The translations under genes were made by a program, and so were the position numbers. Positions 1-64,000 of a stretch of 64,000 bases of DNA are shown one piece after another (positions within the stretch are counted from its first letter, which is position 1; each line of letters opens with the position of its first letter). Under the pieces are notes generated by a model. It was not told where the DNA came from. It saw only the letters and a program-made list of their open reading frames with translations, and did not search any database. Source of the DNA: Gammaproteobacteria bacterium 42_54_T18 (GTDB lineage Bacteria; Pseudomonadota; Gammaproteobacteria; Pseudomonadales; Ketobacteraceae); NCBI GenBank assembly GCA_002163245.1, contig MAAL01000145.1, positions 1 to 64,000 on the forward strand, read 5' to 3'.

Positions 1-54
1 TTTATCGAAAAAGCCAAACAGGGCATATTCAAGAGAATGTTCGGAGGAAGATAA
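1..54 (+). CDS. minD: MinD, C-terminal end only (partial)
   Basis: The first 17 codons before a TAA read FIEKAKQGIFKRMFGGR, which matches the C-terminal amphipathic membrane-targeting helix of the division-site ATPase MinD. The rest of the gene lies outside the window. The stop codon is directly followed by the minE ATG, and the minE ribosome site (GGAGG) sits inside the last minD codons, so the two are translationally coupled. Identification rests on this short tail plus the adjacent minE. Confidence 0.9.
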   Translation, partial: FIEKAKQGIFKRMFGGR

Positions 55-318
55 ATGGCATTTCTGGATTACTTTCGTACCAAACAAAAAAACACGGCAA
101 ACACAGCCAAAGAGCGCTTACAAATTATCGTGGCCCATGAGCGTTCCACGCGCAACCAGCCTGACTATTTGCCCGCACTGCAAAAAGACCTTATCGAAGT
201 CATCAGTAAATATGTTGAAATCGACAAAGATCAAGTTTGCGTTAGCTTAGATAAAGAAGGTGAATGCTCGGTTCTTGAACTCAACATCACATTCCCTGAA
301 GAGCACGCTGTAAGTTAA
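55..318 (+). CDS. minE: MinE, cell division topological specificity factor
   Basis: An 87-residue protein of the usual MinE length. MinE stimulates the MinD ATPase and drives pole-to-pole oscillation so that FtsZ rings form at mid-cell. The N-terminal part (residues 1-30, starting MAFLDYFR) holds the membrane-binding and anti-MinCD helix, and the [11 protein letters not shown] segment at about 20-31 is the MinD contact region typical of the family. The C-terminal half is the dimerisation domain. The gene begins the base after the minD stop codon, with GGAGG seven bases upstream of the ATG inside minD. It is followed by an unusually long palindromic terminator. Confidence 0.97.
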
Positions 319-324
319 TAACAA

Positions 325-400
325 ACAGCTAAAGCCAAGACAAATAAAAAGCCTCGCAAGAAATCTTGCGAGGCTTTTTATTTGTCTTGGCTTTAGCTGT
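325..400. terminator. Bidirectional terminator: 76-bp near-perfect palindrome
   Basis: Two perfectly complementary 37-bp arms (325-361 and 364-400) flank a 2-bp centre. The inner part (GCCTCGCAAGA / TCTTGCGAGGC flanked by A5 and T5) is a classical rho-independent hairpin usable in both directions, between the convergent minE and the minus-strand gene ending at 426. The arms continue much further outward than termination requires. Confidence 0.85.
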
Positions 401-425
401 GAAAGCACTCTCGACCCCTGACCAA

Positions 426-1082
426 CTACCCTTTTATAACTTCGCGCGTCCCTTTAAACGATTCACGCTCTTCCATCAGGCTCTCATACAATGCTTTTTC
501 GTCATCAGAAAGTGCAGGGCCAGATCCTGCACCCAAATCAATATGAAGGTGCTTCTCCAGCGCTTCTGGCAAACCCTCCGGCAAATCACTATCTTCACTT
601 AACAGCGACACGCCAATTAAATCATTAGGCATGTATAACGGTTTTGCCAATAACATTTTTTTGTGGGGACCCGAATTCAACTCGATATTTCGGATATTAC
701 AAATACGCTCAATGGCAATATCAAAGGCTTTTTCAATGCCGTGAGCTCCCACAGAAACGGTTTTATGCTTAGCAGGCTTGTCTGGCAGCTTAATTCTAAT
801 TTTAAACTCTTGCCAATCCTTCCTTCCTGCACGTGAACGTGACTGAATTTGCAACCCGACCACTCGGCCGTCATCATGCACAACGCCATCACCACGTAAT
901 GCCTTCAACTCTATGTGAGCTTTATATCGCTGATCGAGGCTCTCTTGTAACGCAATCGCTTCTTTTTCTGCACGTTTACGGTCTTTACCTATACGTACAT
1001 ACTTCTGAATTTCCTTGCCATCCCAAGCCTTGGTGATCCGGTAATACTCCCTACTACCATCTTTAAGAACGGTAATCCCCAT
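426..1082 (-). CDS. Unrecognised protein, 218 residues
   Basis: I do not recognise this gene. The reading frame is open upstream to 1193, but that leader is hydrophobic and not coding-like, so I choose the ATG at 1082 (protein beginning MGITVLKDGSREYYRITKAW); the ribosome site there is weak. The N-terminal 60 residues, strand-rich with a lysine/arginine-rich helix (KDRKRAEKEAIALQ), resemble the AP2-like DNA-binding module seen at the N terminus of some phage-type integrases, but no integrase catalytic domain follows. The middle has basic beta-like segments and the C terminus is acidic. It has no signal peptide or membrane segment. It shares the palindromic terminator with minE and stands alone between minE and pomB. 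Confidence 0.6.
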   Translation of the reverse strand: MGITVLKDGSREYYRITKAWDGKEIQKYVRIGKDRKRAEKEAIALQESLDQRYKAHIELKALRGDGVVHDDGRVVGLQIQSRSRAGRKDWQEFKIRIKLPDKPAKHKTVSVGAHGIEKAFDIAIERICNIRNIELNSGPHKKMLLAKPLYMPNDLIGVSLLSEDSDLPEGLPEALEKHLHIDLGAGSGPALSDDEKALYESLMEERESFKGTREVIKG

Positions 1083-1427
1083 GCGGCTAAACCTAATGTA
1101 GAAATTCTTGTTATTTATCGAATATTGCTTAACGCAAATACATTGAGGGGCCGAAAAAAGATAAATGAAACACACGAGAAAACAACCAGACAAAGCTCTC
1201 GCTTATCCGCTTGTGTATAAAAATCCAATTCTGCCCCCAGCCTCAGTATCTATTTGACTACTGAAGCTACTTGTTAATGTACCCGTTCGGTGGTTATTTT
1301 CAAGGCTTTTGACGCAAAAAGCAGCATCTCTATGGTCAACTGGGGGGATATTCACCTAGATAAAATAGGGTTCATCAGGGTGCGATGGGCATCAAATATA
1401 CATTCAATCGAAAACCGAGAGGGCCGA
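1083..1427. other. Intergenic region, no gene seen
   Basis: About 345 bases between the pomB stop and the unrecognised gene at 426-1082. It must hold the promoter of the latter and the 3' end of the pomB message. I see no clear terminator hairpin after pomB, no RNA gene and no convincing short ORF with a ribosome site. Confidence 0.5.
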
Positions 1428-2783
1428 CTAAAAGAACTCTCCATCATCTAGGCCAGGCTTAGCATCTTGAGGCTGAGCAAAAGGATCAACAGATAGATCA
1501 AAGTCCCCCCCCAAACCCGGTTTCACGACATCATTCTCTGGTACAGAGGGCTCTGGTTCAACAGGAATGCTTTCTCTAACAATAGGGTCATCTTCTGAAA
1601 GCACATCAAATCCGTCAATGCCACCATCGATATCATCAAATTCTTCTCCTGAGGGGGCTTCCGGCTCAGGAACCAGCAAGTCTTCAGGCACCTCTTCAAA
1701 CGCACTTATTTCTCGCTCCTCTTCAACTTCTTCTTCCTCTTCGACATCGCCCAAATCAGCTTCATCAACCAGAATTTCAAATCCTTCAACACCTTCCAGC
1801 CCCGCCTGCCTTAACAGGTCTTCCGTAAACTCCTCATCTTCGGGCAACGCCTCCTCCCCACTAAGAATTTTGTCGTCATTCTCTCCCTGATTAATAATAA
1901 TTTCTACACGCCGATTAATACTTCGATTTTCACTAGAGTCATTTTCTACTAAAGGGCGCGTATCGCCATGACCAACAATGGTAAATTTAGCCGGATCCAT
2001 GGTACCGGTTTTCAATAATTCATGAGCAACCGAGACCGATCGCGCCGAGGACAACTCCCAATTGGAGCGAAATCGTAATGTCGATATTGGTATATCATCC
2101 GTGTGCCCTGAGACAGCGAATACACCATTAATACTTTCAATCGCTCCACGAATCTTATCCATGACCGGAATAAAGCTATCCCGCAACGTTGCCGAACCTG
2201 ACTCAAAGGACCCCTTCTCCTTCACACGAATAACAATTTGACGCCCCTGAGTTTCTACTTCAATACGGCCTTTTCGAATTTCATCCATCAATTTCGCAGC
2301 TGTTTTTACAGCCTCTGCTTGCGTTTTTGCTTCAAGCTTTTTCTTGATCTCTTCCATCGCCTTCGCGACGTCTACTTTCTTATTATCTGCGTTCTTGTCG
2401 TCTTCTGAACTTTCCCCCTTACCTTCTTGATCCTCTTTTTCGTCAGACTCAGGTGTACACTCCACATCCAATGTGCTGGCAAGATCATCAACCGTGTGCT
2501 GACGCACCTCGTTAAGAACTGTCGGTTCGGGCTTACCGGGAGAAAATTCCTGGGCAATAATAGACGTACCTTTGGGAGTGGAATCTGCTTTTATTTGCTG
2601 CTGAACCCCAAACGCCTCCTTCATGGAGCCAGCAACTTGTTTGTATTTTTGTGCATCCATCTCAGAAAAAGCCAACAATAGAACAAAGAAACACATCAAC
2701 AGCGACATTAAATCTGCAAAGGTGGCAAGATACGCTGGCAGCCCCGTGGGGCATTCAGGACATTCGCACTCTTCATCACTCAC
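1428..2783 (-). CDS. pomB: PomB-like flagellar stator protein with long acidic C-terminal extension
   Basis: Stator subunit that couples ion flow to flagellar rotation with PomA. The Cys-rich N terminus (CECPECP) and the single membrane helix at about residues 15-39 with FADLMSLLM, including the ion-binding Asp24, closely match the Vibrio-type sodium-driven PomB. An OmpA-like peptidoglycan-binding domain lies at about 185-305 (SGHTDD, SNWELSSAR and NRRVEI motifs). Two parts are unusual: an acidic linker at about 105-135, and a roughly 145-residue tail after the OmpA domain that is very rich in Glu and Asp. The protein is 451 residues; known PomB proteins are near 315. It lies 22 bases after pomA, in one operon. 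Confidence 0.93.
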   Translation of the reverse strand: MSDEECECPECPTGLPAYLATFADLMSLLMCFFVLLLAFSEMDAQKYKQVAGSMKEAFGVQQQIKADSTPKGTSIIAQEFSPGKPEPTVLNEVRQHTVDDLASTLDVECTPESDEKEDQEGKGESSEDDKNADNKKVDVAKAMEEIKKKLEAKTQAEAVKTAAKLMDEIRKGRIEVETQGRQIVIRVKEKGSFESGSATLRDSFIPVMDKIRGAIESINGVFAVSGHTDDIPISTLRFRSNWELSSARSVSVAHELLKTGTMDPAKFTIVGHGDTRPLVENDSSENRSINRRVEIIINQGENDDKILSGEEALPEDEEFTEDLLRQAGLEGVEGFEILVDEADLGDVEEEEEVEEEREISAFEEVPEDLLVPEPEAPSGEEFDDIDGGIDGFDVLSEDDPIVRESIPVEPEPSVPENDVVKPGLGGDFDLSVDPFAQPQDAKPGLDDGEFF

Positions 2784-2805
2784 GGTTTACACCGCCCAAA
2801 CCGCG

Positions 2806-3570
2806 TCAACCATCATCATCTTCAGAACCACGCTTACCTTCAGCAAGATAAGTCTTCAACAACGATTGAATCACTCTTGGATTCTGGCCAGCCTGAATGG
2901 CTACCAGCGCATCAATAATCATCGATTTCACCCGAGCCTCTTCATTTGCTCGAGTTTTACATTTGTCAGCAATAGGCAGAGCTACCATATTTGCAATCAT
3001 TGCACCGTACAGTGTTGTTAACAACGCTACCGCCATCGCTGGCCCGATAGACTTGGGGTCATCCATATTTGATAGCATCTGCACCAAACCCACCAAGGTC
3101 CCAATCATTCCCATTGCAGGAGCCACATCTCCAACTTGCTGCCACAATCCAGCACCCTGCATATGGCGACCCATTGCTTCTTTCATATCTTTCGTCAGCA
3201 TTCCTTTTACAACTTCCGGGTCATGCCCATCGACCAACAATGTAATACCCTGCTGTAAAAAGTCGTTGCTAACCTCCTTGCCCTCCAGAGACAACAAGCC
3301 ACCTTTACGTGCTGTATCTGCAATATCTACAACTTCAACAATGATTTCTTCAGGGGGGGACAGTGAGAACTTAAAGCTCTTTCCTGCAACTTTAAATGCC
3401 CCAAGAAACTCTCCCATAGGGTACTTCATTAAAATCGCAAACAACGTGCCACCAAAAACAACCAGTATTGAAGGTATGTTCACAAAGATCAGTACATTGC
3501 CACCTGTTGCCATTGCCGCAATAACAATAGTAAAAGCTCCAACTAGCCCTACCAGGGTTGCTAAATCCAC
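2806..3570 (-). CDS. pomA: PomA-like flagellar stator protein
   Basis: Inner-membrane stator channel subunit with four membrane segments, partner of PomB in torque generation. The frame is open to a GTG at 3606, but the GTG at 3570 is preferred: it has GGAG eight bases upstream, gives the family N terminus VDLATLVGL and a 254-residue protein, the usual PomA length. The conserved cytoplasmic loop is between membrane segments 2 and 3, and the C-terminal MotA/ExbB-like core (about 150-225, with GPAMAVALLTTLYGAM) is intact. It is divergent from xseB, an arrangement known from Vibrio and Shewanella. Confidence 0.95.
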   Translation of the reverse strand: MDLATLVGLVGAFTIVIAAMATGGNVLIFVNIPSILVVFGGTLFAILMKYPMGEFLGAFKVAGKSFKFSLSPPEEIIVEVVDIADTARKGGLLSLEGKEVSNDFLQQGITLLVDGHDPEVVKGMLTKDMKEAMGRHMQGAGLWQQVGDVAPAMGMIGTLVGLVQMLSNMDDPKSIGPAMAVALLTTLYGAMIANMVALPIADKCKTRANEEARVKSMIIDALVAIQAGQNPRVIQSLLKTYLAEGKRGSEDDDG

Positions 3571-3618
3571 ACTTCCCGCTCCATTATCAACACCCTCACG
3601 CCTCACAAAATAACCACT

Positions 3619-3648
3619 TATATAACTTAGTCTAGACAGGATTCTGAA
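3619..3648 (-). promoter_or_regulatory. Candidate pomAB promoter
   Basis: On the minus strand TTCAGA (3643-3648) and TATATA (3619-3624) are separated by 18 bases and lie about 50 bases upstream of the chosen pomA start. Four of six bases match at each hexamer. The spacer contains the palindrome GTCTAGAC. This is a pattern match only. Confidence 0.3.
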
Positions 3649-3755
3649 TAATTCCGGCTAAGTTGCTGCGTTTTATCGGTTTATACCAAGGTTTCATTGA
3701 CCAACCCCCCTCTCATTCGGTAAATTGGCCCCTCGAAACGCAGGGGCACGGTGCA

Positions 3756-3992
3756 ATGGCTAAAAAGAAAGACTCTATCGACTTTGAAAAGTCACTGAAA
3801 ACACTCGAAAAGATCGTAGATGACATGGAAACGGGTGAGCTTTCTCTAGAACAATCCCTGACAGCTTTTGAGAAAGGTATAAAACTCACAAAAGATTGCC
3901 AAACAGCGTTAAACCACGCTGAGCAGCGTGTGCAGATTCTTGTTGAACAACATGGCGAAGAAAACCTAGAACCCTTTGAGGCTGACGAGTAG
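3756..3992 (+). CDS. xseB: Exodeoxyribonuclease VII small subunit
   Basis: A 78-residue protein of the XseB family, the small subunit that associates with XseA to degrade single-stranded DNA in the cytoplasm. The characteristic segment FEKSLKTLEKIVDDMETGELSLEQSL followed by FEKGIKL is present in order. The frame is open upstream to 3663, but the ATG at 3756 (MAKKKDSIDF) gives the family length. It is the first gene of the xseB-ispA-dxs operon, with ispA 12 bases downstream. Confidence 0.96.
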   Translation: MAKKKDSIDFEKSLKTLEKIVDDMETGELSLEQSLTAFEKGIKLTKDCQTALNHAEQRVQILVEQHGEENLEPFEADE

Positions 3993-4004
3993 CCCCCCCC
4001 CACC

Positions 4005-4910
4005 ATGCAGACCCCTTTCGAATTCGACCTGCCACCCTACCTGCAACAATGCCAAGACGCCGTTGACACCAGGCTAGAGTATTGGCTTATCGAACAGCCA
4101 AGCATTTCCCAAAACCTTGCTGAAGCCATGCGTTATGCAACATTTAACGGGGGCAAACGCGTAAGACCCATCCTCGTGTTTGCTGCTGCAGAAGCCTTAG
4201 GGGCCAATAAAAATCAAGCCGTAGATGCTGCATGTGCACTGGAAATGGTACACGCATATTCATTGGTCCACGATGACCTGCCAGCAATGGATAATGATGA
4301 CCTACGCAGAGGCAAACCAACGTGCCACATCGCATTTGATGAGGCCACCGCAATTCTAGCGGGCGACTCCTTGCAGTGCTTTGCTTTCGAAGTATTAACA
4401 GAAAGCGATCTACCGGCAATGACCGACAATATCAAGCTAGCAATGATTCGCACGTTAGCAAAAGCCAGCGGAACCATTGGCATGGCAGGGGGACAAGCCC
4501 TTGACCTAGCATCAGAAGGCAAACAACTCACACTGGAAGAGCTAGAAACCGTACACCGCCACAAAACTGGCTGCCTTATACGCGCCAGTGTTGCTATGGG
4601 CGGCATGATCGCACAAGGCAACGAACAGCAGATGCACGCCCTCGACGAATACGCAGACGCCATCGGCCTTGCATTCCAGGTCCAAGATGACATCTTGGAT
4701 ATCATCAGCGACACCGAAACCTTAGGCAAACAACAAGGCGCAGATATCGCGTTAAACAAAGCGACTTACCCCAACATCCTCGGGTTAGACGCCGCCAAGC
4801 TGCTCGCTCAAGACCTTAATCATAAAGCACAAAACGCCCTAACCTCATTTGATGAAAAAGCCTTGCCGTTACGCGCACTGGCCAATTACATCGTTTCAAG
4901 AAGTCATTAA
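4005..4910 (+). CDS. ispA: Farnesyl diphosphate synthase
   Basis: Polyprenyl synthase of 301 residues that condenses IPP with DMAPP and GPP to make farnesyl diphosphate. Visible motifs are GGKRVRP (about 46-52), the first Asp-rich motif DDLPAMDNDDLRRGK (about 87-101), the Lys-Thr-Gly segment HRHKTG, and the second Asp-rich motif DDILDIISD (about 227-235). It sits between xseB and dxs, the usual gammaproteobacterial isoprenoid operon. Confidence 0.97.
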   Translation: MQTPFEFDLPPYLQQCQDAVDTRLEYWLIEQPSISQNLAEAMRYATFNGGKRVRPILVFAAAEALGANKNQAVDAACALEMVHAYSLVHDDLPAMDNDDLRRGKPTCHIAFDEATAILAGDSLQCFAFEVLTESDLPAMTDNIKLAMIRTLAKASGTIGMAGGQALDLASEGKQLTLEELETVHRHKTGCLIRASVAMGGMIAQGNEQQMHALDEYADAIGLAFQVQDDILDIISDTETLGKQQGADIALNKATYPNILGLDAAKLLAQDLNHKAQNALTSFDEKALPLRALANYIVSRSH

Positions 4911-4981
4911 GGTTAATTCCCGTCACACCCCAAAGCAATTCAGCCCCCTACCAAGGCACTCCAGAAAAGCCATATAAAGCA

Positions 4982-5012
4982 CTGCCGTTTTCACATCCGA
5001 ATAGGGTATAAT
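4982..5012 (+). promoter_or_regulatory. Candidate promoter upstream of dxs
   Basis: A perfect TATAAT (5007-5012) stands 38 bases before the dxs ATG. The -35 is poor (CTGCCG at 4982-4987, 19-base spacing). It could give dxs an internal promoter within the xseB-ispA-dxs operon, consistent with the 140-base gap between ispA and dxs. Confidence 0.4.
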
Positions 5013-5050
5013 CCCTGCCTACACCGACCAGCCAAGAGTTTGCTGTTTTT

Positions 5051-6982
5051 ATGCTCACTGAAATCCCCTTAACACGCCCTTCTACCCCGCTGCTGGACAG
5101 CGTTAACTCTCCAGCACAACTACGTGTACTCAGTGAAGAACAGCTACCAATTCTCGCCCTTGAATTACGTCAGTATTTACTGTTTTCTGTCGGTAAAACC
5201 GGCGGGCACTTTGGTGCTGGACTAGGGGTCGTTGAACTCACCATCGCACTGCATTATGTATTTAACACCCCCAGCGACCGCTTAGTATGGGATGTTGGCC
5301 ACCAGGCCTATCCGCACAAAATCCTGACTGGGCGTCGTAAAGAAATGCTAACACTTCGCCAAAAAGACGGGCTATGCGCGTTCCCCAATCGGGATGAAAG
5401 CGAATACGACACCTTTGGAGTTGGCCATTCAAGCACTTCCATCAGTGCCGCACTGGGAATGGCTCTAGGGTCTGAGTTACAAGGCCTACTTAACAAACAT
5501 GTCGCCATTATCGGGGATGGCGCAATGACAGGCGGCATGGCATTTGAGGCAATGCAACACGCGGGACACCTCAAAACCAACATGCTGATTATTCTGAATG
5601 ACAATGATATGTCCATATCAGAAAGTGTCGGTGGTTTATCAAACTACTTCTCTCGTATTTGGGCCAGCCGCAGATACAATTCATTACGCGAAGGCGGGAA
5701 GAAGGTATTAGAAAGCATGCCCAATGCGATGGAGTTTGCCCGTCGCACAGAAGAGCACATGAAAGGCATGGTTTCTCCTGGAACCTTATTTGAAGAAATG
5801 GGGTTTAACTATATCGGCCCCATTGATGGTCACAATATAGAGGAGCTAACACTCTATCTTGATAAGTTAAAAGACCTTCCTGGACCACGAATTTTACACG
5901 TCATCACACAAAAAGGTCGCGGCTTCACACCTGCCGAAAAAGACCCTATAGGCTATCATGCCTTAGGGAAAATTGACCCCAAACCGCCAGTAAAAGCAAC
6001 CACTCAAGACAACACGGCACAAGCAATACCCACCAAGCCAAAGTACTCCGATATCTTCGGGCAGTTTCTCTGCGATGTAGCCGAGAACGACCAGCGCTTA
6101 CTTGCCATCACTCCCGCCATGCGTGAAGGCTCCGGCATGGTGACATTTTCAAAACGTTTCCCCAAACAATACCAAGATGTCGCTATTGCAGAACAACACG
6201 CAGTCACCTTGGCGGCAGGCGCAGCTTGCGAAGGGTTGAAGCCGATCGTTGCTATTTACAGCACTTTTTTACAGCGCGGATATGACCAACTTATTCACGA
6301 TGTCGCATTACAAAACCTCGACGTACTGTTTGGTATTGATCGAGCAGGCCTGGTTGGGGAAGACGGCCCAACTCATGCGGGTGCTTATGACTTAAGCTTT
6401 ATGCGCTGCATCCCCAACATGATCATCATGGCACCATCCAATGAAAATGAATGTCGCCAAATGCTTTACACTGGATACCAGTTTCCTGGACCAGCTGCGG
6501 TTCGCTACCCTCGAGGCACAGGGCCCGGTGCAACGATTGCACAAACAATGACGGAAATACCTCTCGGAAAATCCAACACCTTACGAGAAGGTAAAGGTAT
6601 CGCCATTTTGGCATTCGGATCAATGGTTGAAACCGCCCGCCAAGCTGCCAACCACCTTAACGCAACACTCATCGATATGCGCTTTATCAAACCGCTTGAT
6701 GAAGAGGCAGTCATTCACGCAGCGAACAACCACTCACTCATTGTTACCGCAGAAGAAAATGCAATCATGGGTGGTGCAGGCTCTGCGGTAAACGAAGTCC
6801 TCGCTCGCGAAGGCATTGTACTTCCCATTTTAAATCTCGGTATCCCAGACGACTTTATCGAACACGGCAAGCCGTCAGAAATGCTCGACGCCTGCTCACT
6901 CACCTCTGCAGGCATCCAAGCAAGCATTGAAGCTCGCCTGCAAAAGCTTGAAAGTCAACGTGATGCAAAAAACGTGAGCTAA
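5051..6982 (+). CDS. dxs: 1-deoxy-D-xylulose-5-phosphate synthase
   Basis: Thiamine-diphosphate enzyme (643 residues) that joins pyruvate and glyceraldehyde 3-phosphate, the first step of the MEP isoprenoid pathway and a source of thiamine and pyridoxal precursors. The N-terminal domain has [15 protein letters not shown] and the TPP/Mg motif [13 protein letters not shown] with DNDMSIS downstream. The transketolase pyrimidine domain follows ([22 protein letters not shown]), and a C-terminal domain ends with IPDDFIEHG. Length is normal. The start has AAGAG upstream. Next gene begins 17 bases after the stop. Confidence 0.98.
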
Positions 6983-6999
6983 AACTACACGAGTAACCT

Positions 7000-7674
7000 A
7001 TGTTCTACGCAATCTTTGCCCTTCTATTCCTTGCCCTAAGCACCCTTCCTGGTCTCTGGACACGCTGGACATTATCGCGCTACAGCAAACCTCGTAAAGA
7101 CATTCAATATACCGGCGAAGAGTTCGCAAAAGCACTCATCAGCAAATTCAAACTACACGACGTCAGCGTTGAAGCCGCCCCAGACAATGGCGATCACTAC
7201 GACCCCACCGACAAAGTAGTTCGCCTAAGTCCTGACAGGATGAAAACCAACAGCCTAACGGCTATCGCCGTTGCAGCTCACGAAGTTGGGCACGCACTGC
7301 AAGATGCCACTCAATACCCCGGGTTTTCCGCAAGCGGCAAGGTTCGCGTGGCAGCCCACCATTTTCGTCAAATGGGTACATGGGTCTTTGTTCTCGCGCC
7401 GGTTGTCGCACTTATTAGCAAAAACCCCATTATCGGCATGGTAACAGCAGGAATTGCCTTAATGAGTTATTTCTTATCGGCAGCAGTACACCTATTCAAT
7501 TTACCCATTGAGTTTGATGCCAGCTTTAAGCGTGCGCTGCCTATATTAGAAGACTGTGAATATCTCAGTGAAAGTGATTTAAAAGCCGCTCGTAAAATCC
7601 TTAAAGCTGCAGCAATGACATATGTAGCAAGTGCGCTGTTAAATATTGTGCCGCTTGGACGCTTACGGCGCTAA
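7000..7674 (+). CDS. YugP-family membrane zinc metallopeptidase
   Basis: A 224-residue membrane protein of the neutral zinc metallopeptidase family related to Bacillus YugP. The catalytic HEVGH motif is at about residues 94-98, followed by ALQDATQYPGF, as in the family. Hydrophobic segments lie at about 1-20, 125-165 and near the C terminus (ALLNIVPLG). The substrate is unknown. It is 17 bases downstream of dxs on the same strand, and its last codons overlap the end of the convergent pgpA by four bases. Confidence 0.85.
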   Translation: MFYAIFALLFLALSTLPGLWTRWTLSRYSKPRKDIQYTGEEFAKALISKFKLHDVSVEAAPDNGDHYDPTDKVVRLSPDRMKTNSLTAIAVAAHEVGHALQDATQYPGFSASGKVRVAAHHFRQMGTWVFVLAPVVALISKNPIIGMVTAGIALMSYFLSAAVHLFNLPIEFDASFKRALPILEDCEYLSESDLKAARKILKAAAMTYVASALLNIVPLGRLRR

Positions 7675-8144
7675 ACAAAATGCACCACACTAAATAAAAT
7701 TGCCCAAGCAAACACACCCGCCACAACATCATCAATCATAATACCTAAACCGCCGTGTACTTTTTTATCCAACCACGAGATTGGCCAAGGTTTCCAAATA
7801 TCGAAAATTCTAAATAACACAAACCCTAACAATGCCCAATACCATGTCACTGGTATTGCAATCATAGTAATCCAGTAACCCACAAACTCATCCCACACTA
7901 TCCCTCCGTGATCGTGTACCTGCCAATCCTTGGAGGTTTTACCGCAAATATAAATCCCCACTATCGCGGCAACTAAGACAACGGCGCAATAAGAAACCAA
8001 AGATAACTGTGATAGTGGCCAATACAACAACACCGCCATCACAGTACCAAAAGTACCCGGTGCCTTAGGTGCCGCCCCACTACCTAATCCAATAGCCAAA
8101 AAGTGAATAGGGTGCTTAAAACTTGATGACGGGACTTTGTTCAT
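7671..8144 (-). CDS. pgpA: Phosphatidylglycerophosphatase A
   Basis: Inner-membrane phosphatase of 157 residues that removes phosphate from phosphatidylglycerophosphate. Family motifs are GSGAAPKAPGTFGT near residue 20-36, VWDEFVGYW near 83-91, and the C-terminal IDDVVAGVFAW with the conserved acidic pair. Several membrane helices are visible. In related genomes pgpA directly follows thiL; here two genes (a GST-like gene and ybiT) separate them. Confidence 0.95.
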   Translation of the reverse strand: MNKVPSSSFKHPIHFLAIGLGSGAAPKAPGTFGTVMAVLLYWPLSQLSLVSYCAVVLVAAIVGIYICGKTSKDWQVHDHGGIVWDEFVGYWITMIAIPVTWYWALLGFVLFRIFDIWKPWPISWLDKKVHGGLGIMIDDVVAGVFAWAILFSVVHFV

Positions 8145-8288
8145 AAATCGACTGGCTCATTTTGGGAAACAAGCAACTTTACCAGGAAATCACAAGCAAC
8201 CCTAGTGATAGGGCTTTAAACAGCAAGCCCATGATGACAGAGAGGACTTTAAGTCACTATTGATGCCTGACTTGCCCTCTTGCAAAAA

Positions 8289-8304
8289 TAGAGTATTTAC
8301 TCTA
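8289..8304. promoter_or_regulatory. 16-bp perfect palindrome, possible operator
   Basis: TAGAGTATTTACTCTA is TAGAGTA and TACTCTA around a 2-base centre, 61 bases upstream of the GST-like gene start and in the divergent pgpA/GST region. The size suits a small dimeric repressor site, but no regulator is encoded next to it. Confidence 0.35.
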
Positions 8305-8365
8305 ATGTGATTTCACCCTATTTCTAAGCCCCCATACCTATCAACACCAACACAGTGGAGTCAAT

Positions 8366-9103
8366 ATGAGCACTCTTTTCGGTTTATCTGTTTCACCCTG
8401 GTCTGAAAAAACGCGCTGGGCGCTTGATTACGCCAATGCACATTACCAATATCAGGAATTCACCCCAATGATCTCCAACTTGGGTGTAAGGATAAAATCT
8501 AAACGCTTTTTCAACAGGATATCCGTCCCCCTACTAATTGATGGCGACAGTGTGTTCAGCGATTCATTTAGCATTGCAAAGCATGCCAATACACACTCAA
8601 AGAAAGACTCGCTTTTCCCTCAAGAGAAATGTGACGAAATTGACCACTGGAACAGTATCAGCGAACAGACACTTGAAGCTGGCCGAGCACTGGTTGTTAT
8701 TAACATGCAATCCAATCGAGAAGCCTGCTTAAAAAGCTTACCTCCCTTTTTTCCCGAACCTATAAAGCCACTAATGTTGCCGGTAGCAAAATCAGGATTG
8801 TTTTATCTAAAAAAGAAATACGATGTTAGCGAGAAAAACGTTCGACGTTATGAGCAAATCATCGAAGATAACCTGCAAAAATTGCAAAAAGCGCTAGCAG
8901 ATAACCCTCAGTATTTATTAGGCTCTTTTACTTATGCTGACATCTGCATGGCGGTGACATTACAGGTAATAAAACCGATACAAAATCGCCATGTCATGCT
9001 CGATTCAGCAACCGAGCAATGCTGGAAAAACGAGGCTTTAGCTGAAAAATTCAGTGACCTTATCGCCTGGAGAGACGACATCTATCAGCAATACCGAAGA
9101 TAA
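8366..9103 (+). CDS. Glutathione S-transferase-like protein
   Basis: A 245-residue protein with a thioredoxin-like N-terminal domain (about 1-75: SPWSEKTRWALDYA, VPLLIDGDSVFSDSFSIAKH) and an all-helical C-terminal domain (LGSFTYADICMAV), as in glutathione S-transferases. The substrate is unknown. GGAG lies five bases upstream of the ATG. It is a single plus-strand gene set between the minus-strand pgpA and ybiT genes, in a place where thiL and pgpA are normally adjacent. Confidence 0.82.
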   Translation: MSTLFGLSVSPWSEKTRWALDYANAHYQYQEFTPMISNLGVRIKSKRFFNRISVPLLIDGDSVFSDSFSIAKHANTHSKKDSLFPQEKCDEIDHWNSISEQTLEAGRALVVINMQSNREACLKSLPPFFPEPIKPLMLPVAKSGLFYLKKKYDVSEKNVRRYEQIIEDNLQKLQKALADNPQYLLGSFTYADICMAVTLQVIKPIQNRHVMLDSATEQCWKNEALAEKFSDLIAWRDDIYQQYRR

Positions 9104-9157
9104 CTGGGATAACATTGTAAAACCCTTCACAAAAAAGCCTCACAAAACGTCACCCCA

Positions 9158-9194
9158 CCTAAAACAAACTACCCGTTTGCAACTTGCAAGCGGG
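9158..9194 (-). terminator. Terminator hairpin overlapping the end of ybiT
   Basis: On the minus strand CCCGCTTGCAA and TTGCAAACGGG form an 11-bp stem with one mismatch around a single G (9172-9194), followed by TAGTTTGTTTT. The stem consists of the last codons of ybiT, so the hairpin is part of the coding region. Confidence 0.55.
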
Positions 9195-10779
9195 TTTCCT
9201 GACTTGCCAAGTACTCATCATAAGTACCCTGAAAATCAATCATTTGCTGGTCTTTAATTTCAACAACCCGAGTGGCGAGTGACGAAACAAATTCTCTATC
9301 ATGACTAACAAAAATCAACGTACCCTCGTAATTTGATAACGCTAGGTTAAGCGCCTCAATGGCTTCCATGTCCAAGTGATTGGTAGGCTCATCCATAATT
9401 AACACGTTAGTATCCATCAACATCAGCTTGCCAAACAACAAGCGATTCTTTTCACCACCAGAACACACTTTCGCCTTTTTATTAAAGTCGTCAGCAGTAA
9501 ACAATAAGCGCCCTAACGTTGATCGGATATACAAATCATCATGATTTGGTTTTCGCCACTGCCCCATCCAATCAAACAAATTTAAATCAGAATCAAAGTC
9601 TGCCGTGCTATCTTGCGGACAGTATCCAATCAGCGCGTTTTCAGACCACTTTATAGTACCGTCGTTCGCTTCGATTTCATCCATCAAGCAACGTAAGAAT
9701 GTTGATTTCCCCGCACCATTCTCACCAATAACCGCAAGGCGAGCACCCGCTTCCAAAATAAGATCGCCATTTTCAAACAAGGTTCCACCATCAAAACCGT
9801 GACCTATATTCTCAAGCACAACAGCTTGGCGATGTAATTTTTTGGCTTGCTTAAAACCAATAAACGGTGTCGCACGGCTCGACGTTTTAACCTCATCAAG
9901 CTCTATCTTTTCTAATTTCTTTGCTCTGGAGCTTGCCTGCTTTGCTTTTGATGCGTTTGCAGAAAAACGGTTTACGAATTGTTGCAGTTCATCCATCTCT
10001 GCACTCTTTTTCGCATTCTCTGTATGTAGCTGCTCACGAATTAGTGTTGATGCAGCAATAAAAGCCTCGTAGTTACCCGGGTACACCCGCAACTCACCAT
10101 AATCTATATCCGCCATATGAGTGCAGACGGAATTCAAAAAATGTCGATCATGAGAAATAATAATCATCGTACATTTACGATCATGCAAGACATCAGCAAG
10201 CCAATTAATGGCATGAATATCCAAGTTGTTCGTAGGTTCATCCAACAGCAAAATGTCAGGGTTAGCAAACAACGCCTGAGCCAACAACACACGTAACTTC
10301 CAACCAGGAGCAACTTGCTTCATAAGCCCAAAATGAAAGGACTCCTCGATTCCGGCTTCTAATAAAATATCTCCGGCTCGACTTTCAGCGGTATAGCCAT
10401 CCAGCTCTGCAAATTCGACCTCTAAAGCCGCTACTTTCATGCCATCTTCTTCTGACATTTCTGGCAAATTGTAAATACGGTCGCGCTCTTGCTTTACTTT
10501 CCATAACTCTGCGTCGCCCATAATTACGGCGTCAACAACAGAATACTCTTCGAATGCGAACTGATCCTGGCTTAACGTTCCTACCGTATTCCCTGGGGTA
10601 ATTGATACATTCCCAGAAGTAGGTGTTAATTCACCACTTAAGATCTTCATAAACGTTGATTTTCCGCAGCCATTTGCGCCGATTAAGCCATAACGGTTAC
10701 CGTTACCGAATTTTGCGGAGATATTTTCAAACAAAGGTGTAGCGCCAAACTGCATGGTGATATTTGCTGTGGAAATCAA
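9169..10779 (-). CDS. ybiT: ABC-F family ATPase, YbiT-like
   Basis: A 536-residue soluble protein with two ABC ATPase domains and no membrane segment, characteristic of ABC-F ribosome-associated factors. Walker A sites are GANGCGKST (first domain) and GENGAGKST (second). The first signature is the YbiT-type [15 protein letters not shown] in place of LSGGE, with [11 protein letters not shown] as Walker B; the second domain has [10 protein letters not shown] and MDEPTNHLD. The linker between the domains is the ABC-F signature region. Role in translation is inferred from the family. Confidence 0.92.
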
Positions 10780-10853
10780 AGACGTATTCCTGAAAACTTA
10801 AGATATTAGGGGATTTAACTGAGGACACCATCAAGGTGCTTTCGAAGGGGCGG

Positions 10854-10882
10854 ACTATAAAGAGTTCGCGCCTCAATGTCGA
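10854..10882 (-). promoter_or_regulatory. Likely sigma-70 promoter of ybiT
   Basis: Minus-strand TCGACA (10877-10882), a 17-base spacer and TATAGT (10854-10859). Five of six bases match consensus in both hexamers. It lies about 75 bases upstream of the ybiT ATG and after the thiL stop, indicating that ybiT is transcribed separately from the rib-nusB-thiL operon. Confidence 0.65.
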
Positions 10883-10924
10883 GCAGAAAACTGTACAGGA
10901 AATGTACGAAAAAAGAAAAACAGG

Positions 10925-11911
10925 TTAAAAGTGCTGGTATCCTAAACTGACAAGCTCAACACAGCCGCCCTCCTCAACAATGGAGGCACCCTCAACGACC
11001 TTACCTATTCGTGTAAGTATGACGCTCTGCTCAACAGCTAACGCCTCAACAGATTCCCTTTTGCTCTCTGGCACGGTAAAGCACAACTCATAATCATCAC
11101 CAGCATTGCAAGCTAACAGCCTTTTCTCTCGCTCGCTTTTATCGCCAAATAGGTCGCTCTTCATAACGGCGTCAGATAAAGGAACCAACTCTAGCTTCAA
11201 GCTAGCCCCCGCTTTACTTGCACACAACACGTGCTCAAGATCTGCTAACAAACCATCAGAAATATCAATACAGCTTGTTGCTATACCGCGCAAGGCCAAC
11301 CCCAAGCCAAGACGAGGTTGCGGCTGATTAAATCGCTGCAATGCATCTAGAAAACATCGATCAAAACGTTTGTCATCAGGTGCGTCAAAACCAGACAGCG
11401 CCATATTTAAGCCCGCCGCTCCATGGCCTATCACACCAGAAACATACACATCATCACCAACACTGGCCCCGTGCCGAGTTAACGCCTTACCTATTGGCAC
11501 ATCACCGGTGACATGCACTGAAATGGATAATGGGCCCTTTGTTGTATCTCCACCTACAAGCTGAATGCCGGTTTGTTGAACCAGCTTAGCCATACCGTTG
11601 CAGAAACCCTCAATCCATTGTGTATCTCTATCAGGCAGCGTAATGCAAAGTGTAAACCAAAGAGGGTAAGCCCCCATGGCTGCCAAATCGCTTAGATTCA
11701 CTGCCAGGGATTTAAAACCAATATCAAATGCAGAGGTGCTTTCTGGAAAATGTACGCCAGCAATCAATGTATCTGTAGAAACGACTAATTGAGAATTAGC
11801 AGGCGGATTTAAGATTGCGCAATCATCGCCAATACCAAGCTCAACGCCCCGCCCCGCGCCTTTTGATGCAAGGGTAGAGAAGTAAGCTTGGATCAGTTCA
11901 AATTCATTCAC
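10925..11911 (-). CDS. thiL: Thiamine-monophosphate kinase
   Basis: A 328-residue ThiL that phosphorylates thiamine monophosphate to the active cofactor thiamine diphosphate. The N terminus (FELIQAYF) and motifs GIGDDCAIL, VSTDTLIAGVHF, VGGDTTKG and CIDISDGLLADL are all in place; GDDYELCF lies near the C terminus. It is 12 bases after nusB and is the last gene of the rib-nusB-thiL operon. Confidence 0.97.
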   Translation of the reverse strand: MNEFELIQAYFSTLASKGAGRGVELGIGDDCAILNPPANSQLVVSTDTLIAGVHFPESTSAFDIGFKSLAVNLSDLAAMGAYPLWFTLCITLPDRDTQWIEGFCNGMAKLVQQTGIQLVGGDTTKGPLSISVHVTGDVPIGKALTRHGASVGDDVYVSGVIGHGAAGLNMALSGFDAPDDKRFDRCFLDALQRFNQPQPRLGLGLALRGIATSCIDISDGLLADLEHVLCASKAGASLKLELVPLSDAVMKSDLFGDKSEREKRLLACNAGDDYELCFTVPESKRESVEALAVEQSVILTRIGKVVEGASIVEEGGCVELVSLGYQHF

Positions 11912-11923
11912 ACAAATGATACT

Positions 11924-12466
11924 TTACGTTTTAGGCTTGTTTTTTTCACGATGCGCACGCACTTCGACCATACGTATCGCTTGTGATGCTTTATCTAAAA
12001 TACCGTTAACGTATTTATGACTTTCGGTAGCGCCAAAGGTTTTGGCAAGTTCAATCCCTTCGTTTATCACCACACGATAAGGTACATCTAGTCGCTTCAA
12101 CAACTCATAAATACCCACACGAAGAATAGCCAATTCCACTTGATCCAGGTCTTTCTTATCTCTATCAAGATATTTTTCAAAGCCTGCATCAACATCATTT
12201 ACACAGGAAGGTATTCCGTGCAACAACATATGAAAATACTCAGTATCCGTTTTCTTGAAGTCATTGTCAGCTCGAAATTGAGCCTCAATATCCGTAAGGT
12301 TTGCACCCGTCATCTGCCATTGATATAGCGCTTGCACAGCAAAACGACGCGCCTTTTTACGGGCGGCCGGTTTTGCTGACATGGGCTTAGGCTTGGACTT
12401 GGACTTTGGCTCAGCCTTAGACGCAGCATTTGACGCTGCCTTACCTTGCTCTGAATCATTACTCAC
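11924..12466 (-). CDS. nusB: Transcription antitermination factor NusB with Lys/Pro-rich N-terminal extension
   Basis: NusB binds boxA RNA with S10 and promotes antitermination of rRNA transcription. The family core starts at about residue 36 ([15 protein letters not shown]) and runs to the C terminus with the typical [15 protein letters not shown] motif. Before the core is a 35-residue low-complexity segment of Lys, Ser, Pro and Ala, absent from the short NusB of enteric bacteria. The gene is nine bases after ribH. Confidence 0.95.
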
Positions 12467-12475
12467 AATAATAAC

Positions 12476-12952
12476 CTACGCTTCCAGATTACGAAGCAAA
12501 CTAACCATTTCCAACGCACCCAAAGCAGCTTCAGCACCTTTGTTGCCGGCTTTTGTACCTGAACGCTCTATGGCTTGCTCAATGCTATCCACCGTTAACA
12601 CGCCAAATGCAACAGGAATATCGGTTTCCAGACTTACGGTAGCAATACCTTTAACACATTCACCAGCAACATATTCAAAGTGAGGTGTTCCGCCACGAAT
12701 AACCGCTCCTAGAGCAACAATAGCGTCTGGCTTACGAGTCTGCGCTACTTTTTTCACTGCCAACGGCATTTCAAATGCACCGGGAACCCGAACAATTTCA
12801 ATATCTTTCTCTGCGATGCCGTGACGTACTAGTGCATCCACAGCACCGTCCACAAGGCTTTCAACAACAAAGCTGTTAAAACGCCCTACAACCAGTGCAA
12901 ATCGTGCAGAGATGGGTCGAAAATCACCTTCAATTGTTTTGATATTACTCAT
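12476..12952 (-). CDS. ribH: 6,7-dimethyl-8-ribityllumazine synthase
   Basis: A 158-residue lumazine synthase that condenses the ribityl-aminopyrimidine with dihydroxybutanone phosphate. Motifs are [42 protein letters not shown] and PVAFGVLT with the following catalytic-site region. The length is normal and the gene sits between ribBA and nusB, where it is found in most gammaproteobacteria. Confidence 0.97.
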
Positions 12953-13018
12953 TATCTAATTACCTTATTCATTAGTCGTATGTTTTGATACGCATAGCTT
13001 GTTCATATGCTGTGTGCT

Positions 13019-14149
13019 TTATTCGCTTAATTCGTTACTGCTGATATAACCTGACACCTCTAAGTCAAATCCAGACAGCGCGTTAAAACGCATTGGGGCA
13101 CTCAGCAAACGCATTTTACTGACACCAAGCTGACGCAATACTTGTGCGCCAGTACCGATATTTCGATACACACCTTTACCATCTTGAGTTTGCTCTCGAT
13201 TAGGTCGTCGCCCCTGATAAAAACTCTCTACCAACTCACCAATACATTGATCCTGGAAAGAATCACCTAGCAATAACACCACACCCGCATCAGACTGAGA
13301 ACTCACAAAACGCAAAGCACGGGAAAGACTCCAACCCGAACCTTCATTTTTAATCGCCCCCATCAAATCACGAATTGGATCTGCTATATGAACCCGAACA
13401 TATGGCTCCTCTGACGCAGTCAAATCACCTTTAACCAAAGCAATATGTGTTTGGTTTTCAATAAGATCTTGAAACACATGCATTTGAAAATCACCAAACT
13501 CTGTCGGCAAGGTTTCTTCCCGCAATTTCTCAATGGTTTTTTCATTAAAGGTACGATAGTGAATCAAATCAGCAATGGTACCGATTTTTAAGCCATGCTC
13601 TTCTGCAAAAACTTCTAAATCCGGGCGGCGAGCCATAGTGCCATCTTCATTCATGATCTCTACAATGGCAGCAGCAGGTTCATAACCTGCCAATCTCGCC
13701 AAATCACAACCCGCTTCAGTATGCCCTGCTCGGCGTAATACACCGCCGTTTTCTGCTTTTAACGGAAATATATGCCCCGGCTGCACAATATCTTCAGGCT
13801 TAGCATCACGAGCCACCGCAGCAAGAATCGTTGTCGCCCTATCAGCTGCAGAAATACCTGTCGTCACACCTTCCGTCGCTTCAATTGACAGCGTAAAGTT
13901 AGTGCCATGCTGACACTGGTTCGCATCAACCATTAACGGCAGCTTCAACTTTTCACAACGATCTTGAGACAAGGTCAAACAAATCAAACCTCTCGCATGA
14001 GTTGCCATAAAGTTAATATCCGCTGGGCGAACCATATTAGCTGCGATAATTAAATCGCCTTCATTTTCACGATCTTCATCATCCATCAGGATAACCATCT
14101 TACCCTGTCGAATATCGTCTATTAGTTCTTCTATGGTATTCAGCTTCAT
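13019..14149 (-). CDS. ribBA: 3,4-dihydroxy-2-butanone 4-phosphate synthase with degenerate RibA-like domain
   Basis: The N-terminal half (about 1-205) is a full DHBP synthase: DDEDRENEGDLIIAA, HARGLICL, GGVLRRAGHTEAGCDLA. It converts ribulose 5-phosphate to the four-carbon riboflavin precursor. The C-terminal half (about 206-376) has the GTP cyclohydrolase II fold by position and length but lacks the zinc-binding Cys cluster of active RibA; the only Cys in it is in DQCIGEL. Such two-part proteins without cyclohydrolase activity are known in gammaproteobacteria. A separate ribA is therefore expected elsewhere in the genome (inference). Confidence 0.93.
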   Translation of the reverse strand: MKLNTIEELIDDIRQGKMVILMDDEDRENEGDLIIAANMVRPADINFMATHARGLICLTLSQDRCEKLKLPLMVDANQCQHGTNFTLSIEATEGVTTGISAADRATTILAAVARDAKPEDIVQPGHIFPLKAENGGVLRRAGHTEAGCDLARLAGYEPAAAIVEIMNEDGTMARRPDLEVFAEEHGLKIGTIADLIHYRTFNEKTIEKLREETLPTEFGDFQMHVFQDLIENQTHIALVKGDLTASEEPYVRVHIADPIRDLMGAIKNEGSGWSLSRALRFVSSQSDAGVVLLLGDSFQDQCIGELVESFYQGRRPNREQTQDGKGVYRNIGTGAQVLRQLGVSKMRLLSAPMRFNALSGFDLEVSGYISSNELSE

Positions 14150-14210
14150 TTCTGCTTCCTACTAAATTGTCGTATTAAGTGAGCGATTGTATTAATTCGT
14201 ATATTTAAAA

Positions 14211-14885
14211 CTATCGTCTATTCAAAAAGCCATTCTCAGCAAGGTGCGCCAATGTCACACCTTGTTCTTTATTCGTTATGGGTTCTGCTGCTTTATCACC
14301 AAGTAACAAGCGCTCCAAGTAGCGAGCTATGATGTCCACTTCCAAATTCACCTCAACCCCCGGCTGCCACAAATCGACAGTGGTCTCACCAGAAGTATGG
14401 GGCACTATATTCAACGAGATGATGGCACCGTTAATATTGTTAATCGTCAAGCTCACGCCGTCGACACAGATAGAGCCTTTTTCTGAGAGGTATCGCGCCA
14501 ATTCATTTGGCGCCTTTACCTCCAAATGAATAGATCGCGCGTCCTCTTTTCGAGATAAAACCTCACCTAGTCCATCCACATGCCCACTGACAATATGTCC
14601 ACCCAAACGGGTGGTTGGGGTTAACGCTTTCTCTAAATTAACGTTTACACCAACGGAAAGCTGTTTAAAGCTGGTTCTTTTTAAGGTTTCCAAAGAAACA
14701 TCAGCCCAAAAACCATCACCAAGCAACTCGATTACGGTTAGGCACACGCCATTAGTAGCAATGCTATCCCCAAGCTTTACATCACCTAAGTCTAGCTTGC
14801 CACTATGCACTCGCAACCTAACATCACCGCCGCGGGTTTCCATTCGGGCGATATGCCCTACAGCTTCAATAATACCTGTAAACAT
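14211..14885 (-). CDS. ribE: Riboflavin synthase, alpha chain
   Basis: A 224-residue riboflavin synthase that dismutates two lumazine molecules. It has two repeated lumazine-binding domains: residues 1-97 starting MFTGIIEAVG with NGVCLTV, and 98-200 starting GHIVSGHVDGLG with DGVSLTIN. The ATG directly follows the ribD stop codon, so the two are coupled. A C-terminal tail of about 20 residues follows the second domain. Confidence 0.97.
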   Translation of the reverse strand: MFTGIIEAVGHIARMETRGGDVRLRVHSGKLDLGDVKLGDSIATNGVCLTVIELLGDGFWADVSLETLKRTSFKQLSVGVNVNLEKALTPTTRLGGHIVSGHVDGLGEVLSRKEDARSIHLEVKAPNELARYLSEKGSICVDGVSLTINNINGAIISLNIVPHTSGETTVDLWQPGVEVNLEVDIIARYLERLLLGDKAAEPITNKEQGVTLAHLAENGFLNRR

Positions 14886-16046
14886 TTATGACTTTCCTAA
14901 AGCGCAGGGGATCGTGTAGTGAATACATAGGTCATCACCCACTTGTTTCACACCTTTCATTGTTAGAGGTAGTTTGTTTTTCATGGTATCGATTCCCGGC
15001 ATCAACAACACTGGCCGAGCGTCACTGCCCATTAGCGTTGGAGCCATATACAGAACCCATTCGTCCACCAAACCTTGCTGCACAAAAGCACCAGCAGTCG
15101 TCGCCCCCGTTTCAACAAGCACCTCGTTCACCTCACGCCGAGCCAATTCGGCCAACAATGCACAAAGATCAACTTTGGGCACCTTAGCCTTGCTTGGCAA
15201 ACACAAGACCTCTGCACCGGCAATTTCCAAGGCAGCTTGACGCTGTTTATTCTCTACCGCACACACAATTAGCGTATTTCCAGGCAACGTTAACATTTTA
15301 CCTGTTACAGGAGTGCGCAATTGAGAATCAAGAATAACCCGCAACGGCTGTATAGGTTCAGCCAAAATGTTAGGCCACTCATCTTGGTTAGCCCATGTCT
15401 CAGGCCGTACGGTTAAAGACGGGTCATCGATAAGTACGGAGTCAACACCGGTAATAATCGCTTCGCTTCGAGCCCGCAAGCGCTGTACGTCTTGCCGAGC
15501 GCCAGCTCCTGTTATCCACTGGCTTTCACCAGAAGCCATCGCGGTGCGGCCATCCGCACTCATCGCTGATTTCACTCGTACCCAAGGTTTCCCCACGGAC
15601 ATGCGCTTTATAAACCCTGGATTCAGTTGTTCCGATTCAGTTGTTAACAATCCGCACGACACATCAACGCCCTGCTCCCGTAACATGTCAAAACCATTAC
15701 CAGAAACCAATGGATTAGGGTCCTGCATAGCACCAACGACACGGGAAATACCAGCATCAATTAAAGCCTGAGAACAAGGAGGGGTTCGACCAAAATGACT
15801 GCAAGGCTCAAGAGTAACGTATGCTGTGGCCCCTAAAGACTTATCGCCAGCTTGAGCCAGGGCGTTGACTTCCGCATGGCCTTGACATGCGACTTGGTGC
15901 CAGCCCTCTCCAACAATATGTCCATCGTTAACAACAACACAACCAACACGAGGGTTCGGGTGAGTGCTATAAAGGCCTTGCCTGGCTATTTGTATGGCAC
16001 GGGCCATATAGCGAGTATCATCTGTAGAGAAGGCCGATGGTTTCAT
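14886..16046 (-). CDS. ribD: Bifunctional deaminase-reductase RibD
   Basis: Two-domain enzyme for the second and third steps of riboflavin synthesis. The N-terminal deaminase has the zinc motifs HAEVNAL and PCSHFGRTPPCSQAL (about 55-95). The C-terminal reductase begins near 150 (WVRVKSAMSADGRTA) and includes DSVLIDDPSLTVR and VETGATTAGAF. The frame opens with GTG at 16055; I prefer the ATG at 16046 (MKPSAFSTDDTRYMARA). Neither start has a clear ribosome site. It is the first gene of the rib operon; no FMN riboswitch-like sequence lies upstream. Confidence 0.95.
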   Translation of the reverse strand: MKPSAFSTDDTRYMARAIQIARQGLYSTHPNPRVGCVVVNDGHIVGEGWHQVACQGHAEVNALAQAGDKSLGATAYVTLEPCSHFGRTPPCSQALIDAGISRVVGAMQDPNPLVSGNGFDMLREQGVDVSCGLLTTESEQLNPGFIKRMSVGKPWVRVKSAMSADGRTAMASGESQWITGAGARQDVQRLRARSEAIITGVDSVLIDDPSLTVRPETWANQDEWPNILAEPIQPLRVILDSQLRTPVTGKMLTLPGNTLIVCAVENKQRQAALEIAGAEVLCLPSKAKVPKVDLCALLAELARREVNEVLVETGATTAGAFVQQGLVDEWVLYMAPTLMGSDARPVLLMPGIDTMKNKLPLTMKGVKQVGDDLCIHYTIPCALGKS

Positions 16047-16235
16047 AAAGAACACTGCGTATATGCATATAAATTAAACGAAGCCGCAGTATATCACATT
16101 CAATTATGGATCACTGCCAACATTTGTTTCGATAAAACAGCCTTGTAGATGACAATATCTTTACTATGATTTAAGTACCGGAAACAAATCCCATCACCAA
16201 AGCTAAGGACTGCACAGTAAGGTAAAAATGCAGTT

Positions 16236-18566
16236 ATGAGCATCAAAAGTAAACTTCTCGCCCTATGTATTACGTTAGCCGTACTACCGGTTCTCCTTGT
16301 CACATCTACCGTCGCCTGGTATGCCTATGATAACGGCCGTACAGCCATTGAAGAGCAAGCTAAAGCTCAGCTAACGTCGATCAGAGACATCAAAAAACAA
16401 CAAATAGAATCCTACTTTCAATTTATCACCCAACAGGTTCAAACCCTGTCCAATGATAGAATGATTATCAATGCCATGAAGGAGTTAGACCAATCTTTCG
16501 GCCAAGTCCGCCAAACAGCCTCACTGAAAAGCCAAAGTGAGCTTAAGAGCGACCTCTCAAATTATTACAACAATCAGTTTGGTACCGAGTTTAAGGCAAG
16601 AAATAACAATCAAAGTACCGACACAAGTACGCTAATCAACTCTCTCGACAATGATTCACTCGCAATGCAATACCTGTATATCACCAATAACAACAACCCC
16701 CTTGGTGAAAAGGACGCTCTTACCGATACCGGTGACAATACCGACTACGCAAAAGCACACGCGCTATACCACCCTCACATCAGAGACTACCTGGTCAAAT
16801 TTGAATATTACGACATTTTTTTGGTATCGCCTTCTAGTGGCGATATTATTTATTCGGTTTTTAAAGAGTTAGACTTCTCCACGTCACTTACCGATGGCCC
16901 TTACGCAAATTCGGGCATAGGGGAGGCGTTTCGTCATGCCAATGAATCTGACACCAACGCCTACACCTATCTCTCAGATTTTTCACCCTACCTCCCTTCA
17001 TACAATGATCCCGCAGCATTTATCGCATCTCCCATTCTCGATAATGGGAAAAAGATAGGGATATTAATTTTTCAAATGCCTATCGACAAGATCAACAGCA
17101 TCATGACACATGAACAACACTGGGCCAGCTCAGGCCTTGGGGCATCAGGTGAAACCTACCTCGTGGGCGGCGACTATACAATGAGAAGCATGAGCCGCTT
17201 TCTACTAGAAGACCCTAACGCTTATTTCGAACTAATATCAAACCTTGAATCCATACCCCTAGAAAGCCAAGAAGCTATTAAAGCAAAAGCCACGAGCATT
17301 GGGTTACAGCCCGTTAAAACCCAGGGGTCGATCTCCGCCATAGAAGGAGAAAAAGGTTTTGCCATATTCCCAGACTATCGAAATGTTAATGTACTTTCTG
17401 CCTACAGTCCCTTAAATATAGAGGGTTTACAATGGGTAATAATGAGTGAGATTGATCAAGAAGAAGCGTTTAAGCACTCCTATGAACTAAAAGATAAAAT
17501 TTTTATCCTTGTAATAGGTGCAATCATCATTACTTTAATTATTGCTACCGCCTGCGCTAGCTTCCTGACTAAGCAGTTTACAGCTCCTCTTGAAGTATTT
17601 TCTACAACAATACTAGCCATAAACCAAACCGCCGATCTCTCGAAAAGGATTGACGTCGAAGGTAACGATGAAATAGCCCGAAGTGCAAAAGCTATTAACA
17701 GCTTACTACAGCAATTCCAAGACACCATTCAGTTTCTCATTAAAACGATTCAGCTTTTAAAATCCTCTTCATCCGACATGGCGATGCAGACGGCTCAATT
17801 AAAGGAGGCCGCACAACGCCAAGAAACCCAAAGCCAGCAGGTTGCTACGGCCTCAAGGCAGATGGCGACTTCTGCGAATGAAGTTGCCAAAAATGCTGAA
17901 CAAGCATCTACAGAAACTTACAACGCCAACGATGCAGGAAAACAGGGCTCAACTATCGTAAAAAGCTGCATTCAAAACACGGAAACCCTCACAAACAACG
18001 TATCTCAAACCCATAAAAATTTAGACAAAGTAGTTGAAAATAGTCGAGATATTGATGCAGTTCTTCAAGTCATTCAAGATATTGCTGAGCAAACAAATTT
18101 ACTCGCGCTCAATGCCGCGATCGAAGCTGCCAGAGCGGGGGAGCAAGGCAGAGGTTTTGCAGTTGTTGCTGATGAAGTTAGAACACTGGCTCAAAGAACC
18201 CGAACCTCCACCGAAGAGATCAAGCGGACAATTGACAAACTTCAAAATGACGTTAATGCGTCAGTCTCTGCAATCGAAGAAAGCACCGAACAAGCCACTA
18301 TCAGTACTGGAAATATTAATGAACTTGGAACCTCGTTATCAACCGTTACATCTCATTTAGAACTTATTTCTAGTATGAACGAGCAAATTGCATCAGCAGC
18401 AACAGAGCAGCTTGCCACTGCAGATGACATATCAAAAAGTATTCTGGACGTAAGTGAAGCATCAAAAGAAACATCTTCCATCTCAGAAAAAACGGCCGCT
18501 GCGGGTGAAAACATAGAACAGCTGGCAACCCAATTGCAAGAGTTTGTCTCCAAATTTAAAATCTAA
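16236..18566 (+). CDS. Methyl-accepting chemotaxis protein
   Basis: A 776-residue transmembrane chemoreceptor. The first membrane helix is at about 7-30, followed by a large periplasmic sensor region (about 31-415), a second helix at about 419-441, a HAMP domain (about 442-495) and a cytoplasmic signalling domain. The tip is canonical: [20 protein letters not shown] near 615-635 with [15 protein letters not shown]. The ligand is not predictable. It has no C-terminal NWETF-like receptor tether. The gene separates ribD from nrdR, which are neighbours in many relatives. A three-codon ORF (ATG at 16228, TGA overlapping the start) precedes it. Confidence 0.95.
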
Positions 18567-18573
18567 CGTTCGC

Positions 18574-19029
18574 TTAGCTGTCTTTTTGCAAGCGATCAAT
18601 TTCATCTTTAAATTCACTAATGTCCTGAAAGCTGCGATACACCGATGCAAAACGAACAAATGCCACTTCATCTAACTCTCTTAACGCTCCCATCACCTGC
18701 TCACCAACTACTTGTGAGTCTACTTCTCGTTCTCCGGTCGCCCGTAAACGAGAACATATACGATTCACGGCAGCCTCAATTTGTTCAGTACTCACTGGGC
18801 GCTTTTCAACCGCTCGCTGAATACCGCTACGCAATTTACTCTCATCAAAAGGCTCTCGAGTACCGTCTTGTTTTACCACTTTAGGCATGACAAGTTCTGC
18901 CGTCTCATAGGTGGTATAGCGCTCGCCACAAGCCACACATTCACGGCGACGTCGAACTTGCGTGCCATCAGCCACAAGGCGAGAGTCAATAACTTTGGTT
19001 TCATTCGCATTACAAAACGGGCAATACAT
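18574..19029 (-). CDS. nrdR: Transcriptional repressor NrdR
   Basis: A 151-residue nucleotide-dependent repressor of ribonucleotide reductase genes. The N-terminal zinc ribbon has its four cysteines (MYCPFCNAN and [13 protein letters not shown]), and the ATP-cone domain follows ([19 protein letters not shown]). The ribosome site AGGAGG is five bases upstream of the ATG. No NrdR-box pairs were seen in the window, so targets lie elsewhere. It is convergent with the chemoreceptor gene with only seven bases between. Confidence 0.97.
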
Positions 19030-19053
19030 AGTACCTCCTTTACATTGTCTGTT

Positions 19054-19088
19054 ATAAAAAAGGCCACCTCAAAGGCAGCCTTTTTTAT
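19054..19088. terminator. Terminator between glyA and nrdR
   Basis: ATAAAAAAGGC (19054-19064) and GCCTTTTTTAT (19078-19088) are perfect inverted repeats around 13 bases. For the minus strand it ends the glyA message before nrdR. Confidence 0.7.
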
Positions 19089-19102
19089 TTGAGCAATCAT
19101 TC

Positions 19103-19144
19103 GTAGGTTAAAATCATTATACCGTTATAGTGATTTTAACCTAC
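19103..19144. promoter_or_regulatory. 42-bp inverted repeat containing a TATAAT box
   Basis: Arms of 19 bp (18 match) flank four bases between glyA and nrdR. The minus strand of the repeat carries TATAAT (19116-19121), so it may overlap the nrdR promoter; alternatively it is a second terminator stem for glyA. It lies about 75 bases upstream of the nrdR ATG. Confidence 0.4.
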
Positions 19145-19167
19145 TAGCGCGCTATTTAACTTCCGTG

Positions 19168-20427
19168 TTATTTACTTCCATACACGGGAAGCTTCGCACA
19201 AATCACTCCAACTTTCTCTTTCACTTGAGCAATAACAGCTTCATCACCCATGTTATCAAGAATGTCACACATCCATCCTGCAAGCTCAGTCACATCTGCT
19301 TCACTAAAACCACGGCGAGTTACCGCTGGTGTACCAATACGCAAACCACTTGTCACAAAAGGAGACAATGGGTCATTTGGAACCGCATTTTTGTTAACCG
19401 TAATGTATGCCTGACCTAACGCCGCATCAGCATCTTTACCGGTGATATTTTTGCTAATAAGACTTAGCAAAAACAAGTGGTTATCTGTACCGTCCGAAAC
19501 CACATCAAAACCACGCTCAACAAACACTCTTGCCATTGCCTTAGCATTCACAATCACTTGTTTTTGATATTGCTTGAATTCGTCACTCGCCGCTTCTTTG
19601 AAGCAAATCGCTTTAGCAGCAATTACGTGCATTAGCGGGCCACCTTGGCCTCCTGGAAATACAGCAGAATTTAACTTCTTCTCTATTTCTGGGTTCGCTT
19701 TAGCGAGAATCAAACCTCCACGAGGGCCACCCAGTGTCTTATGGGTAGTAGTAGTCGTTACATCTGCAATTTGTACAGGGTTAGGATACTCACCCGCTGC
19801 AATCAAACCTGCAACGTGCGCCATATCAACCATCAAGTACGCGCCAACTTCATCGGCAATATCACGAAAACGCTGCCAATCCATTACGCGAGAGTATGCA
19901 GAAAAGCCTGCGATAATCATTTTTGGTTGGTGTTCACGAGCTAACGCTTCAACCTGATCATAATCCACTTCGCCGGTTGCATTGTTAAGTCCATACTGAA
20001 CAGAATTATAAATTTTGCCAGAAAAGCTTACTTTTGAACCATGAGTAAGATGACCACCATCAGCCAAACTCATACCTAATACAGTGTCGCCCGGCTTAAG
20101 CAGCGCCATATAAACCGCTGAGTTAGCTTGAGAACCAGAGTGAGGCTGCACGTTAGCGTAATCGGCACCAAACAAGGCTTTAACACGATCAATCGCTAAT
20201 TGCTCAGCCACATCGACATGTTCACAACCGCCGTAATAACGTTTAAAAGGGTAACCTTCAGCATATTTGTTTGTTAAAACAGAACCTTGCGCTTCCATCA
20301 CAAGAGGGCTGGTATAGTTTTCAGACGCAATCAGCTCAATATGCTGTTCCTGACGACGTTCTTCGTTTTCAATGGATTCTGCGATTTCTGGATCAAAATC
20401 AGCAAGCGTTAGGTCAGGCGAAAACAT
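19168..20427 (-). CDS. glyA: Serine hydroxymethyltransferase
   Basis: A 419-residue PLP enzyme that interconverts serine and glycine with transfer of one carbon to tetrahydrofolate. The frame is open to 20520, but ATG 20427 ([12 protein letters not shown]) has GGGG seven bases upstream and gives the normal length. Motifs include [38 protein letters not shown] and the PLP lysine in [14 protein letters not shown]. Confidence 0.98.
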
Positions 20428-20461
20428 AGCAAATCCCCACAAGTGGTCGGTTTTATAGGTG

Positions 20462-20481
20462 TTAATCAAGGTCTTGATTAA
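20462..20481. promoter_or_regulatory. 20-bp perfect palindrome upstream of glyA
   Basis: TTAATCAAG, two bases, CTTGATTAA. It is 35 bases upstream of the glyA ATG, just upstream of a TATAAA that could serve as -10 on the minus strand. It may be an operator for a dimeric regulator. Confidence 0.35.
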
Positions 20482-20629
20482 GAAAGGCGGGTATTTTACA
20501 CGAGTAGAGCGCAATGGCACATGAAACTACGTAAATAATTGCAACTCTGGTCTTTCTGGAGTAGCTTGAACCGCATATTTCTCCTAATTGTACTCAATCA
20601 CAAACTCCTGCAATGGCACCTTAAAACCT

Positions 20630-22300
20630 ATGGCTCAATATATCTACACCATGAACCGCGTCAGCAAAGTGGTTCCTCCTAAACGCACTATTCTCAAAGA
20701 TATTTCGTTATCCTTTTTCCCTGGGGCCAAGATTGGGGTTTTGGGCCTGAATGGTTCAGGTAAATCCACCTTACTACGTATTATGGCTGGTCTTGATACT
20801 GACATTGACGGGGAAGCTCGCCCTCAAGCTGGCATAAACATTGGGTACCTCCCGCAAGAGCCTCAGTTAGACCCTGAGAAGGATGTTCGAGGCAACGTGG
20901 AAGATGGCGTTAGGGAAATGAAAGATATCTTAAATCGCTTTGATGAGGTCAGCATGAAGTTTGCTGACCCCATGAGTGATGATGAGATGAATGCGCTATT
21001 AGAAGAACAAGCCGAACTTCAAAATAAAATCGACGCTGGTAATGGTTGGGAAATTGACCGCACATTAGAAATTGCCGCTGATGCTTTGCGTCTTCCACCT
21101 TGGGAAGCGGATGTAACAAAATTATCTGGAGGTGAACAGCGTCGCGTCGCGTTATGCCGCTTACTTCTCTCAAGCCCTGATATGCTGTTATTAGATGAGC
21201 CCACTAACCACTTGGATGCCGAAAGTGTTGGCTGGTTAGAGCGTTATCTCCACGATTTTACCGGTACCGTTGTTGCCATCACCCATGACCGATACTTCCT
21301 TGATAATGCTGCACAGTGGATTCTAGAACTAGACCGTGGACACGGCATCCCTTATGAAGGGAATTACTCATCTTGGTTGGAACAAAAAGAGCAACGCCTC
21401 GCTCAAGAAGCGAAACAAGAAGTCGCTCGTCAGCGCAGTATCCAATCTGAATTAGAGTGGGTACGCTCCAACGCCAAAGGTCGTCAATCAAAGAGCAAAG
21501 CACGTTTAGCTCGCTTCGAAGAACTTGCACGCCAAGATGACAAGACACGCAATGAAACCCAAGAACTCTACATTCCCGTCGGGCAACGCTTAGGGGATGA
21601 AGTAATAGAGTTTAAGGGCGTAACAAAAGCCTTTAATGACAAACTATTGTACGAAGACTTGAGTTTCCGCATTCCCCCTGGCGCAATTGTTGGTGTTATA
21701 GGTCCTAACGGAGCAGGTAAAACGACATTATTCAAGCTCATCTCTGGTGAAGAAAAGCCTGACAGCGGCGACATCGATATTGGTAAAACCGTTCAAATTT
21801 CTTATGTTGATCAAAACCGCGATGACCTCGATGGTAGCAAAACCGTATGGGAAGAAGTCTCCGATGGGCTTGATACCATATCTGTAGGAAACTTTGAAAT
21901 GCCGTCTCGCGCCTACGTGGGTCGTTTTAACTTTAAAGGATCTGACCAACAGAAATTTGTAAAAGACCTCTCCGGTGGTGAACGCAACCGATTGCACCTG
22001 TGTAAATTGCTACGCAAAGGTGGCAACTTATTGTTATTGGATGAGCCAACTAACGATCTGGATGTTGAAACTTTACGAGCACTAGAAGAGGCACTTCTCA
22101 CGTATGCTGGTTGTGCAGTAGTAATCTCTCACGATCGCTGGTTCCTCGATAGAGTATCAACTCATATTATTGATTTTGAAGGCGCAGAGGGCGTTGAGTT
22201 CTTTGAAGGTAACTTTACTGAATACGAAGCTTACAAAAAGAAAAAGTACGGTGAAGAAGCGTGCAAGCCTAAGCGCATTAAGTATAAAAAAATCAGTTAA
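20630..22300 (+). CDS. ettA: Energy-dependent translational throttle protein EttA
   Basis: A 556-residue ABC-F protein with two ATPase domains that binds the ribosomal E site and regulates translation by ATP level. The start [19 protein letters not shown] is characteristic of EttA; an upstream in-frame ATG at 20588 is not needed. Walker A sites are GLNGSGKST and GPNGAGKTT, signatures [11 protein letters not shown] and [11 protein letters not shown], with [11 protein letters not shown] and [11 protein letters not shown]. The arm and P-site interaction region lies between them. Length equals that of the E. coli protein to within a residue or two. Confidence 0.97.
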
Positions 22301-22311
22301 TCGTATTTTTC

Positions 22312-22338
22312 AGCGGCATATCAAATCGATATGCCGCT
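22312..22338. terminator. Hairpin between convergent ettA and the Spy-like gene
   Basis: AGCGGCATATC and GATATGCCGCT form a perfect 11-bp stem with a 5-base loop. It lacks a strong U tract in either direction, so it may work as a weak bidirectional terminator or as an RNA 3'-end stabiliser. Confidence 0.5.
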
Positions 22339-22351
22339 TCTTCCCTCCCTT

Positions 22352-22786
22352 CTAGCCTTTCTTTTTATCGGCAAAATGATCCAACATTTTAACCACCTTC
22401 TCTTTCTGTTCTACCGTTAGCGTTGCATGAAACACCGATAGCTTTTCAATCACTGATGGCGCAACACTTAACATTCGTCCTTGATGTTGCTCAAATTGAT
22501 GTAACACTTCCGTTTGATCTAAGCTATCCGCCATAATCAGTGACTTTGCCTGATCTAAATGACCCTGCTTTTCTTTCCTAGCCTCCTTTCTAAGTTGTTT
22601 TAACTCGTCGCGAATTGCAAACCATTTTTCTTCTTGCACCTCGGTTAAATCAAGTTTGTAGGCAGCGATATCAAACATCATCCCACCACGACCTTCGTGG
22701 TGACCTTTGCATGCGGTTAGAAACAGCCCGCTAAGCAACATCACCACAACCAACTGAACTTTTCTCGATAACGATACGTTTTTCAT
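22352..22786 (-). CDS. Spy/CpxP-like periplasmic lipoprotein
   Basis: A 144-residue protein. ATG 22786 has AAGGA seven bases upstream; the longer frame to 22858 is not needed. A lipoprotein signal ends with FLTAC at about residues 22-26. The mature part is helical and charged with two LTxxQ-like elements (LDLTEVQEEKW and LTVEQKEKV), the signature of the Spy/CpxP family of periplasmic chaperones and Cpx inhibitors. E. coli CpxP and Spy are soluble, whereas this one appears lipid-anchored. It is divergent from a response regulator and kinase, the same layout as cpxP-cpxRA. Confidence 0.8.
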   Translation of the reverse strand: MKNVSLSRKVQLVVVMLLSGLFLTACKGHHEGRGGMMFDIAAYKLDLTEVQEEKWFAIRDELKQLRKEARKEKQGHLDQAKSLIMADSLDQTEVLHQFEQHQGRMLSVAPSVIEKLSVFHATLTVEQKEKVVKMLDHFADKKKG

Positions 22787-23059
22787 TTGTAATTCCTTAC
22801 GGTGGTAACCACCTATTAACAAAAGATATGATTCAAAGTACACCTTGCCTGCTGCCATTGTTGATTAGTATCTAGCAGGTATACCCACACCTTATAAAAT
22901 CCAGCACTCAAAACCTTGTCAACAACGTAACCAAATGCAATAAATTGTGACATCTAAGACAAAACACTAGCCCCTACCCAAAGAGTGAGAGACACTAAAC
23001 CTGCCTCAACTAAACGACAAAGAGCAGTCACACAGAGCAACTATCTTGAAAACACCGTT

Positions 23060-23800
23060 ATGGCTAACATTCTGTTAATTGACGATGATGAAAAACTTGG
23101 ATCACTGCTATCAGATTATTTTCAACAATTTGAATTAGCTGTGACCCATGCCCTAAGCCCCTCCGAAGCCTTCAAAGCATTAGATCAATCGCCCTTTGGT
23201 CTCATCGTTCTTGATGTAATGCTTCCTGAAATGGACGGGTTTGATGTATGCAAAAAAATCCGCAATACCGTATCAGACTATCAAAGCACACCCATCATCA
23301 TGCTCACGGCGCGGGGGGAAGTAACAGATCGTATTGTTGGGCTTGAACTAGGAGCCGACGACTACCTACCAAAACCTTTTGAGCCTAGAGAGCTTGTCGC
23401 ACGCATACACAATATTCTTCGTCGTCACAGCAATCCAAACAACATAGCCACCCGCCCTGAGAAAAGTAATACCAATAAAAGAATCCGTCGACTAATCTCA
23501 ACCAATATAATTGTTGACCTCATCAAAGAACAAGTGCAACTAGATGACCATTCAATTGAACTCACCACAATGGAATTCCTGTTAATCACGTTATTGATGA
23601 AAAACCCGAATACAGCCTTTTCTCGCGATGACATCATGAACAATCTACGTGGTATCGATGCAGACCTATACTCCCGCGCTGTAGACACCCTTGTCAGCCG
23701 GCTTCGACACAAACTACATGACACCCAAAAAGTAGCTCGCTTTATCAAAACTGTATGGGGGAAAGGCTACTCCTTTATCGGAGAAGTGGATCAATGTTAA
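23060..23800 (+). CDS. OmpR-family response regulator, CpxR-like
   Basis: A 246-residue DNA-binding response regulator. The receiver domain (about 1-118) has the acidic pocket IDDDE, phosphoacceptor Asp52 in VLDVMLPEMDG, and Lys in PKPFEPREL. The winged-helix output domain follows (about 145-240) and ends with TVWGKGYSFIG. I choose ATG 23060 (MANILLIDDDEK), discarding an upstream in-frame extension. It overlaps the kinase gene by seven bases. Being divergent from a CpxP-like gene it is probably a CpxR counterpart; no clear CpxR box (GTAAA-N5-GTAAA) was found in the intergenic region. Confidence 0.92.
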   Translation: MANILLIDDDEKLGSLLSDYFQQFELAVTHALSPSEAFKALDQSPFGLIVLDVMLPEMDGFDVCKKIRNTVSDYQSTPIIMLTARGEVTDRIVGLELGADDYLPKPFEPRELVARIHNILRRHSNPNNIATRPEKSNTNKRIRRLISTNIIVDLIKEQVQLDDHSIELTTMEFLLITLLMKNPNTAFSRDDIMNNLRGIDADLYSRAVDTLVSRLRHKLHDTQKVARFIKTVWGKGYSFIGEVDQC

Positions 23801-25128
23801 ACGCAATAAACAGGGCTCAAAAAACGATATTCGGGCGTCTCCTGTTAACCTTTCTAGTAACCGCTTCAAGCATTTTAATCGTGTTGTCGTTCTCGTTAAA
23901 AATGGCAACAAAGGATGGCGAAAGCAGGCGTTCAAAGTTCGCCGCACTTTTTGGCAACCATGCGGCCTACATCATAGCCGACATAGGCACCCCTCCCGAC
24001 ATACAAAGGGCAAAAACCGTTGCAGAGACCTCACATATTCAAATCATGATTAGCGGGCCTGACCTATTATGGAAATCATCACTAAAAATCACAAACCCTG
24101 ATAATATCAAAAAGCACAAGACACCCCATCAGCATAAAAACCACAATAACTTAACGTTTTCCATGGGGCGATATCAAAGCCAACACTACTTCATTATTCA
24201 AAAACAAAACTACACCTTTTATTTAACAGGTTTAAGGCCTTTCATTCGAGAGGATGGCTATCTTTGGGGATGGGCGGCACTATTTTTTTGCGGTTTTATT
24301 TTGTATCTCAGTTACCGTGCAGTTAATTGGCTAATTGAACCGCTAAAACAAATAAAACAAGGGGCTCAACGCATTGAAAAAGGAGAGTTATCCTACCGCA
24401 TAGAATGTAAACGCAACGATGAAATCGGGCAAATCACTAATGCGGTAAATAGTATGGCCACTGAGCTAGAGAAAATGCTAGAAGCTAAACGCCAATTACT
24501 ACTGGCCATTAGCCACGAGTTACGCACTCCGTTAACTCGTGCCAAAGTCGGCATTGAATTTATAGATAATCCAAAAATAAAACAAAGCCTTCACGAAGAC
24601 CTCGCGGAACTTGACCATCTCATCAATGAACTATTAGAAGCTGAACGACTCAATGAAAAACACGACGCTCTACACATCTCTCCCATTGATATCAATGCAC
24701 TGATAAAAACTATTAAAGATGAAACGCCAGATCCTAATCAACTCATCCGCACCCACTTATCAGATTCACTCGTCACACTAAACGGGGACCCTTTGCGAAT
24801 AACGTTACTAATAAAGAATTTAATAGGGAACGGGTTAAAATATGGCAATAAAAAAACCTTAGACATCTCATGCACTGAGAAAAAATCAATACTGAGCATT
24901 ACATTTGAAGATCAGGGAGATGGAATTTCTGAACAGCATTTAGCCCATATAACAGAACCCTTCTATCGAGCAGACAACGCAAGACAACGTCAAACCGGAG
25001 GTTACGGACTAGGCCTTTATTTGTGCAAGCTTATAGCAGAGGCACACAAAGGTCAGCTTAGTATCACAAGCACACTAAAAAAAGGCACCCGTATCACTGT
25101 GACTCTTCCGCTACGATCGTTAAATTAA
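23794..25128 (+). CDS. Sensor histidine kinase, CpxA-like
   Basis: A 444-residue membrane kinase. Membrane helices lie at about 14-35 and 150-172, enclosing a periplasmic sensor of about 115 residues. HAMP follows (about 173-225), then the dimerisation H-box SHELRTPLTRAK with His near 240, and the ATPase domain with NLIGNGLKYG, DQGDGIS and GGYGLGLYLCK. The ATG at 23794 overlaps the regulator stop codon (ATGTTAA), indicating coupled translation. Its partner is the upstream regulator. The sensor region contains a His-rich stretch (KHKTPHQHKNHNN), which might bind metal (inference). Confidence 0.92.
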   Translation: MLNAINRAQKTIFGRLLLTFLVTASSILIVLSFSLKMATKDGESRRSKFAALFGNHAAYIIADIGTPPDIQRAKTVAETSHIQIMISGPDLLWKSSLKITNPDNIKKHKTPHQHKNHNNLTFSMGRYQSQHYFIIQKQNYTFYLTGLRPFIREDGYLWGWAALFFCGFILYLSYRAVNWLIEPLKQIKQGAQRIEKGELSYRIECKRNDEIGQITNAVNSMATELEKMLEAKRQLLLAISHELRTPLTRAKVGIEFIDNPKIKQSLHEDLAELDHLINELLEAERLNEKHDALHISPIDINALIKTIKDETPDPNQLIRTHLSDSLVTLNGDPLRITLLIKNLIGNGLKYGNKKTLDISCTEKKSILSITFEDQGDGISEQHLAHITEPFYRADNARQRQTGGYGLGLYLCKLIAEAHKGQLSITSTLKKGTRITVTLPLRSLN

Positions 25129-25182
25129 AACAACCGAGCTAATAAAGGCAGACTATAAAACATTTCTACATCGAAATAGTTT

Positions 25183-25386
25183 TCAATCGTCCCATTCATA
25201 ATCAGAAAGATCATCGTGAAGTTGTTTTCGTTCTAACAACTGCTCAATCTTTCTAAAATACTCACCGGAACTGCGCTTCACCTTGGTTGCTTCTAATGCT
25301 TCAGAAGTTTCCTCCATTTGTTCCGCTAAAAAGTCTTCAATAAACTCGATAGGTGTATCTTTTTCCTGCTGTCTTATGCCTGGCAT
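25183..25386 (-). CDS. Small acidic protein, PA3496-like
   Basis: A 67-residue protein starting at ATG 25386, which has GAGG eight bases upstream; the frame is open to 25437 but that start is unsupported. The C-terminal pattern with charged helix and ending SDYEWDD resembles the small Pseudomonas PA3496 family described as putative envelope integrity proteins; this is a tentative likeness. No signal peptide. It is convergent with the sensor kinase gene. Confidence 0.6.
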   Translation of the reverse strand: MPGIRQQEKDTPIEFIEDFLAEQMEETSEALEATKVKRSSGEYFRKIEQLLERKQLHDDLSDYEWDD

Positions 25387-25926
25387 TTTTTGTACCTCAT
25401 ACTTTCGTTTAGGTATTACACAAAATTTGTTATCCAACCACTGTACGATTCAAAACACATTTTAACATTTGCTTTTTTATCGAATTTTCACCATATCAAA
25501 TAAACTAGTGTTTTTTCAAATGATCATTTTTCATAAAAATCCCAAATGTCATATTCACAACATAGCAAAGGACTCAACTAGTTCTGTTGCTTTTTTGTAA
25601 CCCTATTTTCAATATGGCTCAACTTTATCATTCCTGCAAATGTGAAAAAATCACACATTACGTAGTTCCTTGAAAAAGAACATTTTTTTGAATCGCAAGT
25701 AAAACATCTTATTCAGCACACCCAATAATATGCATTAAAAATATTGTTTTTATGCATCAAAGAAAATACAAACAACATTAGCTAAACGCGACCTAATGGC
25801 AGTATCAGAAAAAAACATGACGAATTGATGACATGCAAAAGAGAAAAGAGCTCTAAAAACCAGTCCTTTTATACATAGATCTATCTAAAAACCAATACCA
25901 CTCGTTATCGCAGAGCAGTAAAAGCA
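25387..25926. other. AT-rich intergenic region, no gene seen
   Basis: About 540 bases, very AT-rich. It must hold promoters for the small minus-strand gene and the plus-strand acyltransferase cluster. A loose inverted repeat with ATGCAT ends lies at 25730-25757. I see no RNA gene or plausible short ORF with a ribosome site. Strong A/T runs suggest a site for nucleoid proteins (inference). Confidence 0.5.
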
Positions 25927-26757
25927 ATGGTAAACTCGAACGACAAGAGAAAATCTCGCTCACTGCGAGTAAAACACAACCAAAACAAAGGATCTAACTT
26001 GGAGCAACCGCTTAGCCATCGTAACCCACTAGCACTAATATCTACCATACACGGAGCCTTGGCCGTTTTAATCCCCACGATAATTGCTCTCACCGTAGGT
26101 TTATTGCTGTGGGTATTAACCTTAAATAAACGCAAAGCACTCAACGGTATGACCTATCTTTTAGGCTGGATAGGATCAATCGCCGCAGGGCTCAGGTTAA
26201 CGATTGACGGCATAGAAATTATCGACAACAACCGCCCCGCGATCTTTATCTTCAACCACCAAAGTGGCATTGATCCCATTATATTGTGCCGATTATTACG
26301 TAAAAACATCGTTGGCGTCGCAAAAATCGAGTTAAAATCTCACCCTGTTATCGGCCCACTACTCTCGTTTGGAGATACTTTATTTGTTGACCGAGATAAC
26401 AAGCAATCGAAAACCGACGTCTTAGATGATGCCAACCTTGTGCTTTCCCACACATTATCAGTTGCTATTTCACCAGAAGGAACTAGAAGCAAGCACTCAG
26501 AGCTTGGCCAGTTCCGTTCAGGTCCATTTCGACTTGCACGCCGCTCAAATCGCCCCATTGTTCCGATCATTATTGTAAACTCCTCAAACATTCTCCCACC
26601 ACGCTCATTAAATATGAAACCAGGGCTTGTGCACATCAAAGTTTTACCCCCCATCTACCCTGAAGACTGGGCCGACAATCACCCAAATGAAATGGCCAAA
26701 ACAATGCACAACACCTACATGGATGAGCTAACACGACTAAACAAGAACTGTTCATGA
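25927..26757 (+). CDS. PlsC-like 1-acyl-glycerol-3-phosphate acyltransferase
   Basis: A 276-residue membrane acyltransferase. The catalytic motif NHQSGIDP (HX4D) is near residues 110-117, the substrate-binding ISPEGTRSK near 181-189, and VPIIIVNSS near 212. An N-terminal hydrophobic segment is at about 45-70. It probably transfers acyl groups to lysophosphatidate or a related lipid. The first 30 residues are basic and polar, longer than in typical PlsC. The stop overlaps the start of the START gene (ATGA), so the two form an operon. Confidence 0.87.
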   Translation: MVNSNDKRKSRSLRVKHNQNKGSNLEQPLSHRNPLALISTIHGALAVLIPTIIALTVGLLLWVLTLNKRKALNGMTYLLGWIGSIAAGLRLTIDGIEIIDNNRPAIFIFNHQSGIDPIILCRLLRKNIVGVAKIELKSHPVIGPLLSFGDTLFVDRDNKQSKTDVLDDANLVLSHTLSVAISPEGTRSKHSELGQFRSGPFRLARRSNRPIVPIIIVNSSNILPPRSLNMKPGLVHIKVLPPIYPEDWADNHPNEMAKTMHNTYMDELTRLNKNCS

Positions 26758-27392
26758 AAAATGTCGCGCTAACATTCATATTATTATTCACCTCAGCAAT
26801 AACGTATGCCAACGACTGGGTATTAGAAACTAGCAATGATGATGTGAATGTGTACAGCCGCAAATGGCCTGGTGATGCGTTTCGAGAAATCAGAGGCGTA
26901 ACAACTGTAAAAGCATCTATGAGACAATTGGTTAGTTTTCTTCAAGATGAAAATATCAACACCCAATGGGTCCCCTATAGCGGTGGGGCAAAGGTACTTG
27001 GACGCCCCGATCAATACCGAACGTATGTTCATTTTAAAATGAACACTAAATGGCCCTTCAAGAATCGAGACACCGTTGCTCTATTCACGTTATCTCAAAA
27101 TGAGCATAACAAAAACGTTACCATTCAATTAGAAAGTGCCCCAGACAAAATCAACATGCTTAAAGGTCGCATTCGGATAAAAGAATTCAGTGGTTTTTGG
27201 GAGCTAACGCCACTAGATAATACTCAAATACATATATCATACCAAACTCACCTCAACCCAGAAGGATTCCTCCCCGCGTGGATGTCTAACCGTGTCGCCT
27301 ATAACAGCACGTTGGTCTCTCTTTCCAATTTGAAAAAACAAATAGTGAACTACAACCATGCACCCGATCGCTTTCTCTTTATTCAAGAGTAG
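26754..27392 (+). CDS. START-domain protein with signal peptide
   Basis: A 212-residue exported protein. Residues 1-19 form a signal peptide (cleavage near TYA-ND). The rest matches the START/Bet v1-like lipid-binding fold as seen in bacterial START proteins: DWVLETSNDDVNVYSRKW at the start, WPFKNRDTVALF in the middle and LNPEGFLPAWMSN near the end. Such proteins hold hydrophobic ligands, so a periplasmic lipid carrier is a reasonable inference given the acyltransferase upstream. ATGA overlap with that gene; its own 3' end overlaps the next gene by 35 bases. Confidence 0.83.
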   Translation: MKNVALTFILLFTSAITYANDWVLETSNDDVNVYSRKWPGDAFREIRGVTTVKASMRQLVSFLQDENINTQWVPYSGGAKVLGRPDQYRTYVHFKMNTKWPFKNRDTVALFTLSQNEHNKNVTIQLESAPDKINMLKGRIRIKEFSGFWELTPLDNTQIHISYQTHLNPEGFLPAWMSNRVAYNSTLVSLSNLKKQIVNYNHAPDRFLFIQE

Positions 27393-28917
27393 CCCACCTG
27401 CTACTATCAGGCTCATTACTGCCTTGTTAATTTTTGCAATAACAGGCTGCTCGATTCAACCAACCGCCATCCACCTTGAAGTAACCCAACAAGAAAAAAA
27501 CTGCCTCAATTTTTTTGACCAACTAGACGCCTCAATTAGTACTCTCACATTCTTTGAAGCCTCTGTTCAACGTGTCGATGATTATCCTATTTATCGATCA
27601 GATCGTTTCCTGGCCAGTTTTTCCAATCAAAAACTCACCCCACAAGAACACATAGCGTGGAAAAAATCTTTACATAAAAATGCAATCACCGCCTATCAGC
27701 AAGAAATCGCTCGCCTACCAAAAAACACCAATTTACCTCTACCCTTCAATCAAAGCAGTGTACTTAGCAACATATATCAATGCACTACGAACCTTAAATC
27801 ATACTTTTTAAAAAAAGAGACAAACGCTCCCTTAAATACCGCGCGCCTACAAATCAAGGACAACTACAGCGCCACCGCTCGTTTTTTTGGCATATACCCC
27901 CTGTCGCAATGGCTAGCGCAGCCTTCGATGAAGAACTACCAAAAAGAAATGACAGCACGTTATCTGAAAGGCCAAAGAAAAAACTCAAGAAAAATATTAT
28001 ACCAACCAAAGACTCGAAAAACCTTAGACATTCAATTCATTCAAAGAACATTAGCCAATGCCTATGCCAATAACGCTTTACATATTCCTGTACTGAACTC
28101 TCTCGACGAACAGGCCTTGCTAGCTCACTTCAGCCCAAATTTGTCACTGGAAAAAACGAATAGCAGTGATAACATTGGTTCCCCAGAATGGGGGCCAAAT
28201 AAAAAAATTACTGTAAATACCCAAAAACCTAGCGCATATACTTTCATCACCTACACAAGACTCAACGGACAGGTGTTAATACAACTAAATTATGGCTTTT
28301 GGTTTCCAGAAAGACCCACTCAATCCAGTTTTGATATATACGCCGGAATGCTAGATGGCATTATTTGGCGAGTAACACTGGACATCCAAGGCAAACCTTT
28401 TTTCTACGACAGCATCCACCAATGTGGCTGTTATCATAAAGTTTTTTTACCTCAAGATGTTTCTTACAACACGACAAACAACACCAATGAGTCCCCCCTG
28501 TTCTTCAGCATAAATAACGTCGTATTAGACTCCACACACCCTGTCACGTTAAATATTGATAGCTCATCACATTATATCGTCGGTATTTCACAGCCACACT
28601 CTAGCCTTCGCTCTAGCCTTCGCCCTAGCCTTCGCTCTAAAAGTACGAAAAAAACCGAAACAATACCTTATGAATTATCCAACTACACGTCGTTAAGCCA
28701 GCTCCCAACAAAAAATCGCCGTAAAAGCCTATTTGAAAAAGATGGCATTATCGAACAATCTGCACGAAAGGAGCGCTGGTTTTTATGGCCATTAGGGGTT
28801 GTTAATGCAGGAGCTATGCGCCAAAAAGGCCGCCATGCTATCGCATTTATTGGGCGACGCCATTTTGATGATGCATTTCTTTGGGAGAAATTTGATATTA
28901 AAAAGAGTGCATGGTAA
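27358..28917 (+). CDS. Unrecognised large lipoprotein
   Basis: A 519-residue protein I do not recognise. An N-terminal hydrophobic segment ends with FAITGC (Cys near residue 31), a lipobox, so it is probably lipid-anchored and periplasm-facing. Its start lies inside the START gene (35-base overlap) with no visible ribosome site, implying translational coupling. The middle (about 300-350) is aromatic and strand-rich (YTFITYTRLNGQVLIQLNYG). Close to residues 415-428 a four-residue repeat (SSLR, SSLR, PSLR) is encoded by three 12-bp tandem repeats. Function not predictable; context suggests envelope lipid handling. Confidence 0.75.
   Translation: MHPIAFSLFKSSPPATIRLITALLIFAITGCSIQPTAIHLEVTQQEKNCLNFFDQLDASISTLTFFEASVQRVDDYPIYRSDRFLASFSNQKLTPQEHIAWKKSLHKNAITAYQQEIARLPKNTNLPLPFNQSSVLSNIYQCTTNLKSYFLKKETNAPLNTARLQIKDNYSATARFFGIYPLSQWLAQPSMKNYQKEMTARYLKGQRKNSRKILYQPKTRKTLDIQFIQRTLANAYANNALHIPVLNSLDEQALLAHFSPNLSLEKTNSSDNIGSPEWGPNKKITVNTQKPSAYTFITYTRLNGQVLIQLNYGFWFPERPTQSSFDIYAGMLDGIIWRVTLDIQGKPFFYDSIHQCGCYHKVFLPQDVSYNTTNNTNESPLFFSINNVVLDSTHPVTLNIDSSSHYIVGISQPHSSLRSSLRPSLRSKSTKKTETIPYELSNYTSLSQLPTKNRRKSLFEKDGIIEQSARKERWFLWPLGVVNAGAMRQKGRHAIAFIGRRHFDDAFLWEKFDIKKSAW
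28601..28636 (+). repeat. Three tandem 12-bp repeats inside a lipoprotein gene
   Basis: CTAGCCTTCGCT, CTAGCCTTCGCC and CTAGCCTTCGCT follow each other directly. They keep the reading frame and encode repeated Ser-Leu-Arg units. Copy number may vary between strains. Confidence 0.85.
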
Positions 28918-28988
28918 AGATAAAGCACACTTAACAAACAACACAGCAATTCAAAACCTCAACTTACCGCATCAAGACGACACTACCT

Positions 28989-29501
28989 ATGAGTATAATA
29001 AACAAAAGACCTTTCAGGACACATATTAGACGCGCCCTTTCACTTAGCGTCATAATTCTGATGTTCAACAGTAGTTCATGCGGCTATCTTCTTCATCCTA
29101 AAAGAGTGGGGCAAACTGGCGGAAACATTGACCCTGCAATCTTAGTGCTCGATGCCGCGGGACTACTTTTTGGGGTTCTACCTGGCGTGGTTGCTTTCGC
29201 AGTAGACATAACTACTGGTGCTATTTATCTATCACCTGGCGAAAAATCCGTTATAGATAAGCACAAGAACAACCTCGCCCTCCCCCTATTTCCGTCCTTC
29301 TCTCAAAACTTAATAAAAAAACGCCCCCTTTCAGCTGCCGAAGAGACTTTATTTAAATTAAACAGAAATGAGATAGCCAAGAGGCTCACGCTCTATACCA
29401 ACAGAACAATCAACAGCAAAAACCTTCGTTTCCACAAGCCTTTATCTAACACAATAACCGTTGCAGGCCAAAAGCTTCAAGTTGGAAGGTATCAAGGCTA
29501 A
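28989..29501 (+). CDS. Unrecognised small lipoprotein
   Basis: A 170-residue protein beginning with a basic segment and a hydrophobic helix that ends in NSSSC (Cys near residue 31), a lipobox. The segment after it (GYLLHPKRVGQ, GNIDPAILVLDAAGLLFG, PGVVAFAVDITTGAIYL) forms a small domain I have seen in conserved lipoproteins of gammaproteobacteria but cannot name. A second hydrophobic stretch is at about 50-75. It is the last gene of the acyltransferase-START-lipoprotein group, 71 bases after the preceding stop. Confidence 0.72.
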   Translation: MSIINKRPFRTHIRRALSLSVIILMFNSSSCGYLLHPKRVGQTGGNIDPAILVLDAAGLLFGVLPGVVAFAVDITTGAIYLSPGEKSVIDKHKNNLALPLFPSFSQNLIKKRPLSAAEETLFKLNRNEIAKRLTLYTNRTINSKNLRFHKPLSNTITVAGQKLQVGRYQG

Positions 29502-29548
29502 ATAAGGCCAACAAGGCTCAAAATGTATAACAACAACCAGATTTAGAA

Positions 29549-29568
29549 GCGTATTTTGTTAAATACGC
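29549..29568. other. Short hairpin between lipoprotein and PilZ genes
   Basis: GCGTATTT and AAATACGC with a 4-base loop, followed on the plus strand by A7 rather than T. It could be an operator or stem ahead of the PilZ gene; it does not look like a terminator for the plus-strand genes before it. Confidence 0.3.
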
Positions 29569-29680
29569 AAAAAAATACCTCCTTTATTTGTTAAGTTTCT
29601 CAACTATGATTAAGCAATCTCCAGCCCAATTATGCTAAAAGTTAACACGCAAGCATCGATGACCACACTAAGGTAAAATC

Positions 29681-30067
29681 ATGACCGAGAAACGACATTT
29701 TACCCGCATACAATTTGACGCAATAGCGACTCTAATTACGCCCGAAGACCAATGGGATACACAGGTAATCGACATTTCGCTTAAAGGGGCACTTGTTCAG
29801 CGCCCAGAAAATGCCCCCCTTGAGCTCGGCGGCCAGATAATCCTTAAACTCACGTTATCTGACAACAACACACAGATAGAGGTCGAAGGGAAAATCACTC
29901 ACGTAGAAGCCGACCATATCGGCATGGTCTGCGAGCATATGGATGTAGACAGCGCTTCTCACCTCCGTCGTATTGTAGAATTAAATACCGGTAACAGTGA
30001 CTTGCTGGAGCGAGAACTTGAAGCACTGTCCCTTTATACTGATTTAGATAGTTTCCATAACAACTAA
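29681..30067 (+). CDS. PilZ-domain protein
   Basis: A 128-residue single-domain PilZ protein, likely a cyclic di-GMP receptor. The RxxxR element (RHFTR, residues 5-9) and the DxSxxG element (DISLKG, about 36-41) of the ligand site are both present. A C-terminal helix follows the barrel (about 95-128). AAGG lies seven bases upstream of the ATG. Its target is unknown; the flagellar stator genes in the window are far away. Confidence 0.92.
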   Translation: MTEKRHFTRIQFDAIATLITPEDQWDTQVIDISLKGALVQRPENAPLELGGQIILKLTLSDNNTQIEVEGKITHVEADHIGMVCEHMDVDSASHLRRIVELNTGNSDLLERELEALSLYTDLDSFHNN

Positions 30068-30091
30068 GTCAACACTTCGCCTTAACACAGG

Positions 30092-31453
30092 CTAGGACAC
30101 AGCTTCTAGCGCTTCAGACAACCAACTCACTCCAACAATATCCATGCCATCAACTGGGTCTTTAGGGGCATTGGCCTTAGGTACAATTGCTCGTTTAAAC
30201 CCATGCTTTGCCGCTTCTTTTAAGCGCTCTTGCCCGTTTGGTACAGGGCGAATCTCTCCCGACAGCCCTACCTCTCCAAACACGATAAGATGGTTATCGA
30301 GTGCAAGGTTTCTTAAACTCGACATCACTGCTACCAACACCGCCATATCAGATCCTGTCTCCAGAACCTTTACACCGCCAACCACATTAAGAAATACATC
30401 CATTCCCATGGTCGCAACACCACCATGTCGATTCAGAACAGCCAACAACATAGCCAATCGATTCTGATCCAGGCCTACTGCTACTCTCCTGGGATTCCCC
30501 ATCTGGCTATCATCAACCAACGCTTGCACTTCTACCAATAAGGGGCGTGTTCCATCACGCGTTACCATTACCACACTGCCAGGCACGGGGTGTTCATATC
30601 GAGATAAAAATATAGCAGATGGATTACTGACTTCTTTTAATCCTCGGTCAGTCATCGCAAAAACGCCCAACTCATTCACTGCACCAAAGCGATTCTTGAC
30701 CGCTCGAATGATACGAAAACGGCTATCTTGCTCACCCTCAAAATACAGCACACTATCCACCATATGCTCCAACACGCGAGGTCCTGCTAATGCCCCTTCT
30801 TTTGTCACATGCCCAACCAAAAACAATGCCGTTCCCGATTGTTTTGCATAACGCACCAAGGCCGCCGCACACTCCCGAACCTGAGACACTCCACCAGGAG
30901 CCGAACTCAACGCATCCGAATATACCGTCTGAATGGAGTCAACCACCATAACCGCCGGGCGCTCTTTGGCCGCAGTAGCCAGAATATTTTCCACCACCGT
31001 CTCAGACATGATTTTCATTTTATCTTGAGCTAACCCCAAACGACGAGCACGCATTGCAACCTGCTGCAATGACTCTTCACCCGTGATATATAACGCCGTT
31101 GAATTAGCTCCTAAAAACGTCATAGTCTGCAGTAAAATAGTAGACTTACCAATACCAGGGTCACCCCCTATCAACACCACAGAGCCATCCACTAAACCGC
31201 CACCAAGCACCCGATCAAGTTCATTTAACCCTGTTGGCGTACGGGAACAGTTTTCAATAGAAACATCGGCCATCGTGGTCACTTTTTTTGACTCACCGGC
31301 ATACCCTGTGCCTCGACGAGCAGCTGGGCCCGCGCTATCGGGCACAAATTCGGTTAATGTATTCCACGCCCCACAATCACCACACTGGCCAGCCCATTTT
31401 GGAAAGTCACTGCCGCAATCCGTGCATACATACCGTGTTTTTGCCTTTGCCAT
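30092..31453 (-). CDS. radA: DNA repair protein RadA
   Basis: A 453-residue RecA-like branch-migration protein. Order of parts: N-terminal zinc finger (YVCTDCGSDFPKWAGQCGDC), RecA core with Walker A GGDPGIGKST near residue 95-104, the RadA-specific KNRFGAVNELG motif near 250, and a Lon-protease-like C-terminal domain (about 300-453, with GLSGEIRPV). Full length. It is downstream of the small membrane gene and alr on the same strand. Confidence 0.97.
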   Translation of the reverse strand: MAKAKTRYVCTDCGSDFPKWAGQCGDCGAWNTLTEFVPDSAGPAARRGTGYAGESKKVTTMADVSIENCSRTPTGLNELDRVLGGGLVDGSVVLIGGDPGIGKSTILLQTMTFLGANSTALYITGEESLQQVAMRARRLGLAQDKMKIMSETVVENILATAAKERPAVMVVDSIQTVYSDALSSAPGGVSQVRECAAALVRYAKQSGTALFLVGHVTKEGALAGPRVLEHMVDSVLYFEGEQDSRFRIIRAVKNRFGAVNELGVFAMTDRGLKEVSNPSAIFLSRYEHPVPGSVVMVTRDGTRPLLVEVQALVDDSQMGNPRRVAVGLDQNRLAMLLAVLNRHGGVATMGMDVFLNVVGGVKVLETGSDMAVLVAVMSSLRNLALDNHLIVFGEVGLSGEIRPVPNGQERLKEAAKHGFKRAIVPKANAPKDPVDGMDIVGVSWLSEALEAVS

Positions 31454-31514
31454 ACCGAACCTTTAATCAAACTTTTAATCGAATTTTTAATATCATTTAC
31501 AATACAAATGAGAC

Positions 31515-31895
31515 CTAAGCGACTGCTCGAATGCACACCAAAAAACCCCAGATATATGCAGGTAGAATCAATATCAATCCAACGAAAAACGAGGCGCCTT
31601 GCATATCGACAGACTCACCTGCCTGCTCAATAACTTCTGATAACCGATCCTTCAGGCGCAGAAAACTATATCCATCCCAGCCCAATACAAACCCCAACAA
31701 CAACCACGTTTGGATACCTTGATACGGGAGTAGCTCGGGTAAGAAGTAACTCATTACAAAAGAAACACTGAGTAACGAAGAAACCAACCCTCCCACCGGG
31801 TGCAATAGGTCTTGCTCAAGTCGATGAATTGTTACCAAACCAAAGGGTAACGACATCAAAATAAATGCAATATATAACGAGGCCCACCAAGGCAT
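31515..31895 (-). CDS. Unrecognised small membrane protein
   Basis: A 126-residue integral membrane protein with about four hydrophobic helices (roughly 5-22, 30-50, 55-75, 100-124). The frame runs upstream to 31952, inside alr, but ATG 31895 (MPWWASLYIAF) has AAGGG nine bases upstream, overlapping the alr stop, and is preferred. It lies between alr and radA, all on the minus strand, so probably in one operon. I do not recognise the family. Confidence 0.7.
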   Translation of the reverse strand: MPWWASLYIAFILMSLPFGLVTIHRLEQDLLHPVGGLVSSLLSVSFVMSYFLPELLPYQGIQTWLLLGFVLGWDGYSFLRLKDRLSEVIEQAGESVDMQGASFFVGLILILPAYIWGFLVCIRAVA

Positions 31896-31900
31896 AAAAT

Positions 31901-33040
31901 CTACCCTTGCACGTCTAGGTAACGATGATCGACTCGATCTGTCACCTGACATAACAATTCGTAATTAACCGTTCCTGCCCATTCCGCAACATGCTCTACG
32001 GGCAAACCTTTTCCCCACAAGGTCACTGCGTCATTAAGCGCAACAGTGCTAACACGGCTGACATCAACAGCAATCATATCCATGGAAACTCTTCCAACGA
32101 CATCACATAAAGAGCCACCCACTGACACTTGAGCAGAGTCCTTCATATGCCTTGGATATCCGTCACCATAGCCAATCGCGACAATAGCTACATGTGTATC
32201 CAGCTTTGCTGTCCAGCTCGCCCCGTAACCAACACTTTCGCCTTGCGGCACTGTTCTCAAAGCAATAATACGAGACACCAAGGTCATAACAGGCTTAAGC
32301 CCGAGCTCTTCTGCTGATTGCCCTTCAATTGGACTGCTACCATACAACGCTATTCCTGGCCGCACCCAATTAAAGTGATACTGCTTCTCCTGAAAGATAC
32401 CCGCAGAATTAGCCAAACTAGCAGGTAGTAAATATTCTGAAAAAGCAGGTTTCTCCAACAACCCCTGATGTAACCGATTAAACATGCGGAACTGCGCATC
32501 ACTCACTGCAGAACCAATTTCATCTGCACAAGAAAAGTGACTCATCAATGTTATAGATTGCACCCAAGCGCAGCTTCTCAATCGCTGGTATGCAGCCAAC
32601 ACATCAGAAGGATCCACACCTAACCTGTGCATCCCAGTATCAATTTTTAACCACACATTAAGAGAAGCTCCTAACGCAGCACCGCCGGACAACACCTCTG
32701 AACCAACCTTTTCAATATCAGTCACCTGCTCTAGCTGATGCACAACAACATCAACATTCGACACGCTCGCTTGCTTTAACTCATCTAATGATAAAGCACC
32801 TTCTAACATCAGAATCTTTTGCGTAATTCCCGCGGCACGCAATAACAACGCCTCTTCAAGGATTGCCACACCAAAACCATCACTTTGGGGTAACGCTTTG
32901 GCAATAGACGTCATGCCATGACCGTAACCATCAGCTTTCACTACGGCCAGTACTTTACTATTACCAACACGTTGTTTTATTACGCTGTAGTTATGTCGAA
33001 GCGCAGCAAGATCAATAACAGCACAAGTCCCACGGCTCAT
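31901..33040 (-). CDS. alr: Alanine racemase
   Basis: A 379-residue PLP enzyme that makes D-alanine for peptidoglycan. The PLP lysine is Lys35 in VVKADGYGHG, and the second catalytic Tyr is in SVGYGASWTAKLD (about 260-272). GYGDGYPRHM and CDVVGRVSMDMIAVDV follow as in the family. It lies 42 bases after dnaB on the same strand, the order found in many gammaproteobacteria. Confidence 0.97.
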   Translation of the reverse strand: MSRGTCAVIDLAALRHNYSVIKQRVGNSKVLAVVKADGYGHGMTSIAKALPQSDGFGVAILEEALLLRAAGITQKILMLEGALSLDELKQASVSNVDVVVHQLEQVTDIEKVGSEVLSGGAALGASLNVWLKIDTGMHRLGVDPSDVLAAYQRLRSCAWVQSITLMSHFSCADEIGSAVSDAQFRMFNRLHQGLLEKPAFSEYLLPASLANSAGIFQEKQYHFNWVRPGIALYGSSPIEGQSAEELGLKPVMTLVSRIIALRTVPQGESVGYGASWTAKLDTHVAIVAIGYGDGYPRHMKDSAQVSVGGSLCDVVGRVSMDMIAVDVSRVSTVALNDAVTLWGKGLPVEHVAEWAGTVNYELLCQVTDRVDHRYLDVQG

Positions 33041-33082
33041 TCATGCTCTCCGTGTATATCTCTCCAACTAAGACGCAGCCTT

Positions 33083-34480
33083 TTAATACTCGGCACCGCC
33101 ACCATAAACATCATGAGCCAAGTCTTCAAAACGAGAATACTTACCCACAAACGCTAAACGTGTTGTACCAATAGGTCCATTACGTTGCTTACCAATAATG
33201 ATTTCCGCAACACCTTTATCTTCACTTTCTTCGTTATACACTTCATCACGATAGATAAACATTATAACGTCAGCATCCTGCTCGATCGCTCCTGATTCAC
33301 GCAGATCAGAGTTAATCGGACGTTTATTCGGTCGCTGCTCCAATCCACGATTTAACTGAGAAAGAGCAACAACGGGGCACTCCAATTCTTTTGCCAACGC
33401 TTTCAATGAACGAGATATCTCAGAGATCTCTGCAACACGACTTTCTGATCCAGGCACCTGCATCAACTGCAAGTAATCCACCATGATCATACCAATCTCA
33501 CCTTGATCTCGTGCAATACGCCGAGCTCTCGCTCGCACTTCAGAAGGAGACAAACTTGCACCATCATCAATAAATAACTTTTGTTCGGCTAACATACTGA
33601 TTGCCGAATTAAAGCGGGGCCAATCATCTTCTTCTAATTTACCGTTACGCACGCGGGTTTGATCAATTCGACCTAAAGACGCAATCATCCTCATCACCAG
33701 TGATTCCGACGGCATCTCCATACTAAATACTAAAACAGGCTTACCTGTTCTTATTGCGGCATTTTCTACAAGGTTCATAGCAAATGTAGTTTTACCCATA
33801 GAGGGTCGTGCCGCAACAATAATTAAATCTGACGTCTGCATACCAGACGTGATCTCATCAAGATCCTTAAAGCCAGTCGTCACCCCGGTAATTGCATCTC
33901 CAGAGGTAAATAACTCATCAATTTTATCAACCGTATTTTTTAGAATATCCTTGATAGCAACCGGCCCACCTTGCTTGGTACCCTGCTCGGCAATGGCAAA
34001 TACTTTACGCTCTGCCTCATCCAAAATATCAGAACTACTACGACCTTCAGGTGAAAATGCACTATCAGCAATTTCGTTCGACACCTGTATCATTTGTCGC
34101 AACACAGAACGCTCACGAACAATATCCGCGTAAGCTTTGATGTTAGCAACGCTGGGTGTATTTTTGGCCAACTCAGCCAAATAAGCCATACCACTGGCTT
34201 CTTCTAGCAGGTCAGAATTATCAAGCACCTCACCTAAGGTAACCACATCAAAAGGCTTATCTTCTGCAACCAACTGAATCATTGCTCGAAAAATCAACCG
34301 ATGATCGCGGCGATAAAAATCCACCTCAGAGACTAATTCCGATACATCATCAAACGCTGCATTCGACAACATCAAACCACCCAGCACAGACTGCTCAGCT
34401 TCTAATGAATGCGGGGGTACTTTTAAAGCGCTGGTCTCGAAATCTGCTGGGGCAGGACTTTCTCTTTCAAAATCACTCAT
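33083..34480 (-). CDS. dnaB: Replicative DNA helicase
   Basis: A 465-residue hexameric helicase of the replication fork. The N-terminal helical domain (SLEAEQSVLGGLML) is followed by the RecA-like motor with Walker A ARPSMGKTTFAMN (about 222-234), Walker B MIMVDYLQLM, and the DnaB motifs ALSQLNRGLEQR and DLRESGAIEQDADVIMF. Normal length; no intein. It is downstream of the ribosomal operon, separated by a terminator-like structure. Confidence 0.98.
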   Translation of the reverse strand: MSDFERESPAPADFETSALKVPPHSLEAEQSVLGGLMLSNAAFDDVSELVSEVDFYRRDHRLIFRAMIQLVAEDKPFDVVTLGEVLDNSDLLEEASGMAYLAELAKNTPSVANIKAYADIVRERSVLRQMIQVSNEIADSAFSPEGRSSSDILDEAERKVFAIAEQGTKQGGPVAIKDILKNTVDKIDELFTSGDAITGVTTGFKDLDEITSGMQTSDLIIVAARPSMGKTTFAMNLVENAAIRTGKPVLVFSMEMPSESLVMRMIASLGRIDQTRVRNGKLEEDDWPRFNSAISMLAEQKLFIDDGASLSPSEVRARARRIARDQGEIGMIMVDYLQLMQVPGSESRVAEISEISRSLKALAKELECPVVALSQLNRGLEQRPNKRPINSDLRESGAIEQDADVIMFIYRDEVYNEESEDKGVAEIIIGKQRNGPIGTTRLAFVGKYSRFEDLAHDVYGGGAEY

Positions 34481-34554
34481 GCAATTTGATCATCTTTTCG
34501 TGGAAGGCTTTTGGTTGCCATATTACTAACTACCAGAGTATAACGCTGCCCCCA

Positions 34555-34595
34555 GAAAAACCAATAGCCCGAGGCACGAAGTGCGACGAGCTATT
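34555..34595 (-). terminator. Terminator hairpin after the rpsF-rplI operon
   Basis: On the minus strand AATAGC and GCTATT enclose an inner GCAC-TTC-GTGC stem with short symmetric bulges (34563-34595), followed by a GG and T5. A further small stem (AGAGTC/GACTCT) lies nearer to the rplI stop at about 34623-34637. This separates rplI from dnaB. Confidence 0.55.
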
Positions 34596-34644
34596 GATGG
34601 TGGCAGGCAATATAGCCTACCCGAGAGTCTGAAGACTCTAATGC

Positions 34645-35094
34645 TTACTCAGGAACAACAGCCAGAGTGATAGCACCAGTAACATCAGTGTGAACCTGAA
34701 TGCTAATCTCATACTCACCTGCTTGACGGATAGCACCAAGAGGAAGTGATACTTCACTCTTCTGTACATCTGCACCAGCAGCAGTAATGGCATCTGCTAT
34801 ATCACGAGGACCGATAGAACCGAACAACTTACCTTCGTCTCCAGCCTTAGATGTGATAGTTACAGTACCAATACCTTGGATCTTTTCTAAACGAGTCTGA
34901 GCAGCAGCTAGTGATTCAGCAGCTTTTTTCTCTAACTCTGTACGACGCTCTTCAAAGTGCTTAACGTTTGCTTCAGTAGCAGGAACCGCCTTTCCCAATG
35001 GGATAAGGAAGTTGCGGCCGTACCCAGCTTTTACAGATACTTGCTCGCCTAGATCACCTAGATTACGAGTCTTTTCTAATAGTATAACGTTCAT
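34645..35094 (-). CDS. rplI: 50S ribosomal protein L9
   Basis: A 149-residue L9. The N-terminal rRNA-binding domain has [32 protein letters not shown], then the connecting helix (about 40-75) and the C-terminal domain (about 80-149). Normal length. Last gene of the rpsF-priB-rpsR-(DUF2232)-rplI operon. Confidence 0.98.
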
Positions 35095-35180
35095 TACGTT
35101 TACCTCTCTGTTTCAAGATTTGTAGCTTGTACAATTCCAGTTAAAATAGCTCCAGTTTTGCTATTTGTAATCACACAAAA

Positions 35181-36020
35181 CTATTCTGATGGAACCATCT
35201 TGTCTCTATAATTTGAAAAACTGTCGGTTATTGCAGCAACCATCAATAAAAGCATTGCAAACGGCCCCATAACCACAAGAGAGCCATACATTAATACAAG
35301 AGGCATTGTGCCGAGCTTCTTAAGCCGTGCAATACCATGAAACAAACCGAAACCGGCTATCATCATCGGCATCACAAACACTGGAAGGGTTCCCTCCAAC
35401 ATTGGCACCACCTGCCCTGCTGCTATCCCCGCGACTAACACTCCCGTTACAAGAGGTGATAGGCGTAATTGGTGGAACTCTTTTTGAAATCCACCCGGGT
35501 TAAACAACTTGGCTTGCAACCAGCGAGCAAGTAACAGGGACAATGTCCCTAGCCACGCGCTACTCCACACGATGCTATAAGTAACAAACTGCTGAGTTTC
35601 GATATTGATTTGCTCAAAACCGTCACTCTTTAGTTGCTCTAGCATCAGGTTGTATTGCTCATAAAGCAACGCTGTTTGCTCTGGGAAAAAACCCACCACG
35701 CCTTTCATCAAGACTGCGGCAAATGTTATTGCCGGTAGAGCCATTCCCAACTGTCTTGTATTTGCTAATACTAATGCTCCAACCAACCCGCAAAAGAGAA
35801 TGCCTACAGCACTCATATCTCCTACAGACCAAGCAACTCCCGCAGGAATCATTGCACCCACAAAGGGCCACATGGCTTCAGTTGAACCTTTCCTAAGAGC
35901 AACCAATGCAATAACAATGGCGGCACCCCAGGACAACATAGGCATAAAGCCTACTGCTGCAGCTATAAGCAGGGCTTGTAAGCGCCCACTCACGGCTTTT
36001 TCGGCCAGCTTTACAAACAA
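35181..36020 (-). CDS. DUF2232-like integral membrane protein
   Basis: A 279-residue polytopic membrane protein with about eight hydrophobic segments. Position between rpsR and rplI and the general pattern match the DUF2232 membrane proteins found at this spot in Pseudomonas. The function is unknown. It starts 14 bases after the rpsR stop, so it is part of the ribosomal operon. Confidence 0.8.
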   Translation of the reverse strand: MFVKLAEKAVSGRLQALLIAAAVGFMPMLSWGAAIVIALVALRKGSTEAMWPFVGAMIPAGVAWSVGDMSAVGILFCGLVGALVLANTRQLGMALPAITFAAVLMKGVVGFFPEQTALLYEQYNLMLEQLKSDGFEQINIETQQFVTYSIVWSSAWLGTLSLLLARWLQAKLFNPGGFQKEFHQLRLSPLVTGVLVAGIAAGQVVPMLEGTLPVFVMPMMIAGFGLFHGIARLKKLGTMPLVLMYGSLVVMGPFAMLLLMVAAITDSFSNYRDKMVPSE

Positions 36021-36034
36021 CTGGCTACCCTCAC

Positions 36035-36262
36035 TTAATCGTGCTGATCAGTGTAAGGCAATAACGCTACCGCACGTGCACGCTTAACAGCACGAGCAAG
36101 CTGACGCTGATACTTAGCTTTAGTACCCGTAATACGGCTAGGTACAATTTTACCAGTTTCAGTAACATAGTTTTTTAAGGTTTCAAGATCTTTGTAATCG
36201 ATCTCTGTAACGCCTTCAGCCGTAAAACGGCAAAATTTTCTGCGACGATAGAAACGTGCCAT
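36035..36262 (-). CDS. rpsR: 30S ribosomal protein S18
   Basis: A 75-residue S18 with [37 protein letters not shown] and the C-terminal basic segment. It forms a heterodimer with S6 in the 30S platform. Normal length, in the standard operon order rpsF-priB-rpsR. Confidence 0.98.
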
Positions 36263-36282
36263 CGTTTCGCTCCTGTATATAT

Positions 36283-36585
36283 TTATTCAATGTGTTGTGC
36301 ATGAAGATTCAGCTGTATTCCATCTTCGTCTTTGTAGCCTGACCGAGCAATAAACCCTGTCACTGTGATTCGACTACCAACCTGCAAGCTCTCTATAAGA
36401 GATTGCAATTCAGTACCGCGAACCTCAACCCTAACTCGACAAAATACTTCCCGAGGGATGCCAACCTCAACCTGCCTAGAGCGATGCTCTAAAAGTAATG
36501 TGCGTATCGGCACACCACCTGGTGTTACTCTAAGAGCTTTTAGCTCCAGTATCACACCACTAATAACAAGTTGATTACTCTCCAC
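36283..36585 (-). CDS. priB: Primosomal replication protein N (PriB)
   Basis: A 100-residue single OB-fold protein for replication restart, between rpsF and rpsR as in most beta- and gammaproteobacteria. The opening [21 protein letters not shown] and the C-terminal [10 protein letters not shown] with LNLHAQHIE match the family. It stabilises PriA on forked DNA. Confidence 0.93.
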
Positions 36586-36609
36586 GCAATAAGTAAAGCA
36601 AGCTAAGGC

Positions 36610-37083
36610 TTACTCTTCTGTAGTGTCGTCTGATGATGCTGCTTCTTCAGCAACTTCTTCCTTTTCTGGTGCAGGCGCAGGTGCTGCTGGACGCTCTCCA
36701 CGATCAGGACGCTCTCCACGATCAGGACGTTCTCCACGATCAGGACGCTCAGAACGAACAGGCTCTTCACCCTTCGCAAGAAGTGACTCTTCTGCTACTG
36801 CATCTTTACGACGCATAACAAGATTACGAAGCACTGCATCATTGAATTTGAAGCTAGTAGCAAGCTCATCTAACACTTCTTGTGAACATTCAATGTTCAT
36901 TAGGATGTAGTGGGCTTTATGAATTTTGTTGATAGGGTAAGCTAACTGACGACGACCCCAATCTTCTAAACGGTGAACAACACCGCCACCATCTGTGATC
37001 TGGCCTTTATAACGCTCGACCATAGAAGGTACTTGCTCGCTCTGGTCAGGATGAACCAGGAATACGATTTCGTAATGTCTCAT
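36610..37083 (-). CDS. rpsF: 30S ribosomal protein S6 with repeat-containing C-terminal tail
   Basis: A 157-residue S6. ATG 37083 ([18 protein letters not shown]) is the family start, although the frame is open to 37185. The folded S6 domain covers about 1-100. The tail contains three RPDRGE repeats followed by a Pro-Ala segment and an acidic end. S6 tails in proteobacteria are substrates for glutamate ligation by RimK, but the acidic end here is genome-encoded. First gene of the operon. Confidence 0.97.
36691..36750 (-). repeat. 18-bp tandem repeat in the rpsF tail
   Basis: Three complete 18-base units (starting at 36691, 36709 and 36727, one base differing) and a partial fourth. Each unit encodes six residues, RPDRGE. 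Not a CRISPR: no spacers, and in frame with rpsF. Confidence 0.9.
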
Positions 37084-37104
37084 TGTATCTCCCTTCGGAA
37101 TAAA

Positions 37105-37129
37105 GCCTTCCGCCATTACACGGTAAGGC
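37105..37129 (-). promoter_or_regulatory. Candidate S6:S18 autoregulatory leader hairpin
   Basis: In the rpsF 5' leader the minus strand can fold GCCTT-A-CCG, loop TGTAATGG, CGG-AAGGC, a stem with one bulged A and CCG next to the loop, 22 bases upstream of the rpsF start. Leaders bound by the S6:S18 pair carry a conserved CCG in a hairpin; the position fits but the match to the known motif is by eye. Confidence 0.4.
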
Positions 37130-37214
37130 AAGGAGTAAAAAACTGGCTCGGCATTACTGCCAAACCCCATATATTTTTGCACCAACTCAGACAGAGAGGC
37201 CCAAAAGAGCGCGA

Positions 37215-37243
37215 ATTTTACGCGAGTTCAATAGGTTTAGCAA
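37215..37243 (-). promoter_or_regulatory. Likely sigma-70 promoter of the rpsF operon
   Basis: Minus-strand TTGCTA (37238-37243), 17-base spacer, TAAAAT (37215-37220), followed by a GC-rich discriminator (TCGCGC), as expected for growth-rate-controlled ribosomal protein promoters. It gives a leader of about 125 bases before rpsF. Confidence 0.65.
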
Positions 37244-37356
37244 GCAATAATCGCCAGAGGCCTTTAAGCGCAAGGGTTTAGCGGACAACATGCTGATTAA
37301 CAAAGCATTGATGCCTGACCCTTATGCCTTATGCGCTTTCTCTTACGAGTATTACC

Positions 37357-38100
37357 TTACGATCGCTGCCTTAACGCCTCGAACAAACAAACTCCCGCTG
37401 CCACGGAGACATTCAAACTATCAACCGTGCCTTGCATAGGGATATACGTCAGCTCATCACATTTTTCTTGCGTGAGCCGCCTCAATCCCTTGCCTTCAGC
37501 ACCCAACACAATGGCACGCGAGCCCGTTAAATTGGCTTCAAATAAACTAACAGCGTTAGCATCAATCGCTGTCCCGGTAATCCAAACCCCCAACTCTTTT
37601 AGCTTATCCATTGTTCTAGCCAGATTAGTCACCTGAACAAAAGGCACAATCTCAGCAGCACCAACTGCCACACGCCGAACCACAGGGGTTAAACCGGATG
37701 CCTTATCCTTCGTCGTCACAACAGCATCAACCCCTGCTGCATCAGCACTTCGTATACAAGCACCAACGTTATGAGGGTCTGTGACAGAGTCCAATATTAG
37801 CAACAATACAGGGCCATTCTTTTCTTCGATAATTCTATATAGATCATTATCGTGTAAAGATTGGGAAAGCTTGCAGCGAGCCATCACTCCCTGGTGGTTC
37901 GCCCCATCAGCATGCTCATCCATTTTCTGACGTATGCCTTCTGTACAACTAACACCATGAATTTCCGCCAACGATAACAACTTTTGGACACGCTCATCCT
38001 CGCGCCCCTGCTGAATACGTAACTCCAGTACACGCTCAGGGAATTTTTCCAACAATCCTTGTACGGTATGAATGCCGTATAACCACTCAGGTTTTGCCAT
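37357..38100 (-). CDS. rlmB: 23S rRNA (guanosine-2'-O-)-methyltransferase RlmB
   Basis: A 247-residue SpoU-class methyltransferase. The N-terminal L30-like substrate domain (WLYGIHTVQGLLE) precedes the trefoil-knot catalytic domain with motifs DSVTDPHNVGACIRSADAAG, LGAEGKGLRRL and VDSLNVSVAAGVCLFEA. It methylates G2251 in E. coli. It is 17 bases downstream of rnr, the usual operon. Confidence 0.97.
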   Translation of the reverse strand: MAKPEWLYGIHTVQGLLEKFPERVLELRIQQGREDERVQKLLSLAEIHGVSCTEGIRQKMDEHADGANHQGVMARCKLSQSLHDNDLYRIIEEKNGPVLLLILDSVTDPHNVGACIRSADAAGVDAVVTTKDKASGLTPVVRRVAVGAAEIVPFVQVTNLARTMDKLKELGVWITGTAIDANAVSLFEANLTGSRAIVLGAEGKGLRRLTQEKCDELTYIPMQGTVDSLNVSVAAGVCLFEALRQRS

Positions 38101-38117
38101 ATTTATCTCTTTAATTG

Positions 38118-40622
38118 TTACTTCTTGGTGCTCGGAGCGGCTTTTGATTTAGCGATACGCTTCGCCGCTTTTTTCTTTACGGCTTTCTTCGGAGACTTTT
38201 TCTTTGCTGAGCCCGCACTGGCCTTAGGCTTAGCGCTAGGTTTCTTTTTAGTCGCAGCAGCGCCTTTTTCAGACACATTCTTTTTCGATGTAGCCTTACT
38301 TTTACTAACCGTTTTTTTACCAGACGATTTTTTACGCTTACCAGATGGCTTGTCGCTACCGGAACCTTTTGCCCAGCGATTTTTCCGGCCACCTTCAATG
38401 AGTTCAAAATCAATTTTCCGATCATCTAGATCAACTTTCGCCACTCGAACAGAAACAGAGTCCCCAAGCCCGTAAATAATGCCAGTCTTCTCGCCAGACA
38501 AGCGGTGACGAACATCATCAAAGTGATAATAATCACTGCTCAGTGCACTGATATGCACCAGCCCTTCAACGTATACTTCATCCAATTCAACAAAAAAGCC
38601 GAAATTGGTAACCGCAGTGATGATACCGGTAAATTCATCACCTTCTTTATCACGCATGTATTCACACTTCAGCCATCCCACCACATCACGCGTAGCATCA
38701 TCAGCCCTGCGCTCTGTCATTGAGCAATGCTCACCAAGCTCAATCATCTGCGCATCAGTATAAGGAAGCCAACGTTTATCTAGAACAGGTGCGCCCTCAA
38801 CTCGCTTAACATTGTTACTGTCTCTGCCAGAGCGAATCTCGTAACGTAACGCCCTGTGTACAAGCAAATCTGGATAACGACGAATCGGCGAGGTAAAGTG
38901 AGCATACGCTGTGTATGCCAAACCAAAGTGCCCAATATTATCTGGTGCATATACAGCTTGATTCATTGAACGCAACAATACCGTCTGAATTAAATCCGCA
39001 TCAGGGCGACCTTGAATTTGTTCCAATACGTTTTGATAATCTGATGGTTTTGGCTTTTTGCGACCTGCGAATTCAATCCCTAATTCTTTCAGAAATGCCC
39101 TAAGCTTTTCTAATTTCTTATCTTTAGGGACATCATGATTACGATACAATGACGGCAGCGCATGCTTCTCTAAGAACCGAGCTGTCGCAACGTTCGCACA
39201 CAACATACACTCTTCAATTAAGCGGTGAGCATCATTTCTTTGTACAGGTACAATTTTTTCTATCTTACGATCTTCACCAAACACAATGCGTGTTTCGGTA
39301 GTTTCAAAATCAATAGCACCACGAGAAGTTCTCTGCTCTCGCAACTTTAGATACAGCTGATTGAGCTCCTCAACTACCGGAATCACATCCACGTGATCTT
39401 TACGCACCTGGGCAGCCAATTCTGACGTTGGATCATTTAATACCGCGCCAACCTTAGTATAAGTTAAGCGCGCATGAGACCGAATGACACCCTCATAAAA
39501 GCAATAACGACTCACTTTACCCGCTGCGCTCACACTCATCTCACACACCATAACGAGGCGATCAACATGAGGATTAAGAGAACATAAACCATTCGATAAG
39601 CTTTCAGGCAGCATCGGCACAACGTTTTCTGGGAAATAAACAGAATTCCCGCGCTTGTGGGCCTCTAGATCAAGCGGCTCTCCCGGATGTACATAATGAG
39701 AAACATCAGCAATCGCCACATACAAGCGCCAACCACCTTTAGGTTTCTTCTCACAGTAAACCGCATCATCGAAGTCTCGAGCGTCTTCTCCGTCAATGGT
39801 AACTAATGGCAGTTTACGCAAATCAATACGCTTGGAGGCATCCGCTTCGGACACGTCTCCCCCCCATTGTTGAGCAGCGCTTGTAACCTCATGTGGCCAT
39901 TCATTTGGAATATCATGATTACGAATAGCAACATCGATTTCCATACCGGGCGCCATATGCTCACCCAATACCTCAACAATTTCACCATGAGCTTGATGCC
40001 GCTTCGTCGGCTGCTCAATAATATTCACTACCACAAACTGGCCATTTTTCGCACCGTTAACAGCATCTGCTTGAACCAAAACATCTTGATTCACTCGCTT
40101 ATTTTCCGGCACTACAAAACAAATACTATTTTCTTTAAAGAAACGCCCAACCAGCTGCTGCGTATTACGCTCAAGCACCTCAACAATCGCGGCTTCTTTT
40201 TTGCCTTTCCAGCCCTCTTTGGATTCGCGAGCAACAACTCGGTCCCCATCAAAAACTAAACGCATTTGACGGGCACTCAGAAAAAGGTCCTTTTCCCCTA
40301 CATCTGGCTTTAGAAAACCAAAGCCGTCTTTATGGCCAATCACAACACCCGTGATCAGATCCATTTTGTCTAAAATGCCATAAGCTCCTCGACGGGTACT
40401 CATTAGCTGACCGTCACGCTCCATAGCGCGAAGTCGGCGGCGCACACCTTCAACGCCATCATCTTCATATATATCAAATGCCATACACACTTGTCGGTGT
40501 GTCATCGGCCCATCAGCTTCTTCTAGCAGAGAGGCAATATAGTCTCTACTAGGCACTGGGTTTTCGTATTTTTCCGCTTCTTGATCAGCGTTTGGGTCTT
40601 TTTTGGGGGACCACTTTGCCAT
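38118..40622 (-). CDS. rnr: Ribonuclease R
   Basis: An 834-residue 3'-to-5' exoribonuclease that degrades structured RNA. Order: helix-turn-helix-like N terminus (about 25-85), cold-shock domains (about 85-250), RNB catalytic domain with DGEDARDFDDAVYCE near 275-289, S1 domain (about 650-735) and a Lys/Ser/Ala-rich basic tail from about 755 to the end. The basic tail is typical but longer than average. No tRNA gene lies upstream, unlike in Pseudomonas. Confidence 0.97.
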   Translation of the reverse strand: MAKWSPKKDPNADQEAEKYENPVPSRDYIASLLEEADGPMTHRQVCMAFDIYEDDGVEGVRRRLRAMERDGQLMSTRRGAYGILDKMDLITGVVIGHKDGFGFLKPDVGEKDLFLSARQMRLVFDGDRVVARESKEGWKGKKEAAIVEVLERNTQQLVGRFFKENSICFVVPENKRVNQDVLVQADAVNGAKNGQFVVVNIIEQPTKRHQAHGEIVEVLGEHMAPGMEIDVAIRNHDIPNEWPHEVTSAAQQWGGDVSEADASKRIDLRKLPLVTIDGEDARDFDDAVYCEKKPKGGWRLYVAIADVSHYVHPGEPLDLEAHKRGNSVYFPENVVPMLPESLSNGLCSLNPHVDRLVMVCEMSVSAAGKVSRYCFYEGVIRSHARLTYTKVGAVLNDPTSELAAQVRKDHVDVIPVVEELNQLYLKLREQRTSRGAIDFETTETRIVFGEDRKIEKIVPVQRNDAHRLIEECMLCANVATARFLEKHALPSLYRNHDVPKDKKLEKLRAFLKELGIEFAGRKKPKPSDYQNVLEQIQGRPDADLIQTVLLRSMNQAVYAPDNIGHFGLAYTAYAHFTSPIRRYPDLLVHRALRYEIRSGRDSNNVKRVEGAPVLDKRWLPYTDAQMIELGEHCSMTERRADDATRDVVGWLKCEYMRDKEGDEFTGIITAVTNFGFFVELDEVYVEGLVHISALSSDYYHFDDVRHRLSGEKTGIIYGLGDSVSVRVAKVDLDDRKIDFELIEGGRKNRWAKGSGSDKPSGKRKKSSGKKTVSKSKATSKKNVSEKGAAATKKKPSAKPKASAGSAKKKSPKKAVKKKAAKRIAKSKAAPSTKK

Positions 40623-40816
40623 GTGTATTTGGCTCCAATATGTTCTTTGTATTCAGCGGGAGTTCAAAGCGTAAAATGCAAGGATTTCAACTCGGCTGCT
40701 CAACTTCTGCGCACTGTATGCTTAATCTATCAGTTTAGCAACATTACTGTACTTCTCTATAATTCCCTAATATCTACCACTATACCTATTACTCAAATCC
40801 AAGAATAACTGCACCA

Positions 40817-43800
40817 CTAGTCACTTTGCTTCCCGGCATAATCCTCCAAAGCTCTCAGCTGGCCCGATATTTCTTTCATTTTGTCGTGAGTACGCAAATC
40901 AATATCCAGTTTTTTATCCATACTACGCACCAGCGGGAAGATACTGTGCTCTATTGTATCCGCCAATACCGTCAATACCTTATCCATACCTGGCACAGGT
41001 TGATTCACAACATTCACCGTTGGCTGATTACCAGCCATCACTTTCGTCAACTGCTCTAACTGTGTCGTTAACTGAGTAGTGAGCTCGACAGCTAACTCGC
41101 CCACATCAGGTGCTACCTTCTGTGCTCCTTGTTCATCCTGCTTCTGCTGTAACTCTTTCTGTTGCTTCAACTCGACTTTTCGATATGCAATGAGAGTATT
41201 ATGCTCTTCTACTCGTTGCGCATCAGCAGCCGCAGCAGACTCACTTAAACCTTGCACACCTTCGACCAAGTCAACTAGCTGGGCTATGACTTTTCCACCA
41301 ACATCATCTCCGCCCATGGCTTTATTTCTCAAGAAGTCTCGCTTAATCTGCTCCCAGCGCTCAGATTGCTCGCCTGTCATATTGCCACGTAATTCAGCTA
41401 ATTTAAGCAGGTTATCTTCCGCACCAGAGGTTAACAATTGCGCCTCACCCAGATAATGATCCTCAATCATCTGCATTAGCTCTTTCTCATTCATTACCGC
41501 AGAGACCTTCTCGGTCATCTTATTCATATTTCGGTAACTACCCTGTAGTTTAAACGCGGGCTCCGTTCGATAAGTATCATTTTGGGCGGCAGAAATAATA
41601 TATTGCTGATTAATTTTGAGAATGACTTCTTGAATCACAAACATCTTACGTAAAATATCGGTAATCTCATTGATCTCAGCGCCACTATAGGTATGACTTA
41701 AATCCGTGTTCGCGATATTTCCCCCTTTAGCCATATCAACTAACTTATAAACATCAGACATCTCCCTGACGGCCAAAGGTGCTAAAACAGGATTTGAAGT
41801 GAGTGAGTTTTCAACATAACTTAACGCAAATTGCTCATCCATTCCTCCAAGTATATCACCCAAGTTATAAATATCGGCTCGGTTGGCTAACATGTCAGGT
41901 ATTTTAAAGGCTTCACCTGATTCCGTATAAGGGTTACCCGCCATAACCACGCAAAATTTACGGCCTCGCATATCATAGGTTTTGGTATTCCCTTTCCAGA
42001 TACCTTCAATACGTCGCGTACCATCACACAGTGAAATAAACTTCTGCAAAAATTCTGGGTGTGTATGCTGAATATCATCCAGATACAACATCACATTGTT
42101 ACCCATTTCTAACGCAAGGTTTAACTTCAACAATTCCTGCGCTGCAGTGGCATTCGGCGCTTGTGATGGATCTAGCGATAACACGTCATGGCCTAGAGAA
42201 GGGCAATTGATTTTCATAAAAATCAAACCCAAACGGTTAGCTACATACTCCATTAATGTTGTCTTACCGTAACCCGGAGGTGATATCATCATCAACAGAC
42301 CCATAAGGTCTGAGCGCCTATCTTTTCCAACCGTACCCATTTGTTTTGCTAAATTATCGCCTATAAGTGGCAAATAGGATTCATTAATGAGGCGATTACG
42401 CACAAACGAACTTAACGGCCGCGCCTTAAACTCTTCCAATCGAAGATTTTTACGCTCATTGGTAATAATATCTTGCCGTGTTTTTAAGTATTGATGGTAC
42501 GCCGGAATCACTTCTTTATTATGCCTCTCTAAGCGTAACAAAAAGCTATCTAAAGAAAATGTCAGACTATGATCTGAAATATTCCCATGACCACCCAATA
42601 ATCCTGAAACCGTTAACTCCACATCGACCGACATAACACGACGCGGCAATAGGTCTGCAACATTAACAAGTGCTACGGCTTCGGGAATATAACGCTGTAA
42701 ATGATTTAGTGATTTATTTTCAACAAGTGCATCAAGCCACGCTGCACTTAACTGCCATCGCTGCGCTGGAGAATCTTTCATTTTTTGCAATGTAGATTGA
42801 AACTGCTCCCATGTAGCTCCCGTCAATGAACGCTTCAGCTCATCAACAAGTGTGCCGGCATATTTACTTTGCACAAATTCTATTGTGCTTCGCCCTAATT
42901 CTTCTACCAAATAATTGGCGGCGCGTTCAATATCCAATATAGATACAGGTATAGCGTTCTGAGTAATAAAATAACGTAAACCCCGACTAATTTCTTCCGC
43001 CAACTGCACAGATGCATCAACCGATGCAAATACCTGCTGCATATGATTAGCCGATTGTGCCCGCTCACACCATGTATCTTTCGCTATGACCCAATCTTGC
43101 CACGATTCATCGAGCGGTTTTACAACAGACTTAAGTTCTGCATTATCCTTAAGCTCCACATTATCCATAAGTGCAGCCCAATACACTTGCGCCAATGCGC
43201 GACTCATCGGGTCATAACGCAGCAAATCAGCTTGCTCCAATGCAGGCACTATTTCAGCTAGAATACGCGTAGCATCATGGTCATGCACACCTTTTTCATA
43301 ACCTTCTTTATAACGCGGCGATGCAAAATCTCTAACCAGATCACCTAGTGTTTCTTCAGTAACAGCCGCCGACAACACACCCATCGTCAGACCATCTTCT
43401 GACAATTCTGCAGCATTCAATATTAATGCCGCCAAATATTCCGAACGATAAACCTGCGGAGTTTCTGACTCCAAAGACATATCCCAATAGTCTTTTAAAT
43501 CCATCAATGCATCATTTTCGATAGGTTCAAAATAATTAGTTCCTGTCAGATGAACGTTTAACACCCCATTGCGAGGAATAATCGTTAAATCTAACTCTTG
43601 CGTGTTCACAGAGAACTTATGGCGAGGCCCAAGCTTAATAACATTGCCTCCGTCTTCATAAATATCTGATTTATCACGTAACGAACGTAAGGCCTGCTCC
43701 TTAATCGCCTTAAATCGTGATTCGATATCATCCGCCTTAATCGCAGAATCTAAATCCCGTAATTTCTCCACCAACTCGCGGGTTTTCATTACCAAGGCGT

Positions 43801-46222
43801 CGGAGGCAAAATAGGTATTTAGCTCGTCACCCTCTGTAAACTTCAGCGAGCGTTTTTCAATACTTGATAATATTCGATCACCGGCATCTGCTATAGATTG
43901 CGCCTTACGCTGGCGTTCATCGAGCAATTTCTGTTTATGGCTTTCAAAAGATTCATAAATTTCTTCACGTTTATCCATAATATCCGCAAGAAATTGATCA
44001 AACTCACTAAACTGGCTTTCTAGCTCCTCTAACTGCACTAACAACCGAGACAATTGCTCATCACAGCGCTCTGGCGATGTCGACAAACCTAATGCATTGG
44101 TAATGCTTTGTGAAAACAGTTTAAACTGCGCACCAAACTGAGCTATCGCCTCCGATGAGCCTAAATCTTTTTGTTTATTCTTAGCCCTGGCTTTGCTTTG
44201 GTTTAATTTGGAGTAAACCTGTGAGATTGCATCGATAATACGTGTTCGAACCGTCGCATCAGAAACTTTCAAAGTCCCCATCAATTCAGAAAGCAAATCT
44301 AAACCTGACGCTGTTTTTTCGATATTCTCAATTAACGGGTTAAGTTCAGCAATCGTAACTGCCGATTCAACCTCATGGTTGATTTGATCCATTTTCTCCA
44401 GATAAGGAGACAATGCATCCTCACCCATTAAAAATTCTACCGTTTTCTCACTTAATGCTGACTCAACATCAGTAAGCTCAGCATTCAAAGCTTCGATACG
44501 AGCCGTATCGATATAACGATGATCTCTTATTGTAACAAGATGCCCCCGCTGTCTTCGCAATCGCCCTAGCGCATCTACATATTCCTCAGCCATCCCCCAA
44601 CTATCAGGTCGAATAGCCTGCACAATAGATTTTTGCTCAGACTCCGCTTCTGCCATTGTTTTTAATGACTGTTGGCGAATACTCTGTACTTTTTCAAATT
44701 CATCAATCACTAATTCAGCGGTGCCAGAGATAGATTTTAAAATCTCATCAACCCCATCTACCGCCTCATCTTCCACCCAATAGTGAGCATCAAATATTTT
44801 AGCCGCCGAATGACTTAACTCTTCATACAGCGTTGATGAAACAGATTGATTCCCAATCATTCTGCAAACACTGTACAAATCCGACACACCACGAACTAAC
44901 TCAGCGTTACCCACCTTGCCATAAAACGTTTGGCTTTCTGCTGCCTTACTTGCAAACTCAGCACTTAGATAAGGTGTATTCCAAATCTGCATCGGATGAA
45001 CTCGAGTCGCCTCCTCTTCTGCTGAGAAAATAATAATTGAACCATCTTCTGCCAACGCATAACCGTGGCCATAGATAGGGTTCTGCAATTCCTTTTCAAT
45101 AAGATTGTAACCAAACAACCCAACAGCGCCTTCTTCAGGGTCATAAAACACATACAAAACATCTTCACCATTAGGTGAGCGTATCATGCGTTTAAATTTA
45201 AGCCCCTCGAACTCTTCATCAAAAGTCTTATATTCACCGGTCTGTAAATAAAAACCGCCGGGGAATATCACCCCATGATCCTCAGGCAACTGCACACAAG
45301 ATTGGCCAATCGCATCGATACGTATAACCGTTTGTGTCATTTTATTAAAAACAAGATAACGCCACTCAGTTTCTCGATATGGCCGGATCTTTAAAAGAAT
45401 TAACTGCCCAACAGGGGCATAAAATATATCGGCATCATCAATGGACTGAGTTTTATCTTCAACATCTTCGCTGAAGATGCCAAGCCCATCTTCCGTATTG
45501 TTTTCAACCTTAACCGTCAAATCGCCATTAATAGTTTCAACAAAGACGCTATCTAGAATATTAACGTGGGCGTGGCGACCATGAACAGTATCTTCACGAT
45601 TAGTTTCTACCCATTCAAAATCATAAGATGGAGGGAGCTGAATGTCGCGTTCGCCACGATTATCAATATAGGATATATCATTGCCATCAGCAGATACTGA
45701 CCATCGAAAAACACGGAGATCTTCTAATCGCTCACCTATTTGAAAACCAGCCAGGAGCTTTCCATGTTTAATGGTCAGCTCGACAAGTTTTGTGTGTTTG
45801 TAATATCGATACAACTCATCAAAGTCATTAACAAAGCTTGTTTCCGCTAAGAAAGATCCCTCCAACGATGCCGAAACCATCTCATGGCCAGCCTCTGTTT
45901 CCTGCACATCAAAAAGCGCAAAAACATCTTCAACTTTGGTTTCTTTTTTTAGCCCAATAAAAACGTTGTAACCAAAAAGCAGATGCCCTCCAACTTGCAC
46001 AATATCTCTGGCGATACAGTTATTCTCGGTACGGACACGTACCCTAGCAACAACACCCATATCAGAACCACCAAACTCAGCAATTCTCGCTTCATTTAAT
46101 GCCTGCGTTTTCTGACTTAGCTGACGACCTTGCTCAACCAAACGCTTACGAATAATGTCGTATGCGCCGCCTTCAGCAACTGCGCTATCAACAATATCGG
46201 CTGATGAGTTTTGCTCTGTCAT
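40817..46222 (-). CDS. Giant DUF3686-like AAA ATPase linked to flotillin
   Basis: An 1801-residue protein from ATG 46222, which has AAGGA seven bases upstream. N-terminal ~480 residues are strand-rich with repeated propeller-like segments (YLVFNKMTQTVIRID, LYVFYDPEEGAVGLFGYN). Residues about 490-800 are strongly coiled-coil. A helical middle part precedes the AAA motor: Walker A SPPGYGKTTL near 1310, Walker B MLYLDDIQH near 1375 and a sensor segment VMAGNPYTESGEAFKIP near 1425. The C-terminal ~300 residues are helical. No signal peptide or membrane helix. It resembles proteins annotated as DNA-repair ATPase (DUF3686), which occur beside flotillin and YqiJ genes; a repair role is unproven. Confidence 0.8.
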   Translation of the reverse strand: MTEQNSSADIVDSAVAEGGAYDIIRKRLVEQGRQLSQKTQALNEARIAEFGGSDMGVVARVRVRTENNCIARDIVQVGGHLLFGYNVFIGLKKETKVEDVFALFDVQETEAGHEMVSASLEGSFLAETSFVNDFDELYRYYKHTKLVELTIKHGKLLAGFQIGERLEDLRVFRWSVSADGNDISYIDNRGERDIQLPPSYDFEWVETNREDTVHGRHAHVNILDSVFVETINGDLTVKVENNTEDGLGIFSEDVEDKTQSIDDADIFYAPVGQLILLKIRPYRETEWRYLVFNKMTQTVIRIDAIGQSCVQLPEDHGVIFPGGFYLQTGEYKTFDEEFEGLKFKRMIRSPNGEDVLYVFYDPEEGAVGLFGYNLIEKELQNPIYGHGYALAEDGSIIIFSAEEEATRVHPMQIWNTPYLSAEFASKAAESQTFYGKVGNAELVRGVSDLYSVCRMIGNQSVSSTLYEELSHSAAKIFDAHYWVEDEAVDGVDEILKSISGTAELVIDEFEKVQSIRQQSLKTMAEAESEQKSIVQAIRPDSWGMAEEYVDALGRLRRQRGHLVTIRDHRYIDTARIEALNAELTDVESALSEKTVEFLMGEDALSPYLEKMDQINHEVESAVTIAELNPLIENIEKTASGLDLLSELMGTLKVSDATVRTRIIDAISQVYSKLNQSKARAKNKQKDLGSSEAIAQFGAQFKLFSQSITNALGLSTSPERCDEQLSRLLVQLEELESQFSEFDQFLADIMDKREEIYESFESHKQKLLDERQRKAQSIADAGDRILSSIEKRSLKFTEGDELNTYFASDALVMKTRELVEKLRDLDSAIKADDIESRFKAIKEQALRSLRDKSDIYEDGGNVIKLGPRHKFSVNTQELDLTIIPRNGVLNVHLTGTNYFEPIENDALMDLKDYWDMSLESETPQVYRSEYLAALILNAAELSEDGLTMGVLSAAVTEETLGDLVRDFASPRYKEGYEKGVHDHDATRILAEIVPALEQADLLRYDPMSRALAQVYWAALMDNVELKDNAELKSVVKPLDESWQDWVIAKDTWCERAQSANHMQQVFASVDASVQLAEEISRGLRYFITQNAIPVSILDIERAANYLVEELGRSTIEFVQSKYAGTLVDELKRSLTGATWEQFQSTLQKMKDSPAQRWQLSAAWLDALVENKSLNHLQRYIPEAVALVNVADLLPRRVMSVDVELTVSGLLGGHGNISDHSLTFSLDSFLLRLERHNKEVIPAYHQYLKTRQDIITNERKNLRLEEFKARPLSSFVRNRLINESYLPLIGDNLAKQMGTVGKDRRSDLMGLLMMISPPGYGKTTLMEYVANRLGLIFMKINCPSLGHDVLSLDPSQAPNATAAQELLKLNLALEMGNNVMLYLDDIQHTHPEFLQKFISLCDGTRRIEGIWKGNTKTYDMRGRKFCVVMAGNPYTESGEAFKIPDMLANRADIYNLGDILGGMDEQFALSYVENSLTSNPVLAPLAVREMSDVYKLVDMAKGGNIANTDLSHTYSGAEINEITDILRKMFVIQEVILKINQQYIISAAQNDTYRTEPAFKLQGSYRNMNKMTEKVSAVMNEKELMQMIEDHYLGEAQLLTSGAEDNLLKLAELRGNMTGEQSERWEQIKRDFLRNKAMGGDDVGGKVIAQLVDLVEGVQGLSESAAAADAQRVEEHNTLIAYRKVELKQQKELQQKQDEQGAQKVAPDVGELAVELTTQLTTQLEQLTKVMAGNQPTVNVVNQPVPGMDKVLTVLADTIEHSIFPLVRSMDKKLDIDLRTHDKMKEISGQLRALEDYAGKQSD

Positions 46223-46250
46223 AGAGAAATCCTTGTGAGAGAATAACATT

Positions 46251-46280
46251 CCTGTATTCAATCTATCGATTGAATACAGG
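46251..46280. promoter_or_regulatory. 13-bp perfect hairpin in the leader of the AAA ATPase gene
   Basis: CCTGTATTCAATC and GATTGAATACAGG with a 4-base loop, 28 bases upstream of the ATPase ATG. No T run follows on the minus strand, so a leader structure or a DNA-binding site is more likely than a terminator. Confidence 0.5.
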
Positions 46281-46305
46281 ACGAAGCCTTATCGGTTAAA
46301 AATTC

Positions 46306-46335
46306 GATTAAAAGGTCAGTCTAAAAGCACTGACC
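46306..46335 (-). terminator. Possible terminator or attenuator after the flotillin gene
   Basis: On the minus strand GGTCAGT and ACTGACC form a 7-bp stem with an 8-base loop (46314-46335) followed by TTTT. It lies 22 bases after the flotillin stop and would reduce transcription into the ATPase gene, setting a ratio between the two products. Confidence 0.5.
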
Positions 46336-46357
46336 AATCAGGAAGGCGTAGCCTTGC

Positions 46358-48403
46358 CTAAGCATCGACGTCATCTTTAACAGAGCTTGGCTTGCCTTCA
46401 ATAACTCGGTTCACCAATGCGGAAATTGTCCCACTTTTATCCGCTAAACCGTCTATCGCTTTACCAATGGATAACGACTTAGCAAAGTTATTAAAGAAGT
46501 GCTCTTCACCGCCCACAATGTCAATCTTCGCTTTCTGCAAGGCAACTGCCAATACTTCTGCGTTTTCACGTGCAATATCCTTACCTGCATCAATGCCTGC
46601 CAACGCTTCTTTCAGAGCTGTCTCCAGCCCCATACGGAATTCCTCATGCTCACGAGCTTCATCACTCATAGTACCCATTGCTTGGAACTTATCCAACAAG
46701 CCATCAGCTTCAGCTTTAAATTGCTCACGAGTAACTTCAGCGCCAGCCAAACCAACTTGCTGCTTCGCTTTCGCTTCAGCCTCACCTTTAGCGGCAATAA
46801 CTGTCGCTTCCGATGAACCTTGTGCTGCAATAACTTCAGCCGTCGCGTTACCCGTGTCACGATGTGCTTTCGCTTCAGCATCACCTTGAGCCTGGATTAC
46901 ATTGGCCTCTGCAAGCCCTTTATCTCTATGGGCATTCGCATCCGCTTCCCCCTTCGCCTGAATCACATTAGCTTCAGCAACGCCCTCTTTCTCCAACGCC
47001 TCTGCTTTAGCTGCCTGTACTTTTGCATCAGCTAAGCCTGGCGCGGCACGCTCAGCCTGAGTAGCTTCCGCCAACTTCTTCTTCGCATCAGCTTCTTTAG
47101 CTGCCGCCTCTAAATCTGCCTGCGCCATCACAGTTACTTCAACTGCACGATGCTTTGCAGCTTCTTCATCAGCCTCTGCCGCCTTAACTTGCTGTACTTT
47201 AGCCTCTTCTGCTTTTGCTTCTGCGGCAAGCACCTGAACCTGCTTCTCACGATCAGCCTCAGAGACTTCACGCACTTCCTTTATCTTTTCTTCTTCAATA
47301 GCAACGGTTTTATCTACCGTAACGCGTTCACGGATAACGTTAGCAATCTCTTTTTTCTCAATCTCAACCGCTTTTTCTGCTTCAATCTTTTGCAGCTCAA
47401 CCTCACGTTCACGAGAAACAATTTCAAGATCACGAGCACGAGTTACCTTTTCCTCTTCAATCGCAACCGCACGCTGCCTATTTTGTTCCGCGACTTCAAT
47501 TTCCCGCTGCTGATTTTCTTTTTGTACCTGTAAATCCTGCTCGACTTGAATAGTGGTTGCTTCTGCCTTTCTACGCTCTTCTTCCTGAACCTTTTTGGTT
47601 TCCGCCTCTTCACGCGCACGAATCGTTGCAATTTCACGTTCCTGCTTGGCTTCAGCATCCGCTTGTTGACGCTTTAAGGACAACATCGCTTCTACCGTTT
47701 CAACGTCTTTTTTCTTTATGGCTAGTTCCTCATCACGTTCAAGCACATTAGTTCGTACATTTTGCTCTGCCGTTAATGCTGTGATCTTTTTAATACCTTC
47801 GGCATCCAAAATATTACTAGGATCCAGAGACATTTTAGGAGTTTGCTCAAGATAATCGATGGCGACATCTTCCAAAATATAACCGTTCAAATCATCTCCA
47901 ATGACTTCAATAATTTTCTCTCGAAATTCCTGTCGATTTTCAAAAAGTTTTACAAATTCAATTTGCTTACCAACGGTTTTTAACGCTTCAGAGAATTTCG
48001 CAGCAAAAAGCTCGTACACAGCCTCTCTATCTGACGCTCGACTTGCACCGATAGATTTTGCCACCTTCAACACATCTACAGCTGTTTCATTTACTCGTAA
48101 ATAAAATGCCACCGTAATATCTGCCCGCATATTATCCAAACAAATCAAGCCATCCTTTCCTCGTCGATCAACTTCAAGTGTGATCAATGAAACTTTCATC
48201 AATTCCTTTTTATGTATGATGGGATACACCAAGGCTCCCGTAAAATAAACCTTAGGGGTAGTTGAGGTATCATTGACAATAAGGGCCGTACCCTGCTCCA
48301 CTTTAAAATAAAATGCTTTAACAATTGCCGCAAAACCCAACACAGCAATAACCACTGCACCTATAAAAAATAATATAGGCATAACCACTGATAAATCAGC
48401 CAT
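46358..48403 (-). CDS. YqiK-like flotillin (SPFH/band 7 protein)
   Basis: A 681-residue membrane-associated scaffold protein. ATG 48403 has GGAG eight bases upstream; an in-frame GTG at 48412 is less likely. An N-terminal membrane helix (about 8-30) is followed by the SPFH domain (about 30-200; VYFTGALVYPIIHKKELMKVS) and a very long coiled coil (about 205-560) rich in Glu, Lys, Ala. Repeats of about 22 residues with the pattern AEANVIQA-GxAxAxAHRD occupy about 475-545, as in flotillins. The C-terminal part is helical. Longer than E. coli YqiK (about 550). It lies between a YqiJ-like gene and the giant ATPase gene. Confidence 0.9.
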   Translation of the reverse strand: MADLSVVMPILFFIGAVVIAVLGFAAIVKAFYFKVEQGTALIVNDTSTTPKVYFTGALVYPIIHKKELMKVSLITLEVDRRGKDGLICLDNMRADITVAFYLRVNETAVDVLKVAKSIGASRASDREAVYELFAAKFSEALKTVGKQIEFVKLFENRQEFREKIIEVIGDDLNGYILEDVAIDYLEQTPKMSLDPSNILDAEGIKKITALTAEQNVRTNVLERDEELAIKKKDVETVEAMLSLKRQQADAEAKQEREIATIRAREEAETKKVQEEERRKAEATTIQVEQDLQVQKENQQREIEVAEQNRQRAVAIEEEKVTRARDLEIVSREREVELQKIEAEKAVEIEKKEIANVIRERVTVDKTVAIEEEKIKEVREVSEADREKQVQVLAAEAKAEEAKVQQVKAAEADEEAAKHRAVEVTVMAQADLEAAAKEADAKKKLAEATQAERAAPGLADAKVQAAKAEALEKEGVAEANVIQAKGEADANAHRDKGLAEANVIQAQGDAEAKAHRDTGNATAEVIAAQGSSEATVIAAKGEAEAKAKQQVGLAGAEVTREQFKAEADGLLDKFQAMGTMSDEAREHEEFRMGLETALKEALAGIDAGKDIARENAEVLAVALQKAKIDIVGGEEHFFNNFAKSLSIGKAIDGLADKSGTISALVNRVIEGKPSSVKDDVDA

Positions 48404-48521
48404 ATCCTTCACTCCATTTCCATTGAATTACATATAACAGTTAACTATTACAAAAAGTCTATTTCAGAAAACACTCTGGATAACACGATGCATTTGTAGG
48501 TTACCAAACAATTACAGCGCG

Positions 48522-49211
48522 TTAGTTTTTAAATTCGTCTTCCGATATAACATTATAAGTATTATTTTCTTTTAGATATTCAAGCAAAACCACTCGATCC
48601 CCTTTCGCAAAAGTAACATCACCAAGGGCCCTTACTTTAAAAATCAACCCCGCACCGCCATCTTCTACAGTAGCTTCGCCAAACCCATTATCAACCCGCA
48701 TCGTACGCACTATAGCTGTCTGCCCTAGCACCTTCTTTTCTGTTTTCTGTTCCAACTTCGCGAACAGGCTGCGAAATGGCTTCACCGCTACTGCAGTCAA
48801 CACTGCAGCCACATATAAGCATCCAGCAATAATCGGTAAACTTACCAAATAACGTAGCACCCCTTCCGGAACCCAATCGAAAAATGCATAAACGATGTAG
48901 TAACACAGAATCCATCCAATTAAAGAAACAAGGGTAATGATAATAGTGACAGGAATACCACTTAACCCCAGCCGCATAATCAACCCTGCAACAACGTCAG
49001 CGCTGGAAATACTGGTATCGGCATTGATATCCATTTTCCCATCAACATCAATGCCATCTAAATCCAACACATCAACATCGATGAATCCCAACGCAGCAAT
49101 ACACCAATACACCATCGATAGCGCTAGAAAAAAAGTAAAGAAAGCCGTCGGAAACGACGCTATGTTCTGATAAAACGGGTCCATCTTGTCAGATAACAAA
49201 ATCGCAAACAC
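48522..49211 (-). CDS. YqiJ-like membrane protein with OB-fold domain
   Basis: A 229-residue inner-membrane protein. Hydrophobic helices at about 18-43, 80-112 and 118-145 are followed by a soluble C-terminal OB-fold-like domain (about 160-229: KKVLGQTAIVRTMRVDNGFGEA, KGDRVVLLEY). This is the YqiJ/DUF1449 and NfeD-like arrangement, and such proteins are encoded next to flotillins. Translation starts at GTG 49211, which has a strong GGAGG five bases upstream. A 27-codon ORF ends in that ribosome site. First gene of the three-gene set with flotillin and the giant ATPase. Confidence 0.85.
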   Translation of the reverse strand: MFAILLSDKMDPFYQNIASFPTAFFTFFLALSMVYWCIAALGFIDVDVLDLDGIDVDGKMDINADTSISSADVVAGLIMRLGLSGIPVTIIITLVSLIGWILCYYIVYAFFDWVPEGVLRYLVSLPIIAGCLYVAAVLTAVAVKPFRSLFAKLEQKTEKKVLGQTAIVRTMRVDNGFGEATVEDGGAGLIFKVRALGDVTFAKGDRVVLLEYLKENNTYNVISEDEFKN

Positions 49212-49213
49212 TA

Positions 49214-49297
49214 TTACCTCCTTATAAAGACCAAAAACCCATCAATACAGCGGCTTACATTTCGCAAAGCCAAACACTCATCCAAAGTGTACCCCAT
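49214..49297 (-). CDS. Possible 27-residue leader ORF
   Basis: A short ORF starting with ATG 49297 (MGYTLDECLALRNV...) whose last codons AGG AGG TAA are themselves the ribosome site of the YqiJ-like gene, so the stop is two bases before its GTG. CAGGAG lies 12 bases upstream of the ATG, rather far. It may couple or attenuate translation of the downstream gene, or be a chance ORF. Confidence 0.3.
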   Translation of the reverse strand: MGYTLDECLALRNVSRCIDGFLVFIRR

Positions 49298-49314
49298 AAA
49301 TGTTGTTAACTCCT

Positions 49315-49345
49315 GGTATATTGGGGCGATTTTGATACTTTTCAA
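49315..49345 (-). promoter_or_regulatory. Weak promoter candidate for the YqiJ-flotillin-ATPase genes
   Basis: Minus-strand TTGAAA (49340-49345) with TATACC (49315-49320) at 19 bases or AATATA at 17 bases. The -35 is good, the -10 poor. Confidence 0.3.
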
Positions 49346-49438
49346 GGGGGAAGTGTACAAATAAACACCTGTAAAGTTAGAGAGCATATCCCGTGAAAGG
49401 TTCCCTCTGGTACAACCCTATCCAGAGAGAGAAAAACA

Positions 49439-49582
49439 TCAAGGGAAACAAATCCCCCCTATAGTACAATCCATAGGGCAGCCAAGGCCGGTACATTCTC
49501 CATCCGCCGAGATAAGCTTACAGCCTCCTAACATAAGCAGAGTGGTTAACACCCCTATTTTAATAGCATGCTTGATTTGCAT
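49439..49582 (-). CDS. Tiny cysteine-rich lipoprotein
   Basis: A 47-residue ORF with a strong ribosome site (AAGGAG six bases upstream of ATG 49582). A basic start (MQIKHAIK) and hydrophobic core end in the lipobox LMLGGC with lipidated Cys21, so the mature peptide is 27 residues. It has four further cysteines (at 30, 35, 39 and 45) and ends ICFP. Lys at +2 suggests outer-membrane sorting. I do not recognise a family; in size it resembles entericidin-type lipoproteins but the Cys pattern differs. It lies between the fabY terminator and the YqiJ-like gene. Confidence 0.7.
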   Translation of the reverse strand: MQIKHAIKIGVLTTLLMLGGCKLISADGECTGLGCPMDCTIGGICFP

Positions 49583-49637
49583 AACGAGCTCCTTTTATTA
49601 TTATTTGCCCCCAAGAAAAACTAACATAAAGATGTAA

Positions 49638-49668
49638 AACAAAAAAGCTCCAGCCTCACAGCCAGAGC
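49638..49668 (-). terminator. Rho-independent terminator of fabY
   Basis: On the minus strand GCTCTGGCT, GTGA loop, GGCTGGAGC... pairs over nine positions with wobbles (49647-49668), followed by T6 and GTTTT. It lies about 40 bases after the fabY stop. Confidence 0.75.
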
Positions 49669-49709
49669 AAAAAGAGAAACAAAAGCAAACTCAAAATAAA
49701 TATCTAGAG

Positions 49710-51635
49710 CTAGTCAATCATGTCGCTATAAGGATTCGAAAAAGACAAATTCACCGAGCGCTGATACCCTGGCAAGGTGACACCGTCATTCTTGATAACT
49801 ATTTCTGACTCATCGATCATACTTTCTCCAAATTTGTAAATTGGAGCGATCTCTCCACGCTGCGCCGCCATTTCATAGCTCGCTATATTTTCACGCACCT
49901 TTTCTCGTTTTTTATGATATTCAGAAATCACCTCTTTTCCATATCGATTAATTATCATTTTCTCAACAACGGTAGGTGCAATCACACAAGCTGTTGCATT
50001 GTTCCCACCAAAACCTTTACTGTTCAAAAAAGCTACGTCTATGGTTTGCTCGCCTAAACGCATATCTTGTAATGGAAACTGTAATCTATCGGCTTGCACA
50101 TCTTCAGCAATAACTTCTGTCGTTTTAATACCCGGTAAGATGCCATGATGAAAAACGCCTAACGTTGCCATTAACTGATCTGCACTTGCTGGAGCCAAGG
50201 AATGGCCAACATAAGATTTTACCGCAACAATTGGCCACTGTTCGATATCAAACGTTGTTGCAACCTGTTGCAATACATCCGCTTCAGTTGTTCTATTTTT
50301 TGGGGTACTTGATCCGTGCGCTTGAACAAAACTTCGCTGTTTAACCGCATTTTCACCTAACAGTGCCACCGCAGATGCAACGGCCTTTGCCATTGTTATA
50401 TAATTACCAGGGCCCGGTGCTGAAATCGATTTCTTATGGCCATCTGCATTCACAAACACATCCGTAACGGCACCAATAATCTCTGCCCCTAGCTCTAATG
50501 CAAGTGCATCATCCATCAACACAAAATATTGCGAGGACTCTGCCAATGTAAAACCACAGTTATCACCAAAGGGCCGGCTCGCACGCCGATGATCAGGCTG
50601 CTCGGAATTTTCCAGTTTACGCAACTTCTCGTCAGACGCTAACGCCCCCATAGCATGATACCCATCGATCATTTCAGGTGTTACCGGAGCCTCACTATTA
50701 CCCACCAAGACAACGCGACTTCGCCCTGCTTGAATATCAGAAATGGCTATTCGTAAGTTATACAAAAAAGTCGCACAAGCTCCTGTCGTACTCCCCGTAG
50801 TACCAACACTGCCCAACACATAGGCATTGATAAAGTCCGCTGGCATGCTATTCATACCTAGTGCCATTTGTTTTGCCGTCACACGCCCCCCCATTAAAGA
50901 GGACTGCATAAACCCACCGTAACCATGTTCATCGACCTGGCACATTAAACTGCCCGAGTATACAGACACCTCATCTGGGTTAACTTTTTCCATCACCTGC
51001 TGCCAATCAATTCCCATTGAGCGCAATGCATCCGTAGCGCCTAACAACGCCATCTTTAAACCACGAGGGTGGAAGTTAGACCGATAATAAGAACCTGGAT
51101 CAAACCCTGTCGGTAATTGCCCCGCACTGGATACCGGCATTTTTCGGGTACAATCCACTTTGATATTTGCCGTTCCAGCCAAGGCGACTGTGACATGATC
51201 CCCTTCACCACTGTCTTCCACCTGCCACCCCTCTGGCAATGGCTTCGGCAGTTGTTTGCGCCTCACTTGAAAAGATAATGCTCCTGTTTCACTAGGCGAT
51301 AACGAGACAGGTTTATGGGTAGGTACTGCATCCACATCAAAATGATTACTTTCGATACGTCGTACTAACGTCCCTTCTAATACCTCGGATCTATATAAAG
51401 CATCCACATCACCAGCAGATAGCGCAGCGCCTTCAGGGTTGACATAACTCCCGTCTGCCCCACCTTCGCCAACAGATACCAGCTTCATAATAACAGCCAA
51501 GCTAATAACGGTTTCTTGCTGAAGCTTTTTAGGCAGACTGTCAAATACCATGCGACGGTATGCATGATGGAACGAACTGCGCCCTGCTGGGCCAAAACCA
51601 CCAAAACCTACAATAACTGGTAACCGAGTCTTCAC
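49710..51635 (-). CDS. fabY: Beta-ketoacyl-ACP synthase FabY
   Basis: A 641-residue ketoacyl synthase, much longer than FabB or FabF and matching the Pseudomonas FabY type that starts fatty acid synthesis from acetyl-CoA and malonyl-ACP. The active Cys is in TTGACATFL near 283, the His residues in QAHGSSTPKN near 441 and KSYVGHSLAPAS near 476. An N-terminal region of about 190 residues and a C-terminal ~60-residue tail flank the thiolase core. Start is GTG 51635 with AAGGGG nine bases upstream. Divergent from a GlxA-type regulator. Confidence 0.92.
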   Translation of the reverse strand: MKTRLPVIVGFGGFGPAGRSSFHHAYRRMVFDSLPKKLQQETVISLAVIMKLVSVGEGGADGSYVNPEGAALSAGDVDALYRSEVLEGTLVRRIESNHFDVDAVPTHKPVSLSPSETGALSFQVRRKQLPKPLPEGWQVEDSGEGDHVTVALAGTANIKVDCTRKMPVSSAGQLPTGFDPGSYYRSNFHPRGLKMALLGATDALRSMGIDWQQVMEKVNPDEVSVYSGSLMCQVDEHGYGGFMQSSLMGGRVTAKQMALGMNSMPADFINAYVLGSVGTTGSTTGACATFLYNLRIAISDIQAGRSRVVLVGNSEAPVTPEMIDGYHAMGALASDEKLRKLENSEQPDHRRASRPFGDNCGFTLAESSQYFVLMDDALALELGAEIIGAVTDVFVNADGHKKSISAPGPGNYITMAKAVASAVALLGENAVKQRSFVQAHGSSTPKNRTTEADVLQQVATTFDIEQWPIVAVKSYVGHSLAPASADQLMATLGVFHHGILPGIKTTEVIAEDVQADRLQFPLQDMRLGEQTIDVAFLNSKGFGGNNATACVIAPTVVEKMIINRYGKEVISEYHKKREKVRENIASYEMAAQRGEIAPIYKFGESMIDESEIVIKNDGVTLPGYQRSVNLSFSNPYSDMID

Positions 51636-51812
51636 TAACTATCCCCTTATTTAATGTTTTGCTCTTGCCACTGAGCCTTCTCATCAAATTGTATCTGGGG
51701 AACGCAACGCCCACCCTGCTGATAAGGACATAAGAGACGGGGTTTCAGCCAAACTTGTAACATTTCCACAACCAATGACCAACCAGCCACAATAAACGGC
51801 TAGAATGACCAA

Positions 51813-52802
51813 ATGAAGAAAATCACCTTTGTCCTTTGTGACAACATGCTGGCCACTAGCTGCACATTACCGATAGAAATGCTTCGTACCGCAGAAGGTG
51901 CAGCCATAGGCAAAAACCGTCATGCCGAGCGCCTAGATATTCAAACCGTTTCAGCAAATGACCTAGCGGTTACCACAAGCATCGGGTTTCCACTATCGCC
52001 CTCATCAACCCTTGCCAGCAGAGAAGGCTCTGATTACGTTTACATTCCATCCTTGTGGCGTAACCCAAACCCCATTATCAATAAAAATCAAAGCCTTACC
52101 TATTGGTTACAACAACAAGCAACATCAGGAACCATCATTAATGGTGTTGGTACTGGCTGTTGTTTTTTGGCTGAAGCCGGTCTGCTTAACCAAAAACCCG
52201 CCACTACCCACTGGCACTACTTTGATCAGTTTGAAAAAAAATATCCCGACATACAATTAAAACGTCAGTACTTTATTACTCAAGCGGGCAATATTTTTTG
52301 TGCCGCCAGCGTTAACTCCCTTGCCGATCTCACCGTACACTTTGTTTCAGAAATATATGGCAGCACCATAGCCAACCACGTACAACGGCATTTCTCTCAT
52401 GAGATCCGCTCTGACTATAAAAATACGAGTTATTTTGAAGAGAAAACCAATCGCCATCCAGATGAAGATATTATCCATGCCCAGCGCTGGCTTAAGGATA
52501 ACTTCGCCAAAGACTTTAAGCTAAGTGATGTTGCAGGCGACTTTGACATGAGCGTACGAACCTTTAACCGCCGCTTTAAAATTGCATTAGGGAAAACCCC
52601 ATTGCAATACCTACAAGCAGTGAGAACCGACGTCGCAAAAGACCTACTTAAAAGCACAAATTTATCCATTGGAGAAATAGCTATGGCAGTTGGCTATCAG
52701 GATATGGGGCATTTTGCAGAAGTGGTTAAAAAAACCTTAGGCGTAACACCAAGTGAATACCGAACAACCGTAAGAGCAAAACTATTTACTGAGGATGATT
52801 AA
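51813..52802 (+). CDS. GlxA-type AraC-family transcriptional regulator
   Basis: A 329-residue regulator. The N-terminal DJ-1/PfpI-like domain (about 1-190, with GVGTGCCFLAEAGLL) is followed by an AraC-type double helix-turn-helix domain (about 220-322: LKDNFAKDFKLSDVAGDFDMSVRTFNRRFK and IGEIAMAVGYQDMGHFAEVVKK). The ligand is unknown. Likely activator of the GST-like gene downstream or of fabY, which is divergent (inference). The start ATG overlaps the stop of a three-codon ORF beginning at 51805. Confidence 0.9.
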   Translation: MKKITFVLCDNMLATSCTLPIEMLRTAEGAAIGKNRHAERLDIQTVSANDLAVTTSIGFPLSPSSTLASREGSDYVYIPSLWRNPNPIINKNQSLTYWLQQQATSGTIINGVGTGCCFLAEAGLLNQKPATTHWHYFDQFEKKYPDIQLKRQYFITQAGNIFCAASVNSLADLTVHFVSEIYGSTIANHVQRHFSHEIRSDYKNTSYFEEKTNRHPDEDIIHAQRWLKDNFAKDFKLSDVAGDFDMSVRTFNRRFKIALGKTPLQYLQAVRTDVAKDLLKSTNLSIGEIAMAVGYQDMGHFAEVVKKTLGVTPSEYRTTVRAKLFTEDD

Positions 52803-52991
52803 GACAAACTCTTTATCTTGCTTTTAATTGGTACCACTTTAAATTGGCACGATTTTTAACTAGCCCAACCACCCTGACAGATTTGGCGAATTACCCCCAC
52901 ACTCTTGGCGCTGATGCCCTTGTGCATTGCTTTTATTCCTGCCTACACTCTCATAGACACCATTTTCCCGGAAAACAAGGGCAATATCACC

Positions 52992-54089
52992 ATGAATGCA
53001 AAGGTTGAATTATACGGCTGGGAAGTATCCCCATACACCGCCAAAGTGGACGCCTACTTTCATTTTAAAGGCATTCCATTTAACAAAATCTATCCCAACG
53101 CCTACACGCTAGCACGAAAAATCCAGCCCGCTGTAGGAAAAATGATTATGCCCGTTGTATATATCAACGGAAAAAAACCCATTCAAGACTCCACCATTAT
53201 CATTGATCACTTTGAGCAACAGAACCCCACAAGAGCCGCAATCCCAGCAAGCCCCAAACAACGCATTGCCGCTCAATTAATCGAACTCTATTCCGACGAA
53301 TGGCTACCCATGGCAGCACTACACTACCGCTGGAATTACCCAGAAAACTACAACTTTATTATTGGCGAATTCGGCAGCAACGCTTTACCCTACTTCCCAA
53401 AGTTTATCCAAAACAAGGTAGCCAAAACCTTTGCCGGTAAGATGTCCGGATACTTACCCATACTAGGGATAACCAGTAACACCGAACAAGCACTAGAGCA
53501 ACACGTCGAAGCTCTACTCTCCTTACTAAACACCCATTTTGCACAACACCGCTACTTGTTGGGCGACCAACCATGCTTAGCAGACTTCTCCCTATACGGC
53601 CCACTCTACGCCCACCTACACAGAGACCCCGCTCCTAAAGATCTCGTCGCAAAACATCGCAACGTATTAACATGGATAGAAAGAGTCCAAGGAAATACAT
53701 CAACAGAAAACAATACGCTCCCAGATAACGATCAAATCCCCGACACACTAATACCAATACTAAGCCACATGACACAAAGTCATATGCCCTTACTTCAACA
53801 AACCATCGACGCCATTCAACAATGGGCAAAAGAAAAACACACCGGCGACAAAGTCCCACAACGACTAGGTGACGCAACCCTATCCATTGAAGGCAAACAA
53901 GAAACCCGCTACAACCTCAGTTACGGATACTGGATGCTGCAACGCATCCAAGAAACCTACCAAACCGTTTCAGAAGAAAACAAACCACCCGTCGATGAGT
54001 TTATTACACAACTAAACGGCTTTTCACTCTTAAAAGAACCACTACATAACCATGTAATGTTAAAAAATTGCCGACTATATTTAAGCTAA
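52992..54089 (+). CDS. Glutathione S-transferase-like protein with C-terminal extension
   Basis: A 365-residue protein. ATG 52992 (MNAKVELYGWEVSPYTAKVD) is preferred; the frame is open to 52905. The N-terminal thioredoxin-like domain covers about 1-80 (MPVVYINGKKPIQDSTIII) and the helical domain about 90-245 (LLGDQPCLADFSLYGPLYAHL). Beyond that is a further ~115-residue part not typical of GSTs. A Ser-Pro-Tyr site (SPYTAK) replaces the Cys seen in thiol-type GSTs. It follows the GlxA-type regulator on the same strand and precedes a palindromic element. Confidence 0.82.
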   Translation: MNAKVELYGWEVSPYTAKVDAYFHFKGIPFNKIYPNAYTLARKIQPAVGKMIMPVVYINGKKPIQDSTIIIDHFEQQNPTRAAIPASPKQRIAAQLIELYSDEWLPMAALHYRWNYPENYNFIIGEFGSNALPYFPKFIQNKVAKTFAGKMSGYLPILGITSNTEQALEQHVEALLSLLNTHFAQHRYLLGDQPCLADFSLYGPLYAHLHRDPAPKDLVAKHRNVLTWIERVQGNTSTENNTLPDNDQIPDTLIPILSHMTQSHMPLLQQTIDAIQQWAKEKHTGDKVPQRLGDATLSIEGKQETRYNLSYGYWMLQRIQETYQTVSEENKPPVDEFITQLNGFSLLKEPLHNHVMLKNCRLYLS

Positions 54090-54141
54090 AGCTTAGCGTT
54101 TCAAAACCCCAAAGAATCCAAAATCTACAACCCCGCAATAA

Positions 54142-54252
54142 GTGATGTATTAGCAATATCCGTTCAGAAACGTCTGCGGCACGGACGCCGCAGTCGAGCA
54201 CGCATGGATGCGATCTTTTGCGATTTCTGAACGGATATTGCTAATACATCAC
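54142..54252. repeat. 111-bp palindromic element (MITE/REP-like)
   Basis: Terminal inverted repeats of 29 bp match perfectly (54142-54170 and 54224-54252; the left arm reads GTGATGTATTAGCAATATCC...). Between them lie two further hairpins: CTGCGGC/GCCGCAG (54174-54193) and CGCAT/ATGCG (54201-54212). It carries no ORF and no clear target-site duplication. It sits between convergent genes and could also terminate transcription. Only one copy is in this window, so mobility is not shown. Confidence 0.7.
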
Positions 54253-54315
54253 GCTCTAGTCGATTACAGAGTTCCCATCATTATAATGCCCGCATTCACT
54301 TACCCACCTTAAACC

Positions 54316-55386
54316 CTAACCCACAATCTTATAACAATCCCTCGCATTATCACGAAACAACTTAACCCTATCCTCATCACTAAACCCCTCACAAAGGGAC
54401 CAATAAACGTCATATAACATCTCCAACGACATCGAAACCTTATCCATCGGAAAATTAGACGCAAACATACAACGACCAACCCCAAACTGACTCACAACAA
54501 ACTCCAACATCGGCCGAAGGTCATCAACAATCTCAGCCAAAGACGGTGGCTGATCTCGCAAATGATACCCCCACCCCACCACAGGCATAAAAAATCCCGA
54601 CAACTTCACCAACACATTCGGACACTCAGCCACCTTCGCCATGCTCTCTTGCCACAAGCCCAACACCCGGCTCCGAGCAGCATCAGAACCACCATAAGAA
54701 GCAAACGCCCCACCCAACCCTATCGGCGTCCCCATATGCCCCAAAATAAACGTCGTATTAGGGTAAGCTTTTGCTAACACCACCATCTCATCCAGTTGCG
54801 GGTGAAAAAACCACGCATCAAAAGACAAATCATCCTGTGCCAATCGATCAAACCCCGCCCGCCACTTAGAATCCTGTGACAGTTTCTCCTGATCACAAAA
54901 TCGCATAATAGACTTATCGGCATCCCACGCCAGCATTTGCCGTATACCCACAAACTTTGAACTTGCACGCTTATGAGCAGCCAGCACAGCATCAACATTA
55001 TCCCCCCTCAAATCTAAGTGCCCGACAATCCCCCCTAGCAACGACTCAGTTCGCCCAGAAAACAAAGACGCCAACCACTGAGTCTCCCTAACGGGGCCAA
55101 AATCCGACTTATCCCTCCAATCGGCCTGTACATGCACCACATGAGAGATATTCAACCGCCCTCGGTCAGCAGCATAGTTAACCGGTAAATAGTCATAACC
55201 CACATGACTAATATCGCCAACATAATCTTTATCCGCTTTACTTGCCCCCAGCGTCAACACAGACTCATACAACGATTGATTCCAACCCAGCAGCTTCTTC
55301 GGCCAGGACAATGTTCTTGGGGTATTCACCAAATCCCACTGGTGAATATGGGGGTCAACAATGGAAAATTCGTCTGGGATTAACAC
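54316..55386 (-). CDS. Amidohydrolase (Amidohydro_2 family)
   Basis: A 356-residue TIM-barrel hydrolase of the metal-dependent amidohydrolase/decarboxylase family. Motifs: DPHIHQWD (11-18), the metal-binding HMG in LGHMGTPIG (about 217-225), and ASNFPMDK near 308-315. The substrate is not predictable; relatives include lactonases and decarboxylases. Start is GTG 55386 with AAGGAG seven bases upstream. Minus strand, alone between the palindromic element and the binding protein gene. Confidence 0.87.
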   Translation of the reverse strand: MLIPDEFSIVDPHIHQWDLVNTPRTLSWPKKLLGWNQSLYESVLTLGASKADKDYVGDISHVGYDYLPVNYAADRGRLNISHVVHVQADWRDKSDFGPVRETQWLASLFSGRTESLLGGIVGHLDLRGDNVDAVLAAHKRASSKFVGIRQMLAWDADKSIMRFCDQEKLSQDSKWRAGFDRLAQDDLSFDAWFFHPQLDEMVVLAKAYPNTTFILGHMGTPIGLGGAFASYGGSDAARSRVLGLWQESMAKVAECPNVLVKLSGFFMPVVGWGYHLRDQPPSLAEIVDDLRPMLEFVVSQFGVGRCMFASNFPMDKVSMSLEMLYDVYWSLCEGFSDEDRVKLFRDNARDCYKIVG

Positions 55387-55572
55387 AAGGCAGCTCCTTA
55401 ATTAAATTACATATAATCGGGCGAACGTGAGGGTAACATGGCCAGATTCCACAGACCCATGACAAACGAGCTCATCACGCCGTCAATCACACAACCCACC
55501 CTACCGAAAAGCAGTCTATCCTTATAAGAAGCTGTTCCAAATACTTCCCGACAGGAGGAGGCTAAAATCTCA

Positions 55573-56550
55573 ATGTACACATTTACAAAGATTCACCCTG
55601 CCCTGTTCTCAAGCAGCTTATTTTTAAGACGCCTGCTTTTCAGTGCATTTTTCTTGAGCAATACCATAACAGCAGCGATTCCAACACAAACAAGCCCAAA
55701 AACCATTGAAGTCAACTTCCAATACATGGGTAAGGATTATCACATACAAGGTAATAGCATCAATAATACCTATGTATTTAACGCAGGTGCCAAGAAAAAA
55801 GTCAGTCTTAGTACGTTAGAGTGGGCTCCATACATCGGCCAAAAAATCTGTAAGCAAGGCTGGGTTCAGCAGCTAACTGTTGCCCTACTTACCAGCCAAG
55901 GTTACGAAGTCACTGTCAGCTTCTACCCTTGGGCAAGAACTATCTCAATGGCAGAAAAAGGTCGAGTGGATATTCTATTTCCGGAGTATTTTATAGAACC
56001 AGCCGCACCCTCTGACGTTATCAAAGGTACCAAACGAACAGACCATCTCGCTTTATCATCACCAATACCCGGCGGCCCTATCGCCCTATTAAAACGCAAA
56101 GACTTCAAAACACCTTTCAAAGGTGAATTAACGGTACTAAAAGGAGAGCGCATCGGGGTCGTAAGAGGCTATCAAAACACTCCCGAATTTGATGCACTGA
56201 TGGATAGCGATTTCTTTCACATCGACAACTCTGTTGATGATTTAATGAATGCCATCAAGCTATCAAAAAAACGAGTAGACTATATTGTAGGGGACCCCTC
56301 CGTGATCTTTTTTAGCATAAAAACGGGTAAACATTTACCCGAAAGTATAAAAAAAATCACCGCGAATAACATTGAAGTTATTGACCCACCACTCCAGTAC
56401 AACAATCTACATTATGCTGTTTCCAAAAAGAACCCCGAATGGAAGTTGCTACTCCAAACATTAAATAAAGCTATCGCAAGCTTTAAAAAAGACGGAGCCA
56501 CTCAACAAATTATTAACGATACAAAAAAACAATGCAACAAACTACCCTAG
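55573..56550 (+). CDS. Periplasmic solute-binding protein (SBP_bac_3-like)
   Basis: A 325-residue exported protein. A signal peptide occupies about the first 37 residues. The mature part has the two-lobed family-3 binding fold: LEWAPYIGQKIC, YPWARTISMAEKGRVDILFP, ERIGVVRGYQNTPEF, DYIVGDPSVIFFS. A ~40-residue segment after the signal (TIEVNFQYMGKDYHIQG) precedes the fold. No permease or ATPase is adjacent, so it may serve a remote transporter or act as a sensor partner. Ribosome site GGAGGAGG lies about 11 bases before the ATG. Confidence 0.85.
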   Translation: MYTFTKIHPALFSSSLFLRRLLFSAFFLSNTITAAIPTQTSPKTIEVNFQYMGKDYHIQGNSINNTYVFNAGAKKKVSLSTLEWAPYIGQKICKQGWVQQLTVALLTSQGYEVTVSFYPWARTISMAEKGRVDILFPEYFIEPAAPSDVIKGTKRTDHLALSSPIPGGPIALLKRKDFKTPFKGELTVLKGERIGVVRGYQNTPEFDALMDSDFFHIDNSVDDLMNAIKLSKKRVDYIVGDPSVIFFSIKTGKHLPESIKKITANNIEVIDPPLQYNNLHYAVSKKNPEWKLLLQTLNKAIASFKKDGATQQIINDTKKQCNKLP

Positions 56551-56649
56551 TAACTAGCGACAACATTATACTCTATTCCATACTTAGCATTAGCCTTTAC
56601 CCCTCAACCCCATTAATATAACCAACCGATATAATTTGAGGAGTACAGA

Positions 56650-58446
56650 ATGCGCTACGGGCATCACGTAGTAGAACCTGGAACAGGCATGAAGTGGCAC
56701 GTATTAAGATTATTGTGGCCATATTTCCTTGAATTTAGGACGCGCGTATTTCTGGCCCTAGCCTGTCTTTTACTCGCAAAATTTGCCAGCATTAGCATCC
56801 CTTTTTTCCTCAAAGACATTATTGACACCCTCGACAGTTCAAAAGCAACACCAAATGTTCTGATTACGATTCCCTTAGGTTTAGTAGCCGCTTATGGCGC
56901 AGTTCGATTCCTCAATGTATTACTCAATGAGTTTCGAGACACCTTATTTGGCAGAGTTACTGAACGGACAATACGACGAATCAGTTTACAAACCTTTCAA
57001 CACCTACATCGACTAGACCTCGATTTTCACTTAGACAGAAAAACCGGAGGTTTATCACGGGATTTAGAGCGTGGCACTACAGGCATTAATTTTTTAATGC
57101 GCTTTATGGTTTTTAACATCGTCCCCACACTCGTTGAAGTATTATTGGTTGTTGGCCTACTATTTTATAATTATGGAATCGCGTTTGCTGCAATCACCCT
57201 TATTTCTGTCATTCTTTATGTCACTTACTCTATATTAGCCACTGAATGGCGCACCCGATTCCTACGCGAAGTCAACGAAGCTGACTCCGCCACTCACTCT
57301 CGAGCGGTTGACAGCTTATTAAACTATGAAACCGTTAAATACTTCACCAACGAAAACTATGAAGCCGAACGTTACGACCAGGAGTTAGCCACCTGGGAAC
57401 AAGCTAAACGCAAAAACCGCTTGACTCTATTTGCTTTAAACTCAGGCCAGGCAATGATCATCGCAGTTGCGATGACAAGCATGCTGGCATTAGCAGCAAT
57501 ACGCACAGCTAACGGAATAATGACAATCGGTGACTTTGTATTAATCAACGCCTTTATGATGCAGTTATTTATTCCATTAAATTTCTTAGGGTTTGTATAC
57601 AGAGAAATAAAAGGTTCCCTAGCAAACATTGAAAAAATATTTGCTCTACTAAAAAGAAAATCCAATATTAACGATTGTGATGACGCAACAACACTCCAAG
57701 CAAACCAAGGCTCCATCACGTTTAATAACGTATCATTCCAGTACCAAACACAACGTTCAATATTAACCGACATTAGCTTCACCGTAGCGCCAGGTAGCAA
57801 AGTCGCGGTTGTAGGCGAAAGCGGATCGGGGAAATCGACCTTAGTAAAACTGCTGTTTCGTTTTTACGACCCCTCTCAGGGAAACATTAGTATTGACGGA
57901 CACAACATCATCAACGTCACGCAGAACTCCTTACGTCGAGCCATTGGAATCGTACCTCAAGATACCGTATTGTTTAATAATAGCATTTTAGAAAACGTTC
58001 GGTACGGCCGCCCTAACGCATCCGATGAAGACGTCGCGAACGCCATTCGTATGGCTCATCTCGATCGCTTTATTGAAGACCTGCCTAACGGAACCGGGAC
58101 CATTGTTGGAGAACGGGGCCTGAAACTATCGGGAGGAGAGAAGCAACGTGTCGCCATCGCACGCGCAATTCTTAAACGCCCACCAATCTTAGTATTTGAT
58201 GAAGCAACATCATCATTGGACAGTAAATCTGAGCAGGCTATTTTAAAGGCAATGAAAGAAATCACCGAAGGTTACACCAGCCTAGTGATAGCCCATAGAC
58301 TTTCCACCATCATCGATGCAGATAAGATAATTGTCTTAGACAGGGGGCGCGTTGTAGAGCAAGGAAACCACATAGAACTACTCTCAACCAATGCCACTTA
58401 CGCTAAGCTTTGGCGCATCCAACAGGAAGAGAATCATGATCTATAA
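56650..58446 (+). CDS. Atm1-type ABC exporter
   Basis: A 598-residue half-transporter. Six membrane helices lie within about residues 25-325, followed by one ATPase domain (about 350-590) with Walker A GESGSGKSTL near 390, signature LSGGEKQRVAIARA near 493 and VFDEATSSLD near 513. The opening RYGHHVVEPG and segments TERTIRRISLQTFQHLHRLDLDFHLDRKTGGLSRDLERGT and FTNENYEAERYD are typical of the ATM1/HMT1 group, which exports glutathione-linked or metal-related compounds. It ends inside the next gene. Confidence 0.92.
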   Translation: MRYGHHVVEPGTGMKWHVLRLLWPYFLEFRTRVFLALACLLLAKFASISIPFFLKDIIDTLDSSKATPNVLITIPLGLVAAYGAVRFLNVLLNEFRDTLFGRVTERTIRRISLQTFQHLHRLDLDFHLDRKTGGLSRDLERGTTGINFLMRFMVFNIVPTLVEVLLVVGLLFYNYGIAFAAITLISVILYVTYSILATEWRTRFLREVNEADSATHSRAVDSLLNYETVKYFTNENYEAERYDQELATWEQAKRKNRLTLFALNSGQAMIIAVAMTSMLALAAIRTANGIMTIGDFVLINAFMMQLFIPLNFLGFVYREIKGSLANIEKIFALLKRKSNINDCDDATTLQANQGSITFNNVSFQYQTQRSILTDISFTVAPGSKVAVVGESGSGKSTLVKLLFRFYDPSQGNISIDGHNIINVTQNSLRRAIGIVPQDTVLFNNSILENVRYGRPNASDEDVANAIRMAHLDRFIEDLPNGTGTIVGERGLKLSGGEKQRVAIARAILKRPPILVFDEATSSLDSKSEQAILKAMKEITEGYTSLVIAHRLSTIIDADKIIVLDRGRVVEQGNHIELLSTNATYAKLWRIQQEENHDL

Positions 58447-58822
58447 CGGCAGCTGTCACTGTAAAGCTGTTACCTTCCAGGTAGAAGCTCCTAATGAAAT
58501 CGACGCAGAAGATTGCAATTGCTCCATTTGTTCAAAAACGGGATTTCTTCATTTAATCGTCCCTAAAAATAAATTCACCTTACTGACAGGCGAAAGCAAC
58601 ATCACAACCTATACCTTCAACACCGGTGTAGCTCAACACTATTTTTGCACGACCTGCGGAATAAAACCTTTTTATATACCCCGCTCAAACCCCGATGGCG
58701 TCGATATCAATGCCCGCTGCTTAGATGATCAACCTAGCACTATGCATATTACTAAATTTGACGGTCAGCACTGGGAAGACAACGCACACAATCTTGCGCG
58801 CAAAAGTAAACCGACCCCCTAA
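58436..58822 (+). CDS. GFA-family protein (glutathione-dependent formaldehyde-activating/CENP-V-like)
   Basis: A 128-residue protein. It has the cysteine-containing zinc motifs of the family: GSCHC (5-9), CNCSIC (27-32) and CTTCG (about 73-77), then ARCLDD. ATG 58436 lies inside the end of the Atm1-type gene (11-base overlap), so the two are coupled. Proteins of this family bind glutathione conjugates, and the exporter group also handles glutathione compounds, suggesting a joint role (inference). Confidence 0.9.
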   Translation: MIYNGSCHCKAVTFQVEAPNEIDAEDCNCSICSKTGFLHLIVPKNKFTLLTGESNITTYTFNTGVAQHYFCTTCGIKPFYIPRSNPDGVDINARCLDDQPSTMHITKFDGQHWEDNAHNLARKSKPTP

Positions 58823-58827
58823 GCACG

Positions 58828-58881
58828 GAAGATATAAAAAAGCCCTAATGTTTAACAACATTAGGGCTTTTTTATATCTTC
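58828..58881. terminator. Bidirectional terminator, 25-bp perfect inverted repeat
   Basis: Arms of 25 bp (58828-58852 and 58857-58881) around a 4-base loop; A6 and T6 flank GCCCTAATGTT/AACATTAGGGC. It serves the convergent GFA-family gene and purA. Like the element at 325-400 its arms extend beyond the A/T tracts. Confidence 0.88.
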
Positions 58882-58902
58882 GCTATCTTTAGAAAGAATA
58901 GC

Positions 58903-60228
<1,326 letters not shown>

Positions 60229-60233
60229 TCACA

Positions 60234-60267
60234 TGACGTGGTGCAATACATTAATTACATCACGTCA
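60234..60267. promoter_or_regulatory. Inverted repeat upstream of purA
   Basis: TGACGTGGTG and CATCACGTCA match at nine of ten positions around 14 bases, 38 bases upstream of the purA ATG. A dimeric regulator could bind; it is not the PurR consensus. Confidence 0.35.
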
Positions 60268-60302
60268 AATATATATAACGTCGGCAGCTTCCCGCTCAAC
60301 AC

Positions 60303-61487
60303 CTACAACCCGCATATTTCCCATCGGCCGTCTTGCAACGTAAGCTGCTGAGTACAACCCATTTCATCCGCAGTTACTGTCTGCCCAGACAAACCAGCGA
60401 CAACTCTCACGCCTTGCTTGCGCAAATGAGCAACTTCACGTTGTAATGATGCATCGCCATCAGCAGGTGCAAATACCAATGGAGCTGAAACACTAGGTGC
60501 CTGCTGTTTAATTTTAATCAAACTAGCCAAATCTGTACTAAACCCTGTGGCAGCACGCGCCCGGCCAAATACTTCGCCAATATGATCATATCGACCGCCA
60601 CTCGCTATAGAGTGGCCTACCGTTGGCATATAGGCACTGAACACAGGCCCAGTGTGGTAGTGATATCCACGCAACTCGCCCAGATCAAAGTACAACGTAA
60701 CGTCTGGGCGCTGCTCACGAATAGCAGCAGCAATTACCATCAAATCATCTATAGCTTCAGCAAGAGCCTCAGATACTGGCGCAAGCTCCGCTTTGGCTTT
60801 AACCAAAACATCATCACCACCGGACAAATCAGATAATGTAATAAACTTCTCTTTTAATGGTGAGCCTGCAAGATTGGCATTCAGAAATTCTGCCAACTCA
60901 GGTACAGACTTACGCTGATATATATCAAACAGCTCCATTTCCTGACCGTCATCTAACCCAGCCATTTCAGCCAGTGTTCGATATATCGCAACATGACCAA
61001 GGTCTAAATGAACTTGCTCACAGCCAGTCAATGTCAATGTATCAAGCATCAATAAGATGACCTCAATATCACTGGCAACACCATCATGACCAAATAACTC
61101 AACACCAACCTGCATAGCGCTACGAGAAGCGGTTAATGATGTTGGCTTGGTGTGTAACACATCACCGGCATAACACAACCGAGCAGGGCCTTCGCGATTC
61201 AGCGTATGCGCATCAATTCTTGCAACCTGAGGGGTCATGTCTGCACGCACCCCCATTAACCGACCAGTACTTTGATCCGTCAATTTAAAGGTTTGTAATG
61301 CTAAGTCGTTTCCTGCTCCTATAAGCAGTGACTCCAAGTATTCCACCAACGGCGGAATGACCAAGTCATACCCCCAGCTGCGGTATAAATCTAATAACTC
61401 GCGGCGTAAACCTTCCAGGCACGCTGCTTGAGCAGGAAGAGTCTCTTCGACTCCATCTGGCAACAACCATCTATCGGCAATGGACAT
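60303..61487 (-). CDS. hisZ: ATP phosphoribosyltransferase regulatory subunit HisZ
   Basis: A 394-residue catalytically inactive histidyl-tRNA synthetase paralogue that activates short-form HisG. Class II motif 1-like (SWGYDLVIPPLVEYLESLL), MGVRADMTPQVARID and GGRYDHIGEVFGRARAATGFS are visible. Its place between hflC and purA matches Pseudomonas gene order and implies that the genome has a short-form HisG. Confidence 0.96.
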   Translation of the reverse strand: MSIADRWLLPDGVEETLPAQAACLEGLRRELLDLYRSWGYDLVIPPLVEYLESLLIGAGNDLALQTFKLTDQSTGRLMGVRADMTPQVARIDAHTLNREGPARLCYAGDVLHTKPTSLTASRSAMQVGVELFGHDGVASDIEVILLMLDTLTLTGCEQVHLDLGHVAIYRTLAEMAGLDDGQEMELFDIYQRKSVPELAEFLNANLAGSPLKEKFITLSDLSGGDDVLVKAKAELAPVSEALAEAIDDLMVIAAAIREQRPDVTLYFDLGELRGYHYHTGPVFSAYMPTVGHSIASGGRYDHIGEVFGRARAATGFSTDLASLIKIKQQAPSVSAPLVFAPADGDASLQREVAHLRKQGVRVVAGLSGQTVTADEMGCTQQLTLQDGRWEICGL

Positions 61488-61584
61488 TGAATCTTTTCCA
61501 GTCTTTAGCTTTATAAATCAAGCAGTTAAGCGTAATCAAGCACACTTTTAGCGATACTCGTGGCAAATTACGTTATCTGTGGCC

Positions 61585-61612
61585 ATAAAAAAACCGGGCC
61601 AAAACCCGGTTT
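61585..61612 (-). terminator. Rho-independent terminator of hflKC
   Basis: AAACCGGG and CCCGGTTT form a perfect 8-bp stem with a 6-base loop, followed on the minus strand by a T7 run, 70 bases after the hflC stop. Confidence 0.8.
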
Positions 61613-61681
61613 CCTTATAATACCACGGGTCATAGCCCCGGGGCGAATATAACTGTGCTTTTGTTCACGCTAACACCGCAG

Positions 61682-62551
61682 TCATTTCGGCTGACTGGTC
61701 ATGTACTCAAAGAAATCGCCTTTGGGCTCAACCACTAACACATCATTTTTATCTTTAAACACGGTACGATAAGACTGCATGCTACGGAAAAAGCCGTAAA
61801 ACTCTTTATTCTTATTGTAAGCATTAGCATAAATAGCTGCCGACTCTGCATCACCGCTACCACGAACAATTTCAGACTCACTAAAAGCAGTTGCCAAAAT
61901 CACCGTACGCTGGCGATCCGCATCTGCTCGTAAACCTTCCGCTTTCTCGTTACCTTGAGAGCGATGCTCACGAGCTTCCCGCTGCCTCTCGGCTCTCATT
62001 CGCTGATACACCGATCCACTTACACTAGGTGGCAAATCGATACGCTTCACGCGAATATCGATCACCTCAATACCAAACTCTTCTTGGGTTTTAGCGTCAA
62101 CCTCTTGAGTTAACTCAACCATTAAAGACTCACGCTCCCCCGAAACCACATCAAACACGGAGCGCTCACCAAACTTATTACGCAAACCTTCATTCACACG
62201 AGGAGAAATCAACGCTTCAGCTTGAGACTCCATTCCTCCCCCTGTAGAGGTATAAAACTTAGTCACATCAGTAATACGCCACATAACAAAAGAATCTACG
62301 ATTAACCGTTTCTTCTCTTTTGTGAGGTACTCTTCAGGACGTAAGTCACGCGACATGACGCGACCATCAAACAGTCGTGACTCATCCCATGGCAGCTTAG
62401 TATGCAGCCCTGGCTGCAAGTCATCTTGAACAATTTCACCGAAACGCAACAATAAACCACGCTGATGCTGCCCTACCGTGAACAGGCACATGGAGCCAAC
62501 TAACACCACAACCCCAACCAGCAACAAACTGATTAAACTTTTAGTATTCAT
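61682..62551 (-). CDS. hflC: HflC, FtsH modulator
   Basis: A 289-residue SPFH/band 7 protein. The N-terminal membrane helix is at about 5-26. With HflK it forms a large periplasmic cage around FtsH protease and controls degradation of membrane substrates. The core LRFGEIVQDDLQPGLH and the helical segment RQREAREHRSQGNEKAEGLRADADRQR are typical. ATG 62551 overlaps the hflK stop by one base (TAATG); the longer frame to 62566 is rejected. Confidence 0.97.
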   Translation of the reverse strand: MNTKSLISLLLVGVVVLVGSMCLFTVGQHQRGLLLRFGEIVQDDLQPGLHTKLPWDESRLFDGRVMSRDLRPEEYLTKEKKRLIVDSFVMWRITDVTKFYTSTGGGMESQAEALISPRVNEGLRNKFGERSVFDVVSGERESLMVELTQEVDAKTQEEFGIEVIDIRVKRIDLPPSVSGSVYQRMRAERQREAREHRSQGNEKAEGLRADADRQRTVILATAFSESEIVRGSGDAESAAIYANAYNKNKEFYGFFRSMQSYRTVFKDKNDVLVVEPKGDFFEYMTSQPK

Positions 62552-63711
62552 TATCGTGCCTCCCAACGTTTATTCTCACGCACTTGACGCAACCGGTCTA
62601 TACCGCGAAGATCTGAAGAACTACCAGGCTTTACTGCCGACGGCTGTGATGTCACAGCAGGCTGCCTTGTCGACTGTGCAGCAACAGCACCTCCAGCCAT
62701 CATTTTATCCAACGGTAGATACATCATATTGTTTCCACCTTCTACATCAACAATCACCTTAGAGGTATTGGCGTAGACTTGCTCCATTGTTTCCAGATAT
62801 AAACGTCGACGTGTTACTTCAGGCGCCTTGCTATATTCAGTCAGTAGCTTTTCAAATCGAGTTGCTTCACCTGTTGCTCGAGAAACCACCTCAGCTTTGT
62901 ACGCCAGCGCTTCCTCCTTCATACGCTTTGCCTGACCACGAGCTTCAGGAATAATACCGTTAGCATAGGTTTCGGCTTCGTTCTGAACACGCTCTTCATC
63001 TTCTTTCGCTTTGATTACATCATCAAATGCGGCTTTTACTTCATTTGGTGGATGAGCATCCTCAATGTTCACTTTCGTAACAAGCAATCCTGACTTATAA
63101 CGATTTAAATAATCCTGCAACCGGCGCTGCACATCCACCGCCATGATTTTTCGGCCTTCAGTGATCACACTATCCATTTTAGTGCCACCAACTACATGCC
63201 GAAGCGCACTTTCCGTTGAATGACGTAACGCTTCTTGAGGGCTGTTAGACTCCAAAAAGAAATCCGTTGGATTATTCACTTTGTACTGAACAACCAAACC
63301 AATAGATACCAAATTCTGATCTTCCGTTAACATCGTAGCGTCCATGTTAAAGGAGTTAATTTGGATAACATCAATCTTACGAACCGTATCAATGAGCGGT
63401 GGATTCCAATGCAAACCAGCACCAACGGTTTCGTTGAATTCCCCAAAACGTAGAACAACGGCGTTTTCCGCTTGCTCAACGCGATAGAAACCAGCAACAC
63501 CCCATATGATTGACGCAACCACAGCTACCAAAACAATCAGGCCAAAACCACCGCCGCCGCTTTTGTCGCCATTACCGCCACCACCAAGCAAGCCACCGAA
63601 GCGCTCCTGGAGTTTTTTTAATACTTCATCAAGATCAGGGGGCCCCTGATCATTTTTTCCGCGCCAGGGGTCTTGGTTATTATTACCACCGCCAGGTTCA
63701 TTCCAGGCCAT
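62551..63711 (-). CDS. hflK: HflK, FtsH modulator
   Basis: A 386-residue SPFH protein and partner of HflC. The N-terminal region is rich in Gly, Asn and Asp (MAWNEPGGGNNNQDPWRG), then comes a membrane helix (about 56-76), the SPFH domain with VVLRFGEFNETVGAGLHW and the helical region. A Ser/Pro-rich tail ends the protein. It is downstream of hflX and overlaps hflC by one base. Confidence 0.97.
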   Translation of the reverse strand: MAWNEPGGGNNNQDPWRGKNDQGPPDLDEVLKKLQERFGGLLGGGGNGDKSGGGGFGLIVLVAVVASIIWGVAGFYRVEQAENAVVLRFGEFNETVGAGLHWNPPLIDTVRKIDVIQINSFNMDATMLTEDQNLVSIGLVVQYKVNNPTDFFLESNSPQEALRHSTESALRHVVGGTKMDSVITEGRKIMAVDVQRRLQDYLNRYKSGLLVTKVNIEDAHPPNEVKAAFDDVIKAKEDEERVQNEAETYANGIIPEARGQAKRMKEEALAYKAEVVSRATGEATRFEKLLTEYSKAPEVTRRRLYLETMEQVYANTSKVIVDVEGGNNMMYLPLDKMMAGGAVAAQSTRQPAVTSQPSAVKPGSSSDLRGIDRLRQVRENKRWEAR

Positions 63712-63844
63712 AGAGGTCTCCAGTTGTTCAAAAATTAAACGATCAGCAAATACATATTCGCCGGATAACTTACTCTTTTAATTTGATATTGTCACTACTC
63801 AACGAAGCCCTCGACATATTCGAGCACGCAAGCATTAACATTTT

Positions 63845-64000
63845 TCATTCGAATCCAATCTGTAGTGCGGTTAAATTTGTTTTTTTCAAGGCCTGTTGGA
63901 ATTCTTTCTCAGGTAATCGAATATCAAGTACCGTATTTCCTGCCTCATCATAGCTTTCTTCGTTCACGACGCCAAGCTGATGAAACAAAGCTCTCAATTG
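63845..64000 (-). CDS. hflX: HflX GTPase, C-terminal end only (partial)
   Basis: The last 51 codons before a TGA read through to the window end; the protein segment is LFHQLGVVNEE ... VLDIRLPEKEF ... LQIGFE, which matches the C-terminal domain of the ribosome-splitting GTPase HflX by position (directly upstream of hflK) and by the LDIRLPE element. The G domain lies outside. There are 133 bases between it and hflK. Confidence 0.8.
   Translation of the reverse strand, partial: QLRALFHQLGVVNEESYDEAGNTVLDIRLPEKEFQQALKKTNLTALQIGFE

Follow-up and report, generated by a model that had tools for sequence, protein, structure and literature searches.

A DUF3686/AAA+ ATPase encoded with a flotillin and a YqiJ-like protein in Gammaproteobacteria bacterium 42_54_T18: a candidate motor for flotillin/PspA assemblies

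Operons that combine a flotillin with a large AAA+ ATPase have been described before. A CesT/Tir(DUF2170)-PspA-flotillin-YqiJ-AAA+ operon, the ATPase of which carries a propeller and a coiled coil, is reported in PMC11237479, which also names abbreviated operons without PspA as well as a PLD member and names as an unsolved question how assembly is controlled in PspA homologues that have no AAA ATPase associated with them; the main text of that paper does not mention a rhomboid. The BAC operon of Pseudomonas aeruginosa has the order DUF2170, PspA, short NfeD and SPFH protein, followed by the annotated ATPase PA14_16190/PA3728 (PMC10948618, PMC2587700, PMC13086221). According to RT-PCR bacA-bacF are co-transcribed as one operon, and in a bacA mutant BacB-BacD, PA14_16190 and PA14_16200 rise together in the proteome (PMC10948618). 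PA3728 is described as an ATPase (PMC8190622), and a pa3728 insertion mutant used as an unrelated negative control grew well (PMC12599236). In Bacillus subtilis the membrane recruitment of PspA is reported to depend on an SPFH protein (PMC8581546). Our literature search found no paper naming DUF3686 and none joining rhomboid, flotillin, operon and PspA. To our knowledge no motor of bacterial flotillins is known besides FtsH, which pairs with the related HflK-HflC.

We analyzed a stretch of 64,000 nt from Gammaproteobacteria bacterium 42_54_T18 (GCA_002163245.1, contig MAAL01000145.1, forward-strand positions 1 to 64,000), called the window throughout. Its open reading frames include one minus-strand block encoding a YqiJ-like membrane protein, a flotillin and a 1801-residue DUF3686/AAA+ ATPase (Table 1), and the open reading frames, Pfam matches and motif positions agree with the gene order and the intact ATPase motifs given in the initial annotation. 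This arrangement is not new: it is an abbreviated form of the operon type in PMC11237479, with which it shares the flotillin, the YqiJ protein and the propeller/coiled-coil/AAA+ ATPase, whereas DUF2170 and PspA have their place elsewhere in the genome rather than at the window locus. The initial annotation, which named the locus the best candidate for an under-described system, had missed the earlier descriptions in PMC11237479 and PMC10948618. By order and annotation the trio would match bacC-bacE of the P. aeruginosa BAC operon, and on the same grounds PA3728 would be a DUF3686 protein.

Table 1. Positions in the window of the trio, the ATPase domains and neighbouring genes.
Feature	Position	Strand	Size or basis
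DUF3686/AAA+ ATPase: propeller, coiled coils, AAA+ motor, C-terminal coiled coil	40817..46222	-	1801 aa
WD40-like beta-propeller, ATPase residues 55-417	44972..46060	-	AlphaFold model, structure match
Long helical/coiled-coil section, ATPase residues 491-792, DUF7902 included	43847..44752	-	Pfam, model
AAA+ domain, ATPase residues 1269-1614	41381..42418	-	structure match, motifs
Flotillin: SPFH/Band_7 domain, long Ala/Glu-rich coiled coil	46358..48403	-	681 aa, Band_7 match
YqiJ-like membrane protein, three hydrophobic segments	48522..49211	-	229 aa, hydropathy scan
Putative lipoprotein, lipobox-like LGGC	49439..49582	-	47 aa
rnr	38118-40622		flank
purA	58903-60195		flank, further off from trio

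It had also been suggested that the genes, placed between rnr and purA, were acquired as a unit. Both genes are indeed found on either side of the trio; the interval between them also contains genes for a ketoacyl synthase, an AraC regulator, a GST, an amidohydrolase, a solute-binding protein and an ABC transporter. The block is conserved and patchy in its distribution, which hints only weakly at acquisition as a unit because of these other genes and because its G+C content (about 0.43) is only slightly below that of the surroundings. The flank on the purA side also holds a histidyl-tRNA-synthetase-like gene, hflC and hflK, the latter two encoding two further SPFH proteins (61682-63711, minus strand) about 13 kb from the flotillin. 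The ketoacyl-synthase-like protein (641 aa, 49710-51635, minus strand) scores above the Pfam cut-offs and far below all listed NCBIfam cut-offs, and its gene is kept beside the trio in the loci L023 and L027.

For the flotillin, a match to Band_7 (32.5 bits, cut-off 23.6) is obtained when residues 1-230 are scanned alone, and together with the length of the reading frame this bears out the 681-residue flotillin of the initial annotation; an in-frame GTG at 48412 fits as a start as well. The whole protein gives no Pfam match at E 0.01, 30 of 30 members match Band_7 at this E-value, and the flotillin profile has no match to a PDB sequence (E limit 0.01). A hydrophobic segment was found at residues 1-36 by hydropathy, and the coiled coil is read from the Ala/Glu-rich sequence. 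The YqiJ-like gene probably starts at GTG 49211, since AAGGAGG precedes this codon and L023 and L027, two close relatives, have the same start in their matching open reading frames. Pfam YqiJ_N does not match the window protein but is matched by 5/46 members (best E 6.6e-5), and the YqiJ profile finds no PDB sequence at an E limit of 1. Among related loci, L040 has a second short flotillin-like reading frame of 218 aa (6987-7643, plus strand) between YqiJ and the full flotillin. Genes including one for an NYN-domain protein are inserted between flotillin and ATPase in L092 (6527-9968, plus strand), and L091 and L096 likewise have insertions there. In L014 this position is taken by a small protein (10881-11189, minus strand) with sub-threshold EF-hand matches, the cluster of which covers 15 loci by blastp and 26 of the 90 loci by profile (a set including the best 80 of at least 425 relatives).

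The small upstream lipoprotein had been counted as part of the locus, which is not the case. Besides the window it is present only in L023, that is at 1 of 89 other ATPase loci (the 90 including the best 80 of at least 425 relatives), and it is missing from L027 despite the same gene order there; it is therefore not part of the system. The two copies are 91% identical with 13 synonymous versus 4 non-synonymous codon differences, so that, judged from its codons, the 47-residue lipoprotein appears to be a genuine lineage-specific gene.

To see what accompanies the ATPase we compiled 90 loci, consisting of the window, nine loci from genomes of the class and 80 taken from a collection of genomes. 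These 80 were retrieved with two motifs that adjoin the ATPase site and are the best 80 of at least 425 relatives, so that all counts favour close relatives. Neighbours were identified by profile search of all open reading frames, and loci with too little flank were left out of the counts that depend on room. In this set, including the best 80 of at least 425 relatives, a flotillin is encoded at 86 and a YqiJ protein at 83 of the 90 loci; where at least 7 kb of upstream sequence is available (n = 81) both occur at 79/81 on the same strand, PspA at 55/81 and DUF2170 at 54/81, and with at least 2.5 kb downstream (n = 80) a rhomboid protease follows within this distance at 29/80, and a PLD-like protein follows at 32/80. 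The two loci without flotillin despite sufficient upstream sequence are L013 and L033, the latter a MAG in which the ATPase is present and no flotillin was found. When loci more than 95% identical are dropped, the corresponding numbers are 69/71 for flotillin and YqiJ each, 46/71 for PspA and DUF2170 each, 21/70 for the rhomboid and 22/70 for the PLD-like protein (again from the set built on the best 80 of at least 425 relatives). The usual gene order is DUF2170, PspA, YqiJ, flotillin, ATPase, rhomboid and PLD, and in 16 loci of this set of best-matching relatives (best 80 of at least 425) the ATPase stop and the rhomboid start share four bases. Had the ATPase usually occurred without flotillin, the tie to flotillin and YqiJ drawn in the initial annotation would have been in doubt; the survey came out the other way, and that the ATPase belongs with flotillin and YqiJ is well supported by these gene neighbourhoods. 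Papers on the BAC operon suggest sigma-54 promoters upstream of such operons. This candidate was rejected, as a strict scan gave 1/81 regions with at least nine matches compared with 1.05% in shuffled sequences (regions from the set built on the best 80 of at least 425 relatives), which is chance level for a consensus with GG and GC demanded. A scan of this kind would miss a non-consensus -12 element, as reported for pspA homologues (PMC2587700).

The link to the flotillin was also seen across whole genomes. We surveyed DUF3686, the flotillin clade, DUF2170 and PspA in the same 369 related gammaproteobacterial genomes and found them in 10, 11, 27 and 86 genomes, respectively; the 10 DUF3686 genomes span eight families, and in a phylum-wide sample DUF3686 is present in 8/398. 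All 10 DUF3686 genomes carry the flotillin clade, DUF2170 and PspA, with hypergeometric p-values of 1e-18, 7e-13 and 3e-7, which are uncorrected for kinship and overstate the association because the genomes are related. The flotillin clade is sharply delimited, with 357-422 bits in its 11 genomes and at most 134 bits in 14 further genomes with a match, all of them devoid of DUF3686. As the rows of the flotillin profile came from ATPase-linked genes, those of 7/10 DUF3686 genomes among them, independent evidence is provided only by G233, G256, G352 and the rarity of the clade in the remaining 359 genomes. Only one of these 359 ATPase-negative genomes, G104, has the clade, and its contig ends inside the flotillin gene. 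In the G233 draft of 520 contigs YqiJ-flotillin lie on C400, the ATPase on C429, PspA on C299 and DUF2170 on C146. Over the 8 kb examined upstream of this ATPase there is no flotillin, and flotillin and ATPase each have other neighbours; for PspA and DUF2170 the draft cannot show whether they are apart.

The DUF2170-PspA pair, part of the same operon in most relatives, had been overlooked in the initial annotation. Both genes are absent from the window by profile and were found on another contig of the same genome (G000:C144), which is why we regard the window as an abbreviated form with its partner module elsewhere; the parts are together in Cellvibrio (L029/L030) and Stutzerimonas (L049) and split in 42_54_T18. 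The run on this contig further includes a spermine-synthase-domain protein, DUF350, a match to DUF4178 slightly below the cut-off and a rhomboid, and it fits the second operon group of PMC11237479. The rhomboid (L021:7810-8388, minus strand), which stands beside this polyamine-type run, belongs to the subfamily found downstream of the ATPase in relatives, in which the GASG and C-terminal His motifs are conserved. A role of the rhomboid as an ATPase-specific partner was rejected, as the subfamily (at least 164 bits, with the rhomboid of the genome itself as a row of the profile) occurs in 3/10 genomes with and 3/11 genomes without the ATPase among 21 genomes. The three ATPase-negative rhomboid genomes all have DUF2170, which is present in 7/11 of the controls, and from this distribution the rhomboid is probably an accessory, perhaps of the DUF2170-PspA side.

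How firmly the PspA module is attached was analyzed in 48 genomes picked by blastp clusters as lacking the full DUF2170-PspA pair beside the ATPase. DUF2170 was found in 35 and PspA in 44 of them. A strict dependence on DUF2170 is therefore rejected, as it is absent from 13/48 genomes checked, and PspA does not seem to be obligatory either, because no PspA was found in the ATPase-bearing Psychrobacter genomes L095 and L097; the same holds for the MAGs L067 and L068, and all four have the flotillin clade. The profile search places the pair beside the ATPase in 13 of the 48 genomes. For the other 35 loci, some cut by contig ends, PspA is somewhere in the genome in 31/35 and DUF2170 in 22/35. These distributions suggest to us a core of three genes to which a PspA module is frequently joined.

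The ATPase is read from an ATG, and an upstream TTG at 46261 fits as well. Pfam assigns DUF3686 (PF12458) to residues 35-481 (672 bits, cut-off 25), DUF7902 to residues 602-685 and AAA to residues 1311-1355; AAA-type families only and no SMC/ABC head domain were found at E 0.01, nor did Pfam find a protease domain or a hydropathy scan a transmembrane segment. In L018 (G139:C42) the ATPase gene has an in-frame TGA and reads as two open reading frames. AlphaFold models were built from 68 sequences for residues 1-860 and 70 sequences for residues 840-1801, with a mean pLDDT of 86.5 and 80.9. The structure prediction of the front part, which the initial annotation had asked for, gave a WD40-like beta-propeller at residues 55-417 with WD40 domains as best matches by Z, for example DCAF1 WD40 with Z 10.2, rmsd 5.8 and 214 residues aligned (VIA). 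The front is thus strand-rich as expected, but instead of extending over about 480 residues it ends near residue 417, followed by helices and coiled coil; the expected coiled coil of about 300 residues is found at residues 491-792. The N-terminal profile has no PDB sequence match (E limit 0.1), and the C-terminal profile has 14 weak matches, mostly AAA+ (best E 0.001).

The motor comprises Walker A (1313-1322), Walker B (1377-1384) with the two Asp D1382 and D1383, sensor-1 Asn1430 as well as Arg1448 and Arg1564. All of them are invariant in 10 sequences found through DUF3686 alone (11 positions checked) and in 90/90 ATPases including the best 80 of at least 425 relatives, the latter result being partly built in, as both motifs used to retrieve these 80 adjoin the ATPase site. 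The best match listed for the AAA+ core is CbbQ (Z 13.2, rmsd 4.6, 243 residues), and NorQ reaches Z 12.6 (rmsd 4.3, 233 residues); CbbQ/NorQ take Z ranks 1-10 (Z 11.3-13.2), followed by midasin/Mdn1 (10.4) and Clp proteins (up to 9.8). MoxR AAA+ proteins are defined by a pre-sensor-1 beta hairpin and a helix-2 insert. The hairpin is present in the model (strands 565-570 and 573-578 before sensor 1), no strands lie within helix 2 and the insert is not evident. With the MoxR-family CbbQ/NorQ as nearest structures the modelled core looks MoxR-like.

From the computed co-inheritance, gene order, invariant motifs and predicted folds we infer docking, remodelling and a stress role, and we consider it probable, with moderate confidence, that the trio is a membrane-stress machine in which a scaffold of flotillin and YqiJ recruits a MoxR-like remodelling motor. 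The scaffold would be formed in the inner membrane by flotillin together with its NfeD/YqiJ-type partner, and the soluble ATPase may dock onto it via its coiled coils, with the WD40-like propeller as putative recognition module. The AAA+ ring could then remodel or disassemble a client held on the scaffold, for which flotillin, PspA and damaged membrane proteins are candidates. The machine would work alongside PspA and the DUF2170 chaperone, which adjoin it in most relatives and are encoded elsewhere in the 42_54_T18 genome. The reading is favoured by the published co-transcription and joint rise of the Bac proteins, the phage-induced rise of PA3728-PA3732 and the SPFH-dependent recruitment of PspA in B. 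subtilis. Points against it are L033 with an ATPase and no flotillin found, G104 with the flotillin clade outside the DUF3686 genomes, the genomes in which DUF2170 or PspA was not found, the good growth of the pa3728 mutant and the helix-2 insert not evident in the model. In a more far-reaching version, which we put forward tentatively and regard as doubtful, the ATPase is a dedicated SPFH/PspA motor, i.e. a propeller-bearing MoxR-type ring on a flotillin cage that disassembles or reloads flotillin and ESCRT-III-like PspA polymers in a Vps4-like role, with the rhomboid as optional partner in an SPFH-rhomboid-AAA+ hub.

The ATPase might also be a dedicated, Vps4-like remodeller that disassembles PspA polymers, the flotillin merely placing it at the membrane. 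The frequent presence of PspA and DUF2170 in the operon (55/81 and 54/81, from the set built on the best 80 of at least 425 relatives), their occurrence in all 10 DUF3686 genomes of the 369 and the recovery of PspA in 31 and DUF2170 in 22 genomes of the 35 loci without both genes nearby favour this explanation, and L095, L097, L067 and L068, having ATPase and flotillin clade with no PspA found, speak against it. Tree distances over 46 loci, taken here with no species-tree control, correlate with r 0.90 for ATPase-flotillin and 0.87 for ATPase-YqiJ but only 0.56 for ATPase-PspA. The alignments contained 67/69 (A2), 69/73 (A3), 29/29 (A4) and 45/62 (A5) slices with the window protein added to each, and the rhomboid alignment (A6) 24/35 rhomboids and that of the own genome. 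The core also looks MoxR-like, and the 50 structures listed by Z do not include Vps4, which may still match at a lower rank; overall we hold a dedicated PspA remodeller to be unlikely. Less likely still are stress genes that are merely co-regulated without physical coupling, the ATPase acting on something else. One operon with shared induction could explain the co-inheritance (PMC10948618), but G233 keeps the parts although flotillin and ATPase are not adjacent, and the flotillin clade is found in just 1/359 ATPase-negative genomes.

A DNA-repair ATPase, as in Pfam and genome annotation, is highly improbable, in agreement with the doubt already expressed in the initial annotation. The label stems from the Pfam family description ('ATPase involved in DNA repair') and from the annotation of PA14_16190 as a predicted DNA-repair ATPase (PMC8855297); in addition RuvB comes first if structures are ranked by Foldseek E-value, and RecJ is encoded about 5 kb downstream in 15 loci. 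However, RuvB is missing from the 50 structures listed by Z, where MoxR proteins lead, no SMC/ABC domain was found by Pfam, and the genes that recur beside the ATPase encode membrane proteins, PspA, rhomboid and PLD. The proximity of RecJ looks like local synteny, because 14 of the 15 loci are from Pseudomonas, Stutzerimonas or Halopseudomonas (the fifteenth is a gammaproteobacterial MAG). An anti-phage defence system is just as hard to credit, as induction of PA3728-PA3732 on phage infection of P. aeruginosa (PMC12041424) and a weak LmuB match in 2/8 ATPases face no PADLOC match for the four window proteins (E 0.1).

Compared with the published operons we have added the genome-wide co-distribution, the case of G233, the MoxR-like assignment and the rhomboid as probable accessory, and we have removed the lipoprotein from the system. 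A large AAA+ protein that is rarely found without one flotillin clade is a concrete motor candidate for flotillin/PspA assembly, and the 'DNA repair' label on the P. aeruginosa gene is put in question.

SPFH protein, rhomboid protease and AAA+ protein also come together in the mitochondrial SLP2-PARL-YME1L hub, but the AAA+ protein of the window is not FtsH-like and the rhomboid appears to be accessory in the bacterial loci. FtsH is a membrane-anchored protease, whereas the window ATPase is soluble and has no protease domain found by Pfam. HflK-HflC with FtsH is likewise an SPFH assembly with a AAA+ machine (PMC13086221). YqiJ-YqiK of enteric bacteria resemble the locus in having an NfeD2-type partner and a flotillin in one operon (PMC2636767), but the window-type flotillin forms a distinct clade according to the bit scores given above. 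Among the MoxR proteins CbbQ and NorQ have a similar AAA+ core; no VWA domain is among the ten recurrent neighbour families annotated at the ATPase loci, and the window ATPase differs in that this core is fused to a predicted propeller and coiled coils.
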